Source of the DNA: Arthrobacter hankyongi
GTDB lineage: Bacteria > Actinomycetota > Actinomycetes > Actinomycetales > Micrococcaceae
Assembly: GCF_022012395.1 (NCBI RefSeq)
Contig: NZ_JAKLTQ010000004.1
Coordinates: 62,001 to 126,000, forward strand
Direction of reading: 5' to 3'
DNA length: 64,000 nt
The position numbers were made by a program, and so were the translations under genes. The notes under the pieces were generated by a model. The model was not told where the DNA came from. It was given only the letters and a program-made list of their open reading frames with translations, and did not search any database. Shown piece by piece: positions 1 to 64,000 of this stretch; position 1 is the stretch's first letter, and each line of letters starts with the position of its first letter.

Positions 1-807
1 GTTCTCCCGATATTCCTTCCACGCCTCCGGATAGGCAGCCAAGTCGGCAAGTGCCGATGCCATGCAGTAGCCGGGGTTGTGGGCGGCGGAACCCCACAGA
101 ATCTGGATCGACTCCTTGAGCTCGCGCTCCGTCAGTCCGCCCTCATCAGTGATCTTGATCATCGCGTCAAGGAGCCCGTCTCCGGGATTCCGCCGCTTCT
201 CCTGGATGAGACGGTCGGCGTTGAACATCATGAACCCGAAGCCTTCCCAGGCGCGGGTCTTCTCGTCCGCGGTCGGCTCCCATCCCAGCGAGTCCATCGT
301 CTGATTCGTGGCGACAATGTAGGGAATGCCGTCTTCACGCGGAACCCCCAAGGCAGCTGCCATCGCGTCCTGGGCGGGCTGCACCCCGAGGTCGCGGTGT
401 GCATTGATGATGCCGTCGGGGCCCATCCTGTCCAGGGCCGCCCGCGCCGACTCGGCGGCCACCTCACCCATGCCCTTGGTGGCCTTAGGGGTCAACCATT
501 TCCTGAACGACTTGTGGATCCGGCTGTGCGTTTCGCCTTCGGTAAGCAGCACCGAGTTGAGGTTGGAGGCCCAAGGGCTGTCGCCGATCCCTTCCGGCGG
601 CACGGCTACGAGCGAGGGGTCCTTGAGGTGTTCGACGACGTCGTCGTACCGGGTGATGACGATCGTCCCGTTCTCGAGCTGGAGGATCGGGTACTCCTCG
701 CGCACACGCGCGAACCATGGCCACGGGGCCTTCACGAATTCCGGGTCTCTCCAGGGCAGGAGGTCTTCGCCGGGGGGTGCGGTGATCGAATGCTGTGTCG
801 TTGTCAC
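1..807 (-). CDS. Cytochrome P450, N-terminal 269 residues (3' end outside window)
   Basis: Heme monooxygenase of the soluble bacterial CYP type. The frame runs from a GTG at 807 to the window edge without a stop. The segment PWPWFARVREEYPI, then a TRYDDVVEHL stretch and an SRIHKSFRKWL (C-helix) stretch, are typical of bacterial P450s. The I-helix falls at about residues 232-255 and reads WGSAAHNPG, so the usual acid-threonine pair is replaced by N244-P245. The heme-binding cysteine lies beyond the window. GTG at 807 is preferred because GAAGGAGA lies just upstream; an in-frame ATG at 825 has a weaker site. It is likely the oxygenase of the catabolic island. Substrate unknown. Confidence 0.85.
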   Translation of the reverse strand, partial: MTTTQHSITAPPGEDLLPWRDPEFVKAPWPWFARVREEYPILQLENGTIVITRYDDVVEHLKDPSLVAVPPEGIGDSPWASNLNSVLLTEGETHSRIHKSFRKWLTPKATKGMGEVAAESARAALDRMGPDGIINAHRDLGVQPAQDAMAAALGVPREDGIPYIVATNQTMDSLGWEPTADEKTRAWEGFGFMMFNADRLIQEKRRNPGDGLLDAMIKITDEGGLTERELKESIQILWGSAAHNPGYCMASALADLAAYPEAWKEYREN

Positions 808-958
808 AGTGTCTCCTTCATCCATGTCCTGAGACTTGAACAGGACCTTGATTGTGCTGATGGGACCTTTCCCTTGCTCATGAAAAAGGCCGAGAGAGGA
901 TCGGCGGCCGGCTGGAAGGGTGACTTCTTGGGAGGGGGAGGCGGCCGGCCTCTCCATG

Positions 959-1735
959 TCAGATGGGATTTCGTGCGGCCGTCAGCCAGCCGCCGTCGAT
1001 GACCATCGCGGCGCCATGGATGAAGTCCGCGTCCTTGCTCGCCAGGTAGACGGCCAGGCGGGCGATTTCCCGCGGCTGGCACCAACGCCCGGCAGGCGTA
1101 CGCGCAATCTCGTCCTCGTTGTCGGGCAGGGTGTCGGAGCCGCCGTCCGGCATTGTAAGCCCGGTGAGAGTCGCCCCCGGACAGATGGCGTTCACCCGGA
1201 TGCCGCGCCGGCCGTAGTCGAACGTGAGCTGGCGTGTCAGGCCCAGCACCCCGTGCTTGGCTGCCGTGTACGCGGTGCCTCCTCCCGCTGCACTGAGGGA
1301 CGCGATGGAGGCAGTATTGATGATTGCGCCGCCGGACTGCTCGAGCATCTGGGGAATGACGGCACGGGCCATGAGGAACGGACCGGTCAGGTTCACCGCG
1401 ATGGTCCGGTCCCACTCCGCCAGCGAAATCTCGTGCGCCGGCTGGAAGCTGTCGATGATGCCCGCGTTATTGCAGAGCACGTCGATTCGTCCGGCCCACG
1501 TACGCACCTGATCAATGGAGGCCTGTACTGACTCCGGGTCCGCGACGTCGACCTTGACCGCCACCGCCCTGTCGGGGTTGTCCAGTTCGTCCACGGTCCG
1601 CCGCGCGCTCGTTAGGTTGATGTCCAAGGCTGCCACCCGGGCGCCCTCGGCCACGAATTCCCGTACCATGGCGGCGCCCATCCCGGACCCCGCCCCGGTA
1701 ACGATCACAACGCTGTCTTCGTTGAATGTTGTCAA
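959..1735 (-). CDS. SDR-family NAD(P)-dependent oxidoreductase
   Basis: A 258-residue classical short-chain dehydrogenase/reductase. The cofactor motif TGAGSGMG is at residues 13-20, NNAG at 89-92, and the catalytic Ser143, Tyr156 and Lys160 are all present (YTAAK). The length is normal for the family. It lies 151 bp upstream of the P450 on the same strand and could be cotranscribed with it, acting on an alcohol made by the P450; that link is inferred. An AT-rich palindromic element at 1774-1789 lies about 40 bp upstream. Cofactor preference and substrate cannot be decided from the sequence. Confidence 0.9.
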   Translation of the reverse strand: MTTFNEDSVVIVTGAGSGMGAAMVREFVAEGARVAALDINLTSARRTVDELDNPDRAVAVKVDVADPESVQASIDQVRTWAGRIDVLCNNAGIIDSFQPAHEISLAEWDRTIAVNLTGPFLMARAVIPQMLEQSGGAIINTASIASLSAAGGGTAYTAAKHGVLGLTRQLTFDYGRRGIRVNAICPGATLTGLTMPDGGSDTLPDNEDEIARTPAGRWCQPREIARLAVYLASKDADFIHGAAMVIDGGWLTAARNPI

Positions 1736-1773
1736 GAAACACCGACTTCCCGCCGCTACCAGCCGTAGCGGCC

Positions 1774-1789
1774 ATTAAGGTTCATTAAT
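1774..1789. promoter_or_regulatory. Operator-like palindrome upstream of SDR gene
   Basis: ATTAAGGTTCATTAAT matches its own reverse complement at 12 of 16 positions. It resembles the elements at 2448-2469, 10583-10596 and 14864-14879 (shared core TTAA-N-(A/G)TT(C/A)A). It lies 39 bp before the SDR start. Regulator binding is inferred. Confidence 0.4.
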
Positions 1790-2435
1790 TTGACCGGCTT
1801 CGGCGAGCGGCTGTGGTTGACTTATATGCCGCCCGGGCAGTTCCCCTGTCCAGGCCCGCCGAGGCGGCTGAGGTTGTTCCCGTGCCGGGAGCCTCACGGT
1901 CCGCCGCTCCAGTACGCTCGGCGCACAGCGGCACCTCCCGTCTTCCGCTGGTGCGCCAGCCCCGATCCGGCAGCGTGGCTGCCGGATCCTGAACTTCTGC
2001 GTGAGCAAAGTTGCTGTTGTCCCCGTCAGCTTAATAACCGTTAAAGTATTCGTCAAGAGATCGGACGGTCCATGGTCATCGAATTTCGAGTGCCGGTTCC
2101 TTCGATCGCAGGTAAACAAAGGGGCATTGGCCCCCGCCAAAAGGTGGATCGGCGGTCCTGTCTGGCTGAACGGCCGTAAAGTAAGCGGTTCCAGGGGTGG
2201 GCTGCCGCGTCGCCGGTTGCGCCGGCATTCACGGTTCGGGCAAATTGTCCGTTGCCGGCTCAGCGACATGCCAGAGCCAGGCCGAAAGCTTCTTTGCGGG
2301 CCTGCCCGGAGCCGCTGACAGCCGCAACTGACGCCCAGCGATCACGTCGAAGAGGCATCGCCGCGGCCGCTTCCCCGGCCCGGACCGCGTAGTCGGCGGG
2401 GGCCGGCCGGAAAGCCAGGAGGACTTACCGAAACC

Positions 2436-2469
2436 TTGACAACTGTTACTTACTTAACATTCAATAAGT
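2436..2469 (+). promoter_or_regulatory. Promoter with overlapping operator for the HyuA-HyuB operon
   Basis: TTGACA at 2436-2441 is a consensus -35 box. TTCAAT at 2460-2465 is a possible -10 box with an 18-bp spacer. A 22-bp imperfect palindrome at 2448-2469, ACTTA...TAAGT, matches its reverse complement at 16 of 22 positions and covers the -10 box, as expected for a repressor site. It shares the TTAAC(A/G)TT(C/A)AATA core with elements near 10583 and 14864. Confidence 0.5.
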
Positions 2470-2547
2470 GCAACCATGACGCCCCGTCGTCCGGACTTTC
2501 AACGGCTATTCGGGGCGGGGCACTCAAAATTCAGCAGGGAGAATCTT

Positions 2548-4632
2548 ATGGGCTATCAGGTCTCCGCAGATACCGGTGGAACATTTATCGACGTTGTCGT
2601 GCAGGACGCGGCATCACAACAGGTGATCGGCAAGTCGCTGACCACGCATGACAGGGTCTTCCGCGGCATGTCCAAGGCAATCGAGGCCGCTGCGAACGAG
2701 CTGGGGATGTCGGCGAAGGAGATCCTGGCTGACACCGATCTTTTTATCTACGGCACCACGCGTGCGACCAATGCCATCGTGACGCGCAAAGACCTCGCCA
2801 AGACCGCTCTTCTGACCACGGCCGGCTTTGAGGACGTGCTCGTACTCAAAGAGGGCGGCAAGCAGGACGGATACGATTTCACCAAGCGGTACCCTGATCC
2901 CTACATTCCGCGGCGGCACACGTTCGGCGTCCAGGGGCGGATCAACTCCGAGGGCGAGGTCGTTGTCGAGATCGATGAGGAAGCCCTTCGCGAGACGCTG
3001 GAGAATATTCGTGAGGACGGCTTCGAGGCCGTTGCAGTCTCGCTGCTGTGGTCGGTGGTCAACCCTGTCCACGAGCTTCGGGTCGCGGAGCTTCTGGCCG
3101 AGGTGGCCCCCGGCCTGCCGGTGACCCTGTCCCACCAGATCGCACCGATCATTCGCGAGTACCGCAGGACTTCCGCTGCAGCGATCGATGCCTCGCTCAA
3201 GCCGCTGATGCAGCAGCACTTCAAGCAGCTGGAACAGGACCTCCGCGAGTTTGGATACAAGGGGGCCATCCTGGTCTCCACGAGCATGGGCGGGGTGATG
3301 AACATCGAGGAGGTTATCGAGTCGCCGATCCATACCGCGCGCAGCGGTCCCTCGATGGCGCCTCTCGCCGGCCTCAACTACTCCCTTCTCGAGGGGCTCG
3401 GCGGTGACATGATAGTCGCCGACACCGGCGGCACCACCTTCGACGTCGGGCTGTCGCGCAACGGCGCGGTGGTCCACTCCCGGGACACGTGGATCGGACC
3501 CGAGTGGGAGGGCGATCTCCTGGGCATCTCCTCCGTCGACATCCGCTCCATCGGAGCCGGTGGCGGGTCGATTGCCTGGGTCGACGAGGGAGGCTTGCTG
3601 CGCGTCGGCCCCCAGTCGGCGGGATCCGAACCCGGCCCGGCCTGCTACGGCAACGGCGGGACCGAGCCGACGCTCTCCGACGCTGCCTGCGTCCTCGGCT
3701 ACTTCGACCCGGACTACTTCCTCGGCGGCCGGATGCAGCTGGACGTCGCTGCAGCAGAGGTTGCCATCGGCAAGGTCGCCGCGCAGCTCGGAGTGAGCGT
3801 GCTCGAGACCGCGTGGGGGATCCTGTCCCTGGCCAGCGAAGCGATGGTCAAGGCGGTTCACGAGATCACGATCGTCCAGGGCCTCAACCCCCAGGACAGC
3901 ACGCTGGTGGCCGGCGGAGGCGCGGCTGGCATCAACATCATGCAGATCGCCAGCGAGCTGGGCTCCCGCCGGGTGATCCTGCCCAAGGTCGCCTCGGCCC
4001 TGTCCGCTTCCGGAATGCACTTCGCAGACATCGTAAAGGAGGAATCGGCTGCCCTCATCACTTCCTCGGATGCCTTTGCCGCCGCAAGCGTGGAGAAGGT
4101 CCTCCAGGGGCTGGAGGCAAAGCTCGGCGAGTTCGCCGGCCGGTTCAGCGACCACTACCCGGATTACGACATTGAGTTTGGCGTGGAGGCCCGGTACAAG
4201 AGCCAGATCTGGGCCATCGATGTGCCGCTCTCGTCTGCCCGGCTGAGTCTGCAGAGCGACCAGAAGCGTCTGTTCGGTGCATTCCACGACCTGCACGAGC
4301 GGGTCATGGCCGTCCGCGACCCGGATTCGGCCATCGAATTCCTCAACTGGCGCGCCCGGGTAACAGTCCGCCTTCCCCGCTCAAGCCGGGACTTCCCGGC
4401 CGCCGCAGAGCGGCTGGGCAGGCCCACCTCCACCCGGACCTGCTACTTCGGCGGCGCGGGAAAGATCGAAACCCCGGTCTACAAGCCGGCCGACCTACTC
4501 CCCGGCACACGGGTGAGCGGGCCGGCCGTGATCGAGGAACCCACCACAACCCTTGTCATCTACCCCGGGATGGCTGCCCAGGTAGCAGACACCGGCAACT
4601 ACCTGCTTCACATCGAGGAGGACGAGGCATGA
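2548..4632 (+). CDS. Hydantoinase/oxoprolinase family protein, HyuA-type subunit
   Basis: A 694-residue ATP-dependent ring-opening or carboxylating subunit of the HyuA / 5-oxoprolinase / acetone-carboxylase-beta superfamily. The N-terminus MGYQVSADTGGTFIDV carries the family nucleotide-binding DTGGTF motif, GTTRATNAIV follows near residue 70, and a second ATPase-fold motif ADTGGTTFDVG lies near residue 291. The start at 2548 is chosen for the GGGAGA site upstream; the frame is also open further upstream. Its stop overlaps the next start (ATGA), which is normal for HyuA-HyuB pairs. Known relatives include N-methylhydantoinase, 5-oxoprolinase and caprolactamase subunits. The specific substrate is not decided here. 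Confidence 0.9.
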   Translation: MGYQVSADTGGTFIDVVVQDAASQQVIGKSLTTHDRVFRGMSKAIEAAANELGMSAKEILADTDLFIYGTTRATNAIVTRKDLAKTALLTTAGFEDVLVLKEGGKQDGYDFTKRYPDPYIPRRHTFGVQGRINSEGEVVVEIDEEALRETLENIREDGFEAVAVSLLWSVVNPVHELRVAELLAEVAPGLPVTLSHQIAPIIREYRRTSAAAIDASLKPLMQQHFKQLEQDLREFGYKGAILVSTSMGGVMNIEEVIESPIHTARSGPSMAPLAGLNYSLLEGLGGDMIVADTGGTTFDVGLSRNGAVVHSRDTWIGPEWEGDLLGISSVDIRSIGAGGGSIAWVDEGGLLRVGPQSAGSEPGPACYGNGGTEPTLSDAACVLGYFDPDYFLGGRMQLDVAAAEVAIGKVAAQLGVSVLETAWGILSLASEAMVKAVHEITIVQGLNPQDSTLVAGGGAAGINIMQIASELGSRRVILPKVASALSASGMHFADIVKEESAALITSSDAFAAASVEKVLQGLEAKLGEFAGRFSDHYPDYDIEFGVEARYKSQIWAIDVPLSSARLSLQSDQKRLFGAFHDLHERVMAVRDPDSAIEFLNWRARVTVRLPRSSRDFPAAAERLGRPTSTRTCYFGGAGKIETPVYKPADLLPGTRVSGPAVIEEPTTTLVIYPGMAAQVADTGNYLLHIEEDEA

Positions 4633-6401
4633 GCAGCAAGAACTTCGACGCCATCCGCACTGCCGTCATTGCCAACAAGATCGACGGGATCGTGCGCGAG
4701 ATGACCAACACGCTGCTGCGGTCGGCCCGCTCTGCGGTCATCAACAGCGCGCGGGACTTTTCCTGTGCGATCCTGACTGCCGACGACGAGCTGCTGGCAG
4801 CAGCCGAAGGAATTCCGGTACACGTTTTCGGGGCCCAGCTCCAAGCGCAGGCCCTGCGAGCCGCCCACCCCGAGCTGCGCGAGGGGGACGCCTACCTCGA
4901 CAACAACCCGTACGTCGGCAACTCCCATGCTGCCGACCACACGATTCTTGTCCCGGTATTCGTCGAGGGCGAGCACCTGTTCACCGCGGTGACCAAGGCC
5001 CACCAGGCCGACGTCGGAAACTCCATTCCGACCACCTACCACGCTGCGGCCAAGGACGTCTACGAGGAAGGCGCCCTGATCTTCCCCACCGTCAAGGTGC
5101 AGGCCGACTACGAAAACGTCGACGACGTCATCCGCATGTGCCGCAGCCGCATCAGGGTTCCGTCCCAGTGGTACGGCGACTACTTGGCCTCGGTCGGCGC
5201 GGCCCGCATCGCGGAACGCCGTCTGAAGGAACTGGCCGCCAAGTACGGGGTCGAGACGGTCAAGCAGTTCATGAAGGACTGGCTGGACTACAGCGAAAAG
5301 ATGATGACCAAGGCGATCGAAAACCTTCCGGCCGCCACACTGCACAACACCGGACGGCACGACGCGTTCCTGCCTTACCTGCCGGACGGGCTGGAGATCG
5401 ATGTCAGGATCCAGATCCAGCCGGACCAGGGGCGGATCTATGTGGACCTGACCGAGAACGGGCCGAATGTCGACTGCGGCCTGAACCTGACGGAAGCGAC
5501 AACCCGGGCCGCGGTTTTCAGCGGGATCTTCAACGCGATCCCCACGAAAATCCCGAAGAACTCCGGCGCTTTCCGGCGTGTGCTCATCGACATGAACGAG
5601 GGCTCCGCAGTGGGCAAGCCGCAGTTCCCGCACAGCTGCTCGGTCGCGACCACGAACGTCACGGACCGGCTGATCAACGTCGTCGGCGCCGCGTTCGCCA
5701 AGTTGGGCGAGCCCTACGGCGTCGCGGAGGGCGCCGTCGGCGTGGGCGCCGGTTACGCCGTGCTGTCCGGCATTGACCGGCGCAGCGGAGAGGCTTTCGT
5801 GAACCAGGTGTGCGTCACGGCCAACGGCGGCCCCGGCAGCGCCCATGCCGATGGCTGGGTTACCTACGGGGTCCCCTGCGTGAGCGGACTGATGTACCGG
5901 GACTCGGTCGAGGTCGACGAAGTCAAGATGCCGATCCTCTACAAGCATCTTCGTCTCGTGGCCGACACGGGCGGGGCCGGTAAGTTCCGCGGCGGTCCGT
6001 CCTTCGAACTTGCGTACACCCCCAAGGCCGACCCGGTCACGGTGATCTATCCCTGTGACGGCCAGGTCAACCCCTCCAAGGGCGTGGCCGGCGGTTCCGA
6101 GGGCCGGACCGCCGAAGCCTGGCTGGAAAAGGCCGACGGCTCCCGCATGAAGCTTCCGAACACCGCCACCGTTGTCCTGAACCCGGGTGAGACCATCCAC
6201 GGCTTCGATGCCTCCGGCGGCGGATACGGCTCACCGCTGGAGCGCGACCCGAGCCTGGTCCTCGCAGATGTTCTCGAACGGTGGGAAACCGAAGACCACG
6301 CCAGGGAGACCTATGGGGTGGAGTTCGTGAAGACCGAGACCGGTCTTGCCGTCGACGAGGCGGCCACCTCGCAGCGCCGGGCTGCAATGGCAAACCGCTG
6401 A
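4629..6401 (+). CDS. Hydantoinase/oxoprolinase family protein, HyuB-type subunit
   Basis: A 590-residue partner of the upstream HyuA-type protein. The N-terminal IRTAVIANKIDGIVREMTNT, the DNNPYVGNSHAADHTILVPVF metal-site region and the C-terminal GGGYGSPLERDP are typical of HyuB. The start ATG overlaps the HyuA stop by four bases, so translational coupling and a stable complex are expected. No gamma subunit of the acetone carboxylase type follows, which argues for a hydrolase rather than a carboxylase, although acetophenone-carboxylase-like variation cannot be excluded. Together with HyuA it probably opens a cyclic amide or imide using ATP. Confidence 0.9.
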   Translation: MSSKNFDAIRTAVIANKIDGIVREMTNTLLRSARSAVINSARDFSCAILTADDELLAAAEGIPVHVFGAQLQAQALRAAHPELREGDAYLDNNPYVGNSHAADHTILVPVFVEGEHLFTAVTKAHQADVGNSIPTTYHAAAKDVYEEGALIFPTVKVQADYENVDDVIRMCRSRIRVPSQWYGDYLASVGAARIAERRLKELAAKYGVETVKQFMKDWLDYSEKMMTKAIENLPAATLHNTGRHDAFLPYLPDGLEIDVRIQIQPDQGRIYVDLTENGPNVDCGLNLTEATTRAAVFSGIFNAIPTKIPKNSGAFRRVLIDMNEGSAVGKPQFPHSCSVATTNVTDRLINVVGAAFAKLGEPYGVAEGAVGVGAGYAVLSGIDRRSGEAFVNQVCVTANGGPGSAHADGWVTYGVPCVSGLMYRDSVEVDEVKMPILYKHLRLVADTGGAGKFRGGPSFELAYTPKADPVTVIYPCDGQVNPSKGVAGGSEGRTAEAWLEKADGSRMKLPNTATVVLNPGETIHGFDASGGGYGSPLERDPSLVLADVLERWETEDHARETYGVEFVKTETGLAVDEAATSQRRAAMANR

Positions 6402-6420
6402 TCCACACCGGCTCCGACGG

Positions 6421-6451
6421 CTGCCGGGCCGGCATGCTCCCGGCCCGGCAG
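6421..6451. terminator. Perfect 12-bp hairpin after HyuB gene
   Basis: CTGCCGGGCCGG at 6421-6432 pairs exactly with CCGGCCCGGCAG at 6440-6451 around a 7-nt loop. There is no T-run. A second perfect hairpin, GGGCAGGCCGC / GCGGCCTGCCC with a 3-nt loop, lies at 6519-6543. Together they may attenuate transcription between the HyuB gene and the next gene. Confidence 0.45.
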
Positions 6452-6587
6452 TTGGACCACGTTTGGGTCCGGCATCGAAGTCGACGATTGTGCGCGCATC
6501 CGGTAACGGCCGAAACAGGGGCAGGCCGCCATGCGGCCTGCCCGGCAAACAGGACTAGTCAAGAGAACATCGAAAGAGGTACCGACA

Positions 6588-7733
6588 ATGAGCAAACCGA
6601 CAGTGGTGGTGCTTGGGGCGGGAGGCGCGCAGGCGTCAGGACTTATTCGTGGATTGGGTCGTTCCGCCACGGAGCTGCGCCTGATCTGCTGTGACCGCCG
6701 GTTCCGCAATGACACGGTCATCGAGGCCGGAAACCAGGAAGTGCAGCAGGTAGAGTTCGACCTTCTGGCAGACCCCGGGAAGCTGCACGAGATTCTCTCC
6801 GGCGCCGACTTGGTCGTGAACTGCACCGGACCCTACTACACCCTGGGGCCGGTCATCCTCGATGCCGCAATCGCAGCCGGGACCGATTACGTTGACATCT
6901 GCGACGATGCGGACGCGACCGAACTGCTGCTGCAGCGCAACGAGGCGGCCAAGGCGGCGGGAGTCACCGCGCTGATTGGCATGGGCTCGGCGCCGGGGAC
7001 CACCAACGTGCTCGTCCGGCTCGCCCTCGACGCGCTGCCGCCCGGCGATGCAAGCGCGTCGATTACCTGGTGCGTGGACGCAAAGGACATGGTCGGTGCC
7101 GTGGTGCCGCATTTCGCGCACTCGTTCAGCACCGCGATTCCGGAAGCCGGAGGAACCCCGACATGGGAGGAACTCGAACCGCAGCGGGTGAAGTTCCCCG
7201 AGCCGGTGGGCGAGCAGCTCGTCGTGACGTTGAGCCATCCGGAGGTGCTCACCCTTCCCCGGTTCACGAGGATCACGGAAGCATCGAATAAAGGAGGCCT
7301 CATCCCGGAGGATTTCACCCACCTCGGCTGGGCCATCTCGCGGCTCCCCGAGGGCCAGGACCGTACCGCGGCCATGCACACCATCTTCGAAGCCGCCCGC
7401 ACCCAGCATGCGGACCGCGAACCCGTGGGATCGGGCCTCATCGTTGACGTGCGCGTTGGCAGCGAAGGGATTTCCTTCCTCTCGGGCGGAAAGATGAGCC
7501 AGGAGGATGCAACAGGAACTCCTGCAGCCGCCGGGGCCCTGGTCGCACTGCAGGGGCGCGTGCCGGGCCCGGGCGTGGTGTCACCCGAGGTCCTGAACCC
7601 CGCAGACTTCTTCACATCGCTGCGCGAGGTTTCTGCCGGCGGCGGCGGCATGACCGCCTACCGGACCCGCGACGGGGAGATCGTCGAGCACGTGCGGATC
7701 CGCGACCTGCTGGCCGCCACCGTCGCCGGGTGA
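6588..7733 (+). CDS. Saccharopine-dehydrogenase-like NAD(P)-binding protein
   Basis: A 381-residue oxidoreductase-like protein. The N-terminal Rossmann segment [25 protein letters not shown] around residue 80, and GMGSAPGTTNVLVRLALD near residue 132 match the saccharopine dehydrogenase / homospermidine-synthase-like NADP-binding family. The start at 6588 follows a GAAAGAGG site. It lies 186 bp after the HyuB gene on the same strand, separated by two strong hairpins. It may oxidise or reduce an amino-acid-like product of the HyuAB reaction; that is inference from position. A 39-bp hairpin at 7766-7804 follows it. Confidence 0.8.
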   Translation: MSKPTVVVLGAGGAQASGLIRGLGRSATELRLICCDRRFRNDTVIEAGNQEVQQVEFDLLADPGKLHEILSGADLVVNCTGPYYTLGPVILDAAIAAGTDYVDICDDADATELLLQRNEAAKAAGVTALIGMGSAPGTTNVLVRLALDALPPGDASASITWCVDAKDMVGAVVPHFAHSFSTAIPEAGGTPTWEELEPQRVKFPEPVGEQLVVTLSHPEVLTLPRFTRITEASNKGGLIPEDFTHLGWAISRLPEGQDRTAAMHTIFEAARTQHADREPVGSGLIVDVRVGSEGISFLSGGKMSQEDATGTPAAAGALVALQGRVPGPGVVSPEVLNPADFFTSLREVSAGGGGMTAYRTRDGEIVEHVRIRDLLAATVAG

Positions 7734-7765
7734 GCCCTGGGTAAAGGGAGCAGGCAGATAGGTGT

Positions 7766-7804
7766 GGGTCCTCCCGGGCGCGTGAGCGTGCATCGGGAGG
7801 GCCC
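7766..7804. terminator. Hairpin downstream of the saccharopine-dehydrogenase-like gene
   Basis: GGGTCCTCCCG at 7766-7776 pairs with CGGGAGGGCCC at 7794-7804 (11 bp, one G-U). It sits 32 bp after the stop. No U-tract, so a terminator role is only likely. Confidence 0.4.
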
Positions 7805-7908
7805 GCCCGGTTCGGACAAGCCCAAATCTGAAACGAAAAACAGGTAAGACAAACGGGGGCTTAGGGATTCGGGTCTGACAAAGTCCGGACGTACCCCGGT
7901 GGTCCCGT

Positions 7909-7955
7909 CCAGCGTGTTTGGGTCCGCCCCTTAAATGCGGCCCCAAACACGCTGG
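7909..7955. repeat. Long hairpin just upstream of the small GILVTK gene
   Basis: CCAGCGTGTTTGGG (7909-7922) is exactly complementary to CCCAAACACGCTGG (7942-7955), a perfect 14-bp stem. CCGC/GCGG inside the loop can extend it. It ends 23 bp before the ATG at 7979, so it would lie in the leader of that gene or mark the end of the preceding unit. Confidence 0.6.
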
Positions 7956-7978
7956 CCACCCAAGAAGGTAAGGAACGA

Positions 7979-8191
7979 ATGCCCATGATCCACGTACGGG
8001 CGAAGAATTTCCGGGACGCGCAGGAGCGGCTTGATGCCGCGGAAGGGCAACTGCGGCAGCAGGCAATGCGAAGCCGCGCCCACGGAATCCTGGTCACGAA
8101 AATCGGCGCAGGACACTACGTCCTGACGCTGAGTGAGCGTGTCCCCTACGGCTACACCCATGAGGAGTCCGCGAACTTCCACCGCCAGTAG
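7979..8191 (+). CDS. Small GILVTK-type protein (unknown function)
   Basis: A 70-residue protein: an N-terminal polar, probably helical part with AQERLDAAEGQLRQQA, then HGILVTKIGAGHYVLTLSERV followed by PYGYTHEES. I recognise the GILVT-x8-10-VP(Y/F)G-x-T-(R/H/Q)E pattern from small uncharacterised Arthrobacter proteins; no function is known to me. The start is supported by AAGGA just upstream. A partial relative occurs at 26056-26172 (GILVTKTGPGRFAV, VPFGLTQE). The gene is isolated between hairpins at 7909-7955 and the hairpin array at 8252-8407, so it may be an independent transcription unit. Confidence 0.75.
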   Translation: MPMIHVRAKNFRDAQERLDAAEGQLRQQAMRSRAHGILVTKIGAGHYVLTLSERVPYGYTHEESANFHRQ

Positions 8192-8648
8192 ACGGAGCGT
8201 GGACGAAGAGTTTTCCGAAACCCGCCGCCTCAGGTTTCCCATACGGCAAGACCGCCGGGGAAGCCGGCGGCGCCGCCCTCCTGCAAGCCGGTTGCAGGAG
8301 AGAGGAGGCGTTTGTCCCGGGGATCCCCTGCCCTGGACAAGCGCCACCCACCCTCCGTGGGGAGGGCGCCGGTGTTGTCCCGGGATCCCCCACCCGGGAC
8401 AACACCGCATTGGATTGGTCTGGCAGTGCTGGCCAGAATCGAACGGTCACCCCACCGCCTGGCCGCCGTCGGGAGGTCCCACAGCCGCCGGTATGGCACA
8501 GGCCGGGGTCGGCACATGCCAGGGAGCAGGCGGGAACCGGAGACCGGCCATCCAGACGGGTTCCTGCACAGAGTTCTGGCAGAAACACACCGGCAACACT
8601 GGGGCTTCAGTGCCTCAAGCATTGCCGCATACCAACAAGGAGAGAGCA
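8192..8648. other. Structured intergenic region without a gene
   Basis: About 457 bp between the small GILVTK gene and the quinone-oxidoreductase-like gene. Its first half holds five consecutive hairpins (8252-8407). The second half shows no feature apart from AAGGAGAG, the ribosome site of the next gene, near 8638. Confidence 0.6.
8252..8407. repeat. Array of five tandem hairpins
   Basis: Five non-overlapping inverted repeats follow one another. 8252-8270: CCGCCGG/CCGGCGG. 8278-8300: CTCCTGCAA/TTGCAGGAG, perfect 9 bp. 8308-8344: GCGTTTGTCC/GGACAAGCGC, one G-U. 8351-8366: CCCTCC/GGAGGG. 8370-8407: CGGTGTTGTCCCGGG paired with CCCGGGACAACACCG, perfect 15 bp with an 8-nt loop. The third and fifth share TTGTCCCGGG(G)ATCCCC. 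No U-tract follows any of them. Confidence 0.7.
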
Positions 8649-9608
8649 GTGCGTGCTGTATGCGTTACGGGGCTTACCGGGCCCTCGGACCTGCAGGCCG
8701 TGGACATCGAAGCCCCGGTGCGTGGGCCTGACGAAACGCTTGTTGAGGTCCGGGCCGTCGCTCCGGCGTTCCCGGATCTTCTCATGACGCAGGGCAAGTA
8801 CCAGGTCAAGCCGGATCTTCCCTTCAGCCCCGGCTCGGATTTTGCCGGCGTGGTGGTGGAGGCCTCCGACTCGACCGAGTTTTCACCAGGGGACCGGGTG
8901 GCCGGTTGTCTCAGTTACGGTGCGGCTGCCGAGTTCTTGTCCGTGCCCAATGACCGGCTGTATCCGCTGCCCGCAGCGATGCCGTTCGCGGACGGGGCTG
9001 CGATTCCCATGAATTACCTGACGGCCCACTTCAGCCTGGTCACCCGGGGCGGCCTGGCGCCGGGGGACTGGGTGATGGTCCTGGGTGCGTCCGGGGGTGT
9101 GGGCCTTGCCAGCATCCAGGTCGCGGCGGGACTGGGAGCCCGGGTGATCGCGGTGGTGTCCAGCGCGGAACGCGCGGCGGCGGCGCTCAAGGCGGGCGCC
9201 CACCACGCCGTGCTGCGAAACGAGGTGCCAGGGACTGTCCGGGACCTGACGGGCGGTCGCGGAGTCGACATCGTCGTTGACGTCGTCGGCGGCGATATGA
9301 CCAACGCGCTCAGGGCGCTGGCCCCCTTTGGCCGCGTCATGGTCGTGGGGTTCGCGTCCGGCGAGATCCCCACGGTTAAGGTGAACCGGCTGCTGCTCAC
9401 CAACACCGATGTACGTGGCGTTGAGTCCGACTACCTATGGCAGCAGGGACTCAGTCGAAAGGCTTGGGATGAGCTGATGACACTCGCAGAGGCAGGTTAC
9501 ATCAAGCCCACCGTCCGGGAAGGGGGCTCGCTGAACGACTACGGCCCGGCATTGGAACGGCTCTCCGCACGTTCTGTCGTGGGACGGATAGTCCTGTCTT
9601 TGTCCTGA
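8649..9608 (+). CDS. NADPH:quinone oxidoreductase-type (MDR, zinc-free) enzyme
   Basis: A 319-residue medium-chain dehydrogenase/reductase. The N-terminal GroES-like part has PFSPGSDFAGVVVEA and GDRVAGCLSYGAAAEF, followed by the nucleotide-binding VMVLGASGGVGLASIQVA. The catalytic-zinc ligands of alcohol dehydrogenases are absent, which places it with quinone oxidoreductases and enoyl reductases. The GTG start at 8649 follows AAGGAG with good spacing; the frame is open upstream through the hairpin array but that part is not protein-like. In the island it could reduce an enone or an enoyl-CoA intermediate. Substrate unknown. Confidence 0.88.
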   Translation: MRAVCVTGLTGPSDLQAVDIEAPVRGPDETLVEVRAVAPAFPDLLMTQGKYQVKPDLPFSPGSDFAGVVVEASDSTEFSPGDRVAGCLSYGAAAEFLSVPNDRLYPLPAAMPFADGAAIPMNYLTAHFSLVTRGGLAPGDWVMVLGASGGVGLASIQVAAGLGARVIAVVSSAERAAAALKAGAHHAVLRNEVPGTVRDLTGGRGVDIVVDVVGGDMTNALRALAPFGRVMVVGFASGEIPTVKVNRLLLTNTDVRGVESDYLWQQGLSRKAWDELMTLAEAGYIKPTVREGGSLNDYGPALERLSARSVVGRIVLSLS

Positions 9609-9676
9609 GCCGTTTCGCCCGGCCTGCGCCTCGACCTCTGATGCCGGGGCGGGCAGGCGAGCGGCGGCCGCAGTTG

Positions 9677-10462
9677 TTAGCATCCACGCCAAATGGGCGG
9701 GCGCTTCTCCACAAAGGCGCGGGCCCCTTCCTTGGCGTCGATGGAATGAACAACCTTCGCGACGGTCGGAAGATCGTTCCGCAAGATGCGGAAGGCTTCC
9801 TCTTCGCCATAGCCCTCTACCGCTTCGACGACCTCCAAGGTTGCAGCGACCGACAATGGCGCGGATTCGCAGATCGTAAAGGCCAGATCCTTGGCCGCGG
9901 CGAGTACCCGGTCCGCGGGAACGAGCCTGTTCACCAGGCCCTATTGCTGCGCCTCCAGTGCGCTGAAGGTCCGGCCCGTCAGCAACAGCTCCAGGGCCAC
10001 CGGACGTGGCAGGCGGGCCGGAAGGCGGAGGAGGCCGCCGGCGTCGGGCAGGACGCCCAGCCGGGCTTCCGGGACCGCAAACACAGCCGTCTCGGCTGCC
10101 ACGGCCAAATGCGCTGCCAGCATCAATTCCACGCCGCCCCCGTAGGCTGCACCGTTAACTGCCGCAATGACGGGCTTACCGAGGCCGAACAGTTCCGTCA
10201 GGCCGGCGAATCCGCCCGGTCCATGGTCCGCGCCGGAGGCCTCATCCGCTTCGGCCGACTTCAGATCCCATCCCGCACTGAAGAAACGCTTACCGGCCCC
10301 GGTCAGGACAGCCGCCCGCAGGGAAACATCATCGCGCAGCATCGAGAAGGCGTCATACAGCGCCCGGCTCGTCGCGGCGTCGATCGCGTTGGCCTTCGGT
10401 CGATCGAGCGTGACGACCATGACCGGTCCGTCTCTATCGATATGGACATCGGGCAAACTCAT
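9677..10462 (-). pseudogene. Enoyl-CoA hydratase/isomerase interrupted by an in-frame amber codon
   Basis: A crotonase-family gene of 261 codons. It begins [28 protein letters not shown] (given here by positions 10462-10379) after a GGAGG site. Oxyanion-hole segments [12 protein letters not shown] and [16 protein letters not shown] and the [12 protein letters not shown] region are intact. TAG at 9943-9941 then interrupts the frame after SALEAQQ; the same frame resumes at once as GLVNRLVPADRVL and runs to the normal C-terminus WRGC. Crotonases usually have Trp or a similar residue there, so one TGG-to-TAG change explains it. It is divergent from the acyl-CoA ligase across a shared promoter region. 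Either a recent pseudogene, a read error, or readthrough. Confidence 0.85.
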
Positions 10463-10547
10463 GGGGGCCTCCAAAGCCGGAGATGAATGCCGGGTGCAGG
10501 GCAGGAGCGGGCCAGCCCCGGATTTTCTGCCTTCTGCCGGTATTTGC

Positions 10548-10596
10548 TTGACTGGTGGGAAGGGCATCTATAGATTATTGAATTAACGTTAAATAG
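10548..10596 (+). promoter_or_regulatory. Promoter and operator of the acyl-CoA ligase / crotonase divergon
   Basis: TTGACT (10548-10553), a 17-bp spacer and TAGATT (10571-10576) make a good rightward promoter. The perfect palindrome TTAACGTTAA at 10583-10592, inside ATTAACGTTAAATAG, lies at the expected transcription start. The core matches those near 2455 and 14872. Confidence 0.5.
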
Positions 10597-10724
10597 ACAA
10601 TAGTCTGTTTGGGCTTGGGTGCTTGCAAGAGAGACGCGGCATTCTGTTCTGCGTCTGTGGCCGAGGAGAGCACCAACCGAAATTCCCTTTGGACTTTGCG
10701 CAAGTTACGAGGAGTACCTGCTTT

Positions 10725-12254
10725 ATGAAACAGCACCTTGACGACCGGCCGCTGCCCTTCCCGACACTGTCGGCAGCACTCGCACATTGGGCGGCAGCCA
10801 CTCCAGGGAATCCGGCCCTCACCGCGGGGCCGGAGGAGCTGACCTATGCCCAGTTGTCGGAGAGAGTCTTCCGTTGCATGGCCTGGCTCGCCGAGCAGGG
10901 CGTGAAGCCCGGCAACCGCGTCGTGATCGTGGGCCACAATACGATTGCCTGGGTTGTCCACTACCTGGCCGTTCTGTCGCTGGGAGCCATGATTGCGCCG
11001 GCAAACAACAGGCTGAACGCAACACAGTTCGCAGACCAAGTCGATCTGCTCGAGGCGGTGCTCGTCCTGGCCGATGATGCCCATTCGGAAATTGCCTCGC
11101 ATGTTCCGGCGGAACGGGTCAGGCGGCTCAGCGACGACAACCAGAGTCCGGCCACTGCAGGGTTCCCGTCGCCGGATCCGCGGTCCCCGGCCCTCATCAG
11201 CTTTACCTCCGGGACCACCGGAAAGCCCAAGGGCGCCACCCTCACACAGGAGGCGCTGGCTGAAGCCTCCTGGGCTTTCGTCCGCGTACTGGGAACCCAC
11301 CAGGACGACTCGACCCTTGTGGTCGTGCCGATGTTCCACAACACGGGATTCGTGGACCAGTTTGGCCACATGCTGCTCCTGGGAGCTCGCACCGATCTTC
11401 TCTACAAGTTCAGTACGAAGGAGTCCGTCGCCGCACTCTCGGCTCGTCCGGTGACCTATCTGGCGGCAGTTCCGAGCATCATTCGCCTGATCATGCTGGC
11501 CGACGGGGCCGACAAAGCCCTGGCCTCGGTGCGGGTCCTTCTCTACGGTGGCTCGCCCATGCCGGGAGCCTGGATCGACGAACTGCTGGCCAAATGGCCG
11601 AACCTTCGGCCGTTCCACGGTTACGGGATGACCGAGTACGGGTCGGCCGTGTCGTTCCTGACGCCTGAATATGCCCGCGACTATGGCGAGTCCGTCGGCT
11701 TCCCCGTCCCCGGCACGAGCATTCGCATCGTAGGTGAAGACGGGGTCGACGTGGCGCCGGGCGCGGTGGGCGAGTTGTGGGTCCAGGGACCCACAATGAT
11801 GCAGGGCTATTGGCGCCAGCCCGAGCTGACCGCATCAAAGATCCACGAGGGCTGGCTGCGGACCGGTGACCTCGCCAGAGTCGACGACGGGCTGTACTAC
11901 ATCGAGGGCCGGGTCGACGACGTCATCAACCGCGGCGGCGAAAAGGTGCTGCCCGCCCACGTGGAGGCCGTACTGGCCGGTCTGGAATCGGTGGGACAGA
12001 GCTGTGTCTTCGCGGTGCCCGATCCGATCCTGCAGAACCGGGTGTGGGCAGCCATCGAGGAACGCCCTGGACAGGCATTCGATCAGGATGCCGCCCGGGA
12101 ATCGATGCGGTCGGGGCTTCCTGACTACGCGGTTCCTGAACGGATCGAAGTTCTCAACCCGCTGCCCAGGACGGCCAGCGGCAAGATAGATCGACGCGCC
12201 GTGGCAGCCCGCGTCCAGGGCCTGGCGGCCCAGGGGTTGGCACGTCAGGCCTGA
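10725..12254 (+). CDS. AMP-forming acyl-CoA synthetase / ligase
   Basis: A 509-residue member of the adenylate-forming ligase family that activates a carboxylic acid with ATP and CoA. The P-loop-like SFTSGTTGKPKG lies near residue 161, GYGMTEYG near 302, RTGDLARVDDG near 380, GRVDDVINRGGEKVLP around 395-410, and the C-terminal catalytic lysine in RTASGKIDRR near 485. Length is typical. The start at 10725 has GGAG 10 bp upstream; the frame is open further upstream. It is probably the entry of the island's carbon skeleton into a beta-oxidation-like path with the adjacent crotonase. Specificity (medium-chain, aromatic or branched acid) cannot be read. Confidence 0.9.
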   Translation: MKQHLDDRPLPFPTLSAALAHWAAATPGNPALTAGPEELTYAQLSERVFRCMAWLAEQGVKPGNRVVIVGHNTIAWVVHYLAVLSLGAMIAPANNRLNATQFADQVDLLEAVLVLADDAHSEIASHVPAERVRRLSDDNQSPATAGFPSPDPRSPALISFTSGTTGKPKGATLTQEALAEASWAFVRVLGTHQDDSTLVVVPMFHNTGFVDQFGHMLLLGARTDLLYKFSTKESVAALSARPVTYLAAVPSIIRLIMLADGADKALASVRVLLYGGSPMPGAWIDELLAKWPNLRPFHGYGMTEYGSAVSFLTPEYARDYGESVGFPVPGTSIRIVGEDGVDVAPGAVGELWVQGPTMMQGYWRQPELTASKIHEGWLRTGDLARVDDGLYYIEGRVDDVINRGGEKVLPAHVEAVLAGLESVGQSCVFAVPDPILQNRVWAAIEERPGQAFDQDAARESMRSGLPDYAVPERIEVLNPLPRTASGKIDRRAVAARVQGLAAQGLARQA

Positions 12255-13079
12255 GGTGCCGGGAGGGCACCTTGGTTCCTGCGGTTTCCGGCGAAATCCA
12301 CGCGAGCCTCAAACCAGCTCCGACCAGGCAGACCGGGCCCGCCGTCCGCGCGCGGGTCCGGCCACTGGCCTGGAGCCGTGCCCTCTCCCGGCCAGGGCCT
12401 GCCCTGAGTATGGCTGTTCCGTGCCGTTGGCGCCCGGCCTTCCACCGGCTTGTTCGCTATGCTGATCAGGACCGCTGTTGCCATTGGGGTTACGCAGCTG
12501 TGCTCCGGCACCATGGGTAATGTCTCCCAACCGGCGCGGCCGGACCGCACCCTTGGATCGCTGCTTGCCCGGCTGCGGCAGCTTGATCTTTGTGGCCCGG
12601 GGCGCGGCTGCCGGTCCGGGTCCGCCGACGGTTGGGAATCCTGCCGGCGTGAAGCCCCGGCTGGGCAAAACGGCGAGCTGCGGTACGAAAGGCAGCATTG
12701 GGGAAGGCCGTGCAGGACGGAAACCCCTGGCCGACTGGCAGGTTCAGGCGCACTATCCGGACCGAGCATGTCAGGGACACAGCCGCTGCTCCGAATCAAC
12801 TCCTGCGGTACCGGATCTTCAGCCCTGTACAGAAGGCGCAAGGGCAAGCCGTCCTGCCGGCAACCGATCCGGGGGAGCAAGCCGTGAACATCAGGCTGTG
12901 GCATCGGCATCCGCGACAGGGCTTTATGGACTGCCGCATCACCGCGGTGGTCGGCCGGATGAGCGATGCGGTCCCTTGGGCCATACGGAACAACCCGGAT
13001 GCCGGCGCCTGACGGTCTGCGGCGTTGTTCCCGCACTCTGACATCCGGACTGGAATATTCTCCTCCCGGTTGACGTGCC
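12255..13079. other. 825-bp stretch without a recognisable gene
   Basis: Open frames on both strands lack ribosome sites, domains and protein-like composition. The stretch separates the acyl-CoA ligase from the convergent TetR gene. I see no repeat, RNA or regulatory element that I can support; it may be decayed sequence. Confidence 0.55.
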
Positions 13080-13754
13080 CTAGCCCGCTTCCGGCACACT
13101 CCCGGAGGCGGAGGCCCCCACCATATTCCTCACGAGGCCTTCGTACCGGTTGGCGACCGCCGCAACGGACATTCCGCCCTGCGGATCGAACCAGGTGAAC
13201 ACGTAGTCGCACAGCGTGATGATGGCGAACGCCGTTGTCGTCACGTCGTCCACCCGCATGACACCGCGGTCCTTGCCCGCCTGCAGGACTTCCCCGACCT
13301 CGCGCACATACTTGCGCTGCATTTCGAAGACCGAGGCAAGGCGCTCGGGGGGGAGATCGTGGGACTCGCCTCTATACGTCATCGTCAGATCGAAGGCGCG
13401 GGCAGCCCCTAGCTGCTGAAGCTGCCAGGTCACGTGGGCGCGCACGATCTGGCCCAATTTGTGAACCGGCTCCTCCTCCGTGATCGACTCCCGGACGTGG
13501 CCGAGGAAGTCCTTCATGGAAGCGTCGAGTACGGAAACGTAAAGGTCATCCTTGGAAGGGAAGTACCAGTAGAGGGCCGGTGCGGACACCCCCAGTTCCT
13601 GGGCGAGGGCCTTCATGCTGGTTCCCGCATAGCCATACTGCAGAAACTTCTGCAGGGCCACCTTCATGACCCGGTCCCGGCCGATTGTATCTGCGCTGCC
13701 CGCAGAGCGTTTGCCCCCAGCGCCCGTCCTGCTGGCAGTTCGACTCAGTACCAT
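13080..13754 (-). CDS. TetR/AcrR-family transcriptional regulator
   Basis: A 224-residue regulator. The N-terminal DNA-binding domain is typical: VALQKFLQYGYAGTSMKALA, then QELGVSAPALYWYFPSKDDL forms the helix-turn-helix (about residues 53-72). The C-terminal ligand domain is helical and without a specific signature. AAGGA precedes the ATG. It is the only regulator inside the catabolic island, so it is the candidate for binding the shared palindromes near 1774, 2448, 10583 and 14864; this is inference. TetR proteins in such clusters usually respond to an acyl-CoA or to the substrate. Confidence 0.88.
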   Translation of the reverse strand: MVLSRTASRTGAGGKRSAGSADTIGRDRVMKVALQKFLQYGYAGTSMKALAQELGVSAPALYWYFPSKDDLYVSVLDASMKDFLGHVRESITEEEPVHKLGQIVRAHVTWQLQQLGAARAFDLTMTYRGESHDLPPERLASVFEMQRKYVREVGEVLQAGKDRGVMRVDDVTTTAFAIITLCDYVFTWFDPQGGMSVAAVANRYEGLVRNMVGASASGSVPEAG

Positions 13755-14421
13755 TCACGAATCCTTATCTGCTGACGGCCTACGATTTTGCGGGCCGCGC
13801 CAGCGCAACCGCGTCTGGCGGCCGATCGACGATCCCTCATCAACGAGCTTAACGCCCATCAAGCGTTTCGCACCATACGCTGAGGTCAAATCGGCGTTTT
13901 GGAAGGCCGAGGGACAAATCGGCGTTTAGGAAGTGAAGGCGTACCTCCACGGCCAGATTGCGCCGCCCCGACAGGCACGGCAGGTCCGGCAGAGCATACG
14001 CCTGCCTCCCGAAGGTGCTTCGCGCCTCGGCCGCGTGGGCTGCGGCGTGCGCACCGGGGAGGGGTGGGCGTCCGGCTCCTCGGCGCGGTGCCGGTTTCCG
14101 CCCACGCCGCTGCAGGAACGCCTGCGGGGCGTCTTCACGGCTTTGGAACGGCCTGCCCTTGTGCGTCCGCCGTCCTTGCATTGGCTTCACGCGCCGGATC
14201 CGTCGACGGCGGGGCCGGAGGCCACTTGAAGGGCCCGGCTTGCTCCCGGACCAGCCGCCGGGCCGCGGGGGAATGGTTGCAGCCGCAGGCCGCCGAGGCG
14301 TCATCCCAGCCTGGTTCGCAAGATCGCCAAGACCTTCCATGGTTTTCGTGTACCCCCAGAGGCTGGCACAGGAAAACCACGGAACGGACGGAAGCGGACC
14401 AGGGCCGGCAGGCCCGCGGTC
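13755..14421. other. 667-bp stretch without a gene; contains a direct repeat
   Basis: No supported gene. A near-exact 19-bp direct repeat, CAAATCGGCGTTTTGGAAG at 13887-13905 and CAAATCGGCGTTTAGGAAG at 13915-13933, is spaced 28 bp start to start. The remainder is GC-rich with no other feature I can support; it may be the scar of a mobile element. Confidence 0.5.
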
Positions 14422-14829
14422 TTAGTCCAGGTCCCCGAAGAAGCTTTCGACCTCGTGCTGGTTCATGTCGCTGAACCAGCACTCGACGATCTTGCCGTCG
14501 GCGAACTTGTACAGCCCCAGGCGGTCGGTGGAGACGCTGCGGTCACCCTTGGTCCAGACCTCGTGGACCATCAGGAGCACCCCGTCGTCCCCGGCCAGCA
14601 GGACCTCGTTCTGCCCGCCGACCTCCCAGGTGTCGGTGTAGTCGGCAACACGGCCGATCCAGTCCTTGGCGAAGGCATCGCGGCCGTGATAATCCCCGGC
14701 AAGCGGGCCATTGCCGCCCATGTGGACAACCACGTCATCGGCAAAGAAGGCAATGCCGGCGGCCTGATCTCCTCGTTCCCATGCCGCGTGGTAATCATGC
14801 AGGAGGCTGAGGGAAGACTCTTTGGACAC
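14422..14829 (-). CDS. SnoaL-like / nuclear transport factor 2 family protein
   Basis: A 135-residue protein of the NTF2-like fold. It shows the family pattern LLHDYHAAWERGDQAAGIAFFADDVVVHMGG in the first third and a C-terminal LGLYKFADGKIVECWFSD strand pair. The GTG start at 14829 follows CAAGGAGA; an upstream ATG at 14883 lies in an operator-like element and is disfavoured. Members include polyketide cyclases, ketosteroid isomerases, epoxide hydrolases and dehydratases, so it may isomerise or dehydrate an intermediate. It is divergent from the APC permease. Exact role unknown. Confidence 0.82.
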   Translation of the reverse strand: MSKESSLSLLHDYHAAWERGDQAAGIAFFADDVVVHMGGNGPLAGDYHGRDAFAKDWIGRVADYTDTWEVGGQNEVLLAGDDGVLLMVHEVWTKGDRSVSTDRLGLYKFADGKIVECWFSDMNQHEVESFFGDLD

Positions 14830-14863
14830 GTTCTCTCCTTGTTGTTTCGGGCAGTCGATCAAT

Positions 14864-14879
14864 CTTATGAGCGTTAAAT
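14864..14879. promoter_or_regulatory. Operator-like element upstream of the SnoaL-like gene
   Basis: Read on the minus strand, ATTTAACGCTCATAAG aligns with CTTAACATTCAATAAG near 2454 and ATTAACGTTAAATAGA near 10582. It lies 35-50 bp upstream of the GTG at 14829 and between the divergent SnoaL-like and permease genes, so it could control both. Confidence 0.4.
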
Positions 14880-15061
14880 TCATTGGGAGACGCCCTGTTG
14901 TCTGAATGTCTGCTCGATTATGGCTGTTTCCGGGCGCTCAAGGCAATAGCTTGGCTGCGTGAGAAAAAAGTTCTTGACCTATCTCCTTAATGGTGATTCA
15001 GTTCATACAGCCGCGTTACTGCTCCTGCATGAGCACGAGCACGATCACGAAAGATACCCTC

Positions 15062-16576
15062 ATGACCGCCGAACCCACCGTCAAACAATCGGAGCCTTCG
15101 TCCGGCCGCAAGGAAACCCGCCTTTCGGGCCGGATGGGCATGGCCTCGCTTGTCCTTAGTGTTCTAGCCTTCTCCGCTCCAATCGTGTCCGTCTCCGGAT
15201 ACATACCGTTCACGATCATCTTCGCCGGGCAGGCCGCGCCGGTGGCATTCGCCGTGGCGACCGTGCTCCTGATGATTTTCGCCGTGGGGTACATCGCAAT
15301 GACGCGCACGCTGCCCACACCTGGAGCTTTCTACGCCTACATCACCTCAGGGCTGGGCAAGGCCGCCGGACTGGGCGCCGCCTTCCTTGCCGTGATTGCC
15401 TACCTGGCCTTACTGGCCGGGGTCTACGTCTTTGCCGGCATTACCGCGACCTCACTCATCGCCAGCTTCGGCGGACCCGAGACCCCGTGGTGGCTGTGGT
15501 CCCTGGTGAGCTGGGCAGTCGTGGGCGTCCTGGGGTATTTTCACGTCGAACTGTCCGCGAAGGTCCTCAGCCTCGTTATGGTTCTCGAAGTGGCCCTGGT
15601 AATGATTTTCAATGTCGCCACCCTAGCCAGGGGTGGAGCCGAAGGACTGAGCCTCGCACCGTTTAGCCCTGCCGAGTTCGCCAAGGGCGACATGCCCATC
15701 ACGATGGTCTTCGTTGTCATGGTCTTCATCGGCTTCGAAGCCACGGCCCTCTACCGGGACGAGGTCAAGGCACCGGATACTACAGTTCCACGCAGCACCT
15801 ACCTTGCGGTCATCTTCATCGGGGTGTTGTACACCCTTTCCTGCTACGCTCTCGTCTCGGCCTATGGCAGCGCAGCCGTCGACACGGCTACGAACGAGCC
15901 GGCCACCATGTTCGGCAACGCCATAGGGCACTTCGTGGGACCTGCGTTCTCCCAGATCGCCTTCGTTCTCATTGCCACTTCGGCAATTGCGGCGTTGCTC
16001 TCCATTCACAACGTGATCGCCCGCTACGTGCACAACCTTGGCACCGACCGTGCCCTGCCTTCATATCTCGCACGCGTGCACCCCCGACATAAGTCGCCAC
16101 ACACCGCCTCGACCACCGTATCGGCCGTTGTCGCCATTGGACTTATCCCGTTCCTGCTGGCCGGTACGGACCCGTCCGTGCTGTACGGCCAGTTCGGCGG
16201 CCTGGGGTCGACCGGCATTCTCGCACTCATGGCGCTGGTGAGCCTGGCCGTAATCGCTTGGTTCCGGCGCCGCCGGGAACTGCGTTCAAAATTCACGGTC
16301 TGGAACGTGGTTGTAGCACCCTTTATAGCGTTCGCTGCATTTTCGATCATCATTGTCCTGGTGATTCTGCACTTCGAGCTCGTGGTCGGCGGTGATGCCG
16401 GACAAAGCCTCGGACTGCTGCTGGTCCTTGCAGGAGCTCTCGTGGCAGGCATGGCCGCTGCGATCTACTTCCGCATTGCACGTCCGGAGATCTATGCGCG
16501 CCTGGGAACCGCCCGTGGGCAAACCGATGAGGAATTCCAGGATGAAATCGCAACCTCATCTGCCGGGCAGCGCTAG
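15062..16576 (+). CDS. APC-superfamily amino acid permease-like transporter
   Basis: An integral membrane transporter, 504 residues from this start. It shows about 12 hydrophobic segments, with the first conserved stretch MGMASLVLSVLAFSAPIVSVSGYIPFTI and the later FIGFEATALYRDEVKAPDTTVPRSTYLAV, which is diagnostic of APC amino-acid permeases (helix 6-7 region). ATG codons at 14990 and 15029 are in frame, but none has a strong ribosome site; 15062 is chosen because upstream residues are not family-like. It may import the island's substrate or a nitrogen-containing analogue, which fits an amide or amino-acid-like compound. A TTGACC box lies at 14974. Confidence 0.87.
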   Translation: MTAEPTVKQSEPSSGRKETRLSGRMGMASLVLSVLAFSAPIVSVSGYIPFTIIFAGQAAPVAFAVATVLLMIFAVGYIAMTRTLPTPGAFYAYITSGLGKAAGLGAAFLAVIAYLALLAGVYVFAGITATSLIASFGGPETPWWLWSLVSWAVVGVLGYFHVELSAKVLSLVMVLEVALVMIFNVATLARGGAEGLSLAPFSPAEFAKGDMPITMVFVVMVFIGFEATALYRDEVKAPDTTVPRSTYLAVIFIGVLYTLSCYALVSAYGSAAVDTATNEPATMFGNAIGHFVGPAFSQIAFVLIATSAIAALLSIHNVIARYVHNLGTDRALPSYLARVHPRHKSPHTASTTVSAVVAIGLIPFLLAGTDPSVLYGQFGGLGSTGILALMALVSLAVIAWFRRRRELRSKFTVWNVVVAPFIAFAAFSIIIVLVILHFELVVGGDAGQSLGLLLVLAGALVAGMAAAIYFRIARPEIYARLGTARGQTDEEFQDEIATSSAGQR

Positions 16577-16823
16577 GACGCCGGCTTGATCTCGTAAGTT
16601 GAGCGACGGCGGACTCTTCAGGAAATCCGGACTCTTCGTCGTATCCGGAAAGGCGTGGCAGTTGACGGGCCGCTGGTGGCTCGGGCCAAGTCATTCAGCG
16701 TCATCAACCACGGGTCGTATAGTGCTTGCGCATCCCTTCACCGTCGCCGCACCAGACCCAAACCTATTTGTCCGAATCTGGGAAGCCAAACCTTCCCAGG
16801 TCATAACAAAGGAGAACCCCGAT

Positions 16824-17645
16824 ATGATGCAGCCCAACTATCGACGACTCGAAGGCCGCAATGCCATCGTGACCGGTGCCGGCCGCGGCATCGGCCAGTC
16901 GATCGCCCGTAAGCTCGCCATGGAAGGTGCGGAGGTGTTGGTCGTCGGCCGTTCACTCGGGCCGCTGGCCGATACGGTCACTGCGATCGAGAGCGCCGGC
17001 GGACGGGCCTGGGCGCTCTCCGCCGACATCTCTTCCGAGGAGGATGTCAAGCGGGTGATTACGTCTGCGCTGGAGCGGTGGGGGCAGATCGACGTTCTGG
17101 TAAACAACGCCGCGGTGTTCGACGAGCCGCCTTTCCTTGAAGTCGATGCTGCAACCATCCGGGAGATTTTCGACATTAATGTCGTCGGCACCTTCCTCAT
17201 GTCACAGGCGGTGGCCAAGGGCATGGCCGACAACCGAAAAGGCTCCATCATCCATATTTCGTCCATCGACGCGCTCGGCGCGGACGGACCCGTTACGGCG
17301 TACTCGGCCACCAAGTCCGCCGTCGTGAGCATGGCACGGACGATGACCATGGAGCTCGCTCCGTTCGGGGTGAGGATCAACTGCGTCGCGCCCGGCTTCG
17401 TGAACACCGATATGGTTCACAAGACCTCCACACCCAACGTGCTTGAACACATGCTCAATGACTTCACCCGGGTGCCCATCCGCCGGCTGATCGAGCCGGA
17501 GGAGATTGCCGCAGCGGTTGCTTTCCTCGCTTCCGATGAGGCCTCGGCTATTACCGGCGCGAATCTGGTCGTCGACGGGGGCCTGACCTCGAACCTGTTC
17601 GTGATGGAGACGCTGCCGGAGCCGATGATTCCGCTTGGGGGCTGA
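16824..17645 (+). CDS. SDR-family NAD(P)-dependent oxidoreductase
   Basis: A 273-residue classical short-chain dehydrogenase. TGAGRGIG is at residues 17-24, NNAA (rather than NNAG) at 94-97, Ser146/147 in HISS, Tyr160 and Lys164 in YSATK. GGAG lies 9 bp before the ATG at 16824; a second ATG follows directly. Upstream open frame from 16599 is not protein-like. It has a slightly long C-terminal tail (about 15 residues after VVDGG-LTSN). It follows the permease at 247 bp and likely belongs to the island. Confidence 0.9.
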   Translation: MMQPNYRRLEGRNAIVTGAGRGIGQSIARKLAMEGAEVLVVGRSLGPLADTVTAIESAGGRAWALSADISSEEDVKRVITSALERWGQIDVLVNNAAVFDEPPFLEVDAATIREIFDINVVGTFLMSQAVAKGMADNRKGSIIHISSIDALGADGPVTAYSATKSAVVSMARTMTMELAPFGVRINCVAPGFVNTDMVHKTSTPNVLEHMLNDFTRVPIRRLIEPEEIAAAVAFLASDEASAITGANLVVDGGLTSNLFVMETLPEPMIPLGG

Positions 17646-18197
17646 CGACCAGGATGAGGACAGAATGTCCGCCGGGTGTTGTCCCGGCGCCGGCTTTCCG
17701 CTTCGGGTCGCCGGTGCTGAGGTGCCTCAGCGTACAACGAGCGCAGTCAACTCGACCGAAACACCTGGTTCGTCACATCGTGCGTCATCTAATTCTCGTC
17801 ACACATCCATCTGGATCGCATTGTCCTGGATCCGCCCCAAAGAGCCTCGTAGCCATAACTGTCGAGATCGATGGAAACCTGCCTTGAGCGGGCCGGTAGG
17901 CGGTATTCAGTACTCCAACGACCGAGTCGAGGACACACTTCAACCAATCCAAGCGTATTGACCACGGTTTCCTGATGCGCCTGATCATCGAGGAAACCAT
18001 CGTCAATACATCAACATCAGCCGCTCGGCACCGCCCGGCATGATGGCCCCTATCGCCGGCCGCACTCCATTCCACCTCGCATGACCGGACGGCAGAATCT
18101 GCCAGAAAGTGATCCTCACAGCATGAATCCAAATACGGGTCCCCGGCCACCGATTTCTTCTTCCGCTGTAACCGGGACGTCCGGCGGCAGAGGACGG
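17646..18197. other. 550-bp intergenic stretch, no gene seen
   Basis: Lies between two rightward SDR genes. It has lower GC than neighbouring genes. No open frame with support, no repeat and no hairpin that I can defend apart from the GAGGACGG ribosome site of the next gene. Confidence 0.5.
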
Positions 18198-18941
18198 ATG
18201 TCCGGCAAGACAGTCATAGTCTCCGGCGGGGCGCGGGGAATGGGTTCGGCATATGCCTGCCGGATCGTGGAGGAAGGCGGCCGGGTGCTCATCGGCGACG
18301 TGCTGACCAACGAGGGACGGAAGCTGGCCGAATCCTTGGGTGATGCGGCCCGCTTCGTCCCGCTTGACGTGACCCGGGAAGATAACTGGCATCAGGCCGT
18401 CGCTATGGCGTCGGAGCACCTCGGGCCACCGACAGGACTCGTGAATAACGCCGGGATCCTGCTCCAGGGCACCTTGGAAAGCACCTCCGACCAGCAATGG
18501 CAGCGGACCATTGACGTGAACCAGAAAGGCGTCTTCCTCGGCATGCAGGCGGCTGCAGGGGCGATGCGCACTTCCGGCGGCGGTTCCATCGTGAACATTT
18601 CCTCCACCGCGGGAATGATTGGTTTCACGGACTGCTTTTCCTATACGGCATCGAAATGGGCCGTTCGGGGCATGACGAAGGCTGCGGCCCTTGAGCTGGC
18701 TCCGTACGGCATCAGGGTCAACTCCGTGCACCCCGGTGATACCCTGACGGACATGATTGCCGGAGCGGTCGGGGACACCGGCGCTGTCACAACGCCGGCC
18801 CAGATTCCCTTGGGACGCTATGGAACCCCGTCCGACGTAGCCCAGCTCGTGCTGTTTCTGCTCTCCGACGAGTCCGGCTATATCTCAGGCGCCGAACACG
18901 TCATTGACGGAGCAGCAACCGCCGGAGCATTCCTGTCGTAG
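18198..18941 (+). CDS. SDR-family oxidoreductase, hydroxysteroid-dehydrogenase-like
   Basis: A 247-residue classical SDR. SGGARGMG is at residues 9-16, NNAG at 83-86, Ser135/136 in NISS, Tyr149 and Lys153 in YTASK. The ISSTAGMIGF and HPGDTLTDM segments recall 3-alpha/20-beta-hydroxysteroid and cyclic-alcohol dehydrogenases. The ATG at 18198 is preferred: AGAGGACGG precedes it and the product then has the standard length; the frame is open from 18081 but the extra 39 residues are not family-like. It closes the catabolic island on the right. Confidence 0.9.
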   Translation: MSGKTVIVSGGARGMGSAYACRIVEEGGRVLIGDVLTNEGRKLAESLGDAARFVPLDVTREDNWHQAVAMASEHLGPPTGLVNNAGILLQGTLESTSDQQWQRTIDVNQKGVFLGMQAAAGAMRTSGGGSIVNISSTAGMIGFTDCFSYTASKWAVRGMTKAAALELAPYGIRVNSVHPGDTLTDMIAGAVGDTGAVTTPAQIPLGRYGTPSDVAQLVLFLLSDESGYISGAEHVIDGAATAGAFLS

Positions 18942-20116
18942 CGGGCGATGGCCGGCACTGTCTTAAACCTGTCGAAACGACAACAAGCCTTCGCCTGGCC
19001 GGACAGCGGAACTCCAGCCGTGCCTTCGAACCTGGAGATCCGGTCAGGCAGGAGGCGCCGAATACCCAGGCTAAGGTCCTGTCGACGAACCTTTCCATGG
19101 ACCTCAAGCAGGCAGCTAAAGAGCGGTTTACTTGTGGGTGCCTAACCCGCAGCACCGTCAGGCCATTTACAGCATGCCTTCTCATGCCCGAGCCAGAACG
19201 GGATTGGCCGCGGACTAACTCGGCCGCAGCAAGTCAGAGCGGCTTGTCATAGCGGGATATGAGACACACCGAAGATCAGAACCTGGAAACGCCGATGAAA
19301 GGAGGGCATGTCGACTCCCAGAGATCGAGGGGAGAGCACCTCCCGGTACGCGACATATGCGCCGTCCACTCGTCTGGCGTTTAAGTGCCGATAACCGTGA
19401 ATATGACGGTTAGTACCATCGTTGATGATGACGCCAGGGGGCCGAGCAGGCCTTGGCAAATCCGCGTCAGACGAAGGGGCGGCGGTACTGTCTCGACCAG
19501 CAGATAGGCGCTGCTCCAGCCGCCCGTCGATAGCCTATTGCGTGGTCTGAGCTGTCGCTGCTTGCGTCGGTTCATGGAGTGCCAACGCTGCCCTTGAAGA
19601 TTCAGAGAGAAGTGGCCGCCTCCGGGGCAGCGTGGTGCTGCCATGTCGCTCATGCCGCTCCTGCGGTGTCTAGTCGGTGGGATACAAAGTGACAAGTTCG
19701 ATGAGAATCAGATTGGACAAGTGCGTGAGAACCACGGCCAGTTGTGCCTGAAAAGTGACAAGTCGGTTGAGACCCTACAGCTGTAGGTTACAAACTTACT
19801 GGTCGGCTCGACACGGAGATTGCGAGGATCGGCCACCCGGCTTGCCCTTCCAACACCATTGTTTGCTCGACAATATGAGGGCAGCAGGCCTTGGCGAATT
19901 CCAAGTGCTGCGCATTACTGGGTGGCCGCGGTCGACGGGCCCTGGGCCGTGCTTGGCGATAGTCGCCTCACTGAAGCCCTAACCGGTCAGCGCCAGGTCC
20001 GGGAGCATCTACCCGGAAACCCGCCGGATTGCCGGGATCTCCGCCGCAACCGCAGGGACCATACCCGATCCCGTCGAATCCGTGCGAAGTGGCTCGGCTG
20101 CTCCGGGCCGAGCGTG
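18942..20116. other. 1.2-kb gene-free stretch, probably decayed mobile DNA
   Basis: No open frame in this stretch shows a domain or credible start. GC is lower and more uneven than in flanking genes. Three related short repeats at 19691-19775 resemble the multiple terminal repeats of some transposons. The stretch separates the catabolic island from the eroded region to the right, and is a plausible island boundary. Confidence 0.5.
19691..19775 (+). repeat. Three copies of a GACAAGT...TGAGA repeat
   Basis: GACAAGTTCGATGAGAATC at 19691, GACAAGTGCGTGAGAACC at 19716 (one base shorter) and GACAAGTCGGTTGAGACCC at 19757. All are on the same strand. Clusters of such repeats occur at the ends of IS21-type elements; no transposase is left nearby, so this is at most a remnant. 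Confidence 0.5.
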
Positions 20117-20949
20117 TCAGGAGGTCTGGTGCCGAAGTGCCAGCGGCTGCTGCAGGTGTTGGAAGGACTCCACAATGAGCTCGACGCTTAACACTTCGGG
20201 TACGTCCGGATCGCCGGCTTCGAACACGGCCAGCTCGACCCCGCCGATGCTTTCGGCGGGCAGCGCCGCGAAAATTGCCGCGATCTGGCGGGGCAGCATC
20301 CCGGCGGGAATTTTGTACGCGGTGGGGATATATCCGGGCTCAAGCACGTCCCAGTCCACATGGATCCAGACCGGGCGGCCGGTCACAAGCTCCAGCACCG
20401 CCTCGGGAGTGGCCTGTTCCGGTGGCAGGATGGTGACGCCGGCGTGCTGAAGCAGTGCCATCGCCGTGGAGTCGATGCCCGGGCACCGACCAGGATTGCG
20501 TTCCGCGGGTACACGATACCGCCGTGGCCACTGTCCCATAGCCCGCACGCGCCGGCCAGCGCCATCCCGCCCAGGTACCCGGACTCGGTGCTGGCCGGGG
20601 TGTTGAAGTCCCCGTGGGCATCGATCCACAGGACCACGGCCTCAGGGTACCTTTCTGCCGCCACGGGCAGGGTGGCGATGCTGGCAGCGCAGGTATTGGC
20701 AACCAATAGCGGAACCTGACCCTCGTCCAGAGCCGAGCTCACAGCCCCGGCGAGCCCGCGCAGAGTGTCCTCGACCTGGTCCAGAGCCTGCCGCCAGTCA
20801 TCCTGGACCGCCGGCGACGGCTGGCCGACAACGGTCGGCTCGACCGAGAAGTGCTCGGCCAATGCGAGTCCGGCCTTCCGGGCCCCGGCGAGGGCGCCTT
20901 CGGTACGGTCAGCGACCCTGCCCTGGTTGATGATCAGGCGGTAGTCCAA
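20117..20949 (-). pseudogene. Arginase/agmatinase-family ureohydrolase with a frameshift
   Basis: A ureohydrolase gene split over two frames. The first part, from a TTG at 20949 (GAAGGA upstream), gives LDYRLIINQGRV and reaches VVLWIDAHGDFNTP, the first manganese-ligand motif, then RNAILVGAR. The second frame continues GIDSTAMALLQHAGV and holds the second metal motif HVDWDVLEP, ending RHQTS. The switch is at 20478-20483, inside a C/G run; one extra G restores GARGIDST and a single product of about 277 residues. Either an inactive gene or a homopolymer read error. Family enzymes hydrolyse guanidino compounds to urea; specificity is open. Confidence 0.8.
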
Positions 20950-21245
20950 GGTTGTCCTTCTTCCAGCGGGATGGCATCGGGAGCGGCCCATCAGCCGGCA
21001 GCCAGCCCTCGAGTCTCCCACCAACGGGTGACCGTCATCGCAGCAAGCAGGCCTCACGGTGAATCCGTCCGGGCGGAACCGCATGGGCGTCGTTGGCCGG
21101 TTCGGCGGGCGGCGTTTCACGGGAAACAATCGCCCGGCGGCGGATGCCGATCACGACGTCGGACGCGGGGATGCGCTCGGGCAGCCGTCGGTGCTCACGC
21201 CCCGGGCGCCGTCGCCGGTTTCCTGCGCCGGGCCGTCCCGGCCTG

Positions 21246-21887
21246 CTATTGCCCGTCCGGTCGCGGGGTGTGCCAGGATCCCGCAGCGTGCGGAATGCGC
21301 CATCCGTAGTGCAGGGAGAGTACCCGCAGGGTGAAGACCACGGCCGCGACGCACAGCTCGGATACCACATTGAACAGCCCCAGATACCACAGCGCGGTAA
21401 TCAGGGTCGCTCCGAGCATGGCCGGAACGGCGTAGATGTCCCGGGGGTTGAAGAGTTGCGGATCCCGGTTGGCGACGACGTCGCGCAGCAGGCCGCCGCC
21501 GACGCCGGTGGTGACACCGAGCACGGCCGCGGCGACGGGATTCAGGCCAGCGTTCAGGGCCGTGACCGCTCCGGTGATGCAGAACAGTGCCAGGCCGCCG
21601 GCGTCGAAAACCAGCAGTGTGCGCGGGAACCGTTGGACATGGTGCACGAGGAAATAGACCAGCAGTGCCGCGGCCAATGGCGGTATCAGGTAGACGGGTT
21701 GGACGAAGGCGGTCGGGGTCACTCCGATGATCAGGTCGCGCAGCACGCCGCCGCCGAGCCCGGTGAGGGAGCCCAGGAGCAGCGACCCCACGATGTCAAA
21801 GCCCCGGCGCGCCGCGAGCAGGCAGCCGGAGATGGCGAAGAAAAACGTTCCCAACAGGTCCAGCACCAACGACCAGGTCACGTCCAT
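21246..21887 (-). CDS. TRIC-type cation channel family (UPF0126) membrane protein
   Basis: A 213-residue membrane protein with seven predicted helices and the internal duplication typical of the prokaryotic TRIC/UPF0126 family. The two related glycine-rich motifs are GSLTGLGGGVLRDLIIG (about residues 37-53) and GVTTGVGGGLLRDVVAN (about 125-141). Family members form trimeric cation channels or are linked to glycine handling. It stands alone, 296 bp from the ureohydrolase remnant on the same strand. Confidence 0.9.
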   Translation of the reverse strand: MDVTWSLVLDLLGTFFFAISGCLLAARRGFDIVGSLLLGSLTGLGGGVLRDLIIGVTPTAFVQPVYLIPPLAAALLVYFLVHHVQRFPRTLLVFDAGGLALFCITGAVTALNAGLNPVAAAVLGVTTGVGGGLLRDVVANRDPQLFNPRDIYAVPAMLGATLITALWYLGLFNVVSELCVAAVVFTLRVLSLHYGWRIPHAAGSWHTPRPDGQ

Positions 21888-22042
21888 CGCCTCTCCACCT
21901 TGTACGTTCTGTAGCCGGGCCTTCTGATTACCGGCTGCCGGCGGCTCATCATACCGCCCGCAGCCGCCCTGTCCGGCGGGGTCAGTCCGGCGCAGCGATG
22001 GTTACTTTGAAATCATCCTCGGGCCGGCCGGGTGTTGCCGCG

Positions 22043-23422
22043 TTAGTGTGTCCGGACAGTGTTGGGCAGTTGCCGGAGGGCCAGGGCGTTGCGGAGGACG
22101 GCCCGGCGGAGTCCGTCGGGGCCGTCATAGCGTCCGCTTTCGATGTATTTGCAGAGCAGCCCGGTGGTTTCGGGATGTTTGAGGACCAGATCGATCAGGC
22201 CGGTGCCGTTCTCGACGATGCTGTGGCGGACGTTGTAGAGGTCGGTGTATTCGCGGTAGCTGCCGGCGAGCGGGTGGTGGTCGCCGGCGGTGATCAGCAG
22301 CCGGGCCAGGGACGCGGCGAGGCTGATGATGTTGTGCTGGGCTTCGAGGCCGATGTGTCCGGGCCACTGGGAGCGGACCAGGCCGTTGATCAGGGCGATG
22401 GCGTCGCGGGCCTCCTGCCGGACGTTGAACCCGGCGCTGTCCCGGTCGGTCATCCGGGCGGTGCTGATCTTTCCGGGCCTTGCCCGGGCCCGGTGGATGC
22501 CCGTGCTGGCCACCTGTGCGCGGGCATGGAAGTAGTTGTGGCCGGCGGTTTTGACCCACAGGGCGAGCTGGCGGGGGGAGTGGAGGAAGTGCCGGTAGAG
22601 ATGGGTGACGATCAGGTCGCGTTCGGCGGGCGGGCACTGGCCCAGCATCCCGGTGAACGCGCCGACGTGCTCGTAATCAAGGGCGACGGCGATGGCTATC
22701 GCCTTGGGGAAGGATTTGGACCCGGTCTTGCCGTGGTAGCCATCGGTGACCTGCTGGCGCGTTTCGGCAGGTACGGGCCGTGCCGGGATTTTCGGACCAA
22801 GGGTGTCAGGACCGGAGCCTCCGTGCCGGCCGCCGGTGGTATCAGCCGCGGAGCCGGGGACGAATAGCCTGGCCAGTTTCTTCCAAAGCCGGGCCGGACC
22901 GGTTGTCTGCTGCGGGCCGGCGGCCTGCCCGGATGTGCTTGCCGGGCCGGGGGCCCGGGCAGCCGCCGCGGATCCGCCGGCGGTGGCATGGGGCAGTTCG
23001 GGCTGCGGGGAGTCTTCGGTTTCGGCTTCGAGGGACTGCTGCGCCAGCCAGGCCACGGCGTCCGGGCACGAAGAGAAGTATGCGACCGGATAGGGCGGGC
23101 GGTGGACCTTGTTGAAGAATGTCGCGACCGCCATGTCTACCGGCGACATCCCGACCAAGGCCAGGCGGCACACCGGCAGCCGTTTCGAGAACAGGGCCAT
23201 CGCCGCGGCGCTGACCGAGCCGAGCCCGGCCAGTTCCACCAGCATCGGCCGCAGCCTGCCTGCCGCCAGCTCCTCGACGAGGGAGAGGATTTGCCGCGCC
23301 TCGGTCGCGCCGACGTGGACGTTGGCTGAATAGCGCACGTGGACGGTGCCGCCGGCGGTGCGCCTAATTGCCACCCCGAGCAGGTCTGCGGCGGCTCCGG
23401 CGCGGGGCAGGGATCGGTGCAA
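22043..23422 (-). CDS. STAS-like N-terminal domain fused to an uncharacterised C-terminal domain
   Basis: A 459-residue cytoplasmic protein of unknown function. Residues 15-125 look like a STAS/SpoIIAA-type domain of the kind seen in Arthrobacter DUF7793 proteins (LVEELAAGRLRPMLVEL, VSAAAMALFSKRL, LALVGMSPVDMAVATFF). A low-complexity linker (about 130-220) follows. The C-terminal 230 residues are helical with aromatic and charged motifs (HLYRHFLHSPRQLALWVKTA, GRYDGPDGLRRAVLRNALAL) that I do not recognise. The TTG start has GAGAGGA upstream. An AT-rich 8-bp inverted repeat lies at 23527-23552. No anti-sigma kinase is nearby. Confidence 0.7.
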   Translation of the reverse strand: MHRSLPRAGAAADLLGVAIRRTAGGTVHVRYSANVHVGATEARQILSLVEELAAGRLRPMLVELAGLGSVSAAAMALFSKRLPVCRLALVGMSPVDMAVATFFNKVHRPPYPVAYFSSCPDAVAWLAQQSLEAETEDSPQPELPHATAGGSAAAARAPGPASTSGQAAGPQQTTGPARLWKKLARLFVPGSAADTTGGRHGGSGPDTLGPKIPARPVPAETRQQVTDGYHGKTGSKSFPKAIAIAVALDYEHVGAFTGMLGQCPPAERDLIVTHLYRHFLHSPRQLALWVKTAGHNYFHARAQVASTGIHRARARPGKISTARMTDRDSAGFNVRQEARDAIALINGLVRSQWPGHIGLEAQHNIISLAASLARLLITAGDHHPLAGSYREYTDLYNVRHSIVENGTGLIDLVLKHPETTGLLCKYIESGRYDGPDGLRRAVLRNALALRQLPNTVRTH

Positions 23423-23526
23423 AACAGGTTCCTCTCAATGTTTCCGTTGTTCCCGGCGGGACGCGCACTCCATGCTGGCGGCGAACGATCAGGTCGGGAA
23501 TCGTTCCCGCTGCCCGCGCCGAATCG

Positions 23527-23552
23527 TAAACCTTAAGAATTTGAAAGGTTTA
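23527..23552. promoter_or_regulatory. Inverted repeat in an AT-rich leader
   Basis: TAAACCTT (23527-23534) and AAGGTTTA (23545-23552) are exact complements around 10 nt. It lies about 105 bp upstream of the STAS-like gene, in a roughly 100-bp stretch of unusually low GC. It could be an operator or promoter region. Confidence 0.4.
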
Positions 23553-23660
23553 ACCAAAAAATTCGGCATTCCGAGCGCAATTTTATGGAAGTTCCACCCG
23601 AACTGCAATTCAGTACGTGCACTTTCTAACGGTGGATGGCTGGCCTGATGCCTGCCGGAT

Positions 23661-24128
23661 TCACAGCTCGCGGAGGTAGCACAGCATCCGGTAGTCCTTA
23701 CCCGGCTCGACATTAGTAAAGCCGTGACGTTCGTAGAAACGGCGCGTGTCGGCGTCGACCTCGTCGACGTTGATGTGCACCTCGGCTGCGCCGCGCTCGC
23801 GGACCCGGAGGATCGCCGTCGTCAGTAGTGCGGTGCCGATGCCCCGGCCGCGCAGACCGGGCTGCACATAGAGCTCCTCGAGTTGGGCCAGCGGCCCGTC
23901 GTAGTACGGCGTGGGCCGCAGGGTCAGGAACGCGAAACCGCTCGGCGCCCCGGGATCCCCGGATAGGAGCACCAGCACGTCATCCCGGGCCAGGAGGCAT
24001 CCGAAGCGGGCTGCCAGTTGCCCTGCCGTCGGGCCGGGCGTTTCGAACTCGGCGTTGAAGTCGTACAGCAGACGCCCCACCACGTCCGCCTGTCCGGTCG
24101 ATGCAAGGGAAACTTCCGTGACGGCCAT
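23661..24128 (-). CDS. GNAT-family N-acetyltransferase
   Basis: A 155-residue acetyl-CoA-dependent acetyltransferase. The acetyl-CoA-binding motif LEELYVQPGLRGRGIGTALL (motif A, residues about 86-105) and the C-terminal NVDEVDADTRRFYERHGF are typical. The start at 24128 gives the family length; no strong ribosome site is visible. The acceptor is unknown. It stands alone between gene-poor stretches. Confidence 0.87.
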   Translation of the reverse strand: MAVTEVSLASTGQADVVGRLLYDFNAEFETPGPTAGQLAARFGCLLARDDVLVLLSGDPGAPSGFAFLTLRPTPYYDGPLAQLEELYVQPGLRGRGIGTALLTTAILRVRERGAAEVHINVDEVDADTRRFYERHGFTNVEPGKDYRMLCYLREL

Positions 24129-24474
24129 GGAGCCATTCTGGGGGCTGGCGGCCGCGTCGGAAAGTCCGGCGGCTGACGCGGGACGGGCCCCGTGTGCGGG
24201 CACGGGCAGGCGCGCCCGATGTGCCGTCAAACCGCCACGCCCGGGACGCGACGGCGTTGTCCCTTGAAAAGGGGCCGTCCGGGTGAAGACCCCGCCAGCC
24301 ACGCAGGACCGTCTTCGGTTCCGTCGGGTTCGCGCTGCTGCGATTCGCCGGAGTCAACCGGACATATGCGCTGATGTCGGCACACGCCGGTGGCTTGGCT
24401 CTTGAAGAAGCCTGTTTGGCTCCTGAAACGCGAGTCTAAGTGTTCCGAGCATTCGGTGCGTTTATGGTCGATTC
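24129..24474. other. Intergenic stretch, no gene supported
   Basis: 346 bp between the leftward acetyltransferase and a possible rightward small gene. No domain, hairpin or promoter that I can support. Confidence 0.5.
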
Positions 24475-24618
24475 ATGGATAGGGACCAGACCTGCGAGCT
24501 GGAAGGGCAGACCTCGATCGACGAGCTGCTCGACGAGCCGGTCGGCGTTACCCCTATCCAGATGGTGTTGCCGATCTACGTGCAGCTCAGGCCGGGGGAA
24601 TTCCGGCGTTTGTCCTGA
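24475..24618 (+). CDS. Possible 47-residue acidic small protein
   Basis: A short open frame encoding MDRDQTCELEGQTSIDELLD and ending VQLRPGEFRRLS. It is acidic, has an amphipathic middle (TPIQMVLPIYVQL) and codon use typical of the window with GC-rich third positions. No clear ribosome site. Not recognised. It may be a real small gene or the remnant of a longer one. Confidence 0.3.
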   Translation: MDRDQTCELEGQTSIDELLDEPVGVTPIQMVLPIYVQLRPGEFRRLS

Positions 24619-24785
24619 TCGCGGCGGCACAGAATCAGGACTCTCTGATTTGGGGCCGGCAGTTATGGAAGCAGATGTAAGCGGGGCATTGAGCACATTC
24701 GGACTCACACGGTAATGCCGGTTCTGCGTCCTCGCCGTGTCCGGGCAAAGCGCGGAGCGGCGGCACCTGGTTCTGTTGAGGCGGG

Positions 24786-25307
24786 ATGATGCCTGCGCCG
24801 GGGTACGGTTCCGGTGTGGATGATGAGCACAACCCGAAAGGGCGCATAGGCTTCTGGCTGACCTTCCTGGGTCCCGTAGCTTTCGGACTGATGGGCGGGC
24901 TGGCCCGGCTCTTCCTGCCCTGGCTGTCTTCGCACGGCGCCGACGTTTCCGCGGCAGAGCGTTTCACGACCCCCGTGCTCTCGGGACTGGCCGCCGCAGT
25001 TGTGCTGCAGACCGGGCGGTGGTGGCTGCAGGCCAGGGTGCCCGGCCGGCAGCGCGAGGCGGTCATGACCCTGGGCGCCGTCACCCTGCTCGTCGCGGCC
25101 TTTGCGGCAGGCCTGGCGGCCCTGCTCAACGCGGGGGCTCTGCTGCTGTTTCTGCCCCTGCTGGGTTTCATCGGGTTCCTGCGCTGGGCGCCGCGGAGAA
25201 AGACCGTGCAGCCGCGGGACAAGTACTTCGGCATCTACTGCGTCTGCATCCTGTCCTTCATTGTTTCGGCCGGTGCAGTCTCGATGTCGCTGTCCGCCCC
25301 GGCCTGA
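24786..25307 (+). CDS. Hypothetical membrane protein
   Basis: A 173-residue protein with four hydrophobic segments (FWLTFLGPVAFGLMGGLARL, SGLAAAVVLQTG, MTLGAVTLLVAAFAAGLAAL with LLLFLPLLGFIGFL, and IYCVCILSFIVSAGAVSMSL). No family recognised. A GTG at 24816 (VDDEHN) is a possible alternative start. It stands alone and has no evident operon partner. Confidence 0.6.
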   Translation: MMPAPGYGSGVDDEHNPKGRIGFWLTFLGPVAFGLMGGLARLFLPWLSSHGADVSAAERFTTPVLSGLAAAVVLQTGRWWLQARVPGRQREAVMTLGAVTLLVAAFAAGLAALLNAGALLLFLPLLGFIGFLRWAPRRKTVQPRDKYFGIYCVCILSFIVSAGAVSMSLSAPA

Positions 25308-25462
25308 GCCAGGTCCAGCGTCACAGCAGGAGACCGTTTAGCGGACCCAGCGGATACTGCATGCGGAGGGATCTTCGGCCTGTCGGTGGAACCGGGCCAT
25401 AACGGCGTACACACTGTCTTGTGTCTCAACCGACTCCGGCAGATGCACAGCAGCCTCAGGCG

Positions 25463-25777
25463 CTAGTGCAAGGCCTTGAGCCCGATAACGCCGCCGACGA
25501 TCATGGCCAGGAACAGGACCTTCAGCACGGATACGGATTCCGCACCGGTGGCCATTGCATAAACAACGGTCAGGACGGCTCCAATTCCCACCCACACCGC
25601 ATACGAGGTCCCCAAGGGAAGTGACCGCATCGCGTACGCGAGGCCGCCCATGCTGGCAATCAAGGCGACGACGAAGACGATCGATGGGACCGGGCGGCTG
25701 AAACCCTCGGACTTGCCCATGGCGGTGGCCCACACGGCCTCCAGGACACCGGAAACAACAAGAACAACCCACGACAT
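25463..25777 (-). CDS. sugE: Guanidinium exporter of the small multidrug resistance family (Gdx/SugE)
   Basis: A 104-residue, four-helix SMR transporter. It closely follows SugE/Gdx: MSWVVLVVSGVLEAVWA with the essential Glu13, then RSLPLGTSYAVWVGIGAVLT, and a C-terminal MIVGGVIGLK. Gdx proteins export guanidinium by proton antiport as antiparallel dimers. AGGAG precedes the ATG at 25777. A guanidine-III riboswitch lies directly upstream, which supports the guanidine role over quaternary-ammonium efflux. Confidence 0.93.
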   Translation of the reverse strand: MSWVVLVVSGVLEAVWATAMGKSEGFSRPVPSIVFVVALIASMGGLAYAMRSLPLGTSYAVWVGIGAVLTVVYAMATGAESVSVLKVLFLAMIVGGVIGLKALH

Positions 25778-25789
25778 GACAGACTCCTG

Positions 25790-25833
25790 CAGGCCGTCTT
25801 GTCGCACACCGGGTACGGCATCCCTCGTCCGGG
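25790..25833 (-). ncRNA. Guanidine-III riboswitch (mini-ykkC class)
   Basis: On the minus strand the leader reads CCGGACGAGG, then a short divergent loop, CCGTACCCGG, and ACAAGACGGC. These are the conserved segments of the guanidine-III aptamer as I recall it from the Thermobifida fusca structure, in order and spacing. It ends about 8 bp before the AGGAG site of the guanidine exporter gene, so ligand binding probably controls translation. Confidence 0.88.
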
Positions 25834-26055
25834 AGCCCGCTTTCTTGGGCTCTTTTCCAAGATCGCACGCCAGGCAGGCGGAGGCAAACCGGGATCGGTG
25901 ACCATGGCCACGTCCTAAACCACATGCCATCCAGTTGGGTAGCTGTAGCGAAAGATTCCGTTGCTGTGGGTTCCAATATGCTCGCCTGTCGGCGGGCGGC
26001 GGGCTTGGAAGCACTGCCGGTGTGGTCTGTCATCGTGGCGTTGTCCGCGTACGAG

Positions 26056-26172
26056 CTAAATGACGACTTCCTGCGTCAGCCCGAACGGGACGTCGTCGTG
26101 CCGTTCAACCGCGAACCGGCCGGGCCCGGTCTTGGTAACCAGGATGCCTGGGCCCCGGCGCTCTTCAGCATG
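26056..26172 (-). pseudogene. Broken GILVTK-type small gene
   Basis: The minus-strand frame encodes HAEERRGPGILVTKTGPG and then RFAVERHDDVPFGLTQEVVI before TAG. It matches the core and end of the intact small protein at 7979-8191. No in-frame start lies close upstream; the ATG of the neighbouring frame (ATGCTGAAGAGC) begins at 26171. A perfect 13-bp hairpin at 26183-26218 lies just upstream. It is probably a gene with a lost 5' end or frameshift, though a longer frame opening at 26361 exists. Confidence 0.5.
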
Positions 26173-26182
26173 GCAATTTTCC

Positions 26183-26218
26183 GCCGAAGACCTCGAACTG
26201 CAGGACGAGGTCTTCGGC
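26183..26218. repeat. Perfect 13-bp hairpin
   Basis: GCCGAAGACCTCG (26183-26195) and CGAGGTCTTCGGC (26206-26218) are exact complements around a 10-nt loop. It lies immediately upstream of the broken GILVTK-type gene, as a similar hairpin does for the intact copy at 7979. Confidence 0.6.
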
Positions 26219-26452
26219 GCCGCCGTGCTCGAGTACTTGCAGGGCCAGTTGACCGCGACCGTGCATGCCGGATCCTGTTCAATATCCGGCCCACCGAAGT
26301 TGAATTCAACGACGCCGTGATGGGCAGGGCCCGCGCACCTGAAGCATCCGTCAGTGCTCATCGATCTGCGGCATTTTGTTATCTTTCAGGCCGGATTCCT
26401 TTGGCTGTTGCATGTTCTGGATCGCCGTGGGAGTCTTCGGTGTTTCCGGCGG

Positions 26453-26767
26453 TCACAGGTCGGCGATGAGTGCGTGCAGGGCTTTCAGGTGCCGGTCCAG
26501 CGCCGCGCGTCCCTCATTGGTCAGGCTCAGCCAGGTGCGGGGCCGCTTGCCGACGTAGCCTTTTCGGACGCTGACATAGCCGGCATCCTCAAGCACGCGT
26601 ATCTGCTTGCTGAGCACCGGGTCGCTGACCTCGATGGCGTCGCGCACCGTGCCGAACTCGGCATCATCCACCCGGGCGAGCGCGGCCGCGATGCTCAACC
26701 GGACCGGCAGGCTCAGATGCTCGTCCAGCAGGAGCCTTGGATGTGTGGACGCGCCCTCGGCGCTCAC
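26453..26767 (-). CDS. Winged-helix (HTH_34 / MarR-like) transcriptional regulator
   Basis: A 104-residue regulator composed of one winged helix: LSLPVRLSIAAALARVDDAEFGTVRDAI, recognition helix SDPVLSKQIRVLEDAG, wing VRKGYVGKRPRTWLSLT, then EGRAALDRHLKALHAL. Its GTG start overlaps the TGA of the upstream membrane-protein gene (GTGA), so translation is coupled. Such regulator/membrane pairs are often autoregulated; a perfect 10-bp inverted repeat at 27271-27296 lies before the operon. Confidence 0.88.
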   Translation of the reverse strand: MSAEGASTHPRLLLDEHLSLPVRLSIAAALARVDDAEFGTVRDAIEVSDPVLSKQIRVLEDAGYVSVRKGYVGKRPRTWLSLTNEGRAALDRHLKALHALIADL

Positions 26768-27219
26768 CGGGTGCCCCTTATCAGACCGGCGACCAGAAGC
26801 GGCAGTCCCGTCACCACGGCATAGGGGACCCACAGCCAGGTTTCGCGCGAATCTGTCAGGACCAGCAGCGCCACCCCTAGTCCGAAGAGCCCGGTACTGA
26901 GCGCGGAACCGACCGAATACCGCTTGGACCAGCCCAGGCTGGAAGCGCGCCGCCGGCGTCCGTACCGGACACAGGTGACGACCATGCCGGCGACGAAGAC
27001 CGCCGTGGCCACCATGTCCAGCCAGAGAATGTCCTGCGGATAAACGTAGGCGACGACCAGCAGGTACAGCGACATCAGCCCGGCCATCACGGCGGCGTAG
27101 CGGGCACCGGCCCGGTCCGCGGAGCGTGAGATGCGTGCGCCGCCGCTTCCGCCGGCTTCGGCTGCCCGCAGCTGCTCATCCAGGCTGTGGCGTGACTCGT
27201 AGGAAGGTTCGTTTGTCAT
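26764..27219 (-). CDS. Membrane protein cotranscribed with the winged-helix regulator
   Basis: A 151-residue protein with a charged N-terminus of about 40 residues and four hydrophobic helices (YAAVMAGLMSLYLLVVAYVY, MVATAVFVAGMVVTCV, STGLFGLGVALLVL, VPYAVVTGLPLLVAGLI). Its stop overlaps the regulator's start. Proteins of this kind are regularly found with HTH_34 regulators; function unknown. Confidence 0.75.
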   Translation of the reverse strand: MTNEPSYESRHSLDEQLRAAEAGGSGGARISRSADRAGARYAAVMAGLMSLYLLVVAYVYPQDILWLDMVATAVFVAGMVVTCVRYGRRRRASSLGWSKRYSVGSALSTGLFGLGVALLVLTDSRETWLWVPYAVVTGLPLLVAGLIRGTR

Positions 27220-27260
27220 TGGGGTCTCCTCTGTTGGCTTTGAACCGACCGGTTGTCACC

Positions 27261-27296
27261 ATAATACGATAACTACTTTCTTTATGGAAAGTAGTT
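27261..27296 (-). promoter_or_regulatory. Promoter with operator for the membrane-protein/regulator operon
   Basis: AACTACTTTC (27271-27280) and GAAAGTAGTT (27287-27296) form a perfect 10-bp inverted repeat with 6 nt between. On the minus strand TATTAT at 27266-27261 can serve as -10, with the repeat covering the -35 position. This is a likely autoregulatory site. Confidence 0.55.
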
Positions 27297-27372
27297 TTCT
27301 CATATTTCCGAGCTGCGCCAGCATCCCGCCCGATCACGGACGGCTCCCGGCTTCCGGCCCGATGATCCTGCC

Positions 27373-27573
27373 GGTGAGGATTGGTGCGCAAGCCTGGCCG
27401 CAGCGGACTTCTATGCCCCGGCCGTCAATGTCAAGATGGGTCCGTACACCTACAAGGCGACCTGCGAAGCCTGGCGCTGGACTTCCATTGCGCAGGCCAA
27501 CATGACCGGCACCTGCTTCAAGTCGGGCGGGAAGTACTACTTCTACATCTACCGGTTCTTCTACTCCTCCTGA
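27373..27573 (+). pseudogene. Orphan 3' gene fragment, secreted-protein-like
   Basis: The frame up to TGA at 27573 encodes GEDWCASLAAADFYAPAVNV and, further on, YTYKATCEAWRWTSIAQANM and SGGKYYFYIYRFFYSS. The two cysteines and dense aromatic residues look like the end of an extracellular protein. It is open only back to about 27295 and has no start codon, so the 5' part is missing. Not recognised. Confidence 0.4.
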
Positions 27574-27674
27574 CCGGCCCGATCGTCGATGCCCTATTCC
27601 GTCAGGAATGGGGCATCCGTGTTTTAATCGGCCGCGGGTTTCCGCCGTGAACCCACGTTTCCACGCACTTGGAC

Positions 27675-27693
27675 TTAGGTAAGGCTAATCTAC
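27675..27693. promoter_or_regulatory. DtxR/IdeR-type iron box
   Basis: TTAGGTAAGGCTAATCTAC matches the 19-bp IdeR/DtxR consensus TTAGGTTAGGCTAACCTAA at 16 of 19 positions. It overlaps the likely -10 (TACTAA, 27691-27696) of the fusion gene that starts at 27703, so iron-loaded repressor would block it. Confidence 0.8.
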
Positions 27694-27702
27694 TAACCTG
27701 CG

Positions 27703-30231
27703 GTGGTGACCATTCAGCTTCTCCCCGCCCGGGTGCCGTTCGCCGACGAGCTGGCCCGTTACGCAGACCGTCCGGCCGTCTTTGCCGGGGACCTGGTCCT
27801 CAGCTACCGGGAATTGGCCGACCGGGTTGGTGCCGTGGCGGCCCGGCTGGGCCCGCTGCGGCGCCTGGTGGCGCTGGCCGCGGCCAATGATCTGGACTCG
27901 CTCGTGGCCTACCTGGCGGCGCTGTCCGCCGGCCACCCGCTGCTGCTTGTCCCGGCGGACAAGCCGGCGGCCCTGCAGTCGCTCGTCGCGGCCTATGATC
28001 CCGACGTCGTCATGCGGCCGGGGGACGGGGAGCCGGTGCTGGAGAAACGGCGGCCCGGCAGCCGCCACGAGCTGCACCCCGAGCTTGCCCTGCTGCTCAG
28101 TACGTCCGGCTCCACCGGCACCCCCAAGCTCGTGCGGCTCTCGCACGAGAACCTGCAGGCCAATGCCGAAGCCATTGCCGAGTATTTGTCCATCGGCACC
28201 GGCGACCGGGCCGCGACCACGCTGCCGATGCATTACTGCTACGGCTTGTCGGTGATCAACAGCCATCTGCTGCGTGGTGCGGGCCTTGTGCTCACGGACC
28301 TGTCCGTCGTCGACCCGTGTTTCTGGGAGCTGTTCCGGAGCCGCCGGGCGACGTCGTTCGCGGCCGTGCCGTACACCTTCGAACTGCTCGAACGGGTGGG
28401 GTTCCCGGGCATGGACCTGCCCAGCCTGCGCTACCTGACCCAGGCCGGCGGCCGGCTCGATCCCGACACCGTGGTCCGGTATGCCGGGCTCGGCCGCCGG
28501 CGCGGCTGGGACCTGTTCGTCATGTATGGCCAGACGGAGGCCACCGCCCGGATGGCCTACCTGCCGCCTGACCTGGCAGCCGGCAACCCGGGAATGATCG
28601 GGGTGCCGGTGCCGGGCGGCGCCTTCCGCATCGACCCGGTACCCGGCCTGGCGGACGGGGAACTGGTCTACACGGGTCCGAACGTCATGCTCGGCTATGC
28701 CGGGAACCCGGCGGACCTCGCTGCCGGCCGCACCATCGAGGAGCTGCGCACCGGCGACCTCGCCCGGCAGCACCCGTCCGGACTGTACGAGGTGGTCGGC
28801 CGGCGCAGCCGTTTCGTCAAGATCGTGGGCCTGCGCATCGACCTCGGCCAAGTCGAACGGATCCTCGCCGCGCTTGGCGTGCCGGCGGCCGCCGCAGGCT
28901 CGGACCACCGGCTCGTGATCGCCGTCGAGGGCGGTCACGAGCCGGGCCTGCTGGCCAAGACCCTGGCCCGGGAGATCGGGCTGCCGCGGACAGCCATCGG
29001 GGTGCACGCCGTCGAACGCCTTCCCCGGCTGCCCACCGGCAAGCTGGACTACGCCGCGGTCCTCGCCCTCGACGCGCCGGAACCTGCCGAACCCCGCAGC
29101 GGCCCGGCCGACGGGCCGGATGATGTCCGCACGATCCTCGCCGAGACGCTGGAGCGAAGCGATGTCGGCGAGGACGACACGTTCGTTTCGCTCGGTGGGG
29201 ACTCGCTGTCCTACGTGGCAGCCTCGCTGCGGCTGGAGCGCGCGCTGGGGAGCCTGCCGCCGGACTGGCACCTTAGAACCGTCCGCGAGCTGGCACCGCG
29301 CCCGCAGCAGCGCCGGCGCATGCGAAGGTTCTTCGCTCCGCTGGAGGCCGGCATCGTGCTGCGGGCCGTGGCGATCGTCTTCATCATCGGCACGCACGCC
29401 CACCTGTTCCACTGGCCCGGCATGGCCCACGTCCTGATGGCGGTGGCCGGATACAATTTCGCACGCTTCCAGCTCAACGGCGGCCGGCTGTCGCGCCTGC
29501 GCCGCCAGCTGCGCAGCCTGGGCAGGATCGTGGTGCCCAGCCTGGCGTTCATCGCGTTCGCCTACCTGGCCACCGACAGGTACAGCCCCGCCAACCTCGT
29601 GCTGCTGAACTCCTTCCTCGGGCCGGAGACCTGGACCACGCAGTGGGACTTCTGGTTCATTGAGATGCTGGTCTACGTGCTCGGCGCCATGGCGGTCCTG
29701 CTCGCGGTGCCGTGGGCGGACCGCGCCGAGCGGCGCTTCCCGCTCGCCTTCCCGCTGGCGCTGACCGCCGCAGGACTGCTGACCCGCTTCGGGATCGTGG
29801 AACTCTCCGTGCCGAAGCCGGCGCCGGTGCTGTGGCTCTTCGCCCTGGGCTGGGCCATTGCCCGGGCCCGTACCCTGCCCCAGCGTGCTGCCGTTTCCGC
29901 CATCGCCGCGCTGGCCGTCCCGGGCTTCTTCGGCGATCCGGCCCGCGACGCCACCATCCTGGCCGGCATCCTGGTGCTCGCCTGGCTGCCCGCGGTCCCG
30001 GTGCCGGCCGGCCTGCACCGGCTGCTGGCGCTGCTGGCCAGCTCGTCGCTGTATGCCTACCTGACACACTGGCTGGTCTACCCCGGCCTGGCGCCGATCA
30101 GCCCGGCCCTTGCCGTGGCCGCCTCGCTGGCCGCCGGCGCGGCATACTGGGCGCTGTGCCTGTGGCTAACTAATACTGTCCGACGGCGGCGGACCGCCGG
30201 GGCGGGAACCGGCCCGAAGGGCCGGGGGTAG
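27703..30231 (+). CDS. Adenylation - carrier - acyltransferase-3 fusion (NRPS-like), iron-regulated
   Basis: An 842-residue protein with three parts. Residues 1-450 are an AMP-forming adenylation domain (STSGSTGTPK near 131, YGQTEATAR near 285, RTGDLA near 349, VVGRRSRFVKIVGLRIDLGQ near 365, and LPTGKLDY near 445). Residues 465-535 are a carrier domain with LGGDSLSY, Ser501 being the phosphopantetheine site. Residues 550-830 are a membrane acyltransferase-3 domain of about ten helices. There is no condensation or thioesterase domain. The GTG start lacks a ribosome site and lies 6 bp after TACTAA, so a leaderless mRNA is likely. It probably loads an acid on its own carrier and transfers it at the membrane to a hydroxyl or amine, perhaps for a siderophore or cell-surface product. 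Substrate unknown. Confidence 0.85.
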   Translation: MVTIQLLPARVPFADELARYADRPAVFAGDLVLSYRELADRVGAVAARLGPLRRLVALAAANDLDSLVAYLAALSAGHPLLLVPADKPAALQSLVAAYDPDVVMRPGDGEPVLEKRRPGSRHELHPELALLLSTSGSTGTPKLVRLSHENLQANAEAIAEYLSIGTGDRAATTLPMHYCYGLSVINSHLLRGAGLVLTDLSVVDPCFWELFRSRRATSFAAVPYTFELLERVGFPGMDLPSLRYLTQAGGRLDPDTVVRYAGLGRRRGWDLFVMYGQTEATARMAYLPPDLAAGNPGMIGVPVPGGAFRIDPVPGLADGELVYTGPNVMLGYAGNPADLAAGRTIEELRTGDLARQHPSGLYEVVGRRSRFVKIVGLRIDLGQVERILAALGVPAAAAGSDHRLVIAVEGGHEPGLLAKTLAREIGLPRTAIGVHAVERLPRLPTGKLDYAAVLALDAPEPAEPRSGPADGPDDVRTILAETLERSDVGEDDTFVSLGGDSLSYVAASLRLERALGSLPPDWHLRTVRELAPRPQQRRRMRRFFAPLEAGIVLRAVAIVFIIGTHAHLFHWPGMAHVLMAVAGYNFARFQLNGGRLSRLRRQLRSLGRIVVPSLAFIAFAYLATDRYSPANLVLLNSFLGPETWTTQWDFWFIEMLVYVLGAMAVLLAVPWADRAERRFPLAFPLALTAAGLLTRFGIVELSVPKPAPVLWLFALGWAIARARTLPQRAAVSAIAALAVPGFFGDPARDATILAGILVLAWLPAVPVPAGLHRLLALLASSSLYAYLTHWLVYPGLAPISPALAVAASLAAGAAYWALCLWLTNTVRRRRTAGAGTGPKGRG

Positions 30232-30240
30232 CCGAACCGC

Positions 30241-30265
30241 CCGGGCCTGGCTGCGGCAGGCCCGG
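30241..30265. terminator. Hairpin between convergent genes
   Basis: CCGGGCCTG (30241-30249) pairs exactly with CAGGCCCGG (30257-30265), loop 7 nt. It lies between the stop of the fusion gene and the stop of the TetR gene, and may terminate both. Confidence 0.5.
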
Positions 30266-30267
30266 CC

Positions 30268-30861
30268 TCACTCCTCGGTGAGCAGGTGGCACCAGGCGTC
30301 GGTGAGCGTTTCGAGGCAGGTTTCGCGGTCCATGACTCCCCAGCCCAGCCGGAACCAGCGCCGGGACAGGAACTCGAACTGGCCGAAGGCCAGCACGCAG
30401 CGGATGTGGCGGGTGGCCGGCTCGAAGCGCCCCGCCCGGTCCAGGCCTTCCTGCATCGAGGTCGCCACGTCCTCGAACCAGGATTCGATCTTGTCGGCGA
30501 CCTCGGGTTCCCCGGCGGCCGCCTGGTGGGCGGCCAGGATGTAGGGGCGGATGACGGCCCACTGGTCGAATTTCTTGTTCAGCCAGGCCCGGACCAGGTT
30601 CCGTCGGCCCAGTTCGACGACGGTGGACAGCGGCGGATCGTCCACGGTGGTGAGGATCTTGTCCACCGTGGTGATCAGTTCGGACATCAGCTCCGCCTTG
30701 GACGAGAAGTGCAGGTAGAACGTCGTCCGCGTCGTCCCGGCCGCACCTGCGATGTCGTCAATGGTGGTGGCCGCGTAGCCCTTGGATTCGAAGAGCTCCA
30801 GCCCCTTCTCCAACAGCAGCTGCCGGGTCAGCTGCTTCTGTGCTTCGCGTAGTGATGCCAT
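30268..30861 (-). CDS. TetR-family regulator of the adjacent DHA2 exporter
   Basis: A 197-residue TetR regulator. The DNA-binding domain is canonical (GLELFESKGYAATTIDDIAG, AAGTTRTTFYLHFSSKAELM). The C-terminal domain is rich in Trp and Phe, fitting a drug-binding pocket. It is transcribed away from an MFS exporter gene (31040), the classical arrangement in which the regulator represses both from the shared region (30862-31039). Confidence 0.9.
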   Translation of the reverse strand: MASLREAQKQLTRQLLLEKGLELFESKGYAATTIDDIAGAAGTTRTTFYLHFSSKAELMSELITTVDKILTTVDDPPLSTVVELGRRNLVRAWLNKKFDQWAVIRPYILAAHQAAAGEPEVADKIESWFEDVATSMQEGLDRAGRFEPATRHIRCVLAFGQFEFLSRRWFRLGWGVMDRETCLETLTDAWCHLLTEE

Positions 30862-30920
30862 GCCATTCAGGATAGCCGACTGGCCGCAATACCAGCTGAA
30901 TGGTCACATTGAAATTTCAT

Positions 30921-30949
30921 TTGACAGACTGTTGTGCAAAACCTAGCTT
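30921..30949 (+). promoter_or_regulatory. Promoter of the DHA2 exporter gene
   Basis: TTGACA (30921-30926), 17 bp, TAGCTT (30944-30949). It lies in the TetR/MFS divergent region, about 90 bp before the exporter start, where the TetR protein would act. Confidence 0.45.
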
Positions 30950-31039
30950 TGTAGCAGAAATCACAGTGGTTTGGATCACGATGGGGAATGGTCCCCGGCC
31001 GTTCCATCCGATCGCTTGCACCTTAACTAAGGAGTTCTT

Positions 31040-32656
31040 ATGAGCCAGGACCACGGGACCCGGACGTCACAGCCGTCATTGCCGCCGCAGGCACCGCCGT
31101 CGTCGGGCCGTTCCGGCCGGACGGCCGGCACCCTGGCGGCGGCGTCGCTGGCGGTAATGATCGCGCAGGTTGCCAACGCGCTGCCCGGCGCGCTCAACGG
31201 CGAATATCAGCTGACCTTCAACACCTTCGGGTCCCAGCTGACCTGGATCACCGCGGCCTTTATGATTCCGGTGGTCGTCTTCGAACTCACCTTCGGCGTG
31301 CTCGGCGACAAGTTCGGCCACCGCAAGCTGGTGGTCGGCGGCGCCGCGCTGGTGGTCATCGGTTCGCTGGTCTGCACCATCTCGCCGACCGTCCAGGCCA
31401 TGTGGGTCGGCTCCGCGCTCAACGGACTCGGAGCCGGCGCCATCTACCCGGCGTCGCTGGCCCTGGTCGCCTCGGTGGCGCGCACCATGCAGGAACGGGT
31501 GCGCGGCATCGCCATCTGGGCCGGCTTCCTCTCCGCCGGCTCGGCCATCTCCCCGCTGCTGGGCGGCGTCTTTGCCGGTTTCGGCTGGTGGCGCGGCGCG
31601 TACGCCGTCGTTGCCGTCTTCAGCGTGGCTGCGCTGGTCCTGACGCTCTTCCGCGCGCAGGAAGCCAAGGTGGCCGAAGGCCGCCGGCTGGATCTCTGGG
31701 GCCAGATCACCTTGGCGCTGGGCCTGATCCTGGTGCTCTTCGGCCTGGTCCAGGGGCCCGAGGACGGCTGGGGGTCCACCCACGTCGTCGCGAGCCTCGC
31801 CGCCGGTGCCGCCCTGCTGGCCGTCTTTGTGGTGATCGAACTGCGGGTCCAGTCGCCGCTGCTGGACCTGAGGGTCTTCCGCAACCGCCAGTTCACCGTC
31901 GCCTCCATCGTCGCCGTCGTCGGCATGTTCGCCTTCCTGGGTGCCTGCTTCTCCACCAGCATGTGGCTCGGTCCGGTGCAGCACCAGAACCCGCTGTACC
32001 TCGGCCTGCTCTTCCTGCTGCTGCAGGGCCCGGCCTTCGTGCTGATTCCGGTGATCTCCCGGCTGCAGGCGCGGATCTCCTCGCGCTGGCTGCTGACCTT
32101 CGGGTTCCTGGCCATGGGCGCCGGTGCGCTGACCGCCTCGACGTTCGACGTCGCCAATCGGGACGTGGCCGTCTTTATCCTGCCGTCCCTGCTGGTCGGC
32201 CTGGGCTTCGCGCTGACGCTCAGCCCGATGACGGCGATTGCCGTGAATTCCGTGCCGCGCCAGCTGACCGGCATGGCCAGCGCCACCACCAACCTGCTGC
32301 GCGACCTCGGTTTCGCCCTCGGCCCGGTGCTTGTCGGTGCCATCGCGCTGAGCACCGCGGGCAGCCACCTGGTGCCGGCCCTGCAGTCCTCCGGGCTGCC
32401 GGCCGACCAGCTCGGTCCGGCCCTGGGCATCGCCGAGGCGGGCGGACCCATCGCGCTGAACAGCCTGCCGCCGGGCGTCCCCGGCGCCGAAGCCAGCCAG
32501 TTCGCGCTCGAGGCGCTCGGCAGCGGCTTTACCGAGGCCTTCCTCGTCGTCGCGGTGTCCGCATTGGCCGCGGCGCTGCTCAGCTGGTTTGGCCTGGGCG
32601 GCACCGGGCAGGCGGATCCGGAGCACGAGCCCGAGGCCGTCGAAGCCGGCCGGTAG
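31040..32656 (+). CDS. DHA2-type MFS drug exporter (EmrB/QacA-like)
   Basis: A 538-residue transporter with about 14 hydrophobic segments. Typical landmarks are GVLGDKFGHRKLVVGGAALV (loop 2-3 motif), GLGAGAIYPASLALVASV (helix 4) and SPLLGGVFAGFGWWRGAY (helix 5, antiporter-type). The start follows a strong AAGGAG. The divergent TetR gene suggests induction by a toxic substrate. It is convergent with a second DHA2 gene (32839-34338) across a long hairpin. Confidence 0.9.
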   Translation: MSQDHGTRTSQPSLPPQAPPSSGRSGRTAGTLAAASLAVMIAQVANALPGALNGEYQLTFNTFGSQLTWITAAFMIPVVVFELTFGVLGDKFGHRKLVVGGAALVVIGSLVCTISPTVQAMWVGSALNGLGAGAIYPASLALVASVARTMQERVRGIAIWAGFLSAGSAISPLLGGVFAGFGWWRGAYAVVAVFSVAALVLTLFRAQEAKVAEGRRLDLWGQITLALGLILVLFGLVQGPEDGWGSTHVVASLAAGAALLAVFVVIELRVQSPLLDLRVFRNRQFTVASIVAVVGMFAFLGACFSTSMWLGPVQHQNPLYLGLLFLLLQGPAFVLIPVISRLQARISSRWLLTFGFLAMGAGALTASTFDVANRDVAVFILPSLLVGLGFALTLSPMTAIAVNSVPRQLTGMASATTNLLRDLGFALGPVLVGAIALSTAGSHLVPALQSSGLPADQLGPALGIAEAGGPIALNSLPPGVPGAEASQFALEALGSGFTEAFLVVAVSALAAALLSWFGLGGTGQADPEHEPEAVEAGR

Positions 32657-32701
32657 CGCGGACGGCGGCCAGGTCCTGGCCTTTCCCCGTCCCTCGAATC
32701 C

Positions 32702-32751
32702 CCCGCGAAACGGGACCCTGCTGCCGCTGCAGGGTATTCCCGTTCCGCGGG
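32702..32751. terminator. Long hairpin between convergent exporter genes
   Basis: CCCGCG...AACGGGA and CCCTGC on the left arm pair with GCAGGG and TCCCGTT...CGCGGG on the right, with small bulges. It lies midway between two convergent MFS genes and likely terminates both. Confidence 0.55.
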
Positions 32752-32838
32752 CTGAGGGCGGCGCGGGGTGGAACCGCACTGAACCGCAGGGGGGCCGGCA
32801 CGGATGCCCCGGCCGGCCCCGCGGCGGGCAGCGGCGGG

Positions 32839-34338
32839 TCAGCCGTTGGCGGTTTCCTTCGCGCGGTCCTTGGCCGGGACCTCCGTGTGCAGGCGGCGCA
32901 CGAACGGGGCGCAGGCGACGGCGGCGAGGCCGAGGATGCCGCCGACCGTGAAGGCGAGGCGGACGCCGTCGACCAGTGCGATGTTCCCGGCGATGCCGCT
33001 GGAGGCCGCGATGGAGGTGCCGATGGTCATGGCGGCAATCAGCACCGCGGTTCCGGCGGCGCCGGCCAGCTGCTGCAGGGTGTTCATGATCGCGCTGCCG
33101 TGGCCGTACTGCTCGCGCGGCAGGGCGCCCAGGGCGACGGTCATCAGCGGGGTCATCAGCATGGCCATGCCGATGCAGAACACGGTGTGGAAGGTAACGA
33201 TCAGGCCGACCGGGGTGTCGACGTGGACGCTGCCCAGCAGCCACTGGCCTCCGGCCAGCAGGACGGCGCCGGGAATCACGATCGGCCGCGGCCCGACCTT
33301 GTCGTAGATGCGGCCGACGAGCGGGGACACGATGCCCTGGACCAGGCCGCCCGGCAGCAGGGCCAGGCCGATGGCCAGGGTGGTCAGGCCCATGCCGTTC
33401 TGCATGAAGATCGGCATGACCATCACGGTGCCAAGCATGGTCGCCATCGCGATCATGACGATGACCACGGAGATGCGGAAGTTGTGCACCTTGAACGGGC
33501 GCAGGTCCAGCAGGTCGGATTCGGTCCGGCGCAGCGCGCGCTGGCGGCGGATGAACAGGCCCAGTGCGACGGCGCCGACCACCAGTGCGGCGACCGGGGC
33601 CCAGGCGCCTTCCAGCAGGCTGGCGATGGAGGAGAGCGCGTAGACGATGCCGCCGAAGGCGAAGGCCGACAGGATGACGGAGGGGATATCCAGCGGAGCC
33701 TTGCGCGTTTCCCTGCCGGTCTTGATGGCGAAGACGCCAAAAAGGAACACGATGGCGGCGGCCGGAAGCATCAGGCCGAAGACCCAGCGCCAGTCCAGCG
33801 AGTTGATGATGGCGCCGGAGAGGGTGGGGCCGATGGCCGGCGCCACGGAGATCACCACGGAGTTCAGCCCCATGACGGTGCCGCGGTGCCGGACCGGCAC
33901 GGAGGTCAGGGTGGTGGTCATCAGCAGCGGCAGGATGATCGCGGTGCCGCCGGCCTGGATGATGCGGGCGGCCAGCAGCACCGCGAAGGTCGGGGCGATC
34001 GCCGCCAGTGCGGTGCCGGCGATGAACAGCAGCAGGGCCCAGATGAACAGCGAGCGGGTGGTGAAGCGCTGCAGCATAAAGCCGGTGGTCGGGATGACCA
34101 CGGCCATGGTGAGCATAAAGCCGGTGGTCAGCCACTGTGCGGTGGTGGCTTCGATCCTGAGGTCGGCCATCAGGTTGGGCAGGGCGACCGTCAGCACGGT
34201 CTCGTTCAGGATCATGAGCAGCGCCGACAGCACCAGGGCGCTGATCACGGCGGCGACGCGTTTGACCGGGATCCGTTCCGGCTCCGCGGCCGCCTCCACC
34301 TGTCCGGGCGGAATTTTCTCCTCGAGGACGTTTGCCAT
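32839..34338 (-). CDS. DHA2-type MFS drug exporter, MarR-linked
   Basis: A 499-residue exporter with about 14 hydrophobic segments. The N-terminus has the family signature ILNETVLTVALPNLMADLRI (helix 1), then TTAQWLTTGFMLTMAVVIP. The helix 4 and helix 5 motifs RIIQAGGTAIILPLLMTT and APAIGPTLSGAII are present. The ATG at 34338 is preferred, as AAGAAGG precedes it; a GTG six bases upstream is possible. The marR gene lies upstream on the same strand and an inverted repeat at 34473-34490 separates them. Confidence 0.9.
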   Translation of the reverse strand: MANVLEEKIPPGQVEAAAEPERIPVKRVAAVISALVLSALLMILNETVLTVALPNLMADLRIEATTAQWLTTGFMLTMAVVIPTTGFMLQRFTTRSLFIWALLLFIAGTALAAIAPTFAVLLAARIIQAGGTAIILPLLMTTTLTSVPVRHRGTVMGLNSVVISVAPAIGPTLSGAIINSLDWRWVFGLMLPAAAIVFLFGVFAIKTGRETRKAPLDIPSVILSAFAFGGIVYALSSIASLLEGAWAPVAALVVGAVALGLFIRRQRALRRTESDLLDLRPFKVHNFRISVVIVMIAMATMLGTVMVMPIFMQNGMGLTTLAIGLALLPGGLVQGIVSPLVGRIYDKVGPRPIVIPGAVLLAGGQWLLGSVHVDTPVGLIVTFHTVFCIGMAMLMTPLMTVALGALPREQYGHGSAIMNTLQQLAGAAGTAVLIAAMTIGTSIAASSGIAGNIALVDGVRLAFTVGGILGLAAVACAPFVRRLHTEVPAKDRAKETANG

Positions 34339-34472
34339 GGGCACCTTCTTCTGTGGGGTTGCTGTGGGGCCGGGCCGCGGGCGTGCCCGGTCGGAAAAAC
34401 GGGAACCGGAGCCGGTCAGGCCGCCTGCCGCCGGGCAGCACGGAATCTGCGTGGATCTCCGGTTGAAATAAT

Positions 34473-34490
34473 ACTTATGAAAGTATAAGT
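34473..34490. promoter_or_regulatory. Probable MarR operator
   Basis: ACTTAT-GAAAGT-ATAAGT is an exact 6-bp inverted repeat; ATACTT/AAGTAT overlaps it. It lies between the marR stop and the exporter start, so it would control the exporter promoter. Confidence 0.5.
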
Positions 34491-34523
34491 GATTGGCCGG
34501 CCTGATACCAGCCGGGCAGGTGG

Positions 34524-34997
34524 TTATTCGGGTTCTTCCAGCAGGGCGGCAAGGCGCTGCAGGGCCGGCAGGCTGGCCTGGATCTGTGCCTGTTCGCCCG
34601 GCAGCAGTCCGGCGGCGGCCGTGGCCAGGGCGTCGGCCCAGGCAGTCTCCAACAGGGTCTTGATCCGCAGCGATTCGGCCGTGGGGTGCAGCGTGACGTA
34701 GCGCTTGTCGGCGGCGTCGCGGGTGCGGGTGACCAGGCCGAGGGCCACCAGTTCCCGCAGCTGGGTGCTGACATTGCTGAACTGGCGGCCCAGGCGGGAG
34801 GCGACCTCGGCAACCGTGGTGCCCGGGTGGTCCTCGATTACCCGCAGGATGTCCAGTACTCCGTTCGGCAGCGGGGCCACCCCCGTGTGCTCGAGGGATT
34901 TCCGGCGCACGCTGGCCGAGATGTCGATCGCCGCCACGGCCAGGGCCCGCAGGTCCGCACCTCTGGCCTGCAGGGCGTCCGGCTCAGCATTCTCCAT
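34524..34997 (-). CDS. MarR-family transcriptional regulator
   Basis: A 157-residue MarR protein. The winged helix is VLDILRVIEDHPGTTVAEVASRL, recognition helix QFSNVSTQLRELVALGLV and wing TRTRDAADKRYVTLHPT. Helices at both ends would form the dimer. It lies upstream of the DHA2 exporter on the same strand, separated by the inverted repeat at 34473-34490. It probably represses the exporter and is released by a drug-like ligand. Confidence 0.88.
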   Translation of the reverse strand: MENAEPDALQARGADLRALAVAAIDISASVRRKSLEHTGVAPLPNGVLDILRVIEDHPGTTVAEVASRLGRQFSNVSTQLRELVALGLVTRTRDAADKRYVTLHPTAESLRIKTLLETAWADALATAAAGLLPGEQAQIQASLPALQRLAALLEEPE

Positions 34998-35177
34998 GCC
35001 ACCAGCTTAGGTGCCTGCCTGGATATGTTCCGGGTGGCGTGGGCGAGGGGACAGGGGCATTTTCCGACAGATGGGCGTGATTGGTCACTGGGCTTGGTGT
35101 TGTTCGCTTTCGCTGGCGGCGTCGGCCAGACTGGAGCCTGACGCTACTGTCCGGACCCGGGAAAGGCGGAGGCATTG

Positions 35178-36233
35178 ATGGCAGCAGAACCCGGATCGAC
35201 ACCGCACCGCAAGCGGATTGGCTTCCTGTCCTTCGGGCATTGGCAGGCCGTCCCGGGGTCCAGCGTGCGCACCGCGGCCGATGCCCTGCTGCAGAGTATC
35301 GAGCTAGCGGTGGCGGCCGAGGAGCTGGGTGTTGACGGCGCCTATGTCCGGGTGCACCACTTCGCCCCGCAGCTGGCCTCCCCGTTCCCACTGCTGGCCG
35401 CGATGGCCGCGCGCACCAGCCGGATCGAGCTGGGCACCGGCGTGATCGACATGCGCTACGAAAACCCGCTGTACGCAGCCGAGGAGGCTGCCGCTACGGA
35501 CTTGATCAGCGGCGGGCGGCTGCAGCTGGGGATCAGCCGCGGATCGCCCGAGCCGGCGCTGCACGGCTCCGAGTCTTTCGGCTTCGTCCCGCGCGAGGGG
35601 CAGACGGATGCGGACCTGGCCCGGGAGCACACCCGCCTGTTCCGGGCCGCGATCGCCGGGGCGGGCGTGGCCCGGGCCAATCCGCAGATGACCGGCGCCG
35701 CCGGGGCCCTGGCCATCGAGCCGCAGTCCCCGGGGCTGCCGGAGCGGATCTGGTGGGGGTCGGGCACGCGCCGGACCGCCCGGTGGACGGCCGAGCAGGG
35801 CATGAACCTGATGAGCTCCACGCTGTTGACGGAGGACACCGGCGTGCCCTTCGGGGACCTGCAGGCCGAACAGATCGCCGTCTACCGCGAGGCCTGGCGG
35901 CTGGCCGGCTGGGAACGGACGCCGCGGGTCTCGGTCAGCCGCAGCGTCATTCCGATCACCAGTTCCGAGGACCTGCTGTATTTCGGCAGCCGGGAGGGCG
36001 AGGAGGACCAGGTCGGGTTCCTGGAGGGCGCAGCCGCCCGGTTCGGCCGGACCTACACCGGGGAACCGGATGTCCTCGCCGAGGAACTGGCCAAGGACGC
36101 GGCGGTCCAGGCCGCCGACACCGTCCTGCTCACCGTCCCGAACCAGCTCGGGGTCGACTACAACGCCCGGCTGCTGGAGACGATCGCCCGGGAGGTGGCG
36201 CCCGCGTTCGGCTGGCAGCCGGCACGCGCATGA
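35178..36233 (+). CDS. Luciferase-like (LLM class) flavin-dependent oxidoreductase
   Basis: A 351-residue TIM-barrel flavin monooxygenase-type protein. N-terminal IGFLSFGHWQ, GVDGAYVRVHHFAPQLASPFPLLAAMAARTSRIELGTGVI (given here by its position, residues 50-90), and LQLGISRGSPEPALHG are characteristic. GGAGG precedes the ATG at 35178. It stands alone. Members of this group oxidise diverse small molecules with FMN; the substrate is not predictable. Confidence 0.88.
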   Translation: MAAEPGSTPHRKRIGFLSFGHWQAVPGSSVRTAADALLQSIELAVAAEELGVDGAYVRVHHFAPQLASPFPLLAAMAARTSRIELGTGVIDMRYENPLYAAEEAAATDLISGGRLQLGISRGSPEPALHGSESFGFVPREGQTDADLAREHTRLFRAAIAGAGVARANPQMTGAAGALAIEPQSPGLPERIWWGSGTRRTARWTAEQGMNLMSSTLLTEDTGVPFGDLQAEQIAVYREAWRLAGWERTPRVSVSRSVIPITSSEDLLYFGSREGEEDQVGFLEGAAARFGRTYTGEPDVLAEELAKDAAVQAADTVLLTVPNQLGVDYNARLLETIAREVAPAFGWQPARA

Positions 36234-36297
36234 TCTGCCGTGCACCGCCGGCCCCGGGCAGGCCCGGGGTCGGCGGCGCACCCCGGGTCCTTTGATG

Positions 36298-36314
36298 ATT
36301 TGCATTCAAATGCA
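36298..36314. promoter_or_regulatory. Palindrome upstream of the pirin operon
   Basis: TGCATTCAAATGCA at 36301-36314 is an exact 6-bp inverted repeat with 2 bp between, inside ATTTGCATTCAAATGCATG. TTGACT follows at 36322. The pattern resembles MarR-family operators. Distance to the ATG is about 135 bp. Confidence 0.45.
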
Positions 36315-36449
36315 TGTATTGTTGACTCATCACTAACTGGTGCCGCCGCCATGGAACCATAGCCGGAACGGCTGCAGCATCGTCCGGCGACGAACGGGAC
36401 AATCCGGCATACACTCGGCGAAGGAGCTTCGAATCCCTGTGAGGTGCAC

Positions 36450-37451
36450 ATGAGCAATCTCGAGCCCAACCCGCCCGAACTGACCTGCACGGAAGCCGGC
36501 AGCGTGCTGACCCACACCGCCGTCCAGGTCCTGGAACCGCGCGAGGTGCCGCTTGGCGGGCCCCGGGCGATGACCGTGCGGCGGACCCTGCCGCAGCGGG
36601 AAAGGTCGCTGATCGGCGCCTGGTGCTTCGTGGACCACTACGGGCCGGACGACGTCGCGGCCACCGGCGGCATGCGGGTGGCACCCCATCCGCACACCGG
36701 CCTGCAGACAGTCAGCTGGCTGTTCACCGGGGAAATCGAGCACCGGGACAGTGCCGGCAACCACGCGATGGTCCGCCCGGGAGAGCTGAACCTGATGACC
36801 GCCGGCCGCGGGATCAGCCATTCCGAGGTCTCCACGGCCGCAACCTCCATGCTCCACGGCGCCCAGCTGTGGCTCGCCCTGCCGGACGCGTCGCGGTTTG
36901 CCGATCCGGGCTTCGAACACTACGCTCCGCCGGCCGTTGCCGGGGACGGCTTCGAGCTGCGGGTCTTCCTCGGGTCGCTGGCCGGCAGCACCTCGCCGGT
37001 GCGCACCTTCTCGCCCGTGCTCGGGGCGGAACTATTGATCGACGCCGGCGCTACCGTCCGGCTGGCGCTTGACCCCGGCTTCGAGCACGGCGTGCTTGTG
37101 GACCGCGGCAGTCCCGCGGTCAACGGACGGCAGGTCAGCCGCGGGGACCTGGCCTTCCTGCCTCCGGGCGAGGATGAACTCGTCCTGACCGCCGGCGGCG
37201 GGCCGGTGCGGGTGCTGCTGCTGGGCGGCGAGCCGCTGGGGGAGACGATCGTGATGTGGTGGAACTTCATCGGCCGTTCGCATGAGGAGGTCGTCCAGTA
37301 CCGGGCCAACTGGCAGTCCCAGATCGGGGCCGTACCGGTCGGCCCGGGGGTGCCGGAGGAAGGCAGCCAGTTCGGCACCGTCGTCGGAGACACCCTGGAT
37401 CCGCTGCCGGCCCCGGTGCTGCCGAATGCAAGGCTGCGTCCCCGTGGCTGA
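36450..37451 (+). CDS. Pirin family protein
   Basis: A 333-residue two-cupin protein. The iron-site motif HPHTGLQTVSWLF (about residues 76-88) and the later LNLMTAGRGISHSE are typical for pirins, which bind Fe and act as quercetinase-like enzymes or redox-sensing cofactors. The ATG at 36450 has GAGG upstream. It overlaps the following acetyltransferase gene by eight bases, forming a three-gene operon with an AhpD-like protein, which suggests an oxidative or electrophile-stress role. Confidence 0.9.
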   Translation: MSNLEPNPPELTCTEAGSVLTHTAVQVLEPREVPLGGPRAMTVRRTLPQRERSLIGAWCFVDHYGPDDVAATGGMRVAPHPHTGLQTVSWLFTGEIEHRDSAGNHAMVRPGELNLMTAGRGISHSEVSTAATSMLHGAQLWLALPDASRFADPGFEHYAPPAVAGDGFELRVFLGSLAGSTSPVRTFSPVLGAELLIDAGATVRLALDPGFEHGVLVDRGSPAVNGRQVSRGDLAFLPPGEDELVLTAGGGPVRVLLLGGEPLGETIVMWWNFIGRSHEEVVQYRANWQSQIGAVPVGPGVPEEGSQFGTVVGDTLDPLPAPVLPNARLRPRG

Positions 37452-37761
37452 GCCGGGAACCCGCGCACCCATCGAGGTGGTCCACAACCCGCAGCGGCAC
37501 CGCTACGAACTGCACGACGGCGGCGTCATCGGCTTCACCAAGTACCGGCTCGGCGAGGGCAAGGTCATCTTCATTCATACCGAGGTGGATGACGCCTACT
37601 CGGGCCAGGGCCTGGCCTCGAAGCTGGCCCGCTACGCGCTGGACGATGTGCGGGCCTCCGGCCGCCGGATCGTGCCGCTGTGCCCGTATATCGCGTCCTG
37701 GCTGCGCAAGCATCACGACTTTGACGACATTGTGGACTGGCCGGCGGAGCAGGAAGGGTAG
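37444..37761 (+). CDS. GNAT-family N-acetyltransferase (YjdJ-type, short)
   Basis: A 105-residue member of the short GNAT family. HRYELHDGGVIGFTKYRL, IFIHTEVDDAYSGQGLASKL and VPLCPYIASWLRKH are the diagnostic segments; the last is the conserved CPY. The GTG start overlaps the pirin stop by eight bases. Middle gene of the pirin operon. Confidence 0.9.
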   Translation: MAEPGTRAPIEVVHNPQRHRYELHDGGVIGFTKYRLGEGKVIFIHTEVDDAYSGQGLASKLARYALDDVRASGRRIVPLCPYIASWLRKHHDFDDIVDWPAEQEG

Positions 37762-37765
37762 CGGA

Positions 37766-38266
37766 TTGGAACCATTGCACGGAGGCAAGCTGTACCTGGA
37801 CAAGCAGCATCCGGCGGTCTGGCGCGGCCTGAACGGCCTGGCGCTGAAGGCCAAGGAGGCCGCCGAGGCGGCCGGGATGAACCGGATCATGATCGAGCTG
37901 ATCAACGTCCGGGTTTCCCAGATCAACGGCTGTGCCTACTGCCTGGACATGCACGTGGCGGACGCCCTGGCTGCCGGGGAAACCACGCAGCGGCTGGCGG
38001 TGCTGGCGGCCTGGCGGGACACCGAGGTGTTCACGCCCAAGGAGCGGGCCGCCCTGGCCCTGGCCGAGACGGTCACGGAACTGCCGGCCGCGCACGACCT
38101 GGAGCGCGAGCTGGCCGCGGCCCGCACCCAGCTCAGTGACGACGAGTACTCGGCCGTCAACTGGCTGGCGATCAACATGAACGCCTTCAACCGGGTGTCT
38201 ATCGTCAGCAAGCACCCGGTGCGCCGCCCGAAAACCGCCGGGAGCCAGGCGGCCGCGCAGCAGTAG
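37766..38266 (+). CDS. Carboxymuconolactone decarboxylase family (AhpD-like) protein
   Basis: A 166-residue AhpD-like protein. The redox motif CAYCLDMH (residues about 53-60) holds the CxxC and the histidine of alkylhydroperoxidase-type enzymes. The TTG start, four bases after the previous stop, has GGAAGG upstream; the frame is open upstream inside the acetyltransferase gene but that part is out of family. Last gene of the operon with pirin, consistent with peroxide or electrophile defence. Confidence 0.88.
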   Translation: MEPLHGGKLYLDKQHPAVWRGLNGLALKAKEAAEAAGMNRIMIELINVRVSQINGCAYCLDMHVADALAAGETTQRLAVLAAWRDTEVFTPKERAALALAETVTELPAAHDLERELAAARTQLSDDEYSAVNWLAINMNAFNRVSIVSKHPVRRPKTAGSQAAAQQ

Positions 38267-38270
38267 CGCG

Positions 38271-39788
38271 TCAGCCGGCCGGCTTCATGCTGCCGGTTTC
38301 GACGAACCGCTGGTGCCAGGACAGCGCCTCGCCGAGCAGGTGCGGAGTGTGCTTGCCGTAGCTGTCGCGGCAGGCCCGGTCGAAGTAGTCCTGCAGCATC
38401 GGCTGGAAGTCCGGATGCGCGCAGTTTTCGATGATGATGCGGGCACGCTGCTTCGGCGCCAGCCCGCGCAGGTCGGCCAGGCCCTGCTCCGTCACCACGA
38501 TCATCGTGTCGTGCTCGGTGTGGTCCACGTGGCTGGCCATCGGCACGATGCTGGAGACAGTGCCGCCCTTGGCCGTGCTCGGGGACATGAACACGGACAG
38601 GTAGCTGTTGCGCGCGAAGTCGCCGGAGCCGCCGATGCCGTTCATGATCCGGGTGCCGGCAACGTGGGTGGAATTGATGTTCCCGTAGATGTCGGCCTCG
38701 ATCATGCCGTTCAGGGCGATGCAGCCCAGCCGCCGGACCAGCTCCGGGTGGTTGGAAATCTCCTGCGGGCGCAGGATGATGCGCTCGCGGTAGTAGTCCA
38801 CGTTGGCGTTGAATTCGTCCACCCCGGCCCGGCTGAGCGAGAACGAGGTCGCGGAGGCCATCTTCAGCACCCCGTCCTTGAGCAGCTTGAGCATGCCGTC
38901 CTGGATGACCTCGGTGAACGCCGTCAGGCCCCGGTAGCCGCCGGCGGCCAGGCCTTCGAGCACGGCGTTGGGGATGTTGCCGACCCCGGACTGCAGCGGC
39001 AGCAGGGTCTCGGCCAGCCGGCCGCGCTTGATTTCATGCTCGAGGAACTCCAGCAAGTGCCCGGCAATCTGCCGCGAGGCCTCGTCCGGCGGATTGAACG
39101 GGGAATTGCGGTCCGGCCCGTTGGTTTCCACAATGGCGATGACCTTGTCCGGATCCACCCGCAGGTAGGGCTCGCCGATCCGGTCCTCGGGGCTGGTCAT
39201 CGGGATCGGTTTCCGATTCGGGGGCAGGGCCGTGCCGTAGTAGATATCGTGCATACCTTCGAGTTCCGCCGGCTGGAACCGGTTGACCTCGAGGATGACC
39301 TTGCCGGCCTGCTCCAGCCAGGTCTTGTTGTTGCCTACCGACGAGGACGGGATCAGCCGGCCGTCCTCGAGCACCCCGGCCACCTCGATGACGGCGAGGT
39401 CGATGTCGCCGAAGAACCCGTACCAGGTGTACTGGCCGACATGGCTCAGGTGGATGTCGATGTAGTCCAGTTCGCCGGCGTTGATCCGCGCGCGCATCGT
39501 CGGGTCGGACTGGTACGGCAGGCGCAGCTCCAGGCCGTCCACCTTGGCCAGCGCGCCGTCGAGCTCGGGGGCGGTGGAAGCGCCGGTGAGGACCTTGATC
39601 CGGAACGGATGCCCGGCGTCGTGCTCTGCCTCCATCCGGGCGGCCAGCGCCTGTGGGACGGCCTTCGGATAGCCGGCGCCGGTGAAACCGCTCATGGCCA
39701 CGGTCATGCCCGGATTAATCAGTGCGGCTGCCTGCTCGGCGGTCACTACGCGCTCCAGCATGCGGGCGTCTCGGATGCGGTCGTGCAT
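38271..39788 (-). CDS. Succinyl-CoA:acetate CoA-transferase / acetyl-CoA hydrolase family
   Basis: A 505-residue class I CoA-transferase. Landmarks: GMTVAMSGFTGAGYPKAVP near residue 27, QSGVGNIPNAVLEGL near 269, MIEADIYGNINSTHVAGT with the candidate catalytic glutamate near 360, and MNGIGGSGDFARNSYLSVFM near 382. Length and motifs fit the succinate/acetate CoA-transferases that recycle acetate to acetyl-CoA. The gene stands alone and converges with the AhpD-like gene, with only four bases between the stops. Confidence 0.9.
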   Translation of the reverse strand: MHDRIRDARMLERVVTAEQAAALINPGMTVAMSGFTGAGYPKAVPQALAARMEAEHDAGHPFRIKVLTGASTAPELDGALAKVDGLELRLPYQSDPTMRARINAGELDYIDIHLSHVGQYTWYGFFGDIDLAVIEVAGVLEDGRLIPSSSVGNNKTWLEQAGKVILEVNRFQPAELEGMHDIYYGTALPPNRKPIPMTSPEDRIGEPYLRVDPDKVIAIVETNGPDRNSPFNPPDEASRQIAGHLLEFLEHEIKRGRLAETLLPLQSGVGNIPNAVLEGLAAGGYRGLTAFTEVIQDGMLKLLKDGVLKMASATSFSLSRAGVDEFNANVDYYRERIILRPQEISNHPELVRRLGCIALNGMIEADIYGNINSTHVAGTRIMNGIGGSGDFARNSYLSVFMSPSTAKGGTVSSIVPMASHVDHTEHDTMIVVTEQGLADLRGLAPKQRARIIIENCAHPDFQPMLQDYFDRACRDSYGKHTPHLLGEALSWHQRFVETGSMKPAG

Positions 39789-39830
39789 GATGCTCCTTCG
39801 TCCAGTCTTCCGGAACCACCTTAGGCCTTC

Positions 39831-40760
39831 TCAGGCCTGCACAGCCGTGCCCGCGTTTCCGGCCGGCGGGCGCAGCGCCTGGGCGGCGGTGCCCCGCACG
39901 ACGGCGGTGAGCCCGTCCAGCAGCGCGGAGCCGATCTTCCAGCGCTGCCAGAACAGCGGTACGTCGACGGGCGATTCCGGCGCCAGTTCGCGCAGCGTGC
40001 CCTGCTCCAGGTCCGCCAGGCACTGCTGTTCCGGCAGCAGCGCCCAGCCCAGGCCGAGCCGGACGGCGCCGGCGAATTCGGCGGACGCCGGGACGTAGTG
40101 CCGGGGCGCCTCCAGGACGCGTCCGGTCAGGCGCCGGAAGAAGCGGCTCTGCAACTCGTCCTTGCGGTCGAAATCGACCACCGGCGCGCGGCCAAGCCAG
40201 CCCAGCCGGGCCGTGCCGGCGTCCCGGGGCTGGTGCTGCGCCAGGAATTCCGGGCTGGCCACGGCACGGTACCGCAGCGAGCCGAGCGCCTCGACCGTGC
40301 AGCCCTGGATCTTGGCCGGTGCGGCCGTCACCGCGGCCATCACCCGGCCGGCCCGCAGCAGGTCGGCCGAGTGCTGCTCGTCCTCGCGGTGGAGCTCGAA
40401 GCTGGCCCCGGCGTCGCGGGGCAGCCTGGCCAGCACCGGCAGGAACCAGGTGGCCAGCGAGTCCGCGTTCACCGCCAGCGGCAGCGTCACCGCCGCCCCG
40501 CCGCCGGCCAGCTCCCGGGCGGTGTCGGCCTGCAGTTGGCGCACCTGCCGGGCCAGCCGCATCACCGGCTCCCCGGCGGCGGTGGCAACTACCGGCACGC
40601 TCCGCTGCAGCAGGACCCGCCCCGCCGCCTGCTCCATCGCCTTGATCCGCTGGGATACCGCGGAGGCCGTGACCTGCAGCTGCCGCGCCGCGGCCTCGAA
40701 GGTGCCGTATTCGACGACAGCCGCAAAGGTGGCCAGATGCTCAAACTGGAAGTCCTTCAT
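39831..40760 (-). CDS. lysG: LysR-family regulator of lysine/arginine export (LysG/ArgP)
   Basis: A 309-residue LysR regulator. The DNA-binding part is FQFEHLATFAAVVEYGTFEAA followed by RQLQVTASAVSQRIKAMEQ. The effector domain has the LysG/ArgP features NADSLATWFLPVLARLP and DFDRKDELQSRFF. It is divergent from a lysE homologue with a 70-bp gap, as in Corynebacterium glutamicum, where LysG activates lysE when basic amino acids accumulate. Confidence 0.93.
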   Translation of the reverse strand: MKDFQFEHLATFAAVVEYGTFEAAARQLQVTASAVSQRIKAMEQAAGRVLLQRSVPVVATAAGEPVMRLARQVRQLQADTARELAGGGAAVTLPLAVNADSLATWFLPVLARLPRDAGASFELHREDEQHSADLLRAGRVMAAVTAAPAKIQGCTVEALGSLRYRAVASPEFLAQHQPRDAGTARLGWLGRAPVVDFDRKDELQSRFFRRLTGRVLEAPRHYVPASAEFAGAVRLGLGWALLPEQQCLADLEQGTLRELAPESPVDVPLFWQRWKIGSALLDGLTAVVRGTAAQALRPPAGNAGTAVQA

Positions 40761-40830
40761 TAGAAGATCTTAGGCATCATGAATTTCTTTAGCTGGGCTC
40801 ACGACGTTCGGGCGGGTAGCGTCGAGGAAC

Positions 40831-41448
40831 GTGAATGCAGCAGTTTTTGGGCCCGTGGCCCTGGGCCTTGGCACCGGCCTGGCCCTGATCGTGGCCATCG
40901 GCGCCCAGAACGCCTTCGTCCTGCGCCAGGGCATCCGCGGCGGCTACGTCGGGCTGGTCGTGGCCATCTGCGCACTGTCCGACGCAGTGCTGATCGCCGC
41001 CGGCATCCTGGGCATCGGCACGCTGATCCAGGCGGCGCCCGCGGTGGTGGACGTGGTCCGCTACGCCGGCGCGGCCTTCCTGGTCTGCTACGCGGTGATG
41101 GCAGCGCGGCGGGCCCTGCGTCCTGGGGCGCTGGTTGCCGTTGACCAGGACGGGGGATCCGGCGCCGGAGCCGTGGCCGCCACGGTGCTGGCGCTGACCT
41201 GGCTCAATCCGCACGTGTACCTGGACACCGTGCTGCTGCTGGGCACGGTGGCGAACAACCAGGGCCCGGGGCGCTGGTGGTTCGGTGCCGGCGCCATGCT
41301 CGGCAGCCTGCTCTGGTTCAGCGCGCTCGGCTTCGGGGCGCGGCTGCTGCGGCCGGTCTTTGCCCGGCCCGGTGCCTGGCGGATCCTGGACGGGCTGATC
41401 GCCGTCGTGATGCTCGCCCTCGGCATCCGCCTGGCCGCCGGATCCTAG
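40831..41448 (+). CDS. lysE: LysE/ArgO-family basic amino acid exporter
   Basis: A 205-residue exporter with five or six helices. GLALIVAIGAQNAFVLRQGI at residues about 12-31 is the signature of LysE/ArgO; LTWLNPHVYLDTVLLLG near residue 124 is the second conserved block. The GTG start has GAGGAA upstream. Divergent lysG completes the regulated pair; it protects against lysine or arginine excess. Confidence 0.93.
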   Translation: MNAAVFGPVALGLGTGLALIVAIGAQNAFVLRQGIRGGYVGLVVAICALSDAVLIAAGILGIGTLIQAAPAVVDVVRYAGAAFLVCYAVMAARRALRPGALVAVDQDGGSGAGAVAATVLALTWLNPHVYLDTVLLLGTVANNQGPGRWWFGAGAMLGSLLWFSALGFGARLLRPVFARPGAWRILDGLIAVVMLALGIRLAAGS

Positions 41449-41465
41449 CCCGGCAAGCGCCGTTT

Positions 41466-41987
41466 TCAGTCCTCCGGTGCGTGCTCCGGCAGGCCCTGCA
41501 GCAGGCGCGCGGTCCGGCGCGCATCCCGGTAGGCCATGGCGACGGAGGCAATGGCCAGGCCGACGCTGATGATCCCGAGCGGGTTGCACAAGGCGGTGGA
41601 GACCCCCAGCGCAGGTTCGCCGAGCAGCCGGGACATCACCGAGCCGCCGCGGTCGCCGAAATCCGGGACGGTGAAGCCGAACCCGAGCGCGGCCAGCCAG
41701 GCGCAGGCCAGCACTGCGGAGGTGCCTGCGGAGGCGGCGAACGGCCGGTAGTGCGCCGCCGTCGCCGTGGTCCGGACGCCGGCCAGCAGCAGGAGGAGGA
41801 ACAGCACCGGGCCCAGCGTGAAGGCCAGCAGCGTGGTCAGTTGGCCGCCGACGCCGAACAGCACCCGGCCGCCGGCTGCCCACAGCGGGACGAGCAGGGC
41901 CATCGGAATGCTCAGGGCCGCGGCGAGGGTGCGGAACGCGTTGGCCGGACGGTCGATACGGCGGCTGCGGGCGGCGGTGGAACTCAC
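41466..41987 (-). CDS. Hypothetical membrane protein
   Basis: A 173-residue protein with five hydrophobic segments (LAAALSIPMALLVPLWAAGG, TLLAFTLGPVLFLLLLLAGV, AVLACAWLAALGFGF, ALCNPLGIISVGLAIASVAMAY). GTG at 41987 is chosen because residues upstream overlap the next gene's region and are not protein-like. It ends convergently with lysE, 17 bp apart. No family recognised. Confidence 0.6.
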   Translation of the reverse strand: MSSTAARSRRIDRPANAFRTLAAALSIPMALLVPLWAAGGRVLFGVGGQLTTLLAFTLGPVLFLLLLLAGVRTTATAAHYRPFAASAGTSAVLACAWLAALGFGFTVPDFGDRGGSVMSRLLGEPALGVSTALCNPLGIISVGLAIASVAMAYRDARRTARLLQGLPEHAPED

Positions 41988-42024
41988 CCTGCCACTATAT
42001 GGCGGGCCGAAGGCGGCGCAGCGC

Positions 42025-43689
42025 TCAGCCGCGGGAGGTGCCGTCGTCCAGGGCCTGCCGGCTGCGGCGCACGTGGCTGCGGGCGTGCTCCACGGCGGGC
42101 GGCAGTTCGGCAAAGAGATGGTTCTGGTGCCGCAGCGAGTCCAGCACGCCGACCCGGCGGGCCAGCGCCAGGTGCCGCTCCTGGATGCCCTTGATCAGCA
42201 CCGTGATGCCGCGGCGCTCCAGCGCGGTGACCAGTTCGGCAATGACCCGGGCTCCGGTGGCGTCCAGGATCTGCAGCTGCGACATGCGCAGGATCACGAC
42301 GCTGACGTTGCGGATGCCGCCTACCCGCTCGAGCAGCCGCTCGGCGGCGCCGAAGAACAGCGCGCCGTCCAGCCGGAACAGCGCGATCCGTTCATCCCCG
42401 TCCCGGGCGGGCCCGGGCAGTTCCTCGCGGTGCACGCCGCTGGAAGTCACCAGCGAACGCAGGGCGAAGAAGGCGGCGACCACGATGCCGATCTCCACGG
42501 CCTGGATCAGGTCGAAGGCGACGGTAATGACCGCGGTGACGAAGAAGACGACGGTGTCCGCCCGGGTCGAACCGATGACGCTGCGCAGCGTGGCCGGGGA
42601 GACCATCCGGGCGGCGGTGACCATCAGCACCCCGGACAGTGCGGCCAGCGGGATCTGTGCGACCAGGTCCGCGCCCAGATAGACGACGGCGATCAGCACC
42701 AGGGCGTGGACGATGGCGGCCAGCCGCGACTGGGCGCCGGAGCGGATATTGACTGCGGTGCGCGCAATCGCACCGGTGGCGGGCATGCCGCCGAAGAAAC
42801 CGGCGGCCACCGAGGCCAGGCCCTGGCCCGCCAGCTCCCGGTCCGCGTCGTATGGGCCCGTGTCGGAGATGGACGCGGCCACGCGCGCCGAGAGCAGGGA
42901 CTCGATCGCTGCCAGCGCGGCGATGGTCAGGGCAGGACCCAGGAGCGCGCCCAGCACGGCCGGATCGGCCGGCGGCAGGGCCGGGACGGGCAGGGCATGG
43001 GGCAGCTGCCCGATCCTGGTGACCGGCAGGCCGGCCAGCTGGGCGAGGACCGTCACCACGACGATCCCGATGATCGAGCCCGGCAGCTGCGGGTGGATTT
43101 TGGGTGCCAGCACCATGATTGCGGCGACGATCAGCACCAGGACCATCGGCCAGAACAGCGTGGACCAACTCGTGGTGCCCAGGGCCTGGACGGCGGCTAC
43201 CGCGGCGTTGGTGCTGTGGCCGGGATGGACGCCGAAGGCCGCCGGGACCTGCTGCAGGAAGATGATGGCGGCGATCCCCAGGGTGAAGCCTTCGATCACC
43301 GGCCACGGAATGTAGGTCACCGCCCGGCCAAGCTTCAGCACGCCCGCAGCCAGCACGATGATGCCGGCCAGGATGGTGACCACCGGCAGCACGGCCAGTC
43401 CGTGGGTGGCAAGGACCGGAGCCAGCACCACCACCATGGCTCCTGTCGGACCGGAAACCTGCACGTTGGAACCGCCGAAAACGGCGGCCACGAGCCCGGC
43501 GACGATGGCGGTGACCAGCCCGGCCGCGGCACCGGCGCCGGAGCTGACCCCAAAGGCCAGCGCCAGCGGCAGGGCGACGATGCCCACCGTGATGCCCGCG
43601 GCCAGATCGGACTTCCAGCTGCGCCCCAGCATGGCGTAGTCCGCCTTGCCGGGCAGCAGGGCGCGGAGGGATGCGGTTGCCTTGCTCAT
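42025..43689 (-). CDS. SulP-family inorganic anion transporter with C-terminal STAS domain
   Basis: A 554-residue transporter. The N-terminal SulP motif GITVGIVALPLALAFGVSSG, the FGGSNVQVSGPTGAMVVVLAP segment and ESLLSARVAASISD are typical of the membrane domain (about 11-14 helices). Residues 430-540 form a STAS domain (VVILRMSQLQILDATGARVI). Its start overlaps the stop of an ArsR-type regulator by four bases. Substrates of the family are sulfate, bicarbonate or dicarboxylates; not decided here. Confidence 0.9.
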   Translation of the reverse strand: MSKATASLRALLPGKADYAMLGRSWKSDLAAGITVGIVALPLALAFGVSSGAGAAAGLVTAIVAGLVAAVFGGSNVQVSGPTGAMVVVLAPVLATHGLAVLPVVTILAGIIVLAAGVLKLGRAVTYIPWPVIEGFTLGIAAIIFLQQVPAAFGVHPGHSTNAAVAAVQALGTTSWSTLFWPMVLVLIVAAIMVLAPKIHPQLPGSIIGIVVVTVLAQLAGLPVTRIGQLPHALPVPALPPADPAVLGALLGPALTIAALAAIESLLSARVAASISDTGPYDADRELAGQGLASVAAGFFGGMPATGAIARTAVNIRSGAQSRLAAIVHALVLIAVVYLGADLVAQIPLAALSGVLMVTAARMVSPATLRSVIGSTRADTVVFFVTAVITVAFDLIQAVEIGIVVAAFFALRSLVTSSGVHREELPGPARDGDERIALFRLDGALFFGAAERLLERVGGIRNVSVVILRMSQLQILDATGARVIAELVTALERRGITVLIKGIQERHLALARRVGVLDSLRHQNHLFAELPPAVEHARSHVRRSRQALDDGTSRG

Positions 43690-44081
43690 TGCCGGCCTTC
43701 TTCCACCAGCCGCTCGTCCTGCCCGGAAATACCGGGAAGGCCGGCCGAGAGCTCCAGGTTCTTCCGCGTGGTGTCCAGCACCTCATGCAGCAGGCTGCGT
43801 GCCACGGCCAGCAGTTCCGCCACCTGCGTATGCGCGAGCCGGTAGAAGACCTGGCTGCCCCGGCGCTCGGAGTCCACTAGATGGTGCCGCCGCAGCACGG
43901 ACAAGTGCTGCGACAAGTTGGATGCCTCCTGTCCGGTGGCGGCGATCAGCTCTGCCACCGGGACCGAGGGGGAAGCGGCCAACAGTTCGAGGATCCGGAT
44001 GCGGACCGGGTGCGCGAGCCCTTTGAAGAGGTTGGCTTTGACCTCGTACAGCGGAACATGGAAATCGGCGAGGGGATCCAT
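43686..44081 (-). CDS. ArsR-family regulator cotranscribed with SulP
   Basis: A 131-residue winged-helix protein: FKGLAHPVRIRILELLAASP, recognition helix GQEASNLSQHLSVLRRHHLV, wing SERRGSQVFYRL. The ELCVCD-type metal motif of ArsR/SmtB is absent, and there is no cysteine, so it is not a thiolate metal sensor of that type. Four-base overlap with the SulP gene suggests that it controls the transporter. Similar ArsR-SulP pairs are plausible sulfur, bicarbonate or redox responses, but the signal is unknown. Confidence 0.9.
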   Translation of the reverse strand: MDPLADFHVPLYEVKANLFKGLAHPVRIRILELLAASPSVPVAELIAATGQEASNLSQHLSVLRRHHLVDSERRGSQVFYRLAHTQVAELLAVARSLLHEVLDTTRKNLELSAGLPGISGQDERLVEEGRQ

Positions 44082-44218
44082 TGAATGCCTTCAGTAGTTA
44101 ATGGATTTAGATTTTCATCATATAGCCATATCGCAAGACTGTCAGCGCCCGCGCGACGGGCCTGCGGCAGGCCGACGCAGCTGGGATTTCCCTGGCTCTG
44201 ACGCGCCAATTCCTCATC

Positions 44219-44234
44219 TGTGACAGACATCACA
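44219..44234. promoter_or_regulatory. CRP/GlxR-type binding site
   Basis: TGTGACAGACATCACA fits TGTGA-N6-TCACA exactly. It lies between the leftward arsR gene and the rightward Rpf-like gene. In actinobacteria, CRP-family regulators control rpf genes (rpfA of Mycobacterium tuberculosis, rpf2 of Corynebacterium glutamicum). Confidence 0.65.
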
Positions 44235-44481
44235 CCCATGAGTCGGCCGGCGGTCTGGATTCCATCGGCCCCGGGGGTTGGTAAGTGCGTGGTGGCTAGT
44301 GCAAACAATCGGGCAATGCGGACAGGGTGAGGTGGATCTCCCGGATTTCTACATTCAGCCGAATTGTACGTTTTGGCGTGAGAAGGGTCACAAAAGGGTT
44401 GCGATATGGGCTGGAATCGCCACAATCCGCCCGGCAGGAAGCCTGCTTCCCAATCGGAGGGCGCCAATAAGTCTCGATTTG

Positions 44482-44506
44482 GTAACGAGATAACGTCCGT
44501 GTAACG
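44482..44506 (+). promoter_or_regulatory. GTAACG direct repeats (MtrA-like)
   Basis: GTAACG at 44482, ATAACG at 44490 and GTAACG at 44501. Direct repeats of this type are bound by the response regulator MtrA, which controls cell-wall hydrolase genes in actinobacteria. Binding here is inferred. Confidence 0.45.
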
Positions 44507-44682
44507 TTGCCGAAGTGCCCGGGGCAGTAGCCCTCGGCAGGCCGGGTGATCCGGCGTAAAAACCGAATATGCTCGGCGCTGCCCACACCAAATGCCGTCA
44601 ACATGGCAGACGTCGGAAATGACCTCGATCTAACGAGTGGTTGACGGCGGCGCAAGGAAGTCCGGGGACGGATGGAGCGAAG

Positions 44683-45378
44683 GTGGCCCCGCGGAGCATC
44701 GTGAACGTACTTAAGAACAAGAAATTCAGCCGCGCCCTGCGCGGAACCCTGGCCGTTGCGGCCCTGAGCGGTGCGGGCGTCGCCATGGCAGCCCCCGCCA
44801 ACGCAGCGGACGGCGCCACCTGGGACGCACTGGCCCAGTGCGAGTCCGGTGGCAACTGGAACACCAACACCGGCAACGGCTTCTCCGGTGGACTGCAGTT
44901 CACCCCGAGCACCTGGGCCGCCTACGGCGGCTCCGGCTCGCCGGAGAGCGCCAGCCGCGGCGAGCAGATCGCCGTGGCCGAGAAGGTCCTGGCCGGACAG
45001 GGCTGGGGCGCCTGGCCCGCTTGCTCGTCCAAGCTGGGGCTGCAGGGTGGCGGCGGCGGAGCCGCTGCTGCCGCCGCCGAGGTGAGCACCCAGTCCAGCC
45101 AGGTCGAGGTCCAGGCCCCGGCAGCTCCCGTCCAGGCGGCTCCGGTCCAGGAGGCCCCGGCCGCCCCCGCTGCTCCGGTCCAGGAGGCCCCGGCAGCCCC
45201 GGCCGCCCCGGCCACCAGCGGTGCAACCTACACCGTCCAGGGCGGCGATACCCTGGGCAGCATTGCCGCCAACCTCGGCGTGGCCGGTGGCTGGGAGGCC
45301 CTGCACTCGGCCAACGCCGGCACCGTAACGGACCCGAACCTGATCTTCGTCGGCCAGGTTCTGCAGCTGCCCGCCTAA
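44683..45378 (+). CDS. Secreted Rpf-like transglycosylase with LysM domain
   Basis: A muralytic enzyme of the resuscitation-promoting factor type, 231 residues from this start. A signal peptide ([21 protein letters not shown], then ANA/ADGA) precedes the Rpf domain: [20 protein letters not shown] with the catalytic Glu, [17 protein letters not shown], and [17 protein letters not shown] Pro/Ala/Gln/Val-rich linker with repeats of the type [11 protein letters not shown] follows, then a C-terminal LysM domain ([19 protein letters not shown]). Starts at 44683 (GGAG upstream) and 44701 (GGAG closer) are both possible. It acts in the cell wall and likely promotes growth resumption. Confidence 0.92.
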
Positions 45379-45421
45379 CACCAGGCAGCCACCAGACAAC
45401 TGCGCCCGGCGCAGTTCACCT

Positions 45422-45461
45422 AGAGAGCCCCGCATGCTTCCCCGACCATGCGGGGCTCTCT
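45422..45461. terminator. Bidirectional terminator
   Basis: AGAGAGCCCCGCATG (45422-45436) pairs perfectly with CATGCGGGGCTCTCT (45447-45461), 15 bp, loop 10 nt. It lies between the convergent Rpf-like and TDT genes; its right arm touches the TDT stop codon. Confidence 0.75.
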
Positions 45462-46591
45462 TATGCCCGCAGCCCGGACCGGCCGAGGCGGTGCAGCCAG
45501 CGCGCGAAGGCCGACACCATCAGCACCGTGGCCGCGGCCCACGCCGCGGCCGCAACCCATACGCCCACCTCGCCGGTGCGCACCATCACCGGGATTCCTT
45601 CGTTCCGGCCGAAGAAGATCGTGGCGGCGGAGAACATCCCGAGCGGAAAGACGATGCTCCACAGCGAGGTTTCGTAGCGTAGCGGAAAACACCGCACCCC
45701 GTGCCGCCAGATGCCGAACAGCACCAGCAGCGGAATCAGCCACATACCCATCGCCCAAAGGACGTAGCTGGCCCCGGCCACGAACGGATCCGTGACCCGG
45801 GAGACCGGGAAATGTGCCGGCATCGCCAGGATCCGGGAGCCGGCCAGCACGGTGATGGCGGTGGCACCCATGTAGATCCAGTAAGTTGGGCTGAGGGATT
45901 CCGGCCGGTGTGGGCGCGTCAGCAGCCGCAGGGTGACCAGCGTGGCAACCAGCAGATAGAGCATCATGCCTACGCCCCACAGCCCGGTCGCCACGGCACC
46001 GACGAACTGGGTGCGGGTGGTGGTGCCGACGACGGCTGTCGCCGTCGCCAGGGACTGGGTGGCCACCACCCAGAGGAACCAGCTGCCGTTGGCATGCTGC
46101 ATGACCGGTTCGGTGCGTTCCCGTAGCAGCAGCTCGCAGGGCAGCCAGTAGGTCAGCAGCAGCCAGACTGCCGCAGCGGCCAGCGCCAGCACCAGCCCGG
46201 CCTGCGTATTGCCGGCCAGGTCGTAGTGCAGGCCGACGACGTTGGCCGCGGCCACGATGGTGAAGAATCCAAAGACCGCCGATGGATCCCGCAGGTCGCG
46301 GACAAGTTCGCCGCGGTGGAACATGGCACGCCAGGCGGTGGCGGCGGCGAGCAGGACGCCGGCGGCCACAGCGATGGCGGCCAGGACACCGGACGGCCTA
46401 TCGGCGCCCACCAGTGCGCAGCCGGTGGAGAGGATGCCGGTGGCCATGACGAAGGCGAAGCTGGAGGGCGGCAGCTCCCGGACCGCATGGTCCAGGGCGG
46501 CCAGGGCCCGCCGCGCCGCGCCGCCAGCAGGTCCGTCCGGCGCGCCGGCCGGTCCGCTCAGGTGCCCGGGATGTCCGCTTGCTGCCGCCAT
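45461..46591 (-). CDS. TDT-family (TehA/SLAC1-like) C4-dicarboxylate or anion transporter
   Basis: A 376-residue membrane protein with about ten helices. PPSSFAFVMATGILSTGCAL is the first conserved segment; later YWIYMGATAITVLAGSRIL and ETSLWSIVFPLGMFSAATIF match the TDT family (tellurite-resistance/dicarboxylate transporters). The ATG at 46591 would overlap the upstream LOG gene by 34 bases; a later start is possible since the first helix begins about 40 residues in. Substrate unknown. Confidence 0.82.
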   Translation of the reverse strand: MAAASGHPGHLSGPAGAPDGPAGGAARRALAALDHAVRELPPSSFAFVMATGILSTGCALVGADRPSGVLAAIAVAAGVLLAAATAWRAMFHRGELVRDLRDPSAVFGFFTIVAAANVVGLHYDLAGNTQAGLVLALAAAAVWLLLTYWLPCELLLRERTEPVMQHANGSWFLWVVATQSLATATAVVGTTTRTQFVGAVATGLWGVGMMLYLLVATLVTLRLLTRPHRPESLSPTYWIYMGATAITVLAGSRILAMPAHFPVSRVTDPFVAGASYVLWAMGMWLIPLLVLFGIWRHGVRCFPLRYETSLWSIVFPLGMFSAATIFFGRNEGIPVMVRTGEVGVWVAAAAWAAATVLMVSAFARWLHRLGRSGLRA

Positions 46592-47151
46592 GTCCGGTCC
46601 GGTGCCTGCCAGCGTTCCAGCGCCGCCAGCAGGTCCTCGGCGGTTTCCTCGACGACCAGCGTGCTGCGGAACTCCTCCTTGACGAAGCCGGCACGGACCA
46701 TGCCGTCCAGCCCCGCCAGCAGATGGTCCCAGAAACCGTCGATGTTCAGGAAGGCCACCGGCTTGGCGTGGATGCCCAGCTGCAGCCAGGTCCAGGCTTC
46801 GAAGATCTCCTCCAACGTGCCCACTCCGCCGGGCAGTGCCACGAACCCATCCGCGAGGTCGGCCATCAACTGCTTGCGCTCGTGCATGGTCTCCACCACG
46901 TGCAGCTGCGTCAGCCCCGAATGCCCGACCTCCGCGGACTGCAGCGCATCGGGAATGACGCCGATGACCTCGCCACCGGCGGCCAGCGCGCGGTCGGCGA
47001 CCACACCCATCAGGCCCACCCGGCCGCCGCCGTAGACGATGCCGACCGAGCGCGCCGCGAGGCCGGCGGCGAATTCCCCGGCGGCCTCGGCATAGCGGGG
47101 ATCGCGGCCGGGGGACGAACCGGTGAAGACAGCCAAGCGCATGCCTGCCAT
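46558..47151 (-). CDS. LOG-family protein (TIGR00730, cytokinin-riboside phosphoribohydrolase-like)
   Basis: A 197-residue Rossmann-like protein. MRLAVFTGSSPG, VYGGGRVGLMGVVADRAL and the signature FVALPGGVGTLEEIFEAW (PGGxGTxxE) are present, with MHERKQLMADLADG before it. LOG proteins cleave nucleoside 5'-monophosphates to the base and ribose 5-phosphate. The ATG at 47151 or the one three codons later can serve. It overlaps the TDT gene downstream and follows the ubiquitin-like gene by 31 bp. Confidence 0.9.
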   Translation of the reverse strand: MAGMRLAVFTGSSPGRDPRYAEAAGEFAAGLAARSVGIVYGGGRVGLMGVVADRALAAGGEVIGVIPDALQSAEVGHSGLTQLHVVETMHERKQLMADLADGFVALPGGVGTLEEIFEAWTWLQLGIHAKPVAFLNIDGFWDHLLAGLDGMVRAGFVKEEFRSTLVVEETAEDLLAALERWQAPDRTWRQQADIPGT

Positions 47152-47182
47152 TATCCCACCGGCGTTCCACCGGGGTGAACGC

Positions 47183-47482
47183 TCAGCCGCCGGCGACGGA
47201 CTGGATGAGCAGCAACTGCTGGCCGGCCTGGACCCGGGTGCCGGTGCCGTCGAGCCCGCGGATGTCCTCCCCATCCAGATAGCAGTTCACATAGCGGCGG
47301 ATGGCGCCGGCCTCATTGCGCACGCGCCGGCCGAAGATCGGATAGTCCCGGGCCAGCACGTCCAGCAACTCGGCGACGGTGGTGGTGCCCGGCACCTGGA
47401 CCGTCAGTTCGCGCCGGTCCCCGGTGTGCTGTGCCAGCACCGCCGGGACGAGGACGGTGACGGTCCCGCCGGCGTCGCCCAT
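47183..47482 (-). CDS. MoaD/ThiS-like small ubiquitin-like protein
   Basis: A 99-residue beta-grasp protein: VTVLVPAVLAQHTGDRRELT at the N-terminus, TVAELLDVLARDYP in the helix, and VNCYLDGEDIRGLDGTGTRV before the C-terminal SVAGG. The terminal Gly-Gly is what sulfur-carrier and SAMP-like proteins need for adenylation. GGAAGG and GGGAG precede the ATG. It lies 17 bp after a BNR-repeat protein gene, with which it is probably cotranscribed. No E1-like MoeB/ThiF gene is in the window. Confidence 0.88.
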   Translation of the reverse strand: MGDAGGTVTVLVPAVLAQHTGDRRELTVQVPGTTTVAELLDVLARDYPIFGRRVRNEAGAIRRYVNCYLDGEDIRGLDGTGTRVQAGQQLLLIQSVAGG

Positions 47483-47499
47483 GGCTCCCGTTCCTTCCC

Positions 47500-48609
47500 T
47501 CAACTGCCGGCCAGCACGGCGGCACGCACGCACAGCACATCCGGCAGGTGCGAGGCGACTTCGGCGAAATGCGCCCCTTCGTCGGCGCTGGCATAGACGC
47601 TCCCGCCGCGGGTGCCCAGGTAGACGCCCGCCGGCTCGGCGGTATCGACGGCGGCCGCGTCGCGCAGCACCACGTTGAATTCGTGGTCCGGCAGGCCGTC
47701 GTCCAGCCTCAGCCAGGAGGCTCCGGCGTCGTCGGTGCGGTGCACTGCCAGCCGTCCGTCCGGCGGGATGCGCTCGCCGTCGGCCTTGATCGGGACGATC
47801 CATGCCGTGCCGCCGCGGCGCGGGTGGGCGAGCATGACGAAGCCGAAGTCGGTAGGCAGCCCGTCAGCGATCGGGACCCAGGTATCGGCGTTGTCGTCCG
47901 AACGGTAGATGCCATGGTGGTTCTGCGCATACAGCCGCCGCGGGTCGCCGGCATCGCGGGCGATCTTGTGCACGCACTGGCCGACTTCAGGATTCGGGTC
48001 CGGCATGAAGTAGGCGCTGATGCCGTGGTTGCGGGCCTGCCAGGACTGCCCGCCGTCGGCGCTTCGGTAGACTCCGCCGGTACTCATTGCCACGTGCACG
48101 GTGTCCGGGTCCGCCGGACTGGGCAGGATCGAGTGTGCGGCCGCACCGCCGTATCCGGCGCCCCACTGGTCCTTGTCCGGATGCTCCCAGAGCCCGCGGT
48201 TGAGCTCGAAGTGCTCGCCGCCGTCGGTGGATTTCCACACCGAGATCGGTTCGCAGCCTGCCCAGACGACGCCTGGCCGGTCCGCGCTGTCCGGCTGCAG
48301 TTGCCAGATCCGCTCTACCGCGGCGCCGTCGCCGGGTCCGAACCGGATGGCGCCGTTCTCCGGTTCGGTCCAACTGGCGCCCAGGTCGTCCGAATGGAAT
48401 ACCGTGGGGCCGAAGTGCTCGGAGCGGGCGCCGACCAGGATCCGCACACCGCCATCCCGGGTGTCCAGGCCGATGCTCGGGATCTCGTTCATCAGGAAGT
48501 GCGGTCCGGACAGGGACCATCGGCGCCGGTCCGGGCTGGTGCCCAGCCAGAGTCCTTTCTTGGTGCCGATGGCCAGCAGGGTGGTTCCGGGAGCGACGGC
48601 GTCTGCCAT
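47500..48609 (-). CDS. BNR/YVTN-repeat beta-propeller protein (exo-sialidase-like)
   Basis: A 369-residue cytoplasmic-looking beta-propeller. Asp-box motifs recur: SDDLGASWTEP, STDGGEHFELN, SADGGQSWQAR, SDDNADTWVPI, TDDAGASWLRL and SADEGAHFAEV. No signal peptide and no sialidase catalytic residues are evident, so enzymatic function is doubtful; family members of this kind often pair with MoaD-like proteins. Divergent from the MFS gene at 48711. Confidence 0.85.
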   Translation of the reverse strand: MADAVAPGTTLLAIGTKKGLWLGTSPDRRRWSLSGPHFLMNEIPSIGLDTRDGGVRILVGARSEHFGPTVFHSDDLGASWTEPENGAIRFGPGDGAAVERIWQLQPDSADRPGVVWAGCEPISVWKSTDGGEHFELNRGLWEHPDKDQWGAGYGGAAAHSILPSPADPDTVHVAMSTGGVYRSADGGQSWQARNHGISAYFMPDPNPEVGQCVHKIARDAGDPRRLYAQNHHGIYRSDDNADTWVPIADGLPTDFGFVMLAHPRRGGTAWIVPIKADGERIPPDGRLAVHRTDDAGASWLRLDDGLPDHEFNVVLRDAAAVDTAEPAGVYLGTRGGSVYASADEGAHFAEVASHLPDVLCVRAAVLAGS

Positions 48610-48710
48610 GGTCCCTATTCGACCACCGGCGCGGCGGCAGTGGCAATGGTGCCGTGCCGAATCTGGCCGGCCGGAACCACACCGGGGAGAAGCCGGGGGA
48701 GAATGGGCTG

Positions 48711-49967
48711 GTGCCTGCTGAACCGATGCCCGAAGACACCGGCCAGGAAACCAGGCCCGGTGGTGGCGGCAGCCTGACCTGGCTGTGGATCCTGATCGGG
48801 GCCGCCCTGCTGACCCAGACGTCGCTGAACCTGGTCCGGCCGCTGGTCTCCTATAAGGTGATCGCCCTCGGCGGCGACGCCGCGGCGGTGGGCCTGGTTG
48901 CCGCGGTTTATGCGATGCTGCCGGTCGTGGCCGCGTTGTGGCTCGGCCGGCTCAGCGACAGGCGGTCATCGCTCACCGGTCTGGTGGTCGCCGGCGCCCT
49001 GCTGCTGGCCGCCGCCGCCGTGTTCCTGGCGCTGGCCCCGGACCTGCTGTGGCTCGGCGCGGCCAGCGTGGTGCTCGGCATGGGACACCTGGTCTTCACC
49101 ATTGCGGGTCAGTCGGCGATCGCCCGGTACGCACCCGTGGGCCACCTCGACGCCGGGTTCGGCTGGTTCACCGCAGCATTCTCCGGCGGACAGCTGCTCG
49201 GGCCGCTGCTGGCCGGGCTGCTGCTCGGCCACGGCCTGGAGTCCTCGGGCAGTGCCCGCATGGCGGCCATCAACTCGGCGCTGTTCCTGGCCGCAGGCAT
49301 TGCCGCGGCGGCGGTGCCGCTGATGTTCGCTTACCGGCCCGGGCCGCGCCGGACACTGGACGGACAGCCGGCGGCGGGCAACGCGACGGCGGCACCACCC
49401 GTTGAAACCGCCCTGCAGATCCTGCGCCGGCCCGGGGTGGCCTGGAACATGCTCGCCGCCATGGCGCTGCTGGCCACCATCGACATCCTGGTGGCCTTCC
49501 TGCCGCTGCTGGCTGAGGAACGCGGCGTCGCCCCGCTGGTAGTCGGCACGCTGCTGGCCGTCCGGGCCTGTGCCTCGATCGTTTCCCGCCTGATGATTTC
49601 GCAGCTGCTGCAGCGCTTCAGCCGTTACCAGTTGCTGATCGCGAGCCTGCTCGGCGCCGGCGCCGCGCTGCTGTTCACGCCGCTGCTGCTGGAAAATTTC
49701 TGGGCCGCGGCCGTCAGCCTGGCCATTGGCGGACTGCTGCTGGGACTGGGCCAGCCGCTGACGATGTCGCTGATCACGCAGGCAGTGCTGCCGCAGTCCC
49801 GCGGCGCCGCGCTGGCGCTGCGGCTGCTGGGCAACCGGGTGGGCCAAGTCGTTTTCCCGCTGGCCGCCGGGCTGCTGGCCGCTCCGCTGGGACCGGCCGG
49901 CGCCATTTGGTTCGCCTGCCTGGTGCTGGGCGGCGCCGGAGCCGCCAAGCTGGTCCACCGGCGCTGA
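48711..49967 (+). CDS. MFS transporter
   Basis: A 418-residue, 12-helix major facilitator. AVYAMLPVVAALWLGRLSDR holds the loop 2-3 motif; QSAIARYAPVGHLDAGFGWFTAAFSGGQLLGP is the helix 4-5 region (residue numbers about 125-160). The GTG at 48711 has GGGGGAG upstream; an ATG at 48726 is the alternative. It is divergent from the BNR gene. Substrate unknown. Confidence 0.87.
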   Translation: MPAEPMPEDTGQETRPGGGGSLTWLWILIGAALLTQTSLNLVRPLVSYKVIALGGDAAAVGLVAAVYAMLPVVAALWLGRLSDRRSSLTGLVVAGALLLAAAAVFLALAPDLLWLGAASVVLGMGHLVFTIAGQSAIARYAPVGHLDAGFGWFTAAFSGGQLLGPLLAGLLLGHGLESSGSARMAAINSALFLAAGIAAAAVPLMFAYRPGPRRTLDGQPAAGNATAAPPVETALQILRRPGVAWNMLAAMALLATIDILVAFLPLLAEERGVAPLVVGTLLAVRACASIVSRLMISQLLQRFSRYQLLIASLLGAGAALLFTPLLLENFWAAAVSLAIGGLLLGLGQPLTMSLITQAVLPQSRGAALALRLLGNRVGQVVFPLAAGLLAAPLGPAGAIWFACLVLGGAGAAKLVHRR

Positions 49968-49994
49968 CCTCCCGGCCGGGCCGCATCCGCGCTG

Positions 49995-50015
49995 CCGCCG
50001 CCTAACCGGCGGCGG
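49995..50015. terminator. Hairpin after the MFS gene
   Basis: CCGCCGCC (49995-50002) and GGCGGCGG (50008-50015) pair with a 5-nt loop, 28 bp after the stop. Weak T content follows, so it is only a probable terminator. Confidence 0.4.
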
Positions 50016-50083
50016 GTTCCTTGCCGCGACCCGGCCCCGGGAGCATGCTGGTACGGACGAAGTCTCGGATGCGGGAGTTGGCC

Positions 50084-50557
50084 ATGGACGAGGATCTGCA
50101 GCTGCGCAGGGAACTGTCGGAGCGCATTGAACGGCGCCGGGCGAGCATCGGCGCCTACCTGAAGCGGACGCGGCCGCGGCTGAGCAGGCTGAGCACCGCG
50201 AGTATTGTTGGCAGTTCGGTGGTGGCGGCCCTGACCGCAGGTCCGGGTATCGGCAAGCAGGACTTCACCAACTCGGTGGCCTCGATCCTGTCGCTTGAGG
50301 ACAGTGCGGTGGTCTGGCAGTCCCTGTGCCTGCTGGCTACCGTCCTGTCCGTGGCGGTGGCCCTGACCACGCACTTCGCCACCTCCAAGGGCAGGGCCGA
50401 GCAGATCAGCGCGGCGGAAACCTGCAATGCCGAACTCGACGGGCTGCAGACGGCGCTGACTTTCGGTACCCTGCCGCTGGACGAGGCGGTCAGGCTGTAC
50501 CAGCAGTATTCGGTCAAGGCCGCCTTCGTGGCGGACCTGCCACGTTCCGGGGCATAG
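50084..50557 (+). CDS. Hypothetical membrane protein with N-terminal helical region
   Basis: A 157-residue protein. The first 45 residues are highly charged (ELSERIERRRASIGAYLKRT) and probably helical. Two hydrophobic segments follow (STASIVGSSVVAALTAG; SLCLLATVLSVAVALTTHFA), then a helical C-terminus. The ATG at 50084 has GGGAG six bases upstream. The next gene starts nine bases after its stop, so they may be cotranscribed. Not recognised. Confidence 0.65.
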   Translation: MDEDLQLRRELSERIERRRASIGAYLKRTRPRLSRLSTASIVGSSVVAALTAGPGIGKQDFTNSVASILSLEDSAVVWQSLCLLATVLSVAVALTTHFATSKGRAEQISAAETCNAELDGLQTALTFGTLPLDEAVRLYQQYSVKAAFVADLPRSGA

Positions 50558-50566
50558 CATCGTAGG

Positions 50567-51787
50567 GTGACGAAGGCCCGAATCCAACCAGCACAGCCCT
50601 GGCCGGGGCACCTGAAGGGAAGCAGGCCTTACCGGAACCTGCTGCTGGCGCTGCTGTTCGCCGGTGTGGCCACGTTCGCCCAGTTGTACTCGGTGCAGGC
50701 GGTGCTGCCCGGTATCGCCCGGGACTTCGGGATTACCCCGGCCGACGCCGCGCTCAGCGTGTCGGCCGCGACCCTGGGCCTGGCGCTGGCTGTCATGCCG
50801 TGGTCCTGGGTGGCGGACCGGGCCGGACGCAAACGCGCGATGACCTGGGCGATCTGCGCAGCGGTCGTGCTGGGCCTGCTGCTGCCGCTGGCGCCCGGTT
50901 TCGAGACGTTGCTGGCCGTGCGCTTTGCCGAAGGCGCGGCGCTGGGCGGGATCCCCGGCATCGCCTTGGTCTACCTGAATGAAGAGGTGCAGAAGCTGCA
51001 CGCCGCGGTGGCGGCGGGCACCTACGTGGCCGGAACCACCATCGGCGGCCTCGCCGGGCGCCTGGTGGCCGGCCCGATCGGTGGGTGGCTGGACTGGCGC
51101 GCCGGGGTGCTGGCGGTGAGTATCTGCGCCGCGGCCGCCGCCGTCGTCTTTGTCTGGCTGGCACCGGCACCGCAGGGCTTCCGCCCGCTGGCGCGCGGAC
51201 AGGGGCCGAGCCTGGCCCGGCGCATCCTGGCCAACCTGCGCGTGCCCCGGCTGCTGGCGCTCTACGCGCAGGGGTTCCTGCTGATGGGCGGCTTCGTGGC
51301 CGTGTACAACTACCTCGGGTTCCGGCTGGAGGCACCCCCGTTCTCGCTGCCGGCGTCCCTGGTCAGCCTGCTCTTCCTGGCCTACCTGGCCGGCACGGTG
51401 TCCTCCCGGCTGGCCGGCGGACTGACCATGCGGCTGGGACGGCTGCCGCTGCTGCTGATGGCGATCCCGGTGATGCTGGCCGGGCTGGCTGCCACGCTGG
51501 TGGATTCGCTGCCGGTCATCCTGGCCGGGCTGGTGGTGTTCACCGGCGGCTTCTTCGGCGCCCACTCGGTGGCCTCCGGGTGGACCCCGCGGCTGGCGGC
51601 GCAGGGCCGGGCGCAGGCGGCCGGCCTGTACAACTTCTTCTACTACGCCGGCTCCAGCCTGCTCGGCTGGGCCGGCGGCCTGTTCTTCGGCTCGTTCGGC
51701 TGGACCGGCGTCGCGCTGTTTGCCGGGGTCCTGGCACTGCTGGCCGGCACGACGGCGCTGCTCCTGCTGCGCGGGGCACCGGACTGA
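50567..51787 (+). CDS. MFS transporter (YnfM-like)
   Basis: A 406-residue, 12-helix MFS protein. [21 protein letters not shown] in helix 1, the loop 2-3 motif [19 protein letters not shown], and the periplasmic [19 protein letters not shown] near residue 142 are as in the YnfM/YgaY group. The GTG start at 50567 is nine bases after the preceding gene. Substrate unknown. Confidence 0.88.
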
Positions 51788-51903
51788 CGGCCGGCTGCGC
51801 CGGACCGGACGGAATGTTCCCAGGGCGTTCACCGCCGGGACGGCTTCGCGTCGGTTCCGGCTCCTAGGCTGTGCGGGCAACCCGTACTTTCCAGGAGGAC
51901 CCC

Positions 51904-52965
51904 ATGTCGCTTCGCATCCTCGCCGCCGCAGCCGCGGCCGTACTGGCCGCAGGTCTCGCCGCCGCACCGGCCACGGCAGTCCCCGCTGCCGACGCGGCCG
52001 GTCCCGGCACCCAGGCCAAGGACTCCGCCTTCAGCTTCGGCGTCATCGGGGACATCCCCTACGGCGAGGCGGAGATAGCCAAGTTCCCGTCCCGGATCCA
52101 GGACATCAACGCCGATGCGGACCTGAAGTTCGTGGTCCACGTCGGCGATATCAAGAATGGCTCCTCGCGCTGCACGGATGAGTACTTCGCCGACATTCGC
52201 GCGGACTTCGACACCTTCGAGCACCCGCTGGTCTACACTCCCGGCGACAACGAGTGGGTGGACTGCCACCGGGCCAACAACGGCGCGTACAACCCGCTGG
52301 AACGGCTGGACACGCTGCGCGAGGTCTTCTTCCCGGTGGCCGGAAAGACGCTCGGCGGCACGATGCCGGTCAAATCCCAGGCCGCGGACGGCCTGCCGGA
52401 GAACGTCAGGTTCGCCAAGGACCGGGTAGCGTTCTCGGTGGTGAACGTCCAGGGCAGCAACAACTCGCTGCAGCCGTGGAGCGGCCTGGGCCTCAGCGAA
52501 GCAACGGCCGAACAGCTGGCCGAGGTGGAACACCGCACCGAGGCCGCGCTGCAGCAGCTGCGCGAAACCTTCCGCGACGCCAGCCGCCGCAACGACCGCG
52601 CCGTCGTGGTGATGACGCAGGCGGACATGTTCGACCCGGCGCTGCTGGCCGGCGCCACCGCGGACCCGGAGTCTGTCTCCGGCTTCCGGGCCATCGTCCA
52701 TGTCCTGGCCGAGGAAGCGAACCGGTTCGACGGCGCCGTCTATCTGGTCAACGGCGATAGCCACGTCTTTGACGCGGACCGGCCGCTGGCGGCGGGGTCG
52801 GCATGGCTCGGCGTCTACGGCCAGGACGCGGCTGCGGGCAAGCTGCAGCGCATCACGGTGGATGGCTCGGCGAACGCCACGAACTACGTGCGGTTCACCG
52901 TCGCGCCGAACAGTTCCCAGGACTCCGGCGTGCTGTCCTGGGAGAAGGTCGGCTACCGGCAGTAG
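51904..52965 (+). CDS. Secreted metallophosphoesterase-like protein
   Basis: A 353-residue exported protein. A signal peptide (LRILAAAAAAVLAAGLAAAPATA) is followed by calcineurin-type metal motifs: FGVIGDIPYG, VVHVGDIKNGSSRC, YTPGDNEWVDCH and, late, VNGDSHVFDADRP. The usual DxH and GNHE forms are altered (GDIPY, GDNEW), as in a known secreted subfamily. CAGGAGG precedes the ATG at 51904. It stands alone and may hydrolyse phosphoesters outside the membrane. Confidence 0.82.
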   Translation: MSLRILAAAAAAVLAAGLAAAPATAVPAADAAGPGTQAKDSAFSFGVIGDIPYGEAEIAKFPSRIQDINADADLKFVVHVGDIKNGSSRCTDEYFADIRADFDTFEHPLVYTPGDNEWVDCHRANNGAYNPLERLDTLREVFFPVAGKTLGGTMPVKSQAADGLPENVRFAKDRVAFSVVNVQGSNNSLQPWSGLGLSEATAEQLAEVEHRTEAALQQLRETFRDASRRNDRAVVVMTQADMFDPALLAGATADPESVSGFRAIVHVLAEEANRFDGAVYLVNGDSHVFDADRPLAAGSAWLGVYGQDAAAGKLQRITVDGSANATNYVRFTVAPNSSQDSGVLSWEKVGYRQ

Positions 52966-53050
52966 TTTCCCTTCGGCAAAGACCGCCGTTTCCGGCAGCC
53001 GCAGGCCGCGGGATTGAGCCAGGTGCGCGGTACCGGGCTACCCTCGAAGC

Positions 53051-54409
53051 GTGCCCCTCCATTCCACCCCTAACGTCCAGTCCATGGAGTCCGGCCGGGG
53101 CCTGAACCGCCGCATCCTGGCCCTGGCCGTACCGGCCTTCGGCGCGCTCATCGCCGAGCCGCTGTTCCTGCTCGCGGATTCGGCCATCGTCGGTCATCTG
53201 GGCGTGGCCGAACTGGCCGGCGTCGGGCTGGCGGCCACGGTGGTGCAGACCGCCGTCGGGCTGATGATCTTCCTTGCCTACTCCACCACGCCCGCCGTCG
53301 CCCGGCTGCTGGGCGCCGGGCGGATGCCCGCCGCGCTCGCCGCCGGCCGGGACGGGATCTGGCTGGCGGTGCTGATCGGCGTCGTGCTGTCGGTGGCAGG
53401 CTGGATCTGGGCGCCGCAGCTGACCGCGGCGATGGGTGCCGCGGGCGAGGTCCAGGTCTTCGCGGTGGATTATCTGCGCTGGTCCATGCCGGGGCTGACC
53501 GCGATGCTGCTGGTGCTCGCGGCCACCGGGGTGCTCCGCGGGCTGCAGGACACCCGCACGCCGCTGGTGGTCGCCGGGGCCGGCTTCCTGCTCAATATCG
53601 GCCTGAACCTGCTGCTGGTCTACGGACTGGACATGTCGGTGGCCGGGTCCGCGCTGGGCACCAGCCTGGCCCAGTGGGGGATGGCGGCGGTGTACCTGGC
53701 TATCCTGTACCGGCTCGCAGCCAAGTACGGCGTGCCGCTGCGGCCCCGCTGGGCCGGCATCCGGGGCACCGCTCACGTGGGCTCCTGGCTGATGCTGCGG
53801 ACGCTGTCCATGCGCCTGGCCCTGCTGGCCACGGTGTTTGTGGCCGCGTCGCAGGGCGAGGTCAGCCTGGCCGGGCACCAGCTGGTGATGACGATGTACA
53901 GCTTCCTGGCCTTCGCGCTGGACGCCATTGCCATCGCTGCCCAGGCGCTGATCGGCAAGGAACTGGGGGCCGCGCACACCGCCGTTGCCCATGCGCTCAC
54001 CCGCCGGATGATCCTCTGGGGCTTGGGCTTCGGGGTGGTGACCGGCGGGCTGCTCGCCGCCGTGGCGCCGTCGGCCGGCTGGCTGTTCACCTCCGACCCC
54101 GCGGTGGTGGAGGCCGTCACCGCGGGCCTGTGGCTGTTGGCGGCCAGCCAGCCGGTCTGCGGCTTTGTCTTCGTGCTGGACGGCGTGCTGATCGGTGCCG
54201 GGGACGCGAAGTACCTGGCCGTGGCGGGCGTGCTGAACCTGCTGGCGTATATACCGCTGCTGGCATGGGTCCACGCCGCGCAGCTGACCGGTGGAACCGG
54301 GCTGGCCTGGCTGTGGGCGGCCTTCGCCCTCGGCTACACCTCGGCCCGTGCGGCCACCCTAGGCTGGCGGGTCCGCACCGACGCCTGGATGGTCACCGGC
54401 GCCCACTAA
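53051..54409 (+). CDS. MATE-family efflux transporter (DinF-like)
   Basis: A 452-residue, 12-helix MATE protein. RRILALAVPAFGALIAEPLF and SAIVGHLGVAELAGVGLAATV in the first two helices are characteristic, as is VLRGLQDTRTPLVVAGAGFL near residue 165. The GTG at 53051 or an ATG at 53084 may be the start. Probably exports cationic drugs or metabolites with sodium or protons. The next gene begins ten bases after the stop. Confidence 0.9.
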   Translation: MPLHSTPNVQSMESGRGLNRRILALAVPAFGALIAEPLFLLADSAIVGHLGVAELAGVGLAATVVQTAVGLMIFLAYSTTPAVARLLGAGRMPAALAAGRDGIWLAVLIGVVLSVAGWIWAPQLTAAMGAAGEVQVFAVDYLRWSMPGLTAMLLVLAATGVLRGLQDTRTPLVVAGAGFLLNIGLNLLLVYGLDMSVAGSALGTSLAQWGMAAVYLAILYRLAAKYGVPLRPRWAGIRGTAHVGSWLMLRTLSMRLALLATVFVAASQGEVSLAGHQLVMTMYSFLAFALDAIAIAAQALIGKELGAAHTAVAHALTRRMILWGLGFGVVTGGLLAAVAPSAGWLFTSDPAVVEAVTAGLWLLAASQPVCGFVFVLDGVLIGAGDAKYLAVAGVLNLLAYIPLLAWVHAAQLTGGTGLAWLWAAFALGYTSARAATLGWRVRTDAWMVTGAH

Positions 54410-54419
54410 ACTCTCTACC

Positions 54420-54992
54420 GTGAGCATTTCCCCAACCGCCCAAGCTGCCGCCTTCTGGCAGCCCACTCTGTTCCGAGCCGCCGTCGCCGCCGTTTTCGGC
54501 GCGGTCTCCATTTTCTGGCAGGAACCGGCGCAGGGCCCGGCGTCGCTCGCCGTGGCGGCCTTCCTGCTGCTGACCGGCGTATCGGTCTGGCTGCTGGCGC
54601 GGCGGCCGGAGGCGGCGCCGCAGCGCCGGCTGCTCGGCGCGGCGGCCGCAGTGTTGGCGGTGGCAGGTGCGCTCGTGCTGTTCTTTCCTACACCCGCGGC
54701 CCTGGCGTGGCTGGCGGCGGCCGGGCTTGTGCTCTCCGGAGCCGTGGAGCTGCTGCTGTGGTGGCGCAGCAGGACGCAGGAAGCGGCCCGCAGCGTGTTG
54801 GCCAAGGACTGGCTGATTACCGGTGCGGTGGCCGTGGGCTTCGGCGCCGCCCTGCCGTTCTTCGTGCCGCTGGGCGCGCACGCCCTGCTCGGCGTGGCCG
54901 GCGGCGCGGCGATTATCACCGCCGTCGTGCTGTTCATTGCCGCCCTGAGCTACCGCCACGACGCGGTCCGGACGGGCTCCGTCCGACCCTAG
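54420..54992 (+). CDS. Hypothetical membrane protein
   Basis: A 190-residue protein with six hydrophobic helices (including FLLLTGVSVWLLA, LLGAAAAVLAVAGALVLFF, LAAAGLVLSGAVELLLWWRS, ITGAVAVGFGAALPFFVPLG, AAIITAVVLFIAALSY). GTG start ten bases after the MATE gene suggests cotranscription. It resembles the HdeD-like six-helix membrane proteins in layout, but I cannot confirm the family. Confidence 0.65.
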   Translation: MSISPTAQAAAFWQPTLFRAAVAAVFGAVSIFWQEPAQGPASLAVAAFLLLTGVSVWLLARRPEAAPQRRLLGAAAAVLAVAGALVLFFPTPAALAWLAAAGLVLSGAVELLLWWRSRTQEAARSVLAKDWLITGAVAVGFGAALPFFVPLGAHALLGVAGGAAIITAVVLFIAALSYRHDAVRTGSVRP

Positions 54993-55072
54993 CCGCGGCA
55001 GCCCGGACGGACAGCGGTCTGCGGCAGGTAGACTGGATGGGGACTTTGAGCAGTAACCAGGAGGAAACCACG

Positions 55073-55456
55073 GTGGCGAAGAATGCGTCAGGACGCCCGA
55101 ACGAGCCGCGGGTGTCGGTCAAGGCGCCCCTCATTTTTGCCGCGGTGCTAGGTGTCATCGCCGGTTTCTTCACCATGATCTTCTCCACCGGCGGCGCCTC
55201 CAAAGCGCTGCGCTGGGACCTGGGACTGACTGCGGCCGGTATTGCCTTCATTGCGTCCCTGCTGGTGGTGGCCGTCCTGACCATGTCCACCAAGGAGAAT
55301 CCGAACCATCTGAGCGAAGGCTCCGGGATCCACCGGGTTTCCTCCAAGATTCCGGGCGGTGCCGGATCGGTCAAGCCGGGCGCTCCCGTGCCGCCCGAGC
55401 CGGATGCCGGCCCCCGGGACGGGGAGCCCGACGACGGCGCCTCACCGCGCCGCTGA
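55073..55456 (+). CDS. Hypothetical two-helix membrane protein
   Basis: A 127-residue protein with two hydrophobic segments (APLIFAAVLGVIAGFFTMIF; LGLTAAGIAFIASLLVVAVL) and a polar, proline-rich C-terminal tail. AGGAGG stands eight bases before the GTG. Conserved-looking MSTKENPNHLSEGSGIHR follows the second helix. No family recognised, but codon use and ribosome site support a real gene. Confidence 0.75.
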   Translation: MAKNASGRPNEPRVSVKAPLIFAAVLGVIAGFFTMIFSTGGASKALRWDLGLTAAGIAFIASLLVVAVLTMSTKENPNHLSEGSGIHRVSSKIPGGAGSVKPGAPVPPEPDAGPRDGEPDDGASPRR

Positions 55457-55521
55457 TCCTCGCCGATCCGGCGCCGCGGCCGGGGCACCGGGCGCGCGGG
55501 CGGCCTTCAGGCCTTCAGGCC

Positions 55522-56076
55522 TCAGGCGCTCCGGACTGCGGCGTGCTTGCGCGCCCGGTACGCGGCCACGTGCGTGCGGTTGGCGCAGTTGCCGGTGTCG
55601 CAAAAGCGCTTGGACCGGTTGCGCGACAGGTCCACCAGTACCGCGTCGCAGTCGTCGGCCGCGCAGAGCTGCAGCCGGTCCAGTTCCTTTTCGCGGATCA
55701 CGTCCACCAGAGCCATCGCGGCCTCGACGGCGAGCCGGACATCAACCGGGGCCTCCGGGGTGGTGGCATGCAGGTGGTAGTCCCAATGGTCGTGCTTGAC
55801 CAACTGGGGGAGCGCCCGGGCCTCGCGCAGGATCGCGTTGGCCAGTTCCACGGCATCGTCCTCGCTGGCGGCCCAGGCTGACCGGAGCCGCGGCCGCAAG
55901 TCCTTTACGGCCTGCAGTTCGTCCTCCGTGTGCGTCCGGGAACCGGTGAATTCGATCATGTCGAGGAATCCGTCCAGGTCCGCCGGAGTGCGCAGTTCGT
56001 CCGATCCATGCGCGGCCGTGTTGATCAGTTTCGCCATGTCCACGAGGGATTGCTCGGTGTCATAGGCAAACGTCAT
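55522..56076 (-). CDS. CGNR zinc-finger (ABATE-type) regulator
   Basis: A 184-residue protein: N-terminal ABATE domain (SLVDMAKLINTAAHG, ELRTPADLDGFLDM) and a C-terminal zinc finger LCAADDCDAVLVDLSRN-RSKRFCDTGNCANRTHVAAYRARK. The four cysteines are present, but the CGNR signature is changed to CANR. It is divergent from an EamA transporter gene; inverted repeats at 56103-56137 lie between them, so it probably regulates the transporter. Confidence 0.9.
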   Translation of the reverse strand: MTFAYDTEQSLVDMAKLINTAAHGSDELRTPADLDGFLDMIEFTGSRTHTEDELQAVKDLRPRLRSAWAASEDDAVELANAILREARALPQLVKHDHWDYHLHATTPEAPVDVRLAVEAAMALVDVIREKELDRLQLCAADDCDAVLVDLSRNRSKRFCDTGNCANRTHVAAYRARKHAAVRSA

Positions 56077-56102
56077 TTTGACTCCTGACGTCCTTCGAAA
56101 TA

Positions 56103-56137
56103 ATGTCAGTAGTATACTTGTGGGTTATTCCTGACAT
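56103..56137. promoter_or_regulatory. Inverted repeat between CGNR regulator and EamA transporter
   Basis: ATGTCAG (56103-56109) and CTGACAT (56131-56137) are exact complements with 21 bp between. AGTATACT lies inside the interval. This is a likely operator for the CGNR regulator. Confidence 0.5.
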
Positions 56138-56228
56138 GCCTGCCGCCTCCTGTGACGTACGGCGGTTCCCGCCGCTGCGGCCGCCAGGATCCCCCGCGCC
56201 GCCGTTTCATTGTGTTCAGGGGTTATCT

Positions 56229-57359
56229 ATGCGTTCTTCCACGGATGCCGCCGCCCTCCGCCCGCCGCGCAGCCTGGCCCAGCCCGGAGTGTCCGGTGTG
56301 TGGATTGCGCTGGCCTCGTCGGCAGTCTTCGGGCTCTCCGGCTCTTTTGCCAAATCACTGCTGGAAGCCGGCTGGACGCCCGGCGCCGCCGTCGCCGTCC
56401 GAATGCTGGGTGCCGCACTGCTGCTGCTGGTGCCCGCCCTGGTGCTGCTGCGCGGCCGCTGGTCCACGCTGCGCAGCAACTGGCGGACCATCGTGCTCTT
56501 TGGACTATTCGGTGTGGCCGGCTGCCAGCTCTTCTACTTCAACGCCGTATCCACACTGTCGGTGGGGGTGGCGCTGCTGCTGGAGTACCTGGCTCCGGTG
56601 CTGATCGTGCTGTGGCTGTGGATTTCCACCCGGCGCACTCCGCGCACCGCCACCATCGCAGGGTCGCTGCTGTCCCTCGCAGGCCTGGTGCTGGTGCTCG
56701 ACGTCGCCGGCGGCATGAAGCTCGACGTCGGCGGGGTCCTGTGGGGCCTGGGTGCTGCGGTCTGCCTGGTCGTCTACTTCTTTATCACCGCCAAGCAGAA
56801 CGACGGCCTGCCGCCGCTGGTGCTCGCCGCCGGCGGCATGCTGGTGGGTGGGGCGACCATGCTGCTGCTCGGCGCCGTCCGCGTCCTGCCCATGCAGTTC
56901 AGCCTGGCCGACAGCCAGTTGGCCGCCTGGCCTACACCCTGGTGGGTCCCGCTGGCCGGGCTGATTGTATTTTCCACGGTGCTGGCCTACGTCAGCGGCA
57001 TCATGGCCGCTCGTGCCCTCGGCTCGACGGTGGCTTCGTTCGTATCCCTGACCGAGGTGCTCTTCGCCGTGCTCTGGGCCTGGCTGCTGCTGGGCGAACT
57101 GCCCGCGGGCATCCAGCTCACCGGCGGCGCCCTGATCGTGGCCGGGGTGCTGCTGGTGCGCCTCGACGAACTGCGTCCCCCGCGCGCCCGTGCCTCGCGT
57201 ACGCCGTCGCCGGCCGCGCCGTCGTCTGCTGTGCCGTCGCCCGCTGCGCCGTCGATCGTGCCTGTTCCCGCCGTGTCTGTGCCTGAGCCGGCCGCGCCCG
57301 CCGCGCCGTCGGCCGCGCACGGGCCCCGGGTGGCGGCGAAAGCCGGGCCGGCTGGCTAG
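56229..57359 (+). CDS. EamA/RhaT-family DMT transporter
   Basis: A 376-residue, ten-helix drug/metabolite transporter with two EamA repeats: ALASSAVFGLSGSFAKSLLE ... LLLEYLAPVLIVLWLW and VLWGLGAAVCLVVYFFITAK ... EVLFAVLWAWLLLGELP. AGGGG precedes the ATG at 56229; the frame is open from 56103. The C-terminal 65 residues are an unusual Pro/Ala/Ser/Val low-complexity tail. Divergent from the CGNR regulator, which probably controls it. Confidence 0.9.
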   Translation: MRSSTDAAALRPPRSLAQPGVSGVWIALASSAVFGLSGSFAKSLLEAGWTPGAAVAVRMLGAALLLLVPALVLLRGRWSTLRSNWRTIVLFGLFGVAGCQLFYFNAVSTLSVGVALLLEYLAPVLIVLWLWISTRRTPRTATIAGSLLSLAGLVLVLDVAGGMKLDVGGVLWGLGAAVCLVVYFFITAKQNDGLPPLVLAAGGMLVGGATMLLLGAVRVLPMQFSLADSQLAAWPTPWWVPLAGLIVFSTVLAYVSGIMAARALGSTVASFVSLTEVLFAVLWAWLLLGELPAGIQLTGGALIVAGVLLVRLDELRPPRARASRTPSPAAPSSAVPSPAAPSIVPVPAVSVPEPAAPAAPSAAHGPRVAAKAGPAG

Positions 57360-57515
57360 CGGCGGCAGGTGTGGAGGCCATGGACCGGGCGGCAATGCCC
57401 GGCCCATGGCGTATCCGGGAGCCTTTTCGCAGCGGCCGCACCGGCCTGCCCCTGTGATTTGCGTCCCAGACTATGGCCAGCGACACATTGAGGCGTAATC
57501 CGCATCATATAGTGG

Positions 57516-57534
57516 TTGACCGAACGGTCGGTCC
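57516..57534 (+). promoter_or_regulatory. TetR-type operator overlapping a -35 box
   Basis: GACCGAACGGTC (57518-57529) has 5-bp arms around two bases, followed by GGTC. It fits the ACCG-N2-CGGT pattern of many TetR sites and overlaps TTGACC (57516-57521). No tetR gene is adjacent. Confidence 0.5.
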
Positions 57535-57606
57535 GCACACCTGTTCGTCATTCGAACAATCGTGCCGGGCGCGGCTGCCGTGGCAAGCAACACAGTGAGG
57601 CACCCT

Positions 57607-58965
57607 ATGGACATCAAGGCGCGCATCGAGGCGTCACCAATGAAGCGTGTGCAGGTCGGCGTCATCGCCATCTGCATGGCGCTGTACATGATCGACGGCT
57701 TCGACGTACTGGTCATGGCGTTCAGCGCCAATGCCGTCATGGAGCACTGGGCCCTGAGCGCTTCCGAACTGGGCGTGCTGCTGAGCGCGGCGCTGGTGGG
57801 CATGGCCATCGGTTCCATTTTTGTCTCCAGCATCTCGGACATCATCGGCCGGCAGCGGACGCTGCTGATTGGTGCGGTCATCGTCGCGCTGGGCATGCTC
57901 GGCTCCGCGTTTACCCCCAGCTACGAGGTGCTGGTGGCCCTGCGCTTCATCACCGGACTCGCCGTGGGCACCCTGCAGGCTACCGCCAATGTGCTGGCCT
58001 CCGAGTTCTCCAATGCCAAGCGCCGCTCGACTGCCCTGGCCATCGTCAGCATCGGCCAGCCGATCGGCGGCGTCGTCGGCGGCATTATTACCGGCATGTT
58101 GATCCAGGCCTTCAGCTGGCATGCAGCGTTCATTTTCGGTGCCATCATCACCGCCGTCATGATCCCGCTCATCCTGTTCGCCGTCCCGGAGTCGGTGGAC
58201 TTCCTGCTGGCCCGCCGCCCGTCCGGCGCCCTGCCGCGGGTGAACAAGGTGCTGCGCCGGATGGATCAGCCGGCGGTGGCCGAGCTGCCCGCAGCTGCCC
58301 CGGTAGCGGCAAAGAAGAAGTCCCGCTTCGCGGATGTGCTCACCGGCGCCAACGCCCGGCGGACCATCCTGATTTCGCTCACCTACTTCGTCCTGATGGC
58401 CAGCTTCTACTTCGCCAACTCCTGGACCCCCAAGCTGGTCACCGCCAGCGGCTTCAGCCAGCAGGACGGCATTAACGCAGGCGTGCTGTTCAGCGTCGGG
58501 GCCATCGTCGGCGCCGTGGTGCTGGGCTTCTTCGGGGCGCGCTTCCCGATGCGCAAGGTGCTCGCGGTGTTCTTTGTCCTCGGCGGCCTGACCTTCGGCG
58601 CGTTCTCGCTGTCCACCGGCTCGCTGGCCGGAGCGCTGTTCGCCGCCTTCCTGGTCGGCTTCGGCTCCAATGCGCCGATTGCCGGCATGCTCGCGATCAG
58701 CCCGACCTACTACACCTCCGAGGTGCGCGGCACCGCCCTCGGCCTGGTCATCGGCATGGGCCGGGTGGGTGCCATTGCCTCCCCGATCATCGCCGGGACC
58801 CTGATGGACGGCGGCTGGGCGCCGACGGACCTGTACTTCCTGTTCATCGTCCCGATGCTGATCGGCGCCGTGTTCATCTCCATGCTCGGCAAGCCGGTGC
58901 TGGGCGCCCCGGCGACGGCGGCCGATAAGACGGTGCCGGAGCGCGAGTCCGTGGACGCGAAGTAG
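57607..58965 (+). CDS. MFS transporter of the aromatic acid:H+ symporter (AAHS) type
   Basis: A 452-residue, 12-helix MFS protein. Helix 1 has the AAHS signature MIDGFDVLVMAFSANAVMEHW, the 2-3 loop SSISDIIGRQRTLLIGAVIV, and the 4-5 region ATANVLASEFSNAKRRSTAL. Members import aromatic acids such as benzoate or hydroxybenzoates. GAGG precedes the ATG at 57607. A TetR-type site lies 75 bp upstream and an intrinsic terminator follows. No aromatic-degradation genes are near, so the substrate is open. Confidence 0.9.
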   Translation: MDIKARIEASPMKRVQVGVIAICMALYMIDGFDVLVMAFSANAVMEHWALSASELGVLLSAALVGMAIGSIFVSSISDIIGRQRTLLIGAVIVALGMLGSAFTPSYEVLVALRFITGLAVGTLQATANVLASEFSNAKRRSTALAIVSIGQPIGGVVGGIITGMLIQAFSWHAAFIFGAIITAVMIPLILFAVPESVDFLLARRPSGALPRVNKVLRRMDQPAVAELPAAAPVAAKKKSRFADVLTGANARRTILISLTYFVLMASFYFANSWTPKLVTASGFSQQDGINAGVLFSVGAIVGAVVLGFFGARFPMRKVLAVFFVLGGLTFGAFSLSTGSLAGALFAAFLVGFGSNAPIAGMLAISPTYYTSEVRGTALGLVIGMGRVGAIASPIIAGTLMDGGWAPTDLYFLFIVPMLIGAVFISMLGKPVLGAPATAADKTVPERESVDAK

Positions 58966-58982
58966 CCTTCCGGGCAGTCCGG

Positions 58983-59035
58983 GGCAGCGGCGGGGTCCGG
59001 CTTTAGGCCGGGTCCCGCCGCTGCCTGTTTTGCTA
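58983..59035 (+). terminator. Intrinsic terminator
   Basis: GGCAGCGGCGGG (58983-58994) pairs with CCCGCCGCTGCC (59014-59025), with CCGG/CCGG inside the loop, followed by TGTTTTGCT. It lies 17 bp after the AAHS transporter stop. Confidence 0.75.
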
Positions 59036-59113
59036 TCGCTGTTTCTGCGGCGGATCCGCGCGGGCTGCTCCGGACGGAACCAAATTGTCGGAACCGGCCG
59101 ATAACGTACAGCC

Positions 59114-60637
59114 ATGGACGGAGGCCAGCGTGAATACCTGCTCCCCGAGGAGGGGGACAGGTCCGTGCTGGAGCTTTGCGTCCACAAGCTGCTGTTGGAT
59201 GCCTGGGCCGGGCAGCTGAACCTGCCAACCGAGGCGCCGGCGGCAGAGCAGTTCCGGCCTGCCCTGGCGGCCGACGGCGATCCCGTGACTCCTGTCGCGC
59301 AACTGGCCGCGCAGGTCGCGGACAGCCGCATCGCCGGCCTGGGGGACGCGGAAATCATCGACTTCCTCAAGGCCACCGGACGCCTGCAGTCCATGGTGCA
59401 GTCCCTGATGGTGCAGGCCCTGCACCGGTTCACGCAGCTGCGCCCGGCTGCAGGTGCCGAGGCCGGGGCCGTCGACGGGTTCTCCCGCTTCGCGGCCGGG
59501 GAAATCGCCGTCGCCTTGGGCCTGGGCGATGCCGAGGCCCGGAAGAACCTGGCCGATGCCGCCCAGATCTGCACCCATTTGCCGGCCACCGCGGCCGCCA
59601 TGGCCGCCGGCGAGCTGGACCTGGCCCGTGCCGCGGCCATCGCCCGCGGCTCCGCCGACCTGCCCGTGGAGCTCCTGCCGGACTTCGAGCAGGCCGTGGT
59701 CCCGGAGGCCGGCACCATTACCCGCCAAGGTGTTGAGGCCCGCTGCCGTACGGCCCGGCACCACCTTCATCCCGAACCGCTGGAAGAACGCCACCGGCGC
59801 GCCAACGAGTCCCGGGACGTCAGGCTCGTTCCCCAGGATGATGGCATGGCCGAACTCTGGATCCGTACCAGCGCGGACAAGGCCTGCCTGATCTACCACC
59901 GCGTCCAGACCCTGGCCCGTTCACTGCAGGGACCGGAGGAGGCCCGGACCCTGCCACAGCTGCGGGCCGATGTAATCACCGACCTGCTGACCGGCTCGGC
60001 CGCGCCCGGGCAGGCCTTGGGCGGCACCCCGGACAACTGTGCCGGGACCGGTACGGTGGTGATCACCGGCGTCGCGGTGACCTTGCCGCTGGCGACAGCC
60101 GCCGGCCTGGGCAGTGAACCCGGGGATCTCGCCGGGTACGGGCCCATCCCCGCGGAACAGGCGAGGGAACTGGCCGCCCTGGCCAAGTCCTGGCTTCCCG
60201 TCCTGACCGACGGCAACGGACAGGCCATTGCCGCTGCGGCAAACCTGCGTATCCCGCCCGGATGGCTCAAACGCCTGGTCCGGCTGCGCGACCGCCACTG
60301 TCGCTTCCCCGGCTGCCGCCGGGTCGCCGCACACTGCGAGATCGACCATGTCACCGAGTGGGAAGCCGGCGGGAAAACCGTCTTCGGGAACCTGCAGTGC
60401 CTCTGCGAAGCCCACCATGCGGCAAAGCAGCACGGCGGGTGGCGGGCCAGGCCCGGGCCGGGTGGCCACATCCACTGGACGGCGCGCACCGGCCACCGCT
60501 ACACCACAAAGCCCGACGACGGTTGGGGCGTCGCGCTGCCGTCCGCGGGGGATGCCTCGGGTCCGGGTCCGGCAGCGGGCCCGGCCACCGGTCCGGCCGC
60601 GGGGGATGCCGGCCCGGACGAACCGCCGCCGTTCTGA
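59114..60637 (+). CDS. DUF222/HNH endonuclease-domain (13E12 repeat family) protein
   Basis: A 507-residue protein of the actinobacterial 13E12 family. A helical DUF222 region (LQSMVQSLMVQALHRF, EIAVALGLGDAEARKNLADA, TAAAMAAGELDLARAAAIA) is followed by an HNH module: RDRHCRFPGCRRVAAHCEID, then HVTEW and NLQCLCEAHHAAKQ. The His residues and paired cysteines of the nuclease fold are present. Such genes occur in many copies in actinobacterial genomes, partly as repeats; a biological role is not established. Confidence 0.92.
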   Translation: MDGGQREYLLPEEGDRSVLELCVHKLLLDAWAGQLNLPTEAPAAEQFRPALAADGDPVTPVAQLAAQVADSRIAGLGDAEIIDFLKATGRLQSMVQSLMVQALHRFTQLRPAAGAEAGAVDGFSRFAAGEIAVALGLGDAEARKNLADAAQICTHLPATAAAMAAGELDLARAAAIARGSADLPVELLPDFEQAVVPEAGTITRQGVEARCRTARHHLHPEPLEERHRRANESRDVRLVPQDDGMAELWIRTSADKACLIYHRVQTLARSLQGPEEARTLPQLRADVITDLLTGSAAPGQALGGTPDNCAGTGTVVITGVAVTLPLATAAGLGSEPGDLAGYGPIPAEQARELAALAKSWLPVLTDGNGQAIAAAANLRIPPGWLKRLVRLRDRHCRFPGCRRVAAHCEIDHVTEWEAGGKTVFGNLQCLCEAHHAAKQHGGWRARPGPGGHIHWTARTGHRYTTKPDDGWGVALPSAGDASGPGPAAGPATGPAAGDAGPDEPPPF

Positions 60638-60672
60638 CCCGGGTGCCCCAGCGGGTGCGTCATCAGCAGGTG

Positions 60673-60702
60673 TGCCATTGTCCCCGGCCGGGGACAATGG
60701 CA
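60673..60702. promoter_or_regulatory. Perfect 30-bp palindrome before the DUF2277 gene
   Basis: TGCCATTGTCCCCGG followed directly by CCGGGGACAATGGCA; all 15 pairs match and there is no spacer. It lies 35 bp after the HNH gene stop and 29 bp before the next ATG. Either an operator or, as RNA, a terminator without U-tract. Confidence 0.65.
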
Positions 60703-60731
60703 GTGGGAATCGACTCCGGAAGGAAGACGCC

Positions 60732-61007
60732 ATGTGCCGCAACATCCGACAGCTGTACAACTTCGAGCCGGCCGCGACCAGCGCCGAGGTCGAGGCCGCC
60801 GCCCTGCAGTATGTCCGCAAGGTCAGCGGCAGCACCAAGCCGTCCAAGGCCAACGAGGCTGCCTTCAACGAAGCAGTGCACGAAATCGCGCACATCACGC
60901 AGCACTTGCTGGACTCGCTGGTGACCACCGCCCCGGCCAAGAACCGGGACGAGGAGGCCGCCAAGGCCCGGGCCCGGTCGCTGGCCCGTTTCGGAGCCGC
61001 AGGTTAG
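60732..61007 (+). CDS. DUF2277 family protein
   Basis: A 91-residue conserved protein. It begins MCRNIRQLYNFEPAATSAEV and has LQYVRKVSGSTKPSKANEAAF and HLLDSLVTTAPAKNRDEEA, matching the DUF2277 family well. GGAAGGAAG precedes the ATG. Function unknown. It sits between the HNH gene and the convergent copA gene, behind a perfect 30-bp palindrome. Confidence 0.9.
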   Translation: MCRNIRQLYNFEPAATSAEVEAAALQYVRKVSGSTKPSKANEAAFNEAVHEIAHITQHLLDSLVTTAPAKNRDEEAAKARARSLARFGAAG

Positions 61008-61080
61008 CACCGCTCCCTCGGCCCTGCCGAGTCAGGCAGGTGCAGGCCCGGCCGGTTCAGGCCTGATACCCGGCCAGGTT

Positions 61081-63444
61081 TCAGGCCCGGGAGCCGAACC
61101 GGCGCAGCCGCAGCGAATTCGCCACCACCAGCACCGAGCTGGCGGCCATGGCGGCGCCGGCGATCATTGGATTCAGCAGGCCCAGAGCCGCCACCGGGAT
61201 GCCCAGCGTGTTGTAGGCGAAGGCCCAGAACAGGTTGGCCTTGATGGTGCCCAGCGTCCGGCGGCTCAGCTCGATGGCCTGCACCACCTGGTGCAGGTCG
61301 CTGCCCATGACGGTGATGTCGGCGGCCTCGATGGCCACGTCGGTGCCCGAGCCCATGGCGATCCCCAGATCCGCCTGGGCCAGGGCGGCGGCGTCGTTGA
61401 CCCCGTCGCCAACCATCGCCACGGTGCGGCCCGCGGCCTGCAGCTGCCTGACCGCTGCCACCTTGTCCGCGGGGAGCACATCGGCGTGGACGTCTTCCGC
61501 GGCAATGCCGACGGCGGCGGCCACCCGGTCGGCCACGGCGGCGTTGTCGCCGGTGAGCAGGACCGGCCGCAGTCCGAGTTCCTTCAGCCGGCTGATCGCG
61601 TCGGCCGAGCTGTCTTTGACGGTGTCCCTGAGACTGACAATGCCGGCCGCTTCACCGTCCACGGCCAGCCAGATGGCGGTGGCTCCGCCGTCCTGCTGAC
61701 CTTTGAATGCGGCCTGTTCCGCCGTGCTGGGGGCGATGCCGTTCTCCTCGAGCCAGCCGGTGCGTCCGGCCACCAGCGTCAGGAGAGCACCGCCGTCGTA
61801 GGCAGCGGTCCCGCGCACACCGCCGCCGGCGGCACTGTGGAAATCCGCCAGGACCGGAACCGGCCCGGCGGCGCGGGCGGCCTCGACCACGGCCTTGGCA
61901 ATGGGATGCTCGGAACCGGCCTCGACGGCGCCGGCCAGCGCCAGCACCTCGGCCGAGGTGCGTCCGTTCAGGGCGGTGACGGTGTCGACCGCCAGCCGGC
62001 CGGTGGTCACGGTGCCGGTCTTGTCCAGCAGGATGGTGTCCACATGGCGGGTGTCCTCGAGGATCTGCGGACCCTTGATCAGGATGCCCAGCTGGGAGGC
62101 CCGCCCAGTGCCGGCCAGCAGCGCGGTGGGTGTGGCCAGGCCCAGCGCACACGGGCAGGCGATGACCAGCACCGTCACCGCCGCGGTGAAGGCCGCCTCG
62201 AGGCCGCCGCCGAAGGCCAGCCACAACACGAAAGTGGCCACGGCGATGGCGAGCACGATGGGGACGAAGACCGCGCTGATCCGGTCCGCCAGCCGGGCGA
62301 TCGGTGCCTTGCCGGCCTGGGCCTGGCTGACCAGCCGTCCCATCTGCGCCAGCGTGGTTTCGGAGCCGACACGGGTGGCCCGCACCAGCAGCTGCCCCGA
62401 GGTGTTGATGGTCGCGCCGGTCACGGCATCGTCTACGCCCACGTCGACCGGCACGGATTCACCGGTGATCAGGGAGGTGTCCACGGCGGAGCGGCCCTGG
62501 ACCACGTAGCCGTCGGTGGCGATCTTCTCGCCCGGGCGGACCACGAACTCGTCGCCCGGAACCAGTTGCTCGGCCGGAACCCGGACCTCGATGCCGCCGC
62601 GCAGCACAGTGGCTTCCTTGGCGCCGAGGTCCAGCAGCGCCTGGAGCGCGCTGCCGGCCTTCTGCTTGGCGTTGGCCTCCAGATAGCGGCCGAGCAGCAG
62701 GAAGGTGACCACAACGGCGGCGGTCTCGAAGTAGAGGGCGTGTTCGGCCATGCCGCCGTGCACGTGCGCCGTCATCATCGGGTCCATGACCAGCTGCCAG
62801 GCCGAGAAGATGAACGCCGCGAGCACACCGAGGGAGACCAGGGTGTCCATAGTGGAGGCCAGGTGCCGGGCGTTGACGGCGGCGGCGCGGTGGAACGGCC
62901 ATGCAGCCCAGAACACCACCGGGGCCGAGAGGACCAAGGCAGCCCAGCCCCAGTGCGGGAACTGCGCGGCCGGAACCATGGAGATGATGAAGACGGGAAT
63001 GGTCAGGACGACGGCAGCCCGGAGTCGGGGGCGCAGCTGCGCAGTGGTGCCGCCGTGGGCCAGATGGTCTTCATGGGCCGGGTGGTCCGTTGGGCTGTGT
63101 TGGTCCGCATGCTGCGTCTGGCCGCGGTGGTCCGGGTGCCCGGGCTGCGGTGCGGCCGACGGCGCCCCGTGGGCCGTCCGGAGCGTTGCCTTGTAGCCGG
63201 TGGCCTTGACGGTGTCGAGGATCTGCTGGTCCGTGACGGACGCGGGGACGCTCACCTGTGCAGATTCGAGCGGCAGGTTGACGCTGGCGGAGACGCCCTC
63301 GATCTTGCCGAGCTTGCGTTCCACGCGGCTGACGCACGAGGCGCAGGTCATCCCCTCGATGTCGAGTTCAACCAGCCGGGTGTCTGTCCGGCCGGTGCTG
63401 CCGGTTGTGCCGGCCGCTGCGTCAGTGCCCGTTTCCTGGGCCAT
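61081..63444 (-). CDS. copA: Copper-translocating P1B-type ATPase
   Basis: A 787-residue copper pump that exports Cu(I) across the membrane. One heavy-metal-associated domain (GMTCASC, Cys34 and Cys37) is followed by a His-rich linker (about residues 80-125), eight helices with the CPC metal site (IACPCALGLATPTA, near 428), the phosphorylation motif LLDKTGTVTTG near 471, SEHPIAKA and GDGVNDAAALAQ near 678. The ATG at 63444 has GAGGGG upstream; the frame is open beyond it into copZ on the same strand. With copZ and csoR it forms a copper-resistance operon. Confidence 0.95.
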   Translation of the reverse strand: MAQETGTDAAAGTTGSTGRTDTRLVELDIEGMTCASCVSRVERKLGKIEGVSASVNLPLESAQVSVPASVTDQQILDTVKATGYKATLRTAHGAPSAAPQPGHPDHRGQTQHADQHSPTDHPAHEDHLAHGGTTAQLRPRLRAAVVLTIPVFIISMVPAAQFPHWGWAALVLSAPVVFWAAWPFHRAAAVNARHLASTMDTLVSLGVLAAFIFSAWQLVMDPMMTAHVHGGMAEHALYFETAAVVVTFLLLGRYLEANAKQKAGSALQALLDLGAKEATVLRGGIEVRVPAEQLVPGDEFVVRPGEKIATDGYVVQGRSAVDTSLITGESVPVDVGVDDAVTGATINTSGQLLVRATRVGSETTLAQMGRLVSQAQAGKAPIARLADRISAVFVPIVLAIAVATFVLWLAFGGGLEAAFTAAVTVLVIACPCALGLATPTALLAGTGRASQLGILIKGPQILEDTRHVDTILLDKTGTVTTGRLAVDTVTALNGRTSAEVLALAGAVEAGSEHPIAKAVVEAARAAGPVPVLADFHSAAGGGVRGTAAYDGGALLTLVAGRTGWLEENGIAPSTAEQAAFKGQQDGGATAIWLAVDGEAAGIVSLRDTVKDSSADAISRLKELGLRPVLLTGDNAAVADRVAAAVGIAAEDVHADVLPADKVAAVRQLQAAGRTVAMVGDGVNDAAALAQADLGIAMGSGTDVAIEAADITVMGSDLHQVVQAIELSRRTLGTIKANLFWAFAYNTLGIPVAALGLLNPMIAGAAMAASSVLVVANSLRLRRFGSRA

Positions 63445-63505
63445 GGTCCCCTCATTCCTTCTGGTCTGTGCAGTCCGGCTGCGTCCTTCGGAGCTGCCGG
63501 GCCGC

Positions 63506-63730
63506 TCAGGCGTCCGCGGCGACGACGAGGTAGCCGGCCTCGGCGACAGCTTCGCCGATCTGTTCCGGGTCCAGCGATCCCTCGGAAGTAACGGTGGCGG
63601 TGGAAATGCCACCCTTGTTCAGTTCGATCTCGACCTGCTGGACGCCCGTAAGCGAGGTCAGTTCCTCGGTCACGGCGTCGATGCAGTGGCTGCAGGTCAT
63701 GCCGTCGATGCTGATCCGGGTCGTGGTCAT
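63506..63730 (-). CDS. copZ: Copper chaperone (heavy-metal-associated domain protein)
   Basis: A 74-residue ferredoxin-like metal-binding protein with the motif IDGMTCSHCIDAV (CxxC) at residues about 8-20 and the C-terminal GYLVVAADA. It would pass Cu(I) to the CopA pump. It lies 61 bp before copA and 21 bp after csoR on the same strand. Confidence 0.93.
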   Translation of the reverse strand: MTTTRISIDGMTCSHCIDAVTEELTSLTGVQQVEIELNKGGISTATVTSEGSLDPEQIGEAVAEAGYLVVAADA

Positions 63731-63751
63731 GGTGTTCTCCTTGGCGGGTTC

Positions 63752-64000
63752 CTAGCGGAGCAGCCGGCCGATGGCGTCCGCGGCTTCCTTCACTTTGTCC
63801 TGCACGAGCTGCGGGTCCCCGGAGGCCTCCGAATCCCGGGCGGCGCCGACCACGCAGTGGGCGATGTGGTCCTCGAGCAGGCCGAGGCTGACCGCATGCA
63901 GGGCCTTGTTGATGGCCGAGACCTGCGTCAGGATGTCGATGCAGTACTTGTCCTCGTCCACCATCCGGGCGATGCCGCGGACCTGACCCTCAATGCGCTT
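63752..64000 (-). CDS. csoR: CsoR-family copper-sensing repressor (5' end outside window)
   Basis: The 82 C-terminal residues of a CsoR protein. The frame is open to the right edge (KRIEGQVRGIARMVDEDKYC). The copper ligands Cys in DKYCID, then His and Cys in LLEDHIAHCV, fit the Cys-His-Cys site of Cu(I)-sensing CsoR. It heads the csoR-copZ-copA unit and would repress it until copper binds. The start codon and operator are outside the window. Confidence 0.93.
   Translation of the reverse strand, partial: KRIEGQVRGIARMVDEDKYCIDILTQVSAINKALHAVSLGLLEDHIAHCVVGAARDSEASGDPQLVQDKVKEAADAIGRLLR

Follow-up and report, generated by a model that had tools for sequence, protein, structure and literature searches.

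The locus studied here raises the question of what a bacterium gains from a single gene that joins an adenylation domain, a carrier domain and a membrane acyltransferase, and that sits behind what looks like an iron-responsive promoter. The gene lies in a window of 64,000 nucleotides of the Arthrobacter hankyongi genome, the whole stretch of DNA that was analysed; all features given below are on its + strand. The original prediction had proposed a siderophore-related or surface-modifying acylation carried out under iron control by one polypeptide. Iron control, judged by motif, and acylation by one polypeptide are well supported by our analysis, and the proposal as a whole is redirected towards ferric-iron uptake by the FbpABC neighbours of the gene in related loci. 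We lean towards the reading that the gene encodes a self-contained enzyme, induced by iron starvation, that activates an acyl group and transfers it across the membrane in the service of ferric-iron acquisition; its product would most likely be a ferric ligand for FbpABC.

The coding sequence occupies positions 27706 to 30231 and encodes 841 amino acids. It begins with a GTG, as had been claimed, but comparison with relatives places the start at 27706, the codon where close relatives begin, rather than at the alternative GTG three bases earlier (27703). The predicted phosphopantetheine attachment serine is therefore renumbered from Ser501 to Ser500 (29203 to 29205, in GGDSLS); the residue itself is invariant and was correctly recognised. 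The fusion was borne out by Pfam matches to PF00501 (adenylation, residues 13-331, 27742 to 28698, E 1.5e-42), PF00550 (carrier, residues 473-530, 29122 to 29295, E 8.5e-08) and PF01757 (AT3-type membrane acyltransferase, residues 551-813, 29356 to 30144, E 5.5e-07), the last with 29.4 bits, slightly below the Pfam cut-off of 31. The C-terminal part of the adenylation domain comes after the PF00501 match and contains Lys446 (29041 to 29043), an A10-type lysine in a PTGK motif that is invariant in 31 members of the family and whose role we assume from A-domain enzymology. Among these members, PF00501 was matched in 31/31, PF00550 in 30/31 and PF01757 in 27/31 (E<=0.001). In four alphaproteobacterial proteins that were scored, PF00550 fell just below the cut-off in two and gave no match in two, and GGDSL is kept. 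As predicted, neither a condensation nor a release domain was found: no condensation or thioesterase family gave a Pfam match up to E 1 in the window protein, and no such domain was matched among the 31 members. The domain content thus supports well an acylation pathway that would be contained in one polypeptide.

With regard to the membrane part, PF01757 was the sole membrane acyltransferase match in the window protein and the 31 members, and MBOAT acyltransferases gave no Pfam match in them. The R-X10-H motif, a hallmark of AT3 proteins, is present in 31/31 members with invariant Arg and His columns and corresponds to R553 and H564 in the window protein (29362 to 29397). The predicted model of the enzyme contains ten helices of at least 14 residues in this domain, with a pLDDT per block of 69-96; a simple hydropathy scan resolved only about seven separate stretches. 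When ten relatives were scored singly against PF01757, three reached 43-46 bits (top 45.8), six 20-30 bits, and one (L116) gave no match. Alignment of the AT3 profile of the enzyme with E. coli OpgC by hhalign was weak and limited to a C-terminal stretch (probability 8.5, E 0.0039), and a control with a transporter-like protein of the window gave 0.2 and 0.37. Searches with the AT3 part against PDB profiles and NCBIfam returned no match, and among the 50 matches listed in a structure comparison with the whole model, all were to the adenylation part and none to AT3.

Upstream of the gene, TTAGGTAAGGCTAATCTAC (27675 to 27693) agrees at 16 of 19 positions with TTAGGTTAGGCTAACCTAA, which we take to be the 19-bp consensus of the IdeR/DtxR box. 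The match previously reported is therefore upheld, and it is one of only two sites with at most 3 mismatches in the 5.19-Mb genome, where the same scan with a reversed control pattern gave 0 sites. The box does not overlap the likely -10, as had been thought: it ends at 27693, and the most likely -10 element, TAACCT (27694 to 27699, matching TANNNT), begins at 27694 and ends 6 nt before the start codon. It abuts this element and occupies the whole spacer between it and a possible -35, TTGGAC (27669 to 27674), a tentative assignment from the sequence with a 19-bp spacer that is longer than usual. The same geometry was found in a set of 38 genes, the one of the window and those of 37 loci, chosen for a box of at least 12/19 beginning 28-36 nt before the start codon. 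In all 38, TANNNT ends 6 nt (21 genes) or 7 nt (17 genes) before the start, and a Shine-Dalgarno-like motif was found in 0. These proximal-box genes have the geometry of predicted leaderless transcripts, with the putative operator just upstream of the -10, which gives comparative support to the leaderless transcript suggested for the window gene.

Iron boxes also recur in relatives. The related loci analysed were the best 80 of 175, and many of them are close kin, so that p values overstate their independence. A box of at least 14/19 was present at the enzyme gene in 53 of these 80 loci; with L053 left out, 52/79 relatives have one in the 250 nt upstream, versus 1/735 other genes of the same loci, the control genes excluding starts at most 700 nt from the enzyme or fbpA start and genes with less than 200 nt upstream. 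Counting either the enzyme or the fbpA promoter, 68 of the best 80 loci have such a box. Among the 12 that score below 14 (L020, L024, L025, L027, L029, L041, L046, L056, L074, L075, L078 and L080), the gene's own box scores 12 or 13 in seven, and in one the fbpA box scores 13. Were the box of the window a chance match and the gene free of iron control, neither this contrast between relatives and control genes, nor the rarity of the site in the genome, nor the conserved leaderless geometry would be expected, and we regard such a coincidence as extremely improbable. Control of the enzyme gene by an IdeR/DtxR-type regulator is thus well supported, as judged from the motif.

The recurrent neighbour of the enzyme gene is an FbpABC transporter, an association that is new in this analysis. 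Since the gene calls, made by a simple script, include some ORFs on the wrong strand (its cluster 4), the transporter genes were counted by tblastn. FbpA adjoins the enzyme gene in 36 of the best 80 of 175 loci, and FbpA or FbpB was found in 37, the additional locus (L056) ending at a contig edge. Six loci showed a distant ATPase match only, and 43 of the 80 had no FbpA or FbpB in the stretch scanned, which was mostly 6 kb per side. Relative to the enzyme gene, FbpA lies upstream on the same strand in 16 of the 36 loci, downstream on the same strand in 3 and divergently in 17. The order fbpABC-enzyme occurs in Arthrobacter, Pseudarthrobacter, Kocuria, two Nocardioidaceae and Mycolicibacterium, the order enzyme-fbpABC on Rhodococcus plasmids and in Pseudofrankia, Spirilliplanes and one Nocardioidaceae contig, and the divergent arrangement in Streptomyces, Micromonospora and Actinomadura. 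The linkage spans eight families (Micrococcaceae, Streptomycetaceae, Micromonosporaceae, Nocardioidaceae, Frankiaceae, Thermomonosporaceae, Nocardiaceae and Mycobacteriaceae), and public annotation places an 'iron ABC transporter' beside the enzyme in Rhodococcus opacus, R. gordoniae, R. fascians and Mycolicibacterium chubuense. Pfam assigned FbpA, FbpB and FbpC to solute-binding, permease and ATPase families, respectively. For the linked FbpA of L034, 28 solved chains matched at E<=1e-10; 27 bear names of iron-binding or iron-transport proteins, and the name of the last says only extracellular solute-binding protein. Moreover, the HYY motif, which holds the tyrosine pair known as iron ligands, is kept in 34/34 long FbpA matches, two short ones (L033 and L072) having been left out of this count. 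The position of the enzyme beside FbpABC in 36/80 loci would thus place the gene in ferric-iron uptake.

Co-occurrence points in the same direction. In 295 genomes of the window's family, with presence of both proteins set at E<=1e-60, the enzyme was found in 49 and FbpA of the linked type in 19. All 19 FbpA-positive genomes carry the enzyme, versus 30 of the 276 FbpA-negative ones (Fisher 5e-17). In 18 of the 19, they are neighbours on one strand, at a distance of about 2.9 kb; in the nineteenth (G105), the enzyme is split into two overlapping frames and FbpA lies on a different contig. This FbpA was never found without the enzyme and the enzyme often without it, a one-way pattern that fits an enzyme making something that the transporter would need. 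In a tree of 88 rows, the linkage label changes 7 times, versus 29 in shuffles, a contrast inflated by near-copies, and well-supported branches force 5 of these changes. The label is clustered and yet has changed several times; the tree does not fix the direction of change, and in our reading an old linkage would have disappeared from the clade of stand-alone Arthrobacter genes to which the window belongs. A single-protein search of 296 genomes across the phylum found the gene in 14 (about 5%), including two members of the window's family. The surroundings of the gene were examined in 12 regions, one for each of 12 genomes from other families and chosen without regard to neighbours: 4 have FbpA, FbpB and FbpC matches nearby, and 7 carry a box scoring 14 or more at the gene or fbpA (11 testable; one region starts inside the gene). 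The gene is thus uncommon and its association with FbpABC recurrent, not universal. The enzyme is a widespread family and no curiosity of one strain.

Homologues with 35-42% identity are also found on plasmids of Rhizobiaceae and Leisingera; the sample was drawn entirely from plasmid records, 11 of the 105 that matched. None of these 11 proteobacterial loci contains FbpA or FbpB in the flanks scanned (9 kb in 4 loci, 3 kb in 7), and three showed distant ATPase matches. A TGA-N9-TCA motif at most 100 nt upstream was found for 8 of the 11 homologues, versus 2/78 neighbouring genes, a figure that leaves out a divergent L146 gene sharing the site of the enzyme (3/79 with it). L146, one of the eight, comes from a record marked UNVERIFIED_ORG and bears the label Roseateles, a betaproteobacterium. 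Of the other three, L115 has the motif at -121, L144 has it with a spacer one base short and L148 has none; for L143, L144 and L147, which lack gene tables, the starts are match starts. In published descriptions, TGA-N9-TCA is the IRO box of RirA, an iron regulator (PMC6386902, PMC8822346). Given that the motifs of two unrelated iron regulators occur on one enzyme family, we argue that the function of this family would belong to iron limitation. A RirA ChIP-seq study in Sinorhizobium fredii reports 10 peaks and does not name the enzyme gene, which would count against this argument only if that strain carries it, and only 5 of the 10 peaks contain the motif (PMC8822346).

Inspection by eye of the window's ORFs at 20000-38000 agrees with the earlier statement that no siderophore gene is near. 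In the window's own genome, no FbpABC genes adjoin the enzyme; the one FbpA found there lies on another contig, unlinked to the enzyme, and is 52% identical to a linked FbpA. The site upstream of it reaches only 12/19, and both this and the separate location count against the reading that we prefer. The second genome site with at most 3 mismatches is located upstream of a Peripla_BP_2 binding-protein gene that is followed by a FecCD permease frame, both from families of siderophore, haem and B12 uptake. An IucA/IucC-type synthetase (NIS route) was searched for in this genome and none was found.

The adenylation pocket gives a hint of what may be activated. Cys178 of the enzyme aligns with the A4-region Asp of LgrA domain 1; the position is Cys in 31/31 members and Ser in 4 alphaproteobacterial members. 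In amino-acid-activating domains, this Asp binds the alpha-amino group, and it is also missing from aryl-acid ligases. Because the usual Asp is replaced by Cys or Ser, the acid activated is probably not an alpha-amino acid but some other carboxylic acid. Elsewhere in the pocket, the positions compared, which were mapped by hand by reference to GrsA, are largely alike between Actinomycetota and the four alphaproteobacterial members, and perhaps one substrate is used throughout both phyla. A prediction of the substrate itself from pocket residues was dropped, no characterised close relative having been found.

From the domains, the invariant catalytic residues, the conserved boxes, and the linkage and co-occurrence with FbpABC, all read from sequence, we infer the following mode of action. 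When iron is plentiful, an IdeR/DtxR-type repressor bound to the box beside the -10 would block the leaderless transcript, as motif and geometry suggest. When iron is scarce, the adenylation domain would activate a carboxylic acid and load it onto the phosphopantetheine arm of Ser500, which may then deliver the acyl group into the AT3 membrane domain for transfer to an acceptor at the membrane or on its far side. The fused carrier would stand in for the acyl-CoA of other AT3 proteins, and it could feed the AT3 pore directly, since the chemistry of the phosphopantetheine arm is the same as that of the pantetheine of CoA. The acylated product would most likely serve as a ferric ligand, either set free or retained in the envelope, and FbpA would take Fe3+ from it for import. 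Nothing in the domains of the enzyme points to iron-chelating chemistry, which counts against such a ligand. More tentatively, and with more doubt than belief, we consider that these proteins might represent a kind of iron acquisition not described before: an acyl group tethered to the carrier would be threaded via the AT3 pore and joined to an extracytoplasmic acceptor, giving the minimal ferric ligand needed by a dedicated FbpABC.

Several known systems share parts of this design. AT3 domains (TmAT superfamily) are described as a pore for acyl-CoA, with acceptors acylated outside the cytoplasm (PMC9558356, PMC12423673), and the fusions named for them involve SGNH, racemase and NRF domains (PMC9558356, PMC12423673). 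The characterised proteins covered there use acyl-CoA donors and mostly decorate surface or extracytoplasmic sugars, and the same text argued against a tethered-carrier type of acyl donor (PMC9558356). The enzyme resembles them in its PF01757 match, R-X10-H motif and ten model helices, whereas its own adenylation and carrier domains are fused to it and the donors of the reviewed proteins are acyl-CoA; it suggests that the AT3 pore can accept an acyl group from a tethered carrier. The Dlt system consists of the DltA ligase, the DltC carrier and the MBOAT protein DltB. The enzyme shares this logic of ligase, carrier and membrane acyltransferase but is one polypeptide, has AT3 for MBOAT, lacks the amino-binding Asp and is predicted to be under iron-type control. 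Adenylation fold, carrier and iron-type control are also found in NRPS and aryl-acid siderophore synthetases (EntE/DhbE-type ligases with a carrier); unlike them, the enzyme has no condensation or thioesterase match, and AT3 is the apparent releasing step. For the adenylation part, the best NCBIfam model was TIGR01733 (138.4 bits); second came the exosortase-associated acyl ligase TIGR03098 with 137.1 bits, far under its curated cut-off of 592 bits. As to the transporter, the neighbouring FbpA is like that of FbpABC ferric-iron ABC transporters in its matches to solved ferric-binding proteins and its HYY. Importers of the FbpABC type are usually regarded as transporters of naked ferric iron, and we know of none that is coupled to a biosynthetic enzyme of its own. 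An enzyme that is dedicated to them, and apparently regulated and inherited along with them, suggests that some FbpABC importers rely on an overlooked small ligand. If so, some 'siderophore-independent' FbpABC systems of Actinomycetota would depend on it, and Rhizobiaceae would also use such a ligand, with another importer. No description of the fusion or of its pairing with FbpABC was found in the literature, where an earlier mention of the rhizobial gene is possible.

Iron regulation and acylation might nevertheless serve other ends. The enzyme could acylate an envelope glycan, lipid or polymer, as a Dlt-like system with AT3 and with no released ligand, and thereby alter charge or permeability or concentrate Fe3+ at the surface. 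Such an iron-responsive surface modification is in line with the extracytoplasmic sugars mostly acylated by reviewed AT3 proteins (PMC9558356) and with the many genes that have no adjoining transporter (43/80 loci, and 11/11 proteobacterial loci without FbpA or FbpB). The absence, in 295 genomes, of linked-type FbpA without the enzyme is however explained more easily by a ligand-transporter pair, and we consider surface modification unlikely, though it deserves serious attention. That the enzyme would tailor an established siderophore, or a different iron metabolite, produced by genes elsewhere in the genome appears improbable to us: iron-type control and the iron-boxed Peripla_BP_2/FecCD locus speak for it, whereas the search for an IucA/IucC-type synthetase, limited to that type, was negative, the recurrent partner is FbpABC, and the pocket positions are largely alike in Actinomycetota and the four alphaproteobacterial members. 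Stand-alone copies without a transporter would also suit an iron-sparing or stress metabolite, regulated by iron and acting outside uptake, and AT3 proteins can indeed acylate small molecules such as macrolides (PMC9558356); the recurrence of FbpABC linkage in three gene arrangements argues against this response, to which we give slightly less credence still than to tailoring. For the ferric ligand that we favour, both release and retention in the envelope are conceivable, and a ligand bound to the surface would satisfy the ligand and the surface readings alike.

Downstream of the enzyme gene, Pfam assigned a TetR-type regulator (30268-30861, minus strand) and an MFS transporter (31040-32656, plus strand), and these are followed by a second, convergent transporter gene (32839-34344, minus strand) that, judged by eye, appears to be of the MFS type as well. 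Elsewhere in the Arthrobacter hankyongi genome, the sole other near-consensus iron box (L112, contig C23, near 229996-230014) lies upstream of a Peripla_BP_2 binding-protein gene, which is followed by a FecCD permease frame. This genome also carries an FbpA gene without the enzyme beside it (L113, contig C67, 21909-22793); an FbpB-like frame comes after it and a weak GGTAAGGCATACCTA site is found about 50 nt upstream. The enzyme occurs twice within a single genome in G163 (contigs C20 and C27) and for loci L026 and L030 (Arthrobacter liuii); in G163 the FbpA match adjoins just one of the copies.

No close TGA-N9-TCA motif was present upstream of the two Leisingera homologues (L115 and L148). 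Their upstream regions have TTGACAAAATTAGTAAATTA in common, perhaps a site for a different regulator.

On plasmids of M. chubuense and R. fascians (L117 and L150), metal-resistance-type genes, namely a P-type ATPase, a cadmium transporter and ArsR regulators, are located near the enzyme gene. On the P. defluvii plasmid (L120), the genes near it include one for a cation transporter and another for an ArsR regulator.
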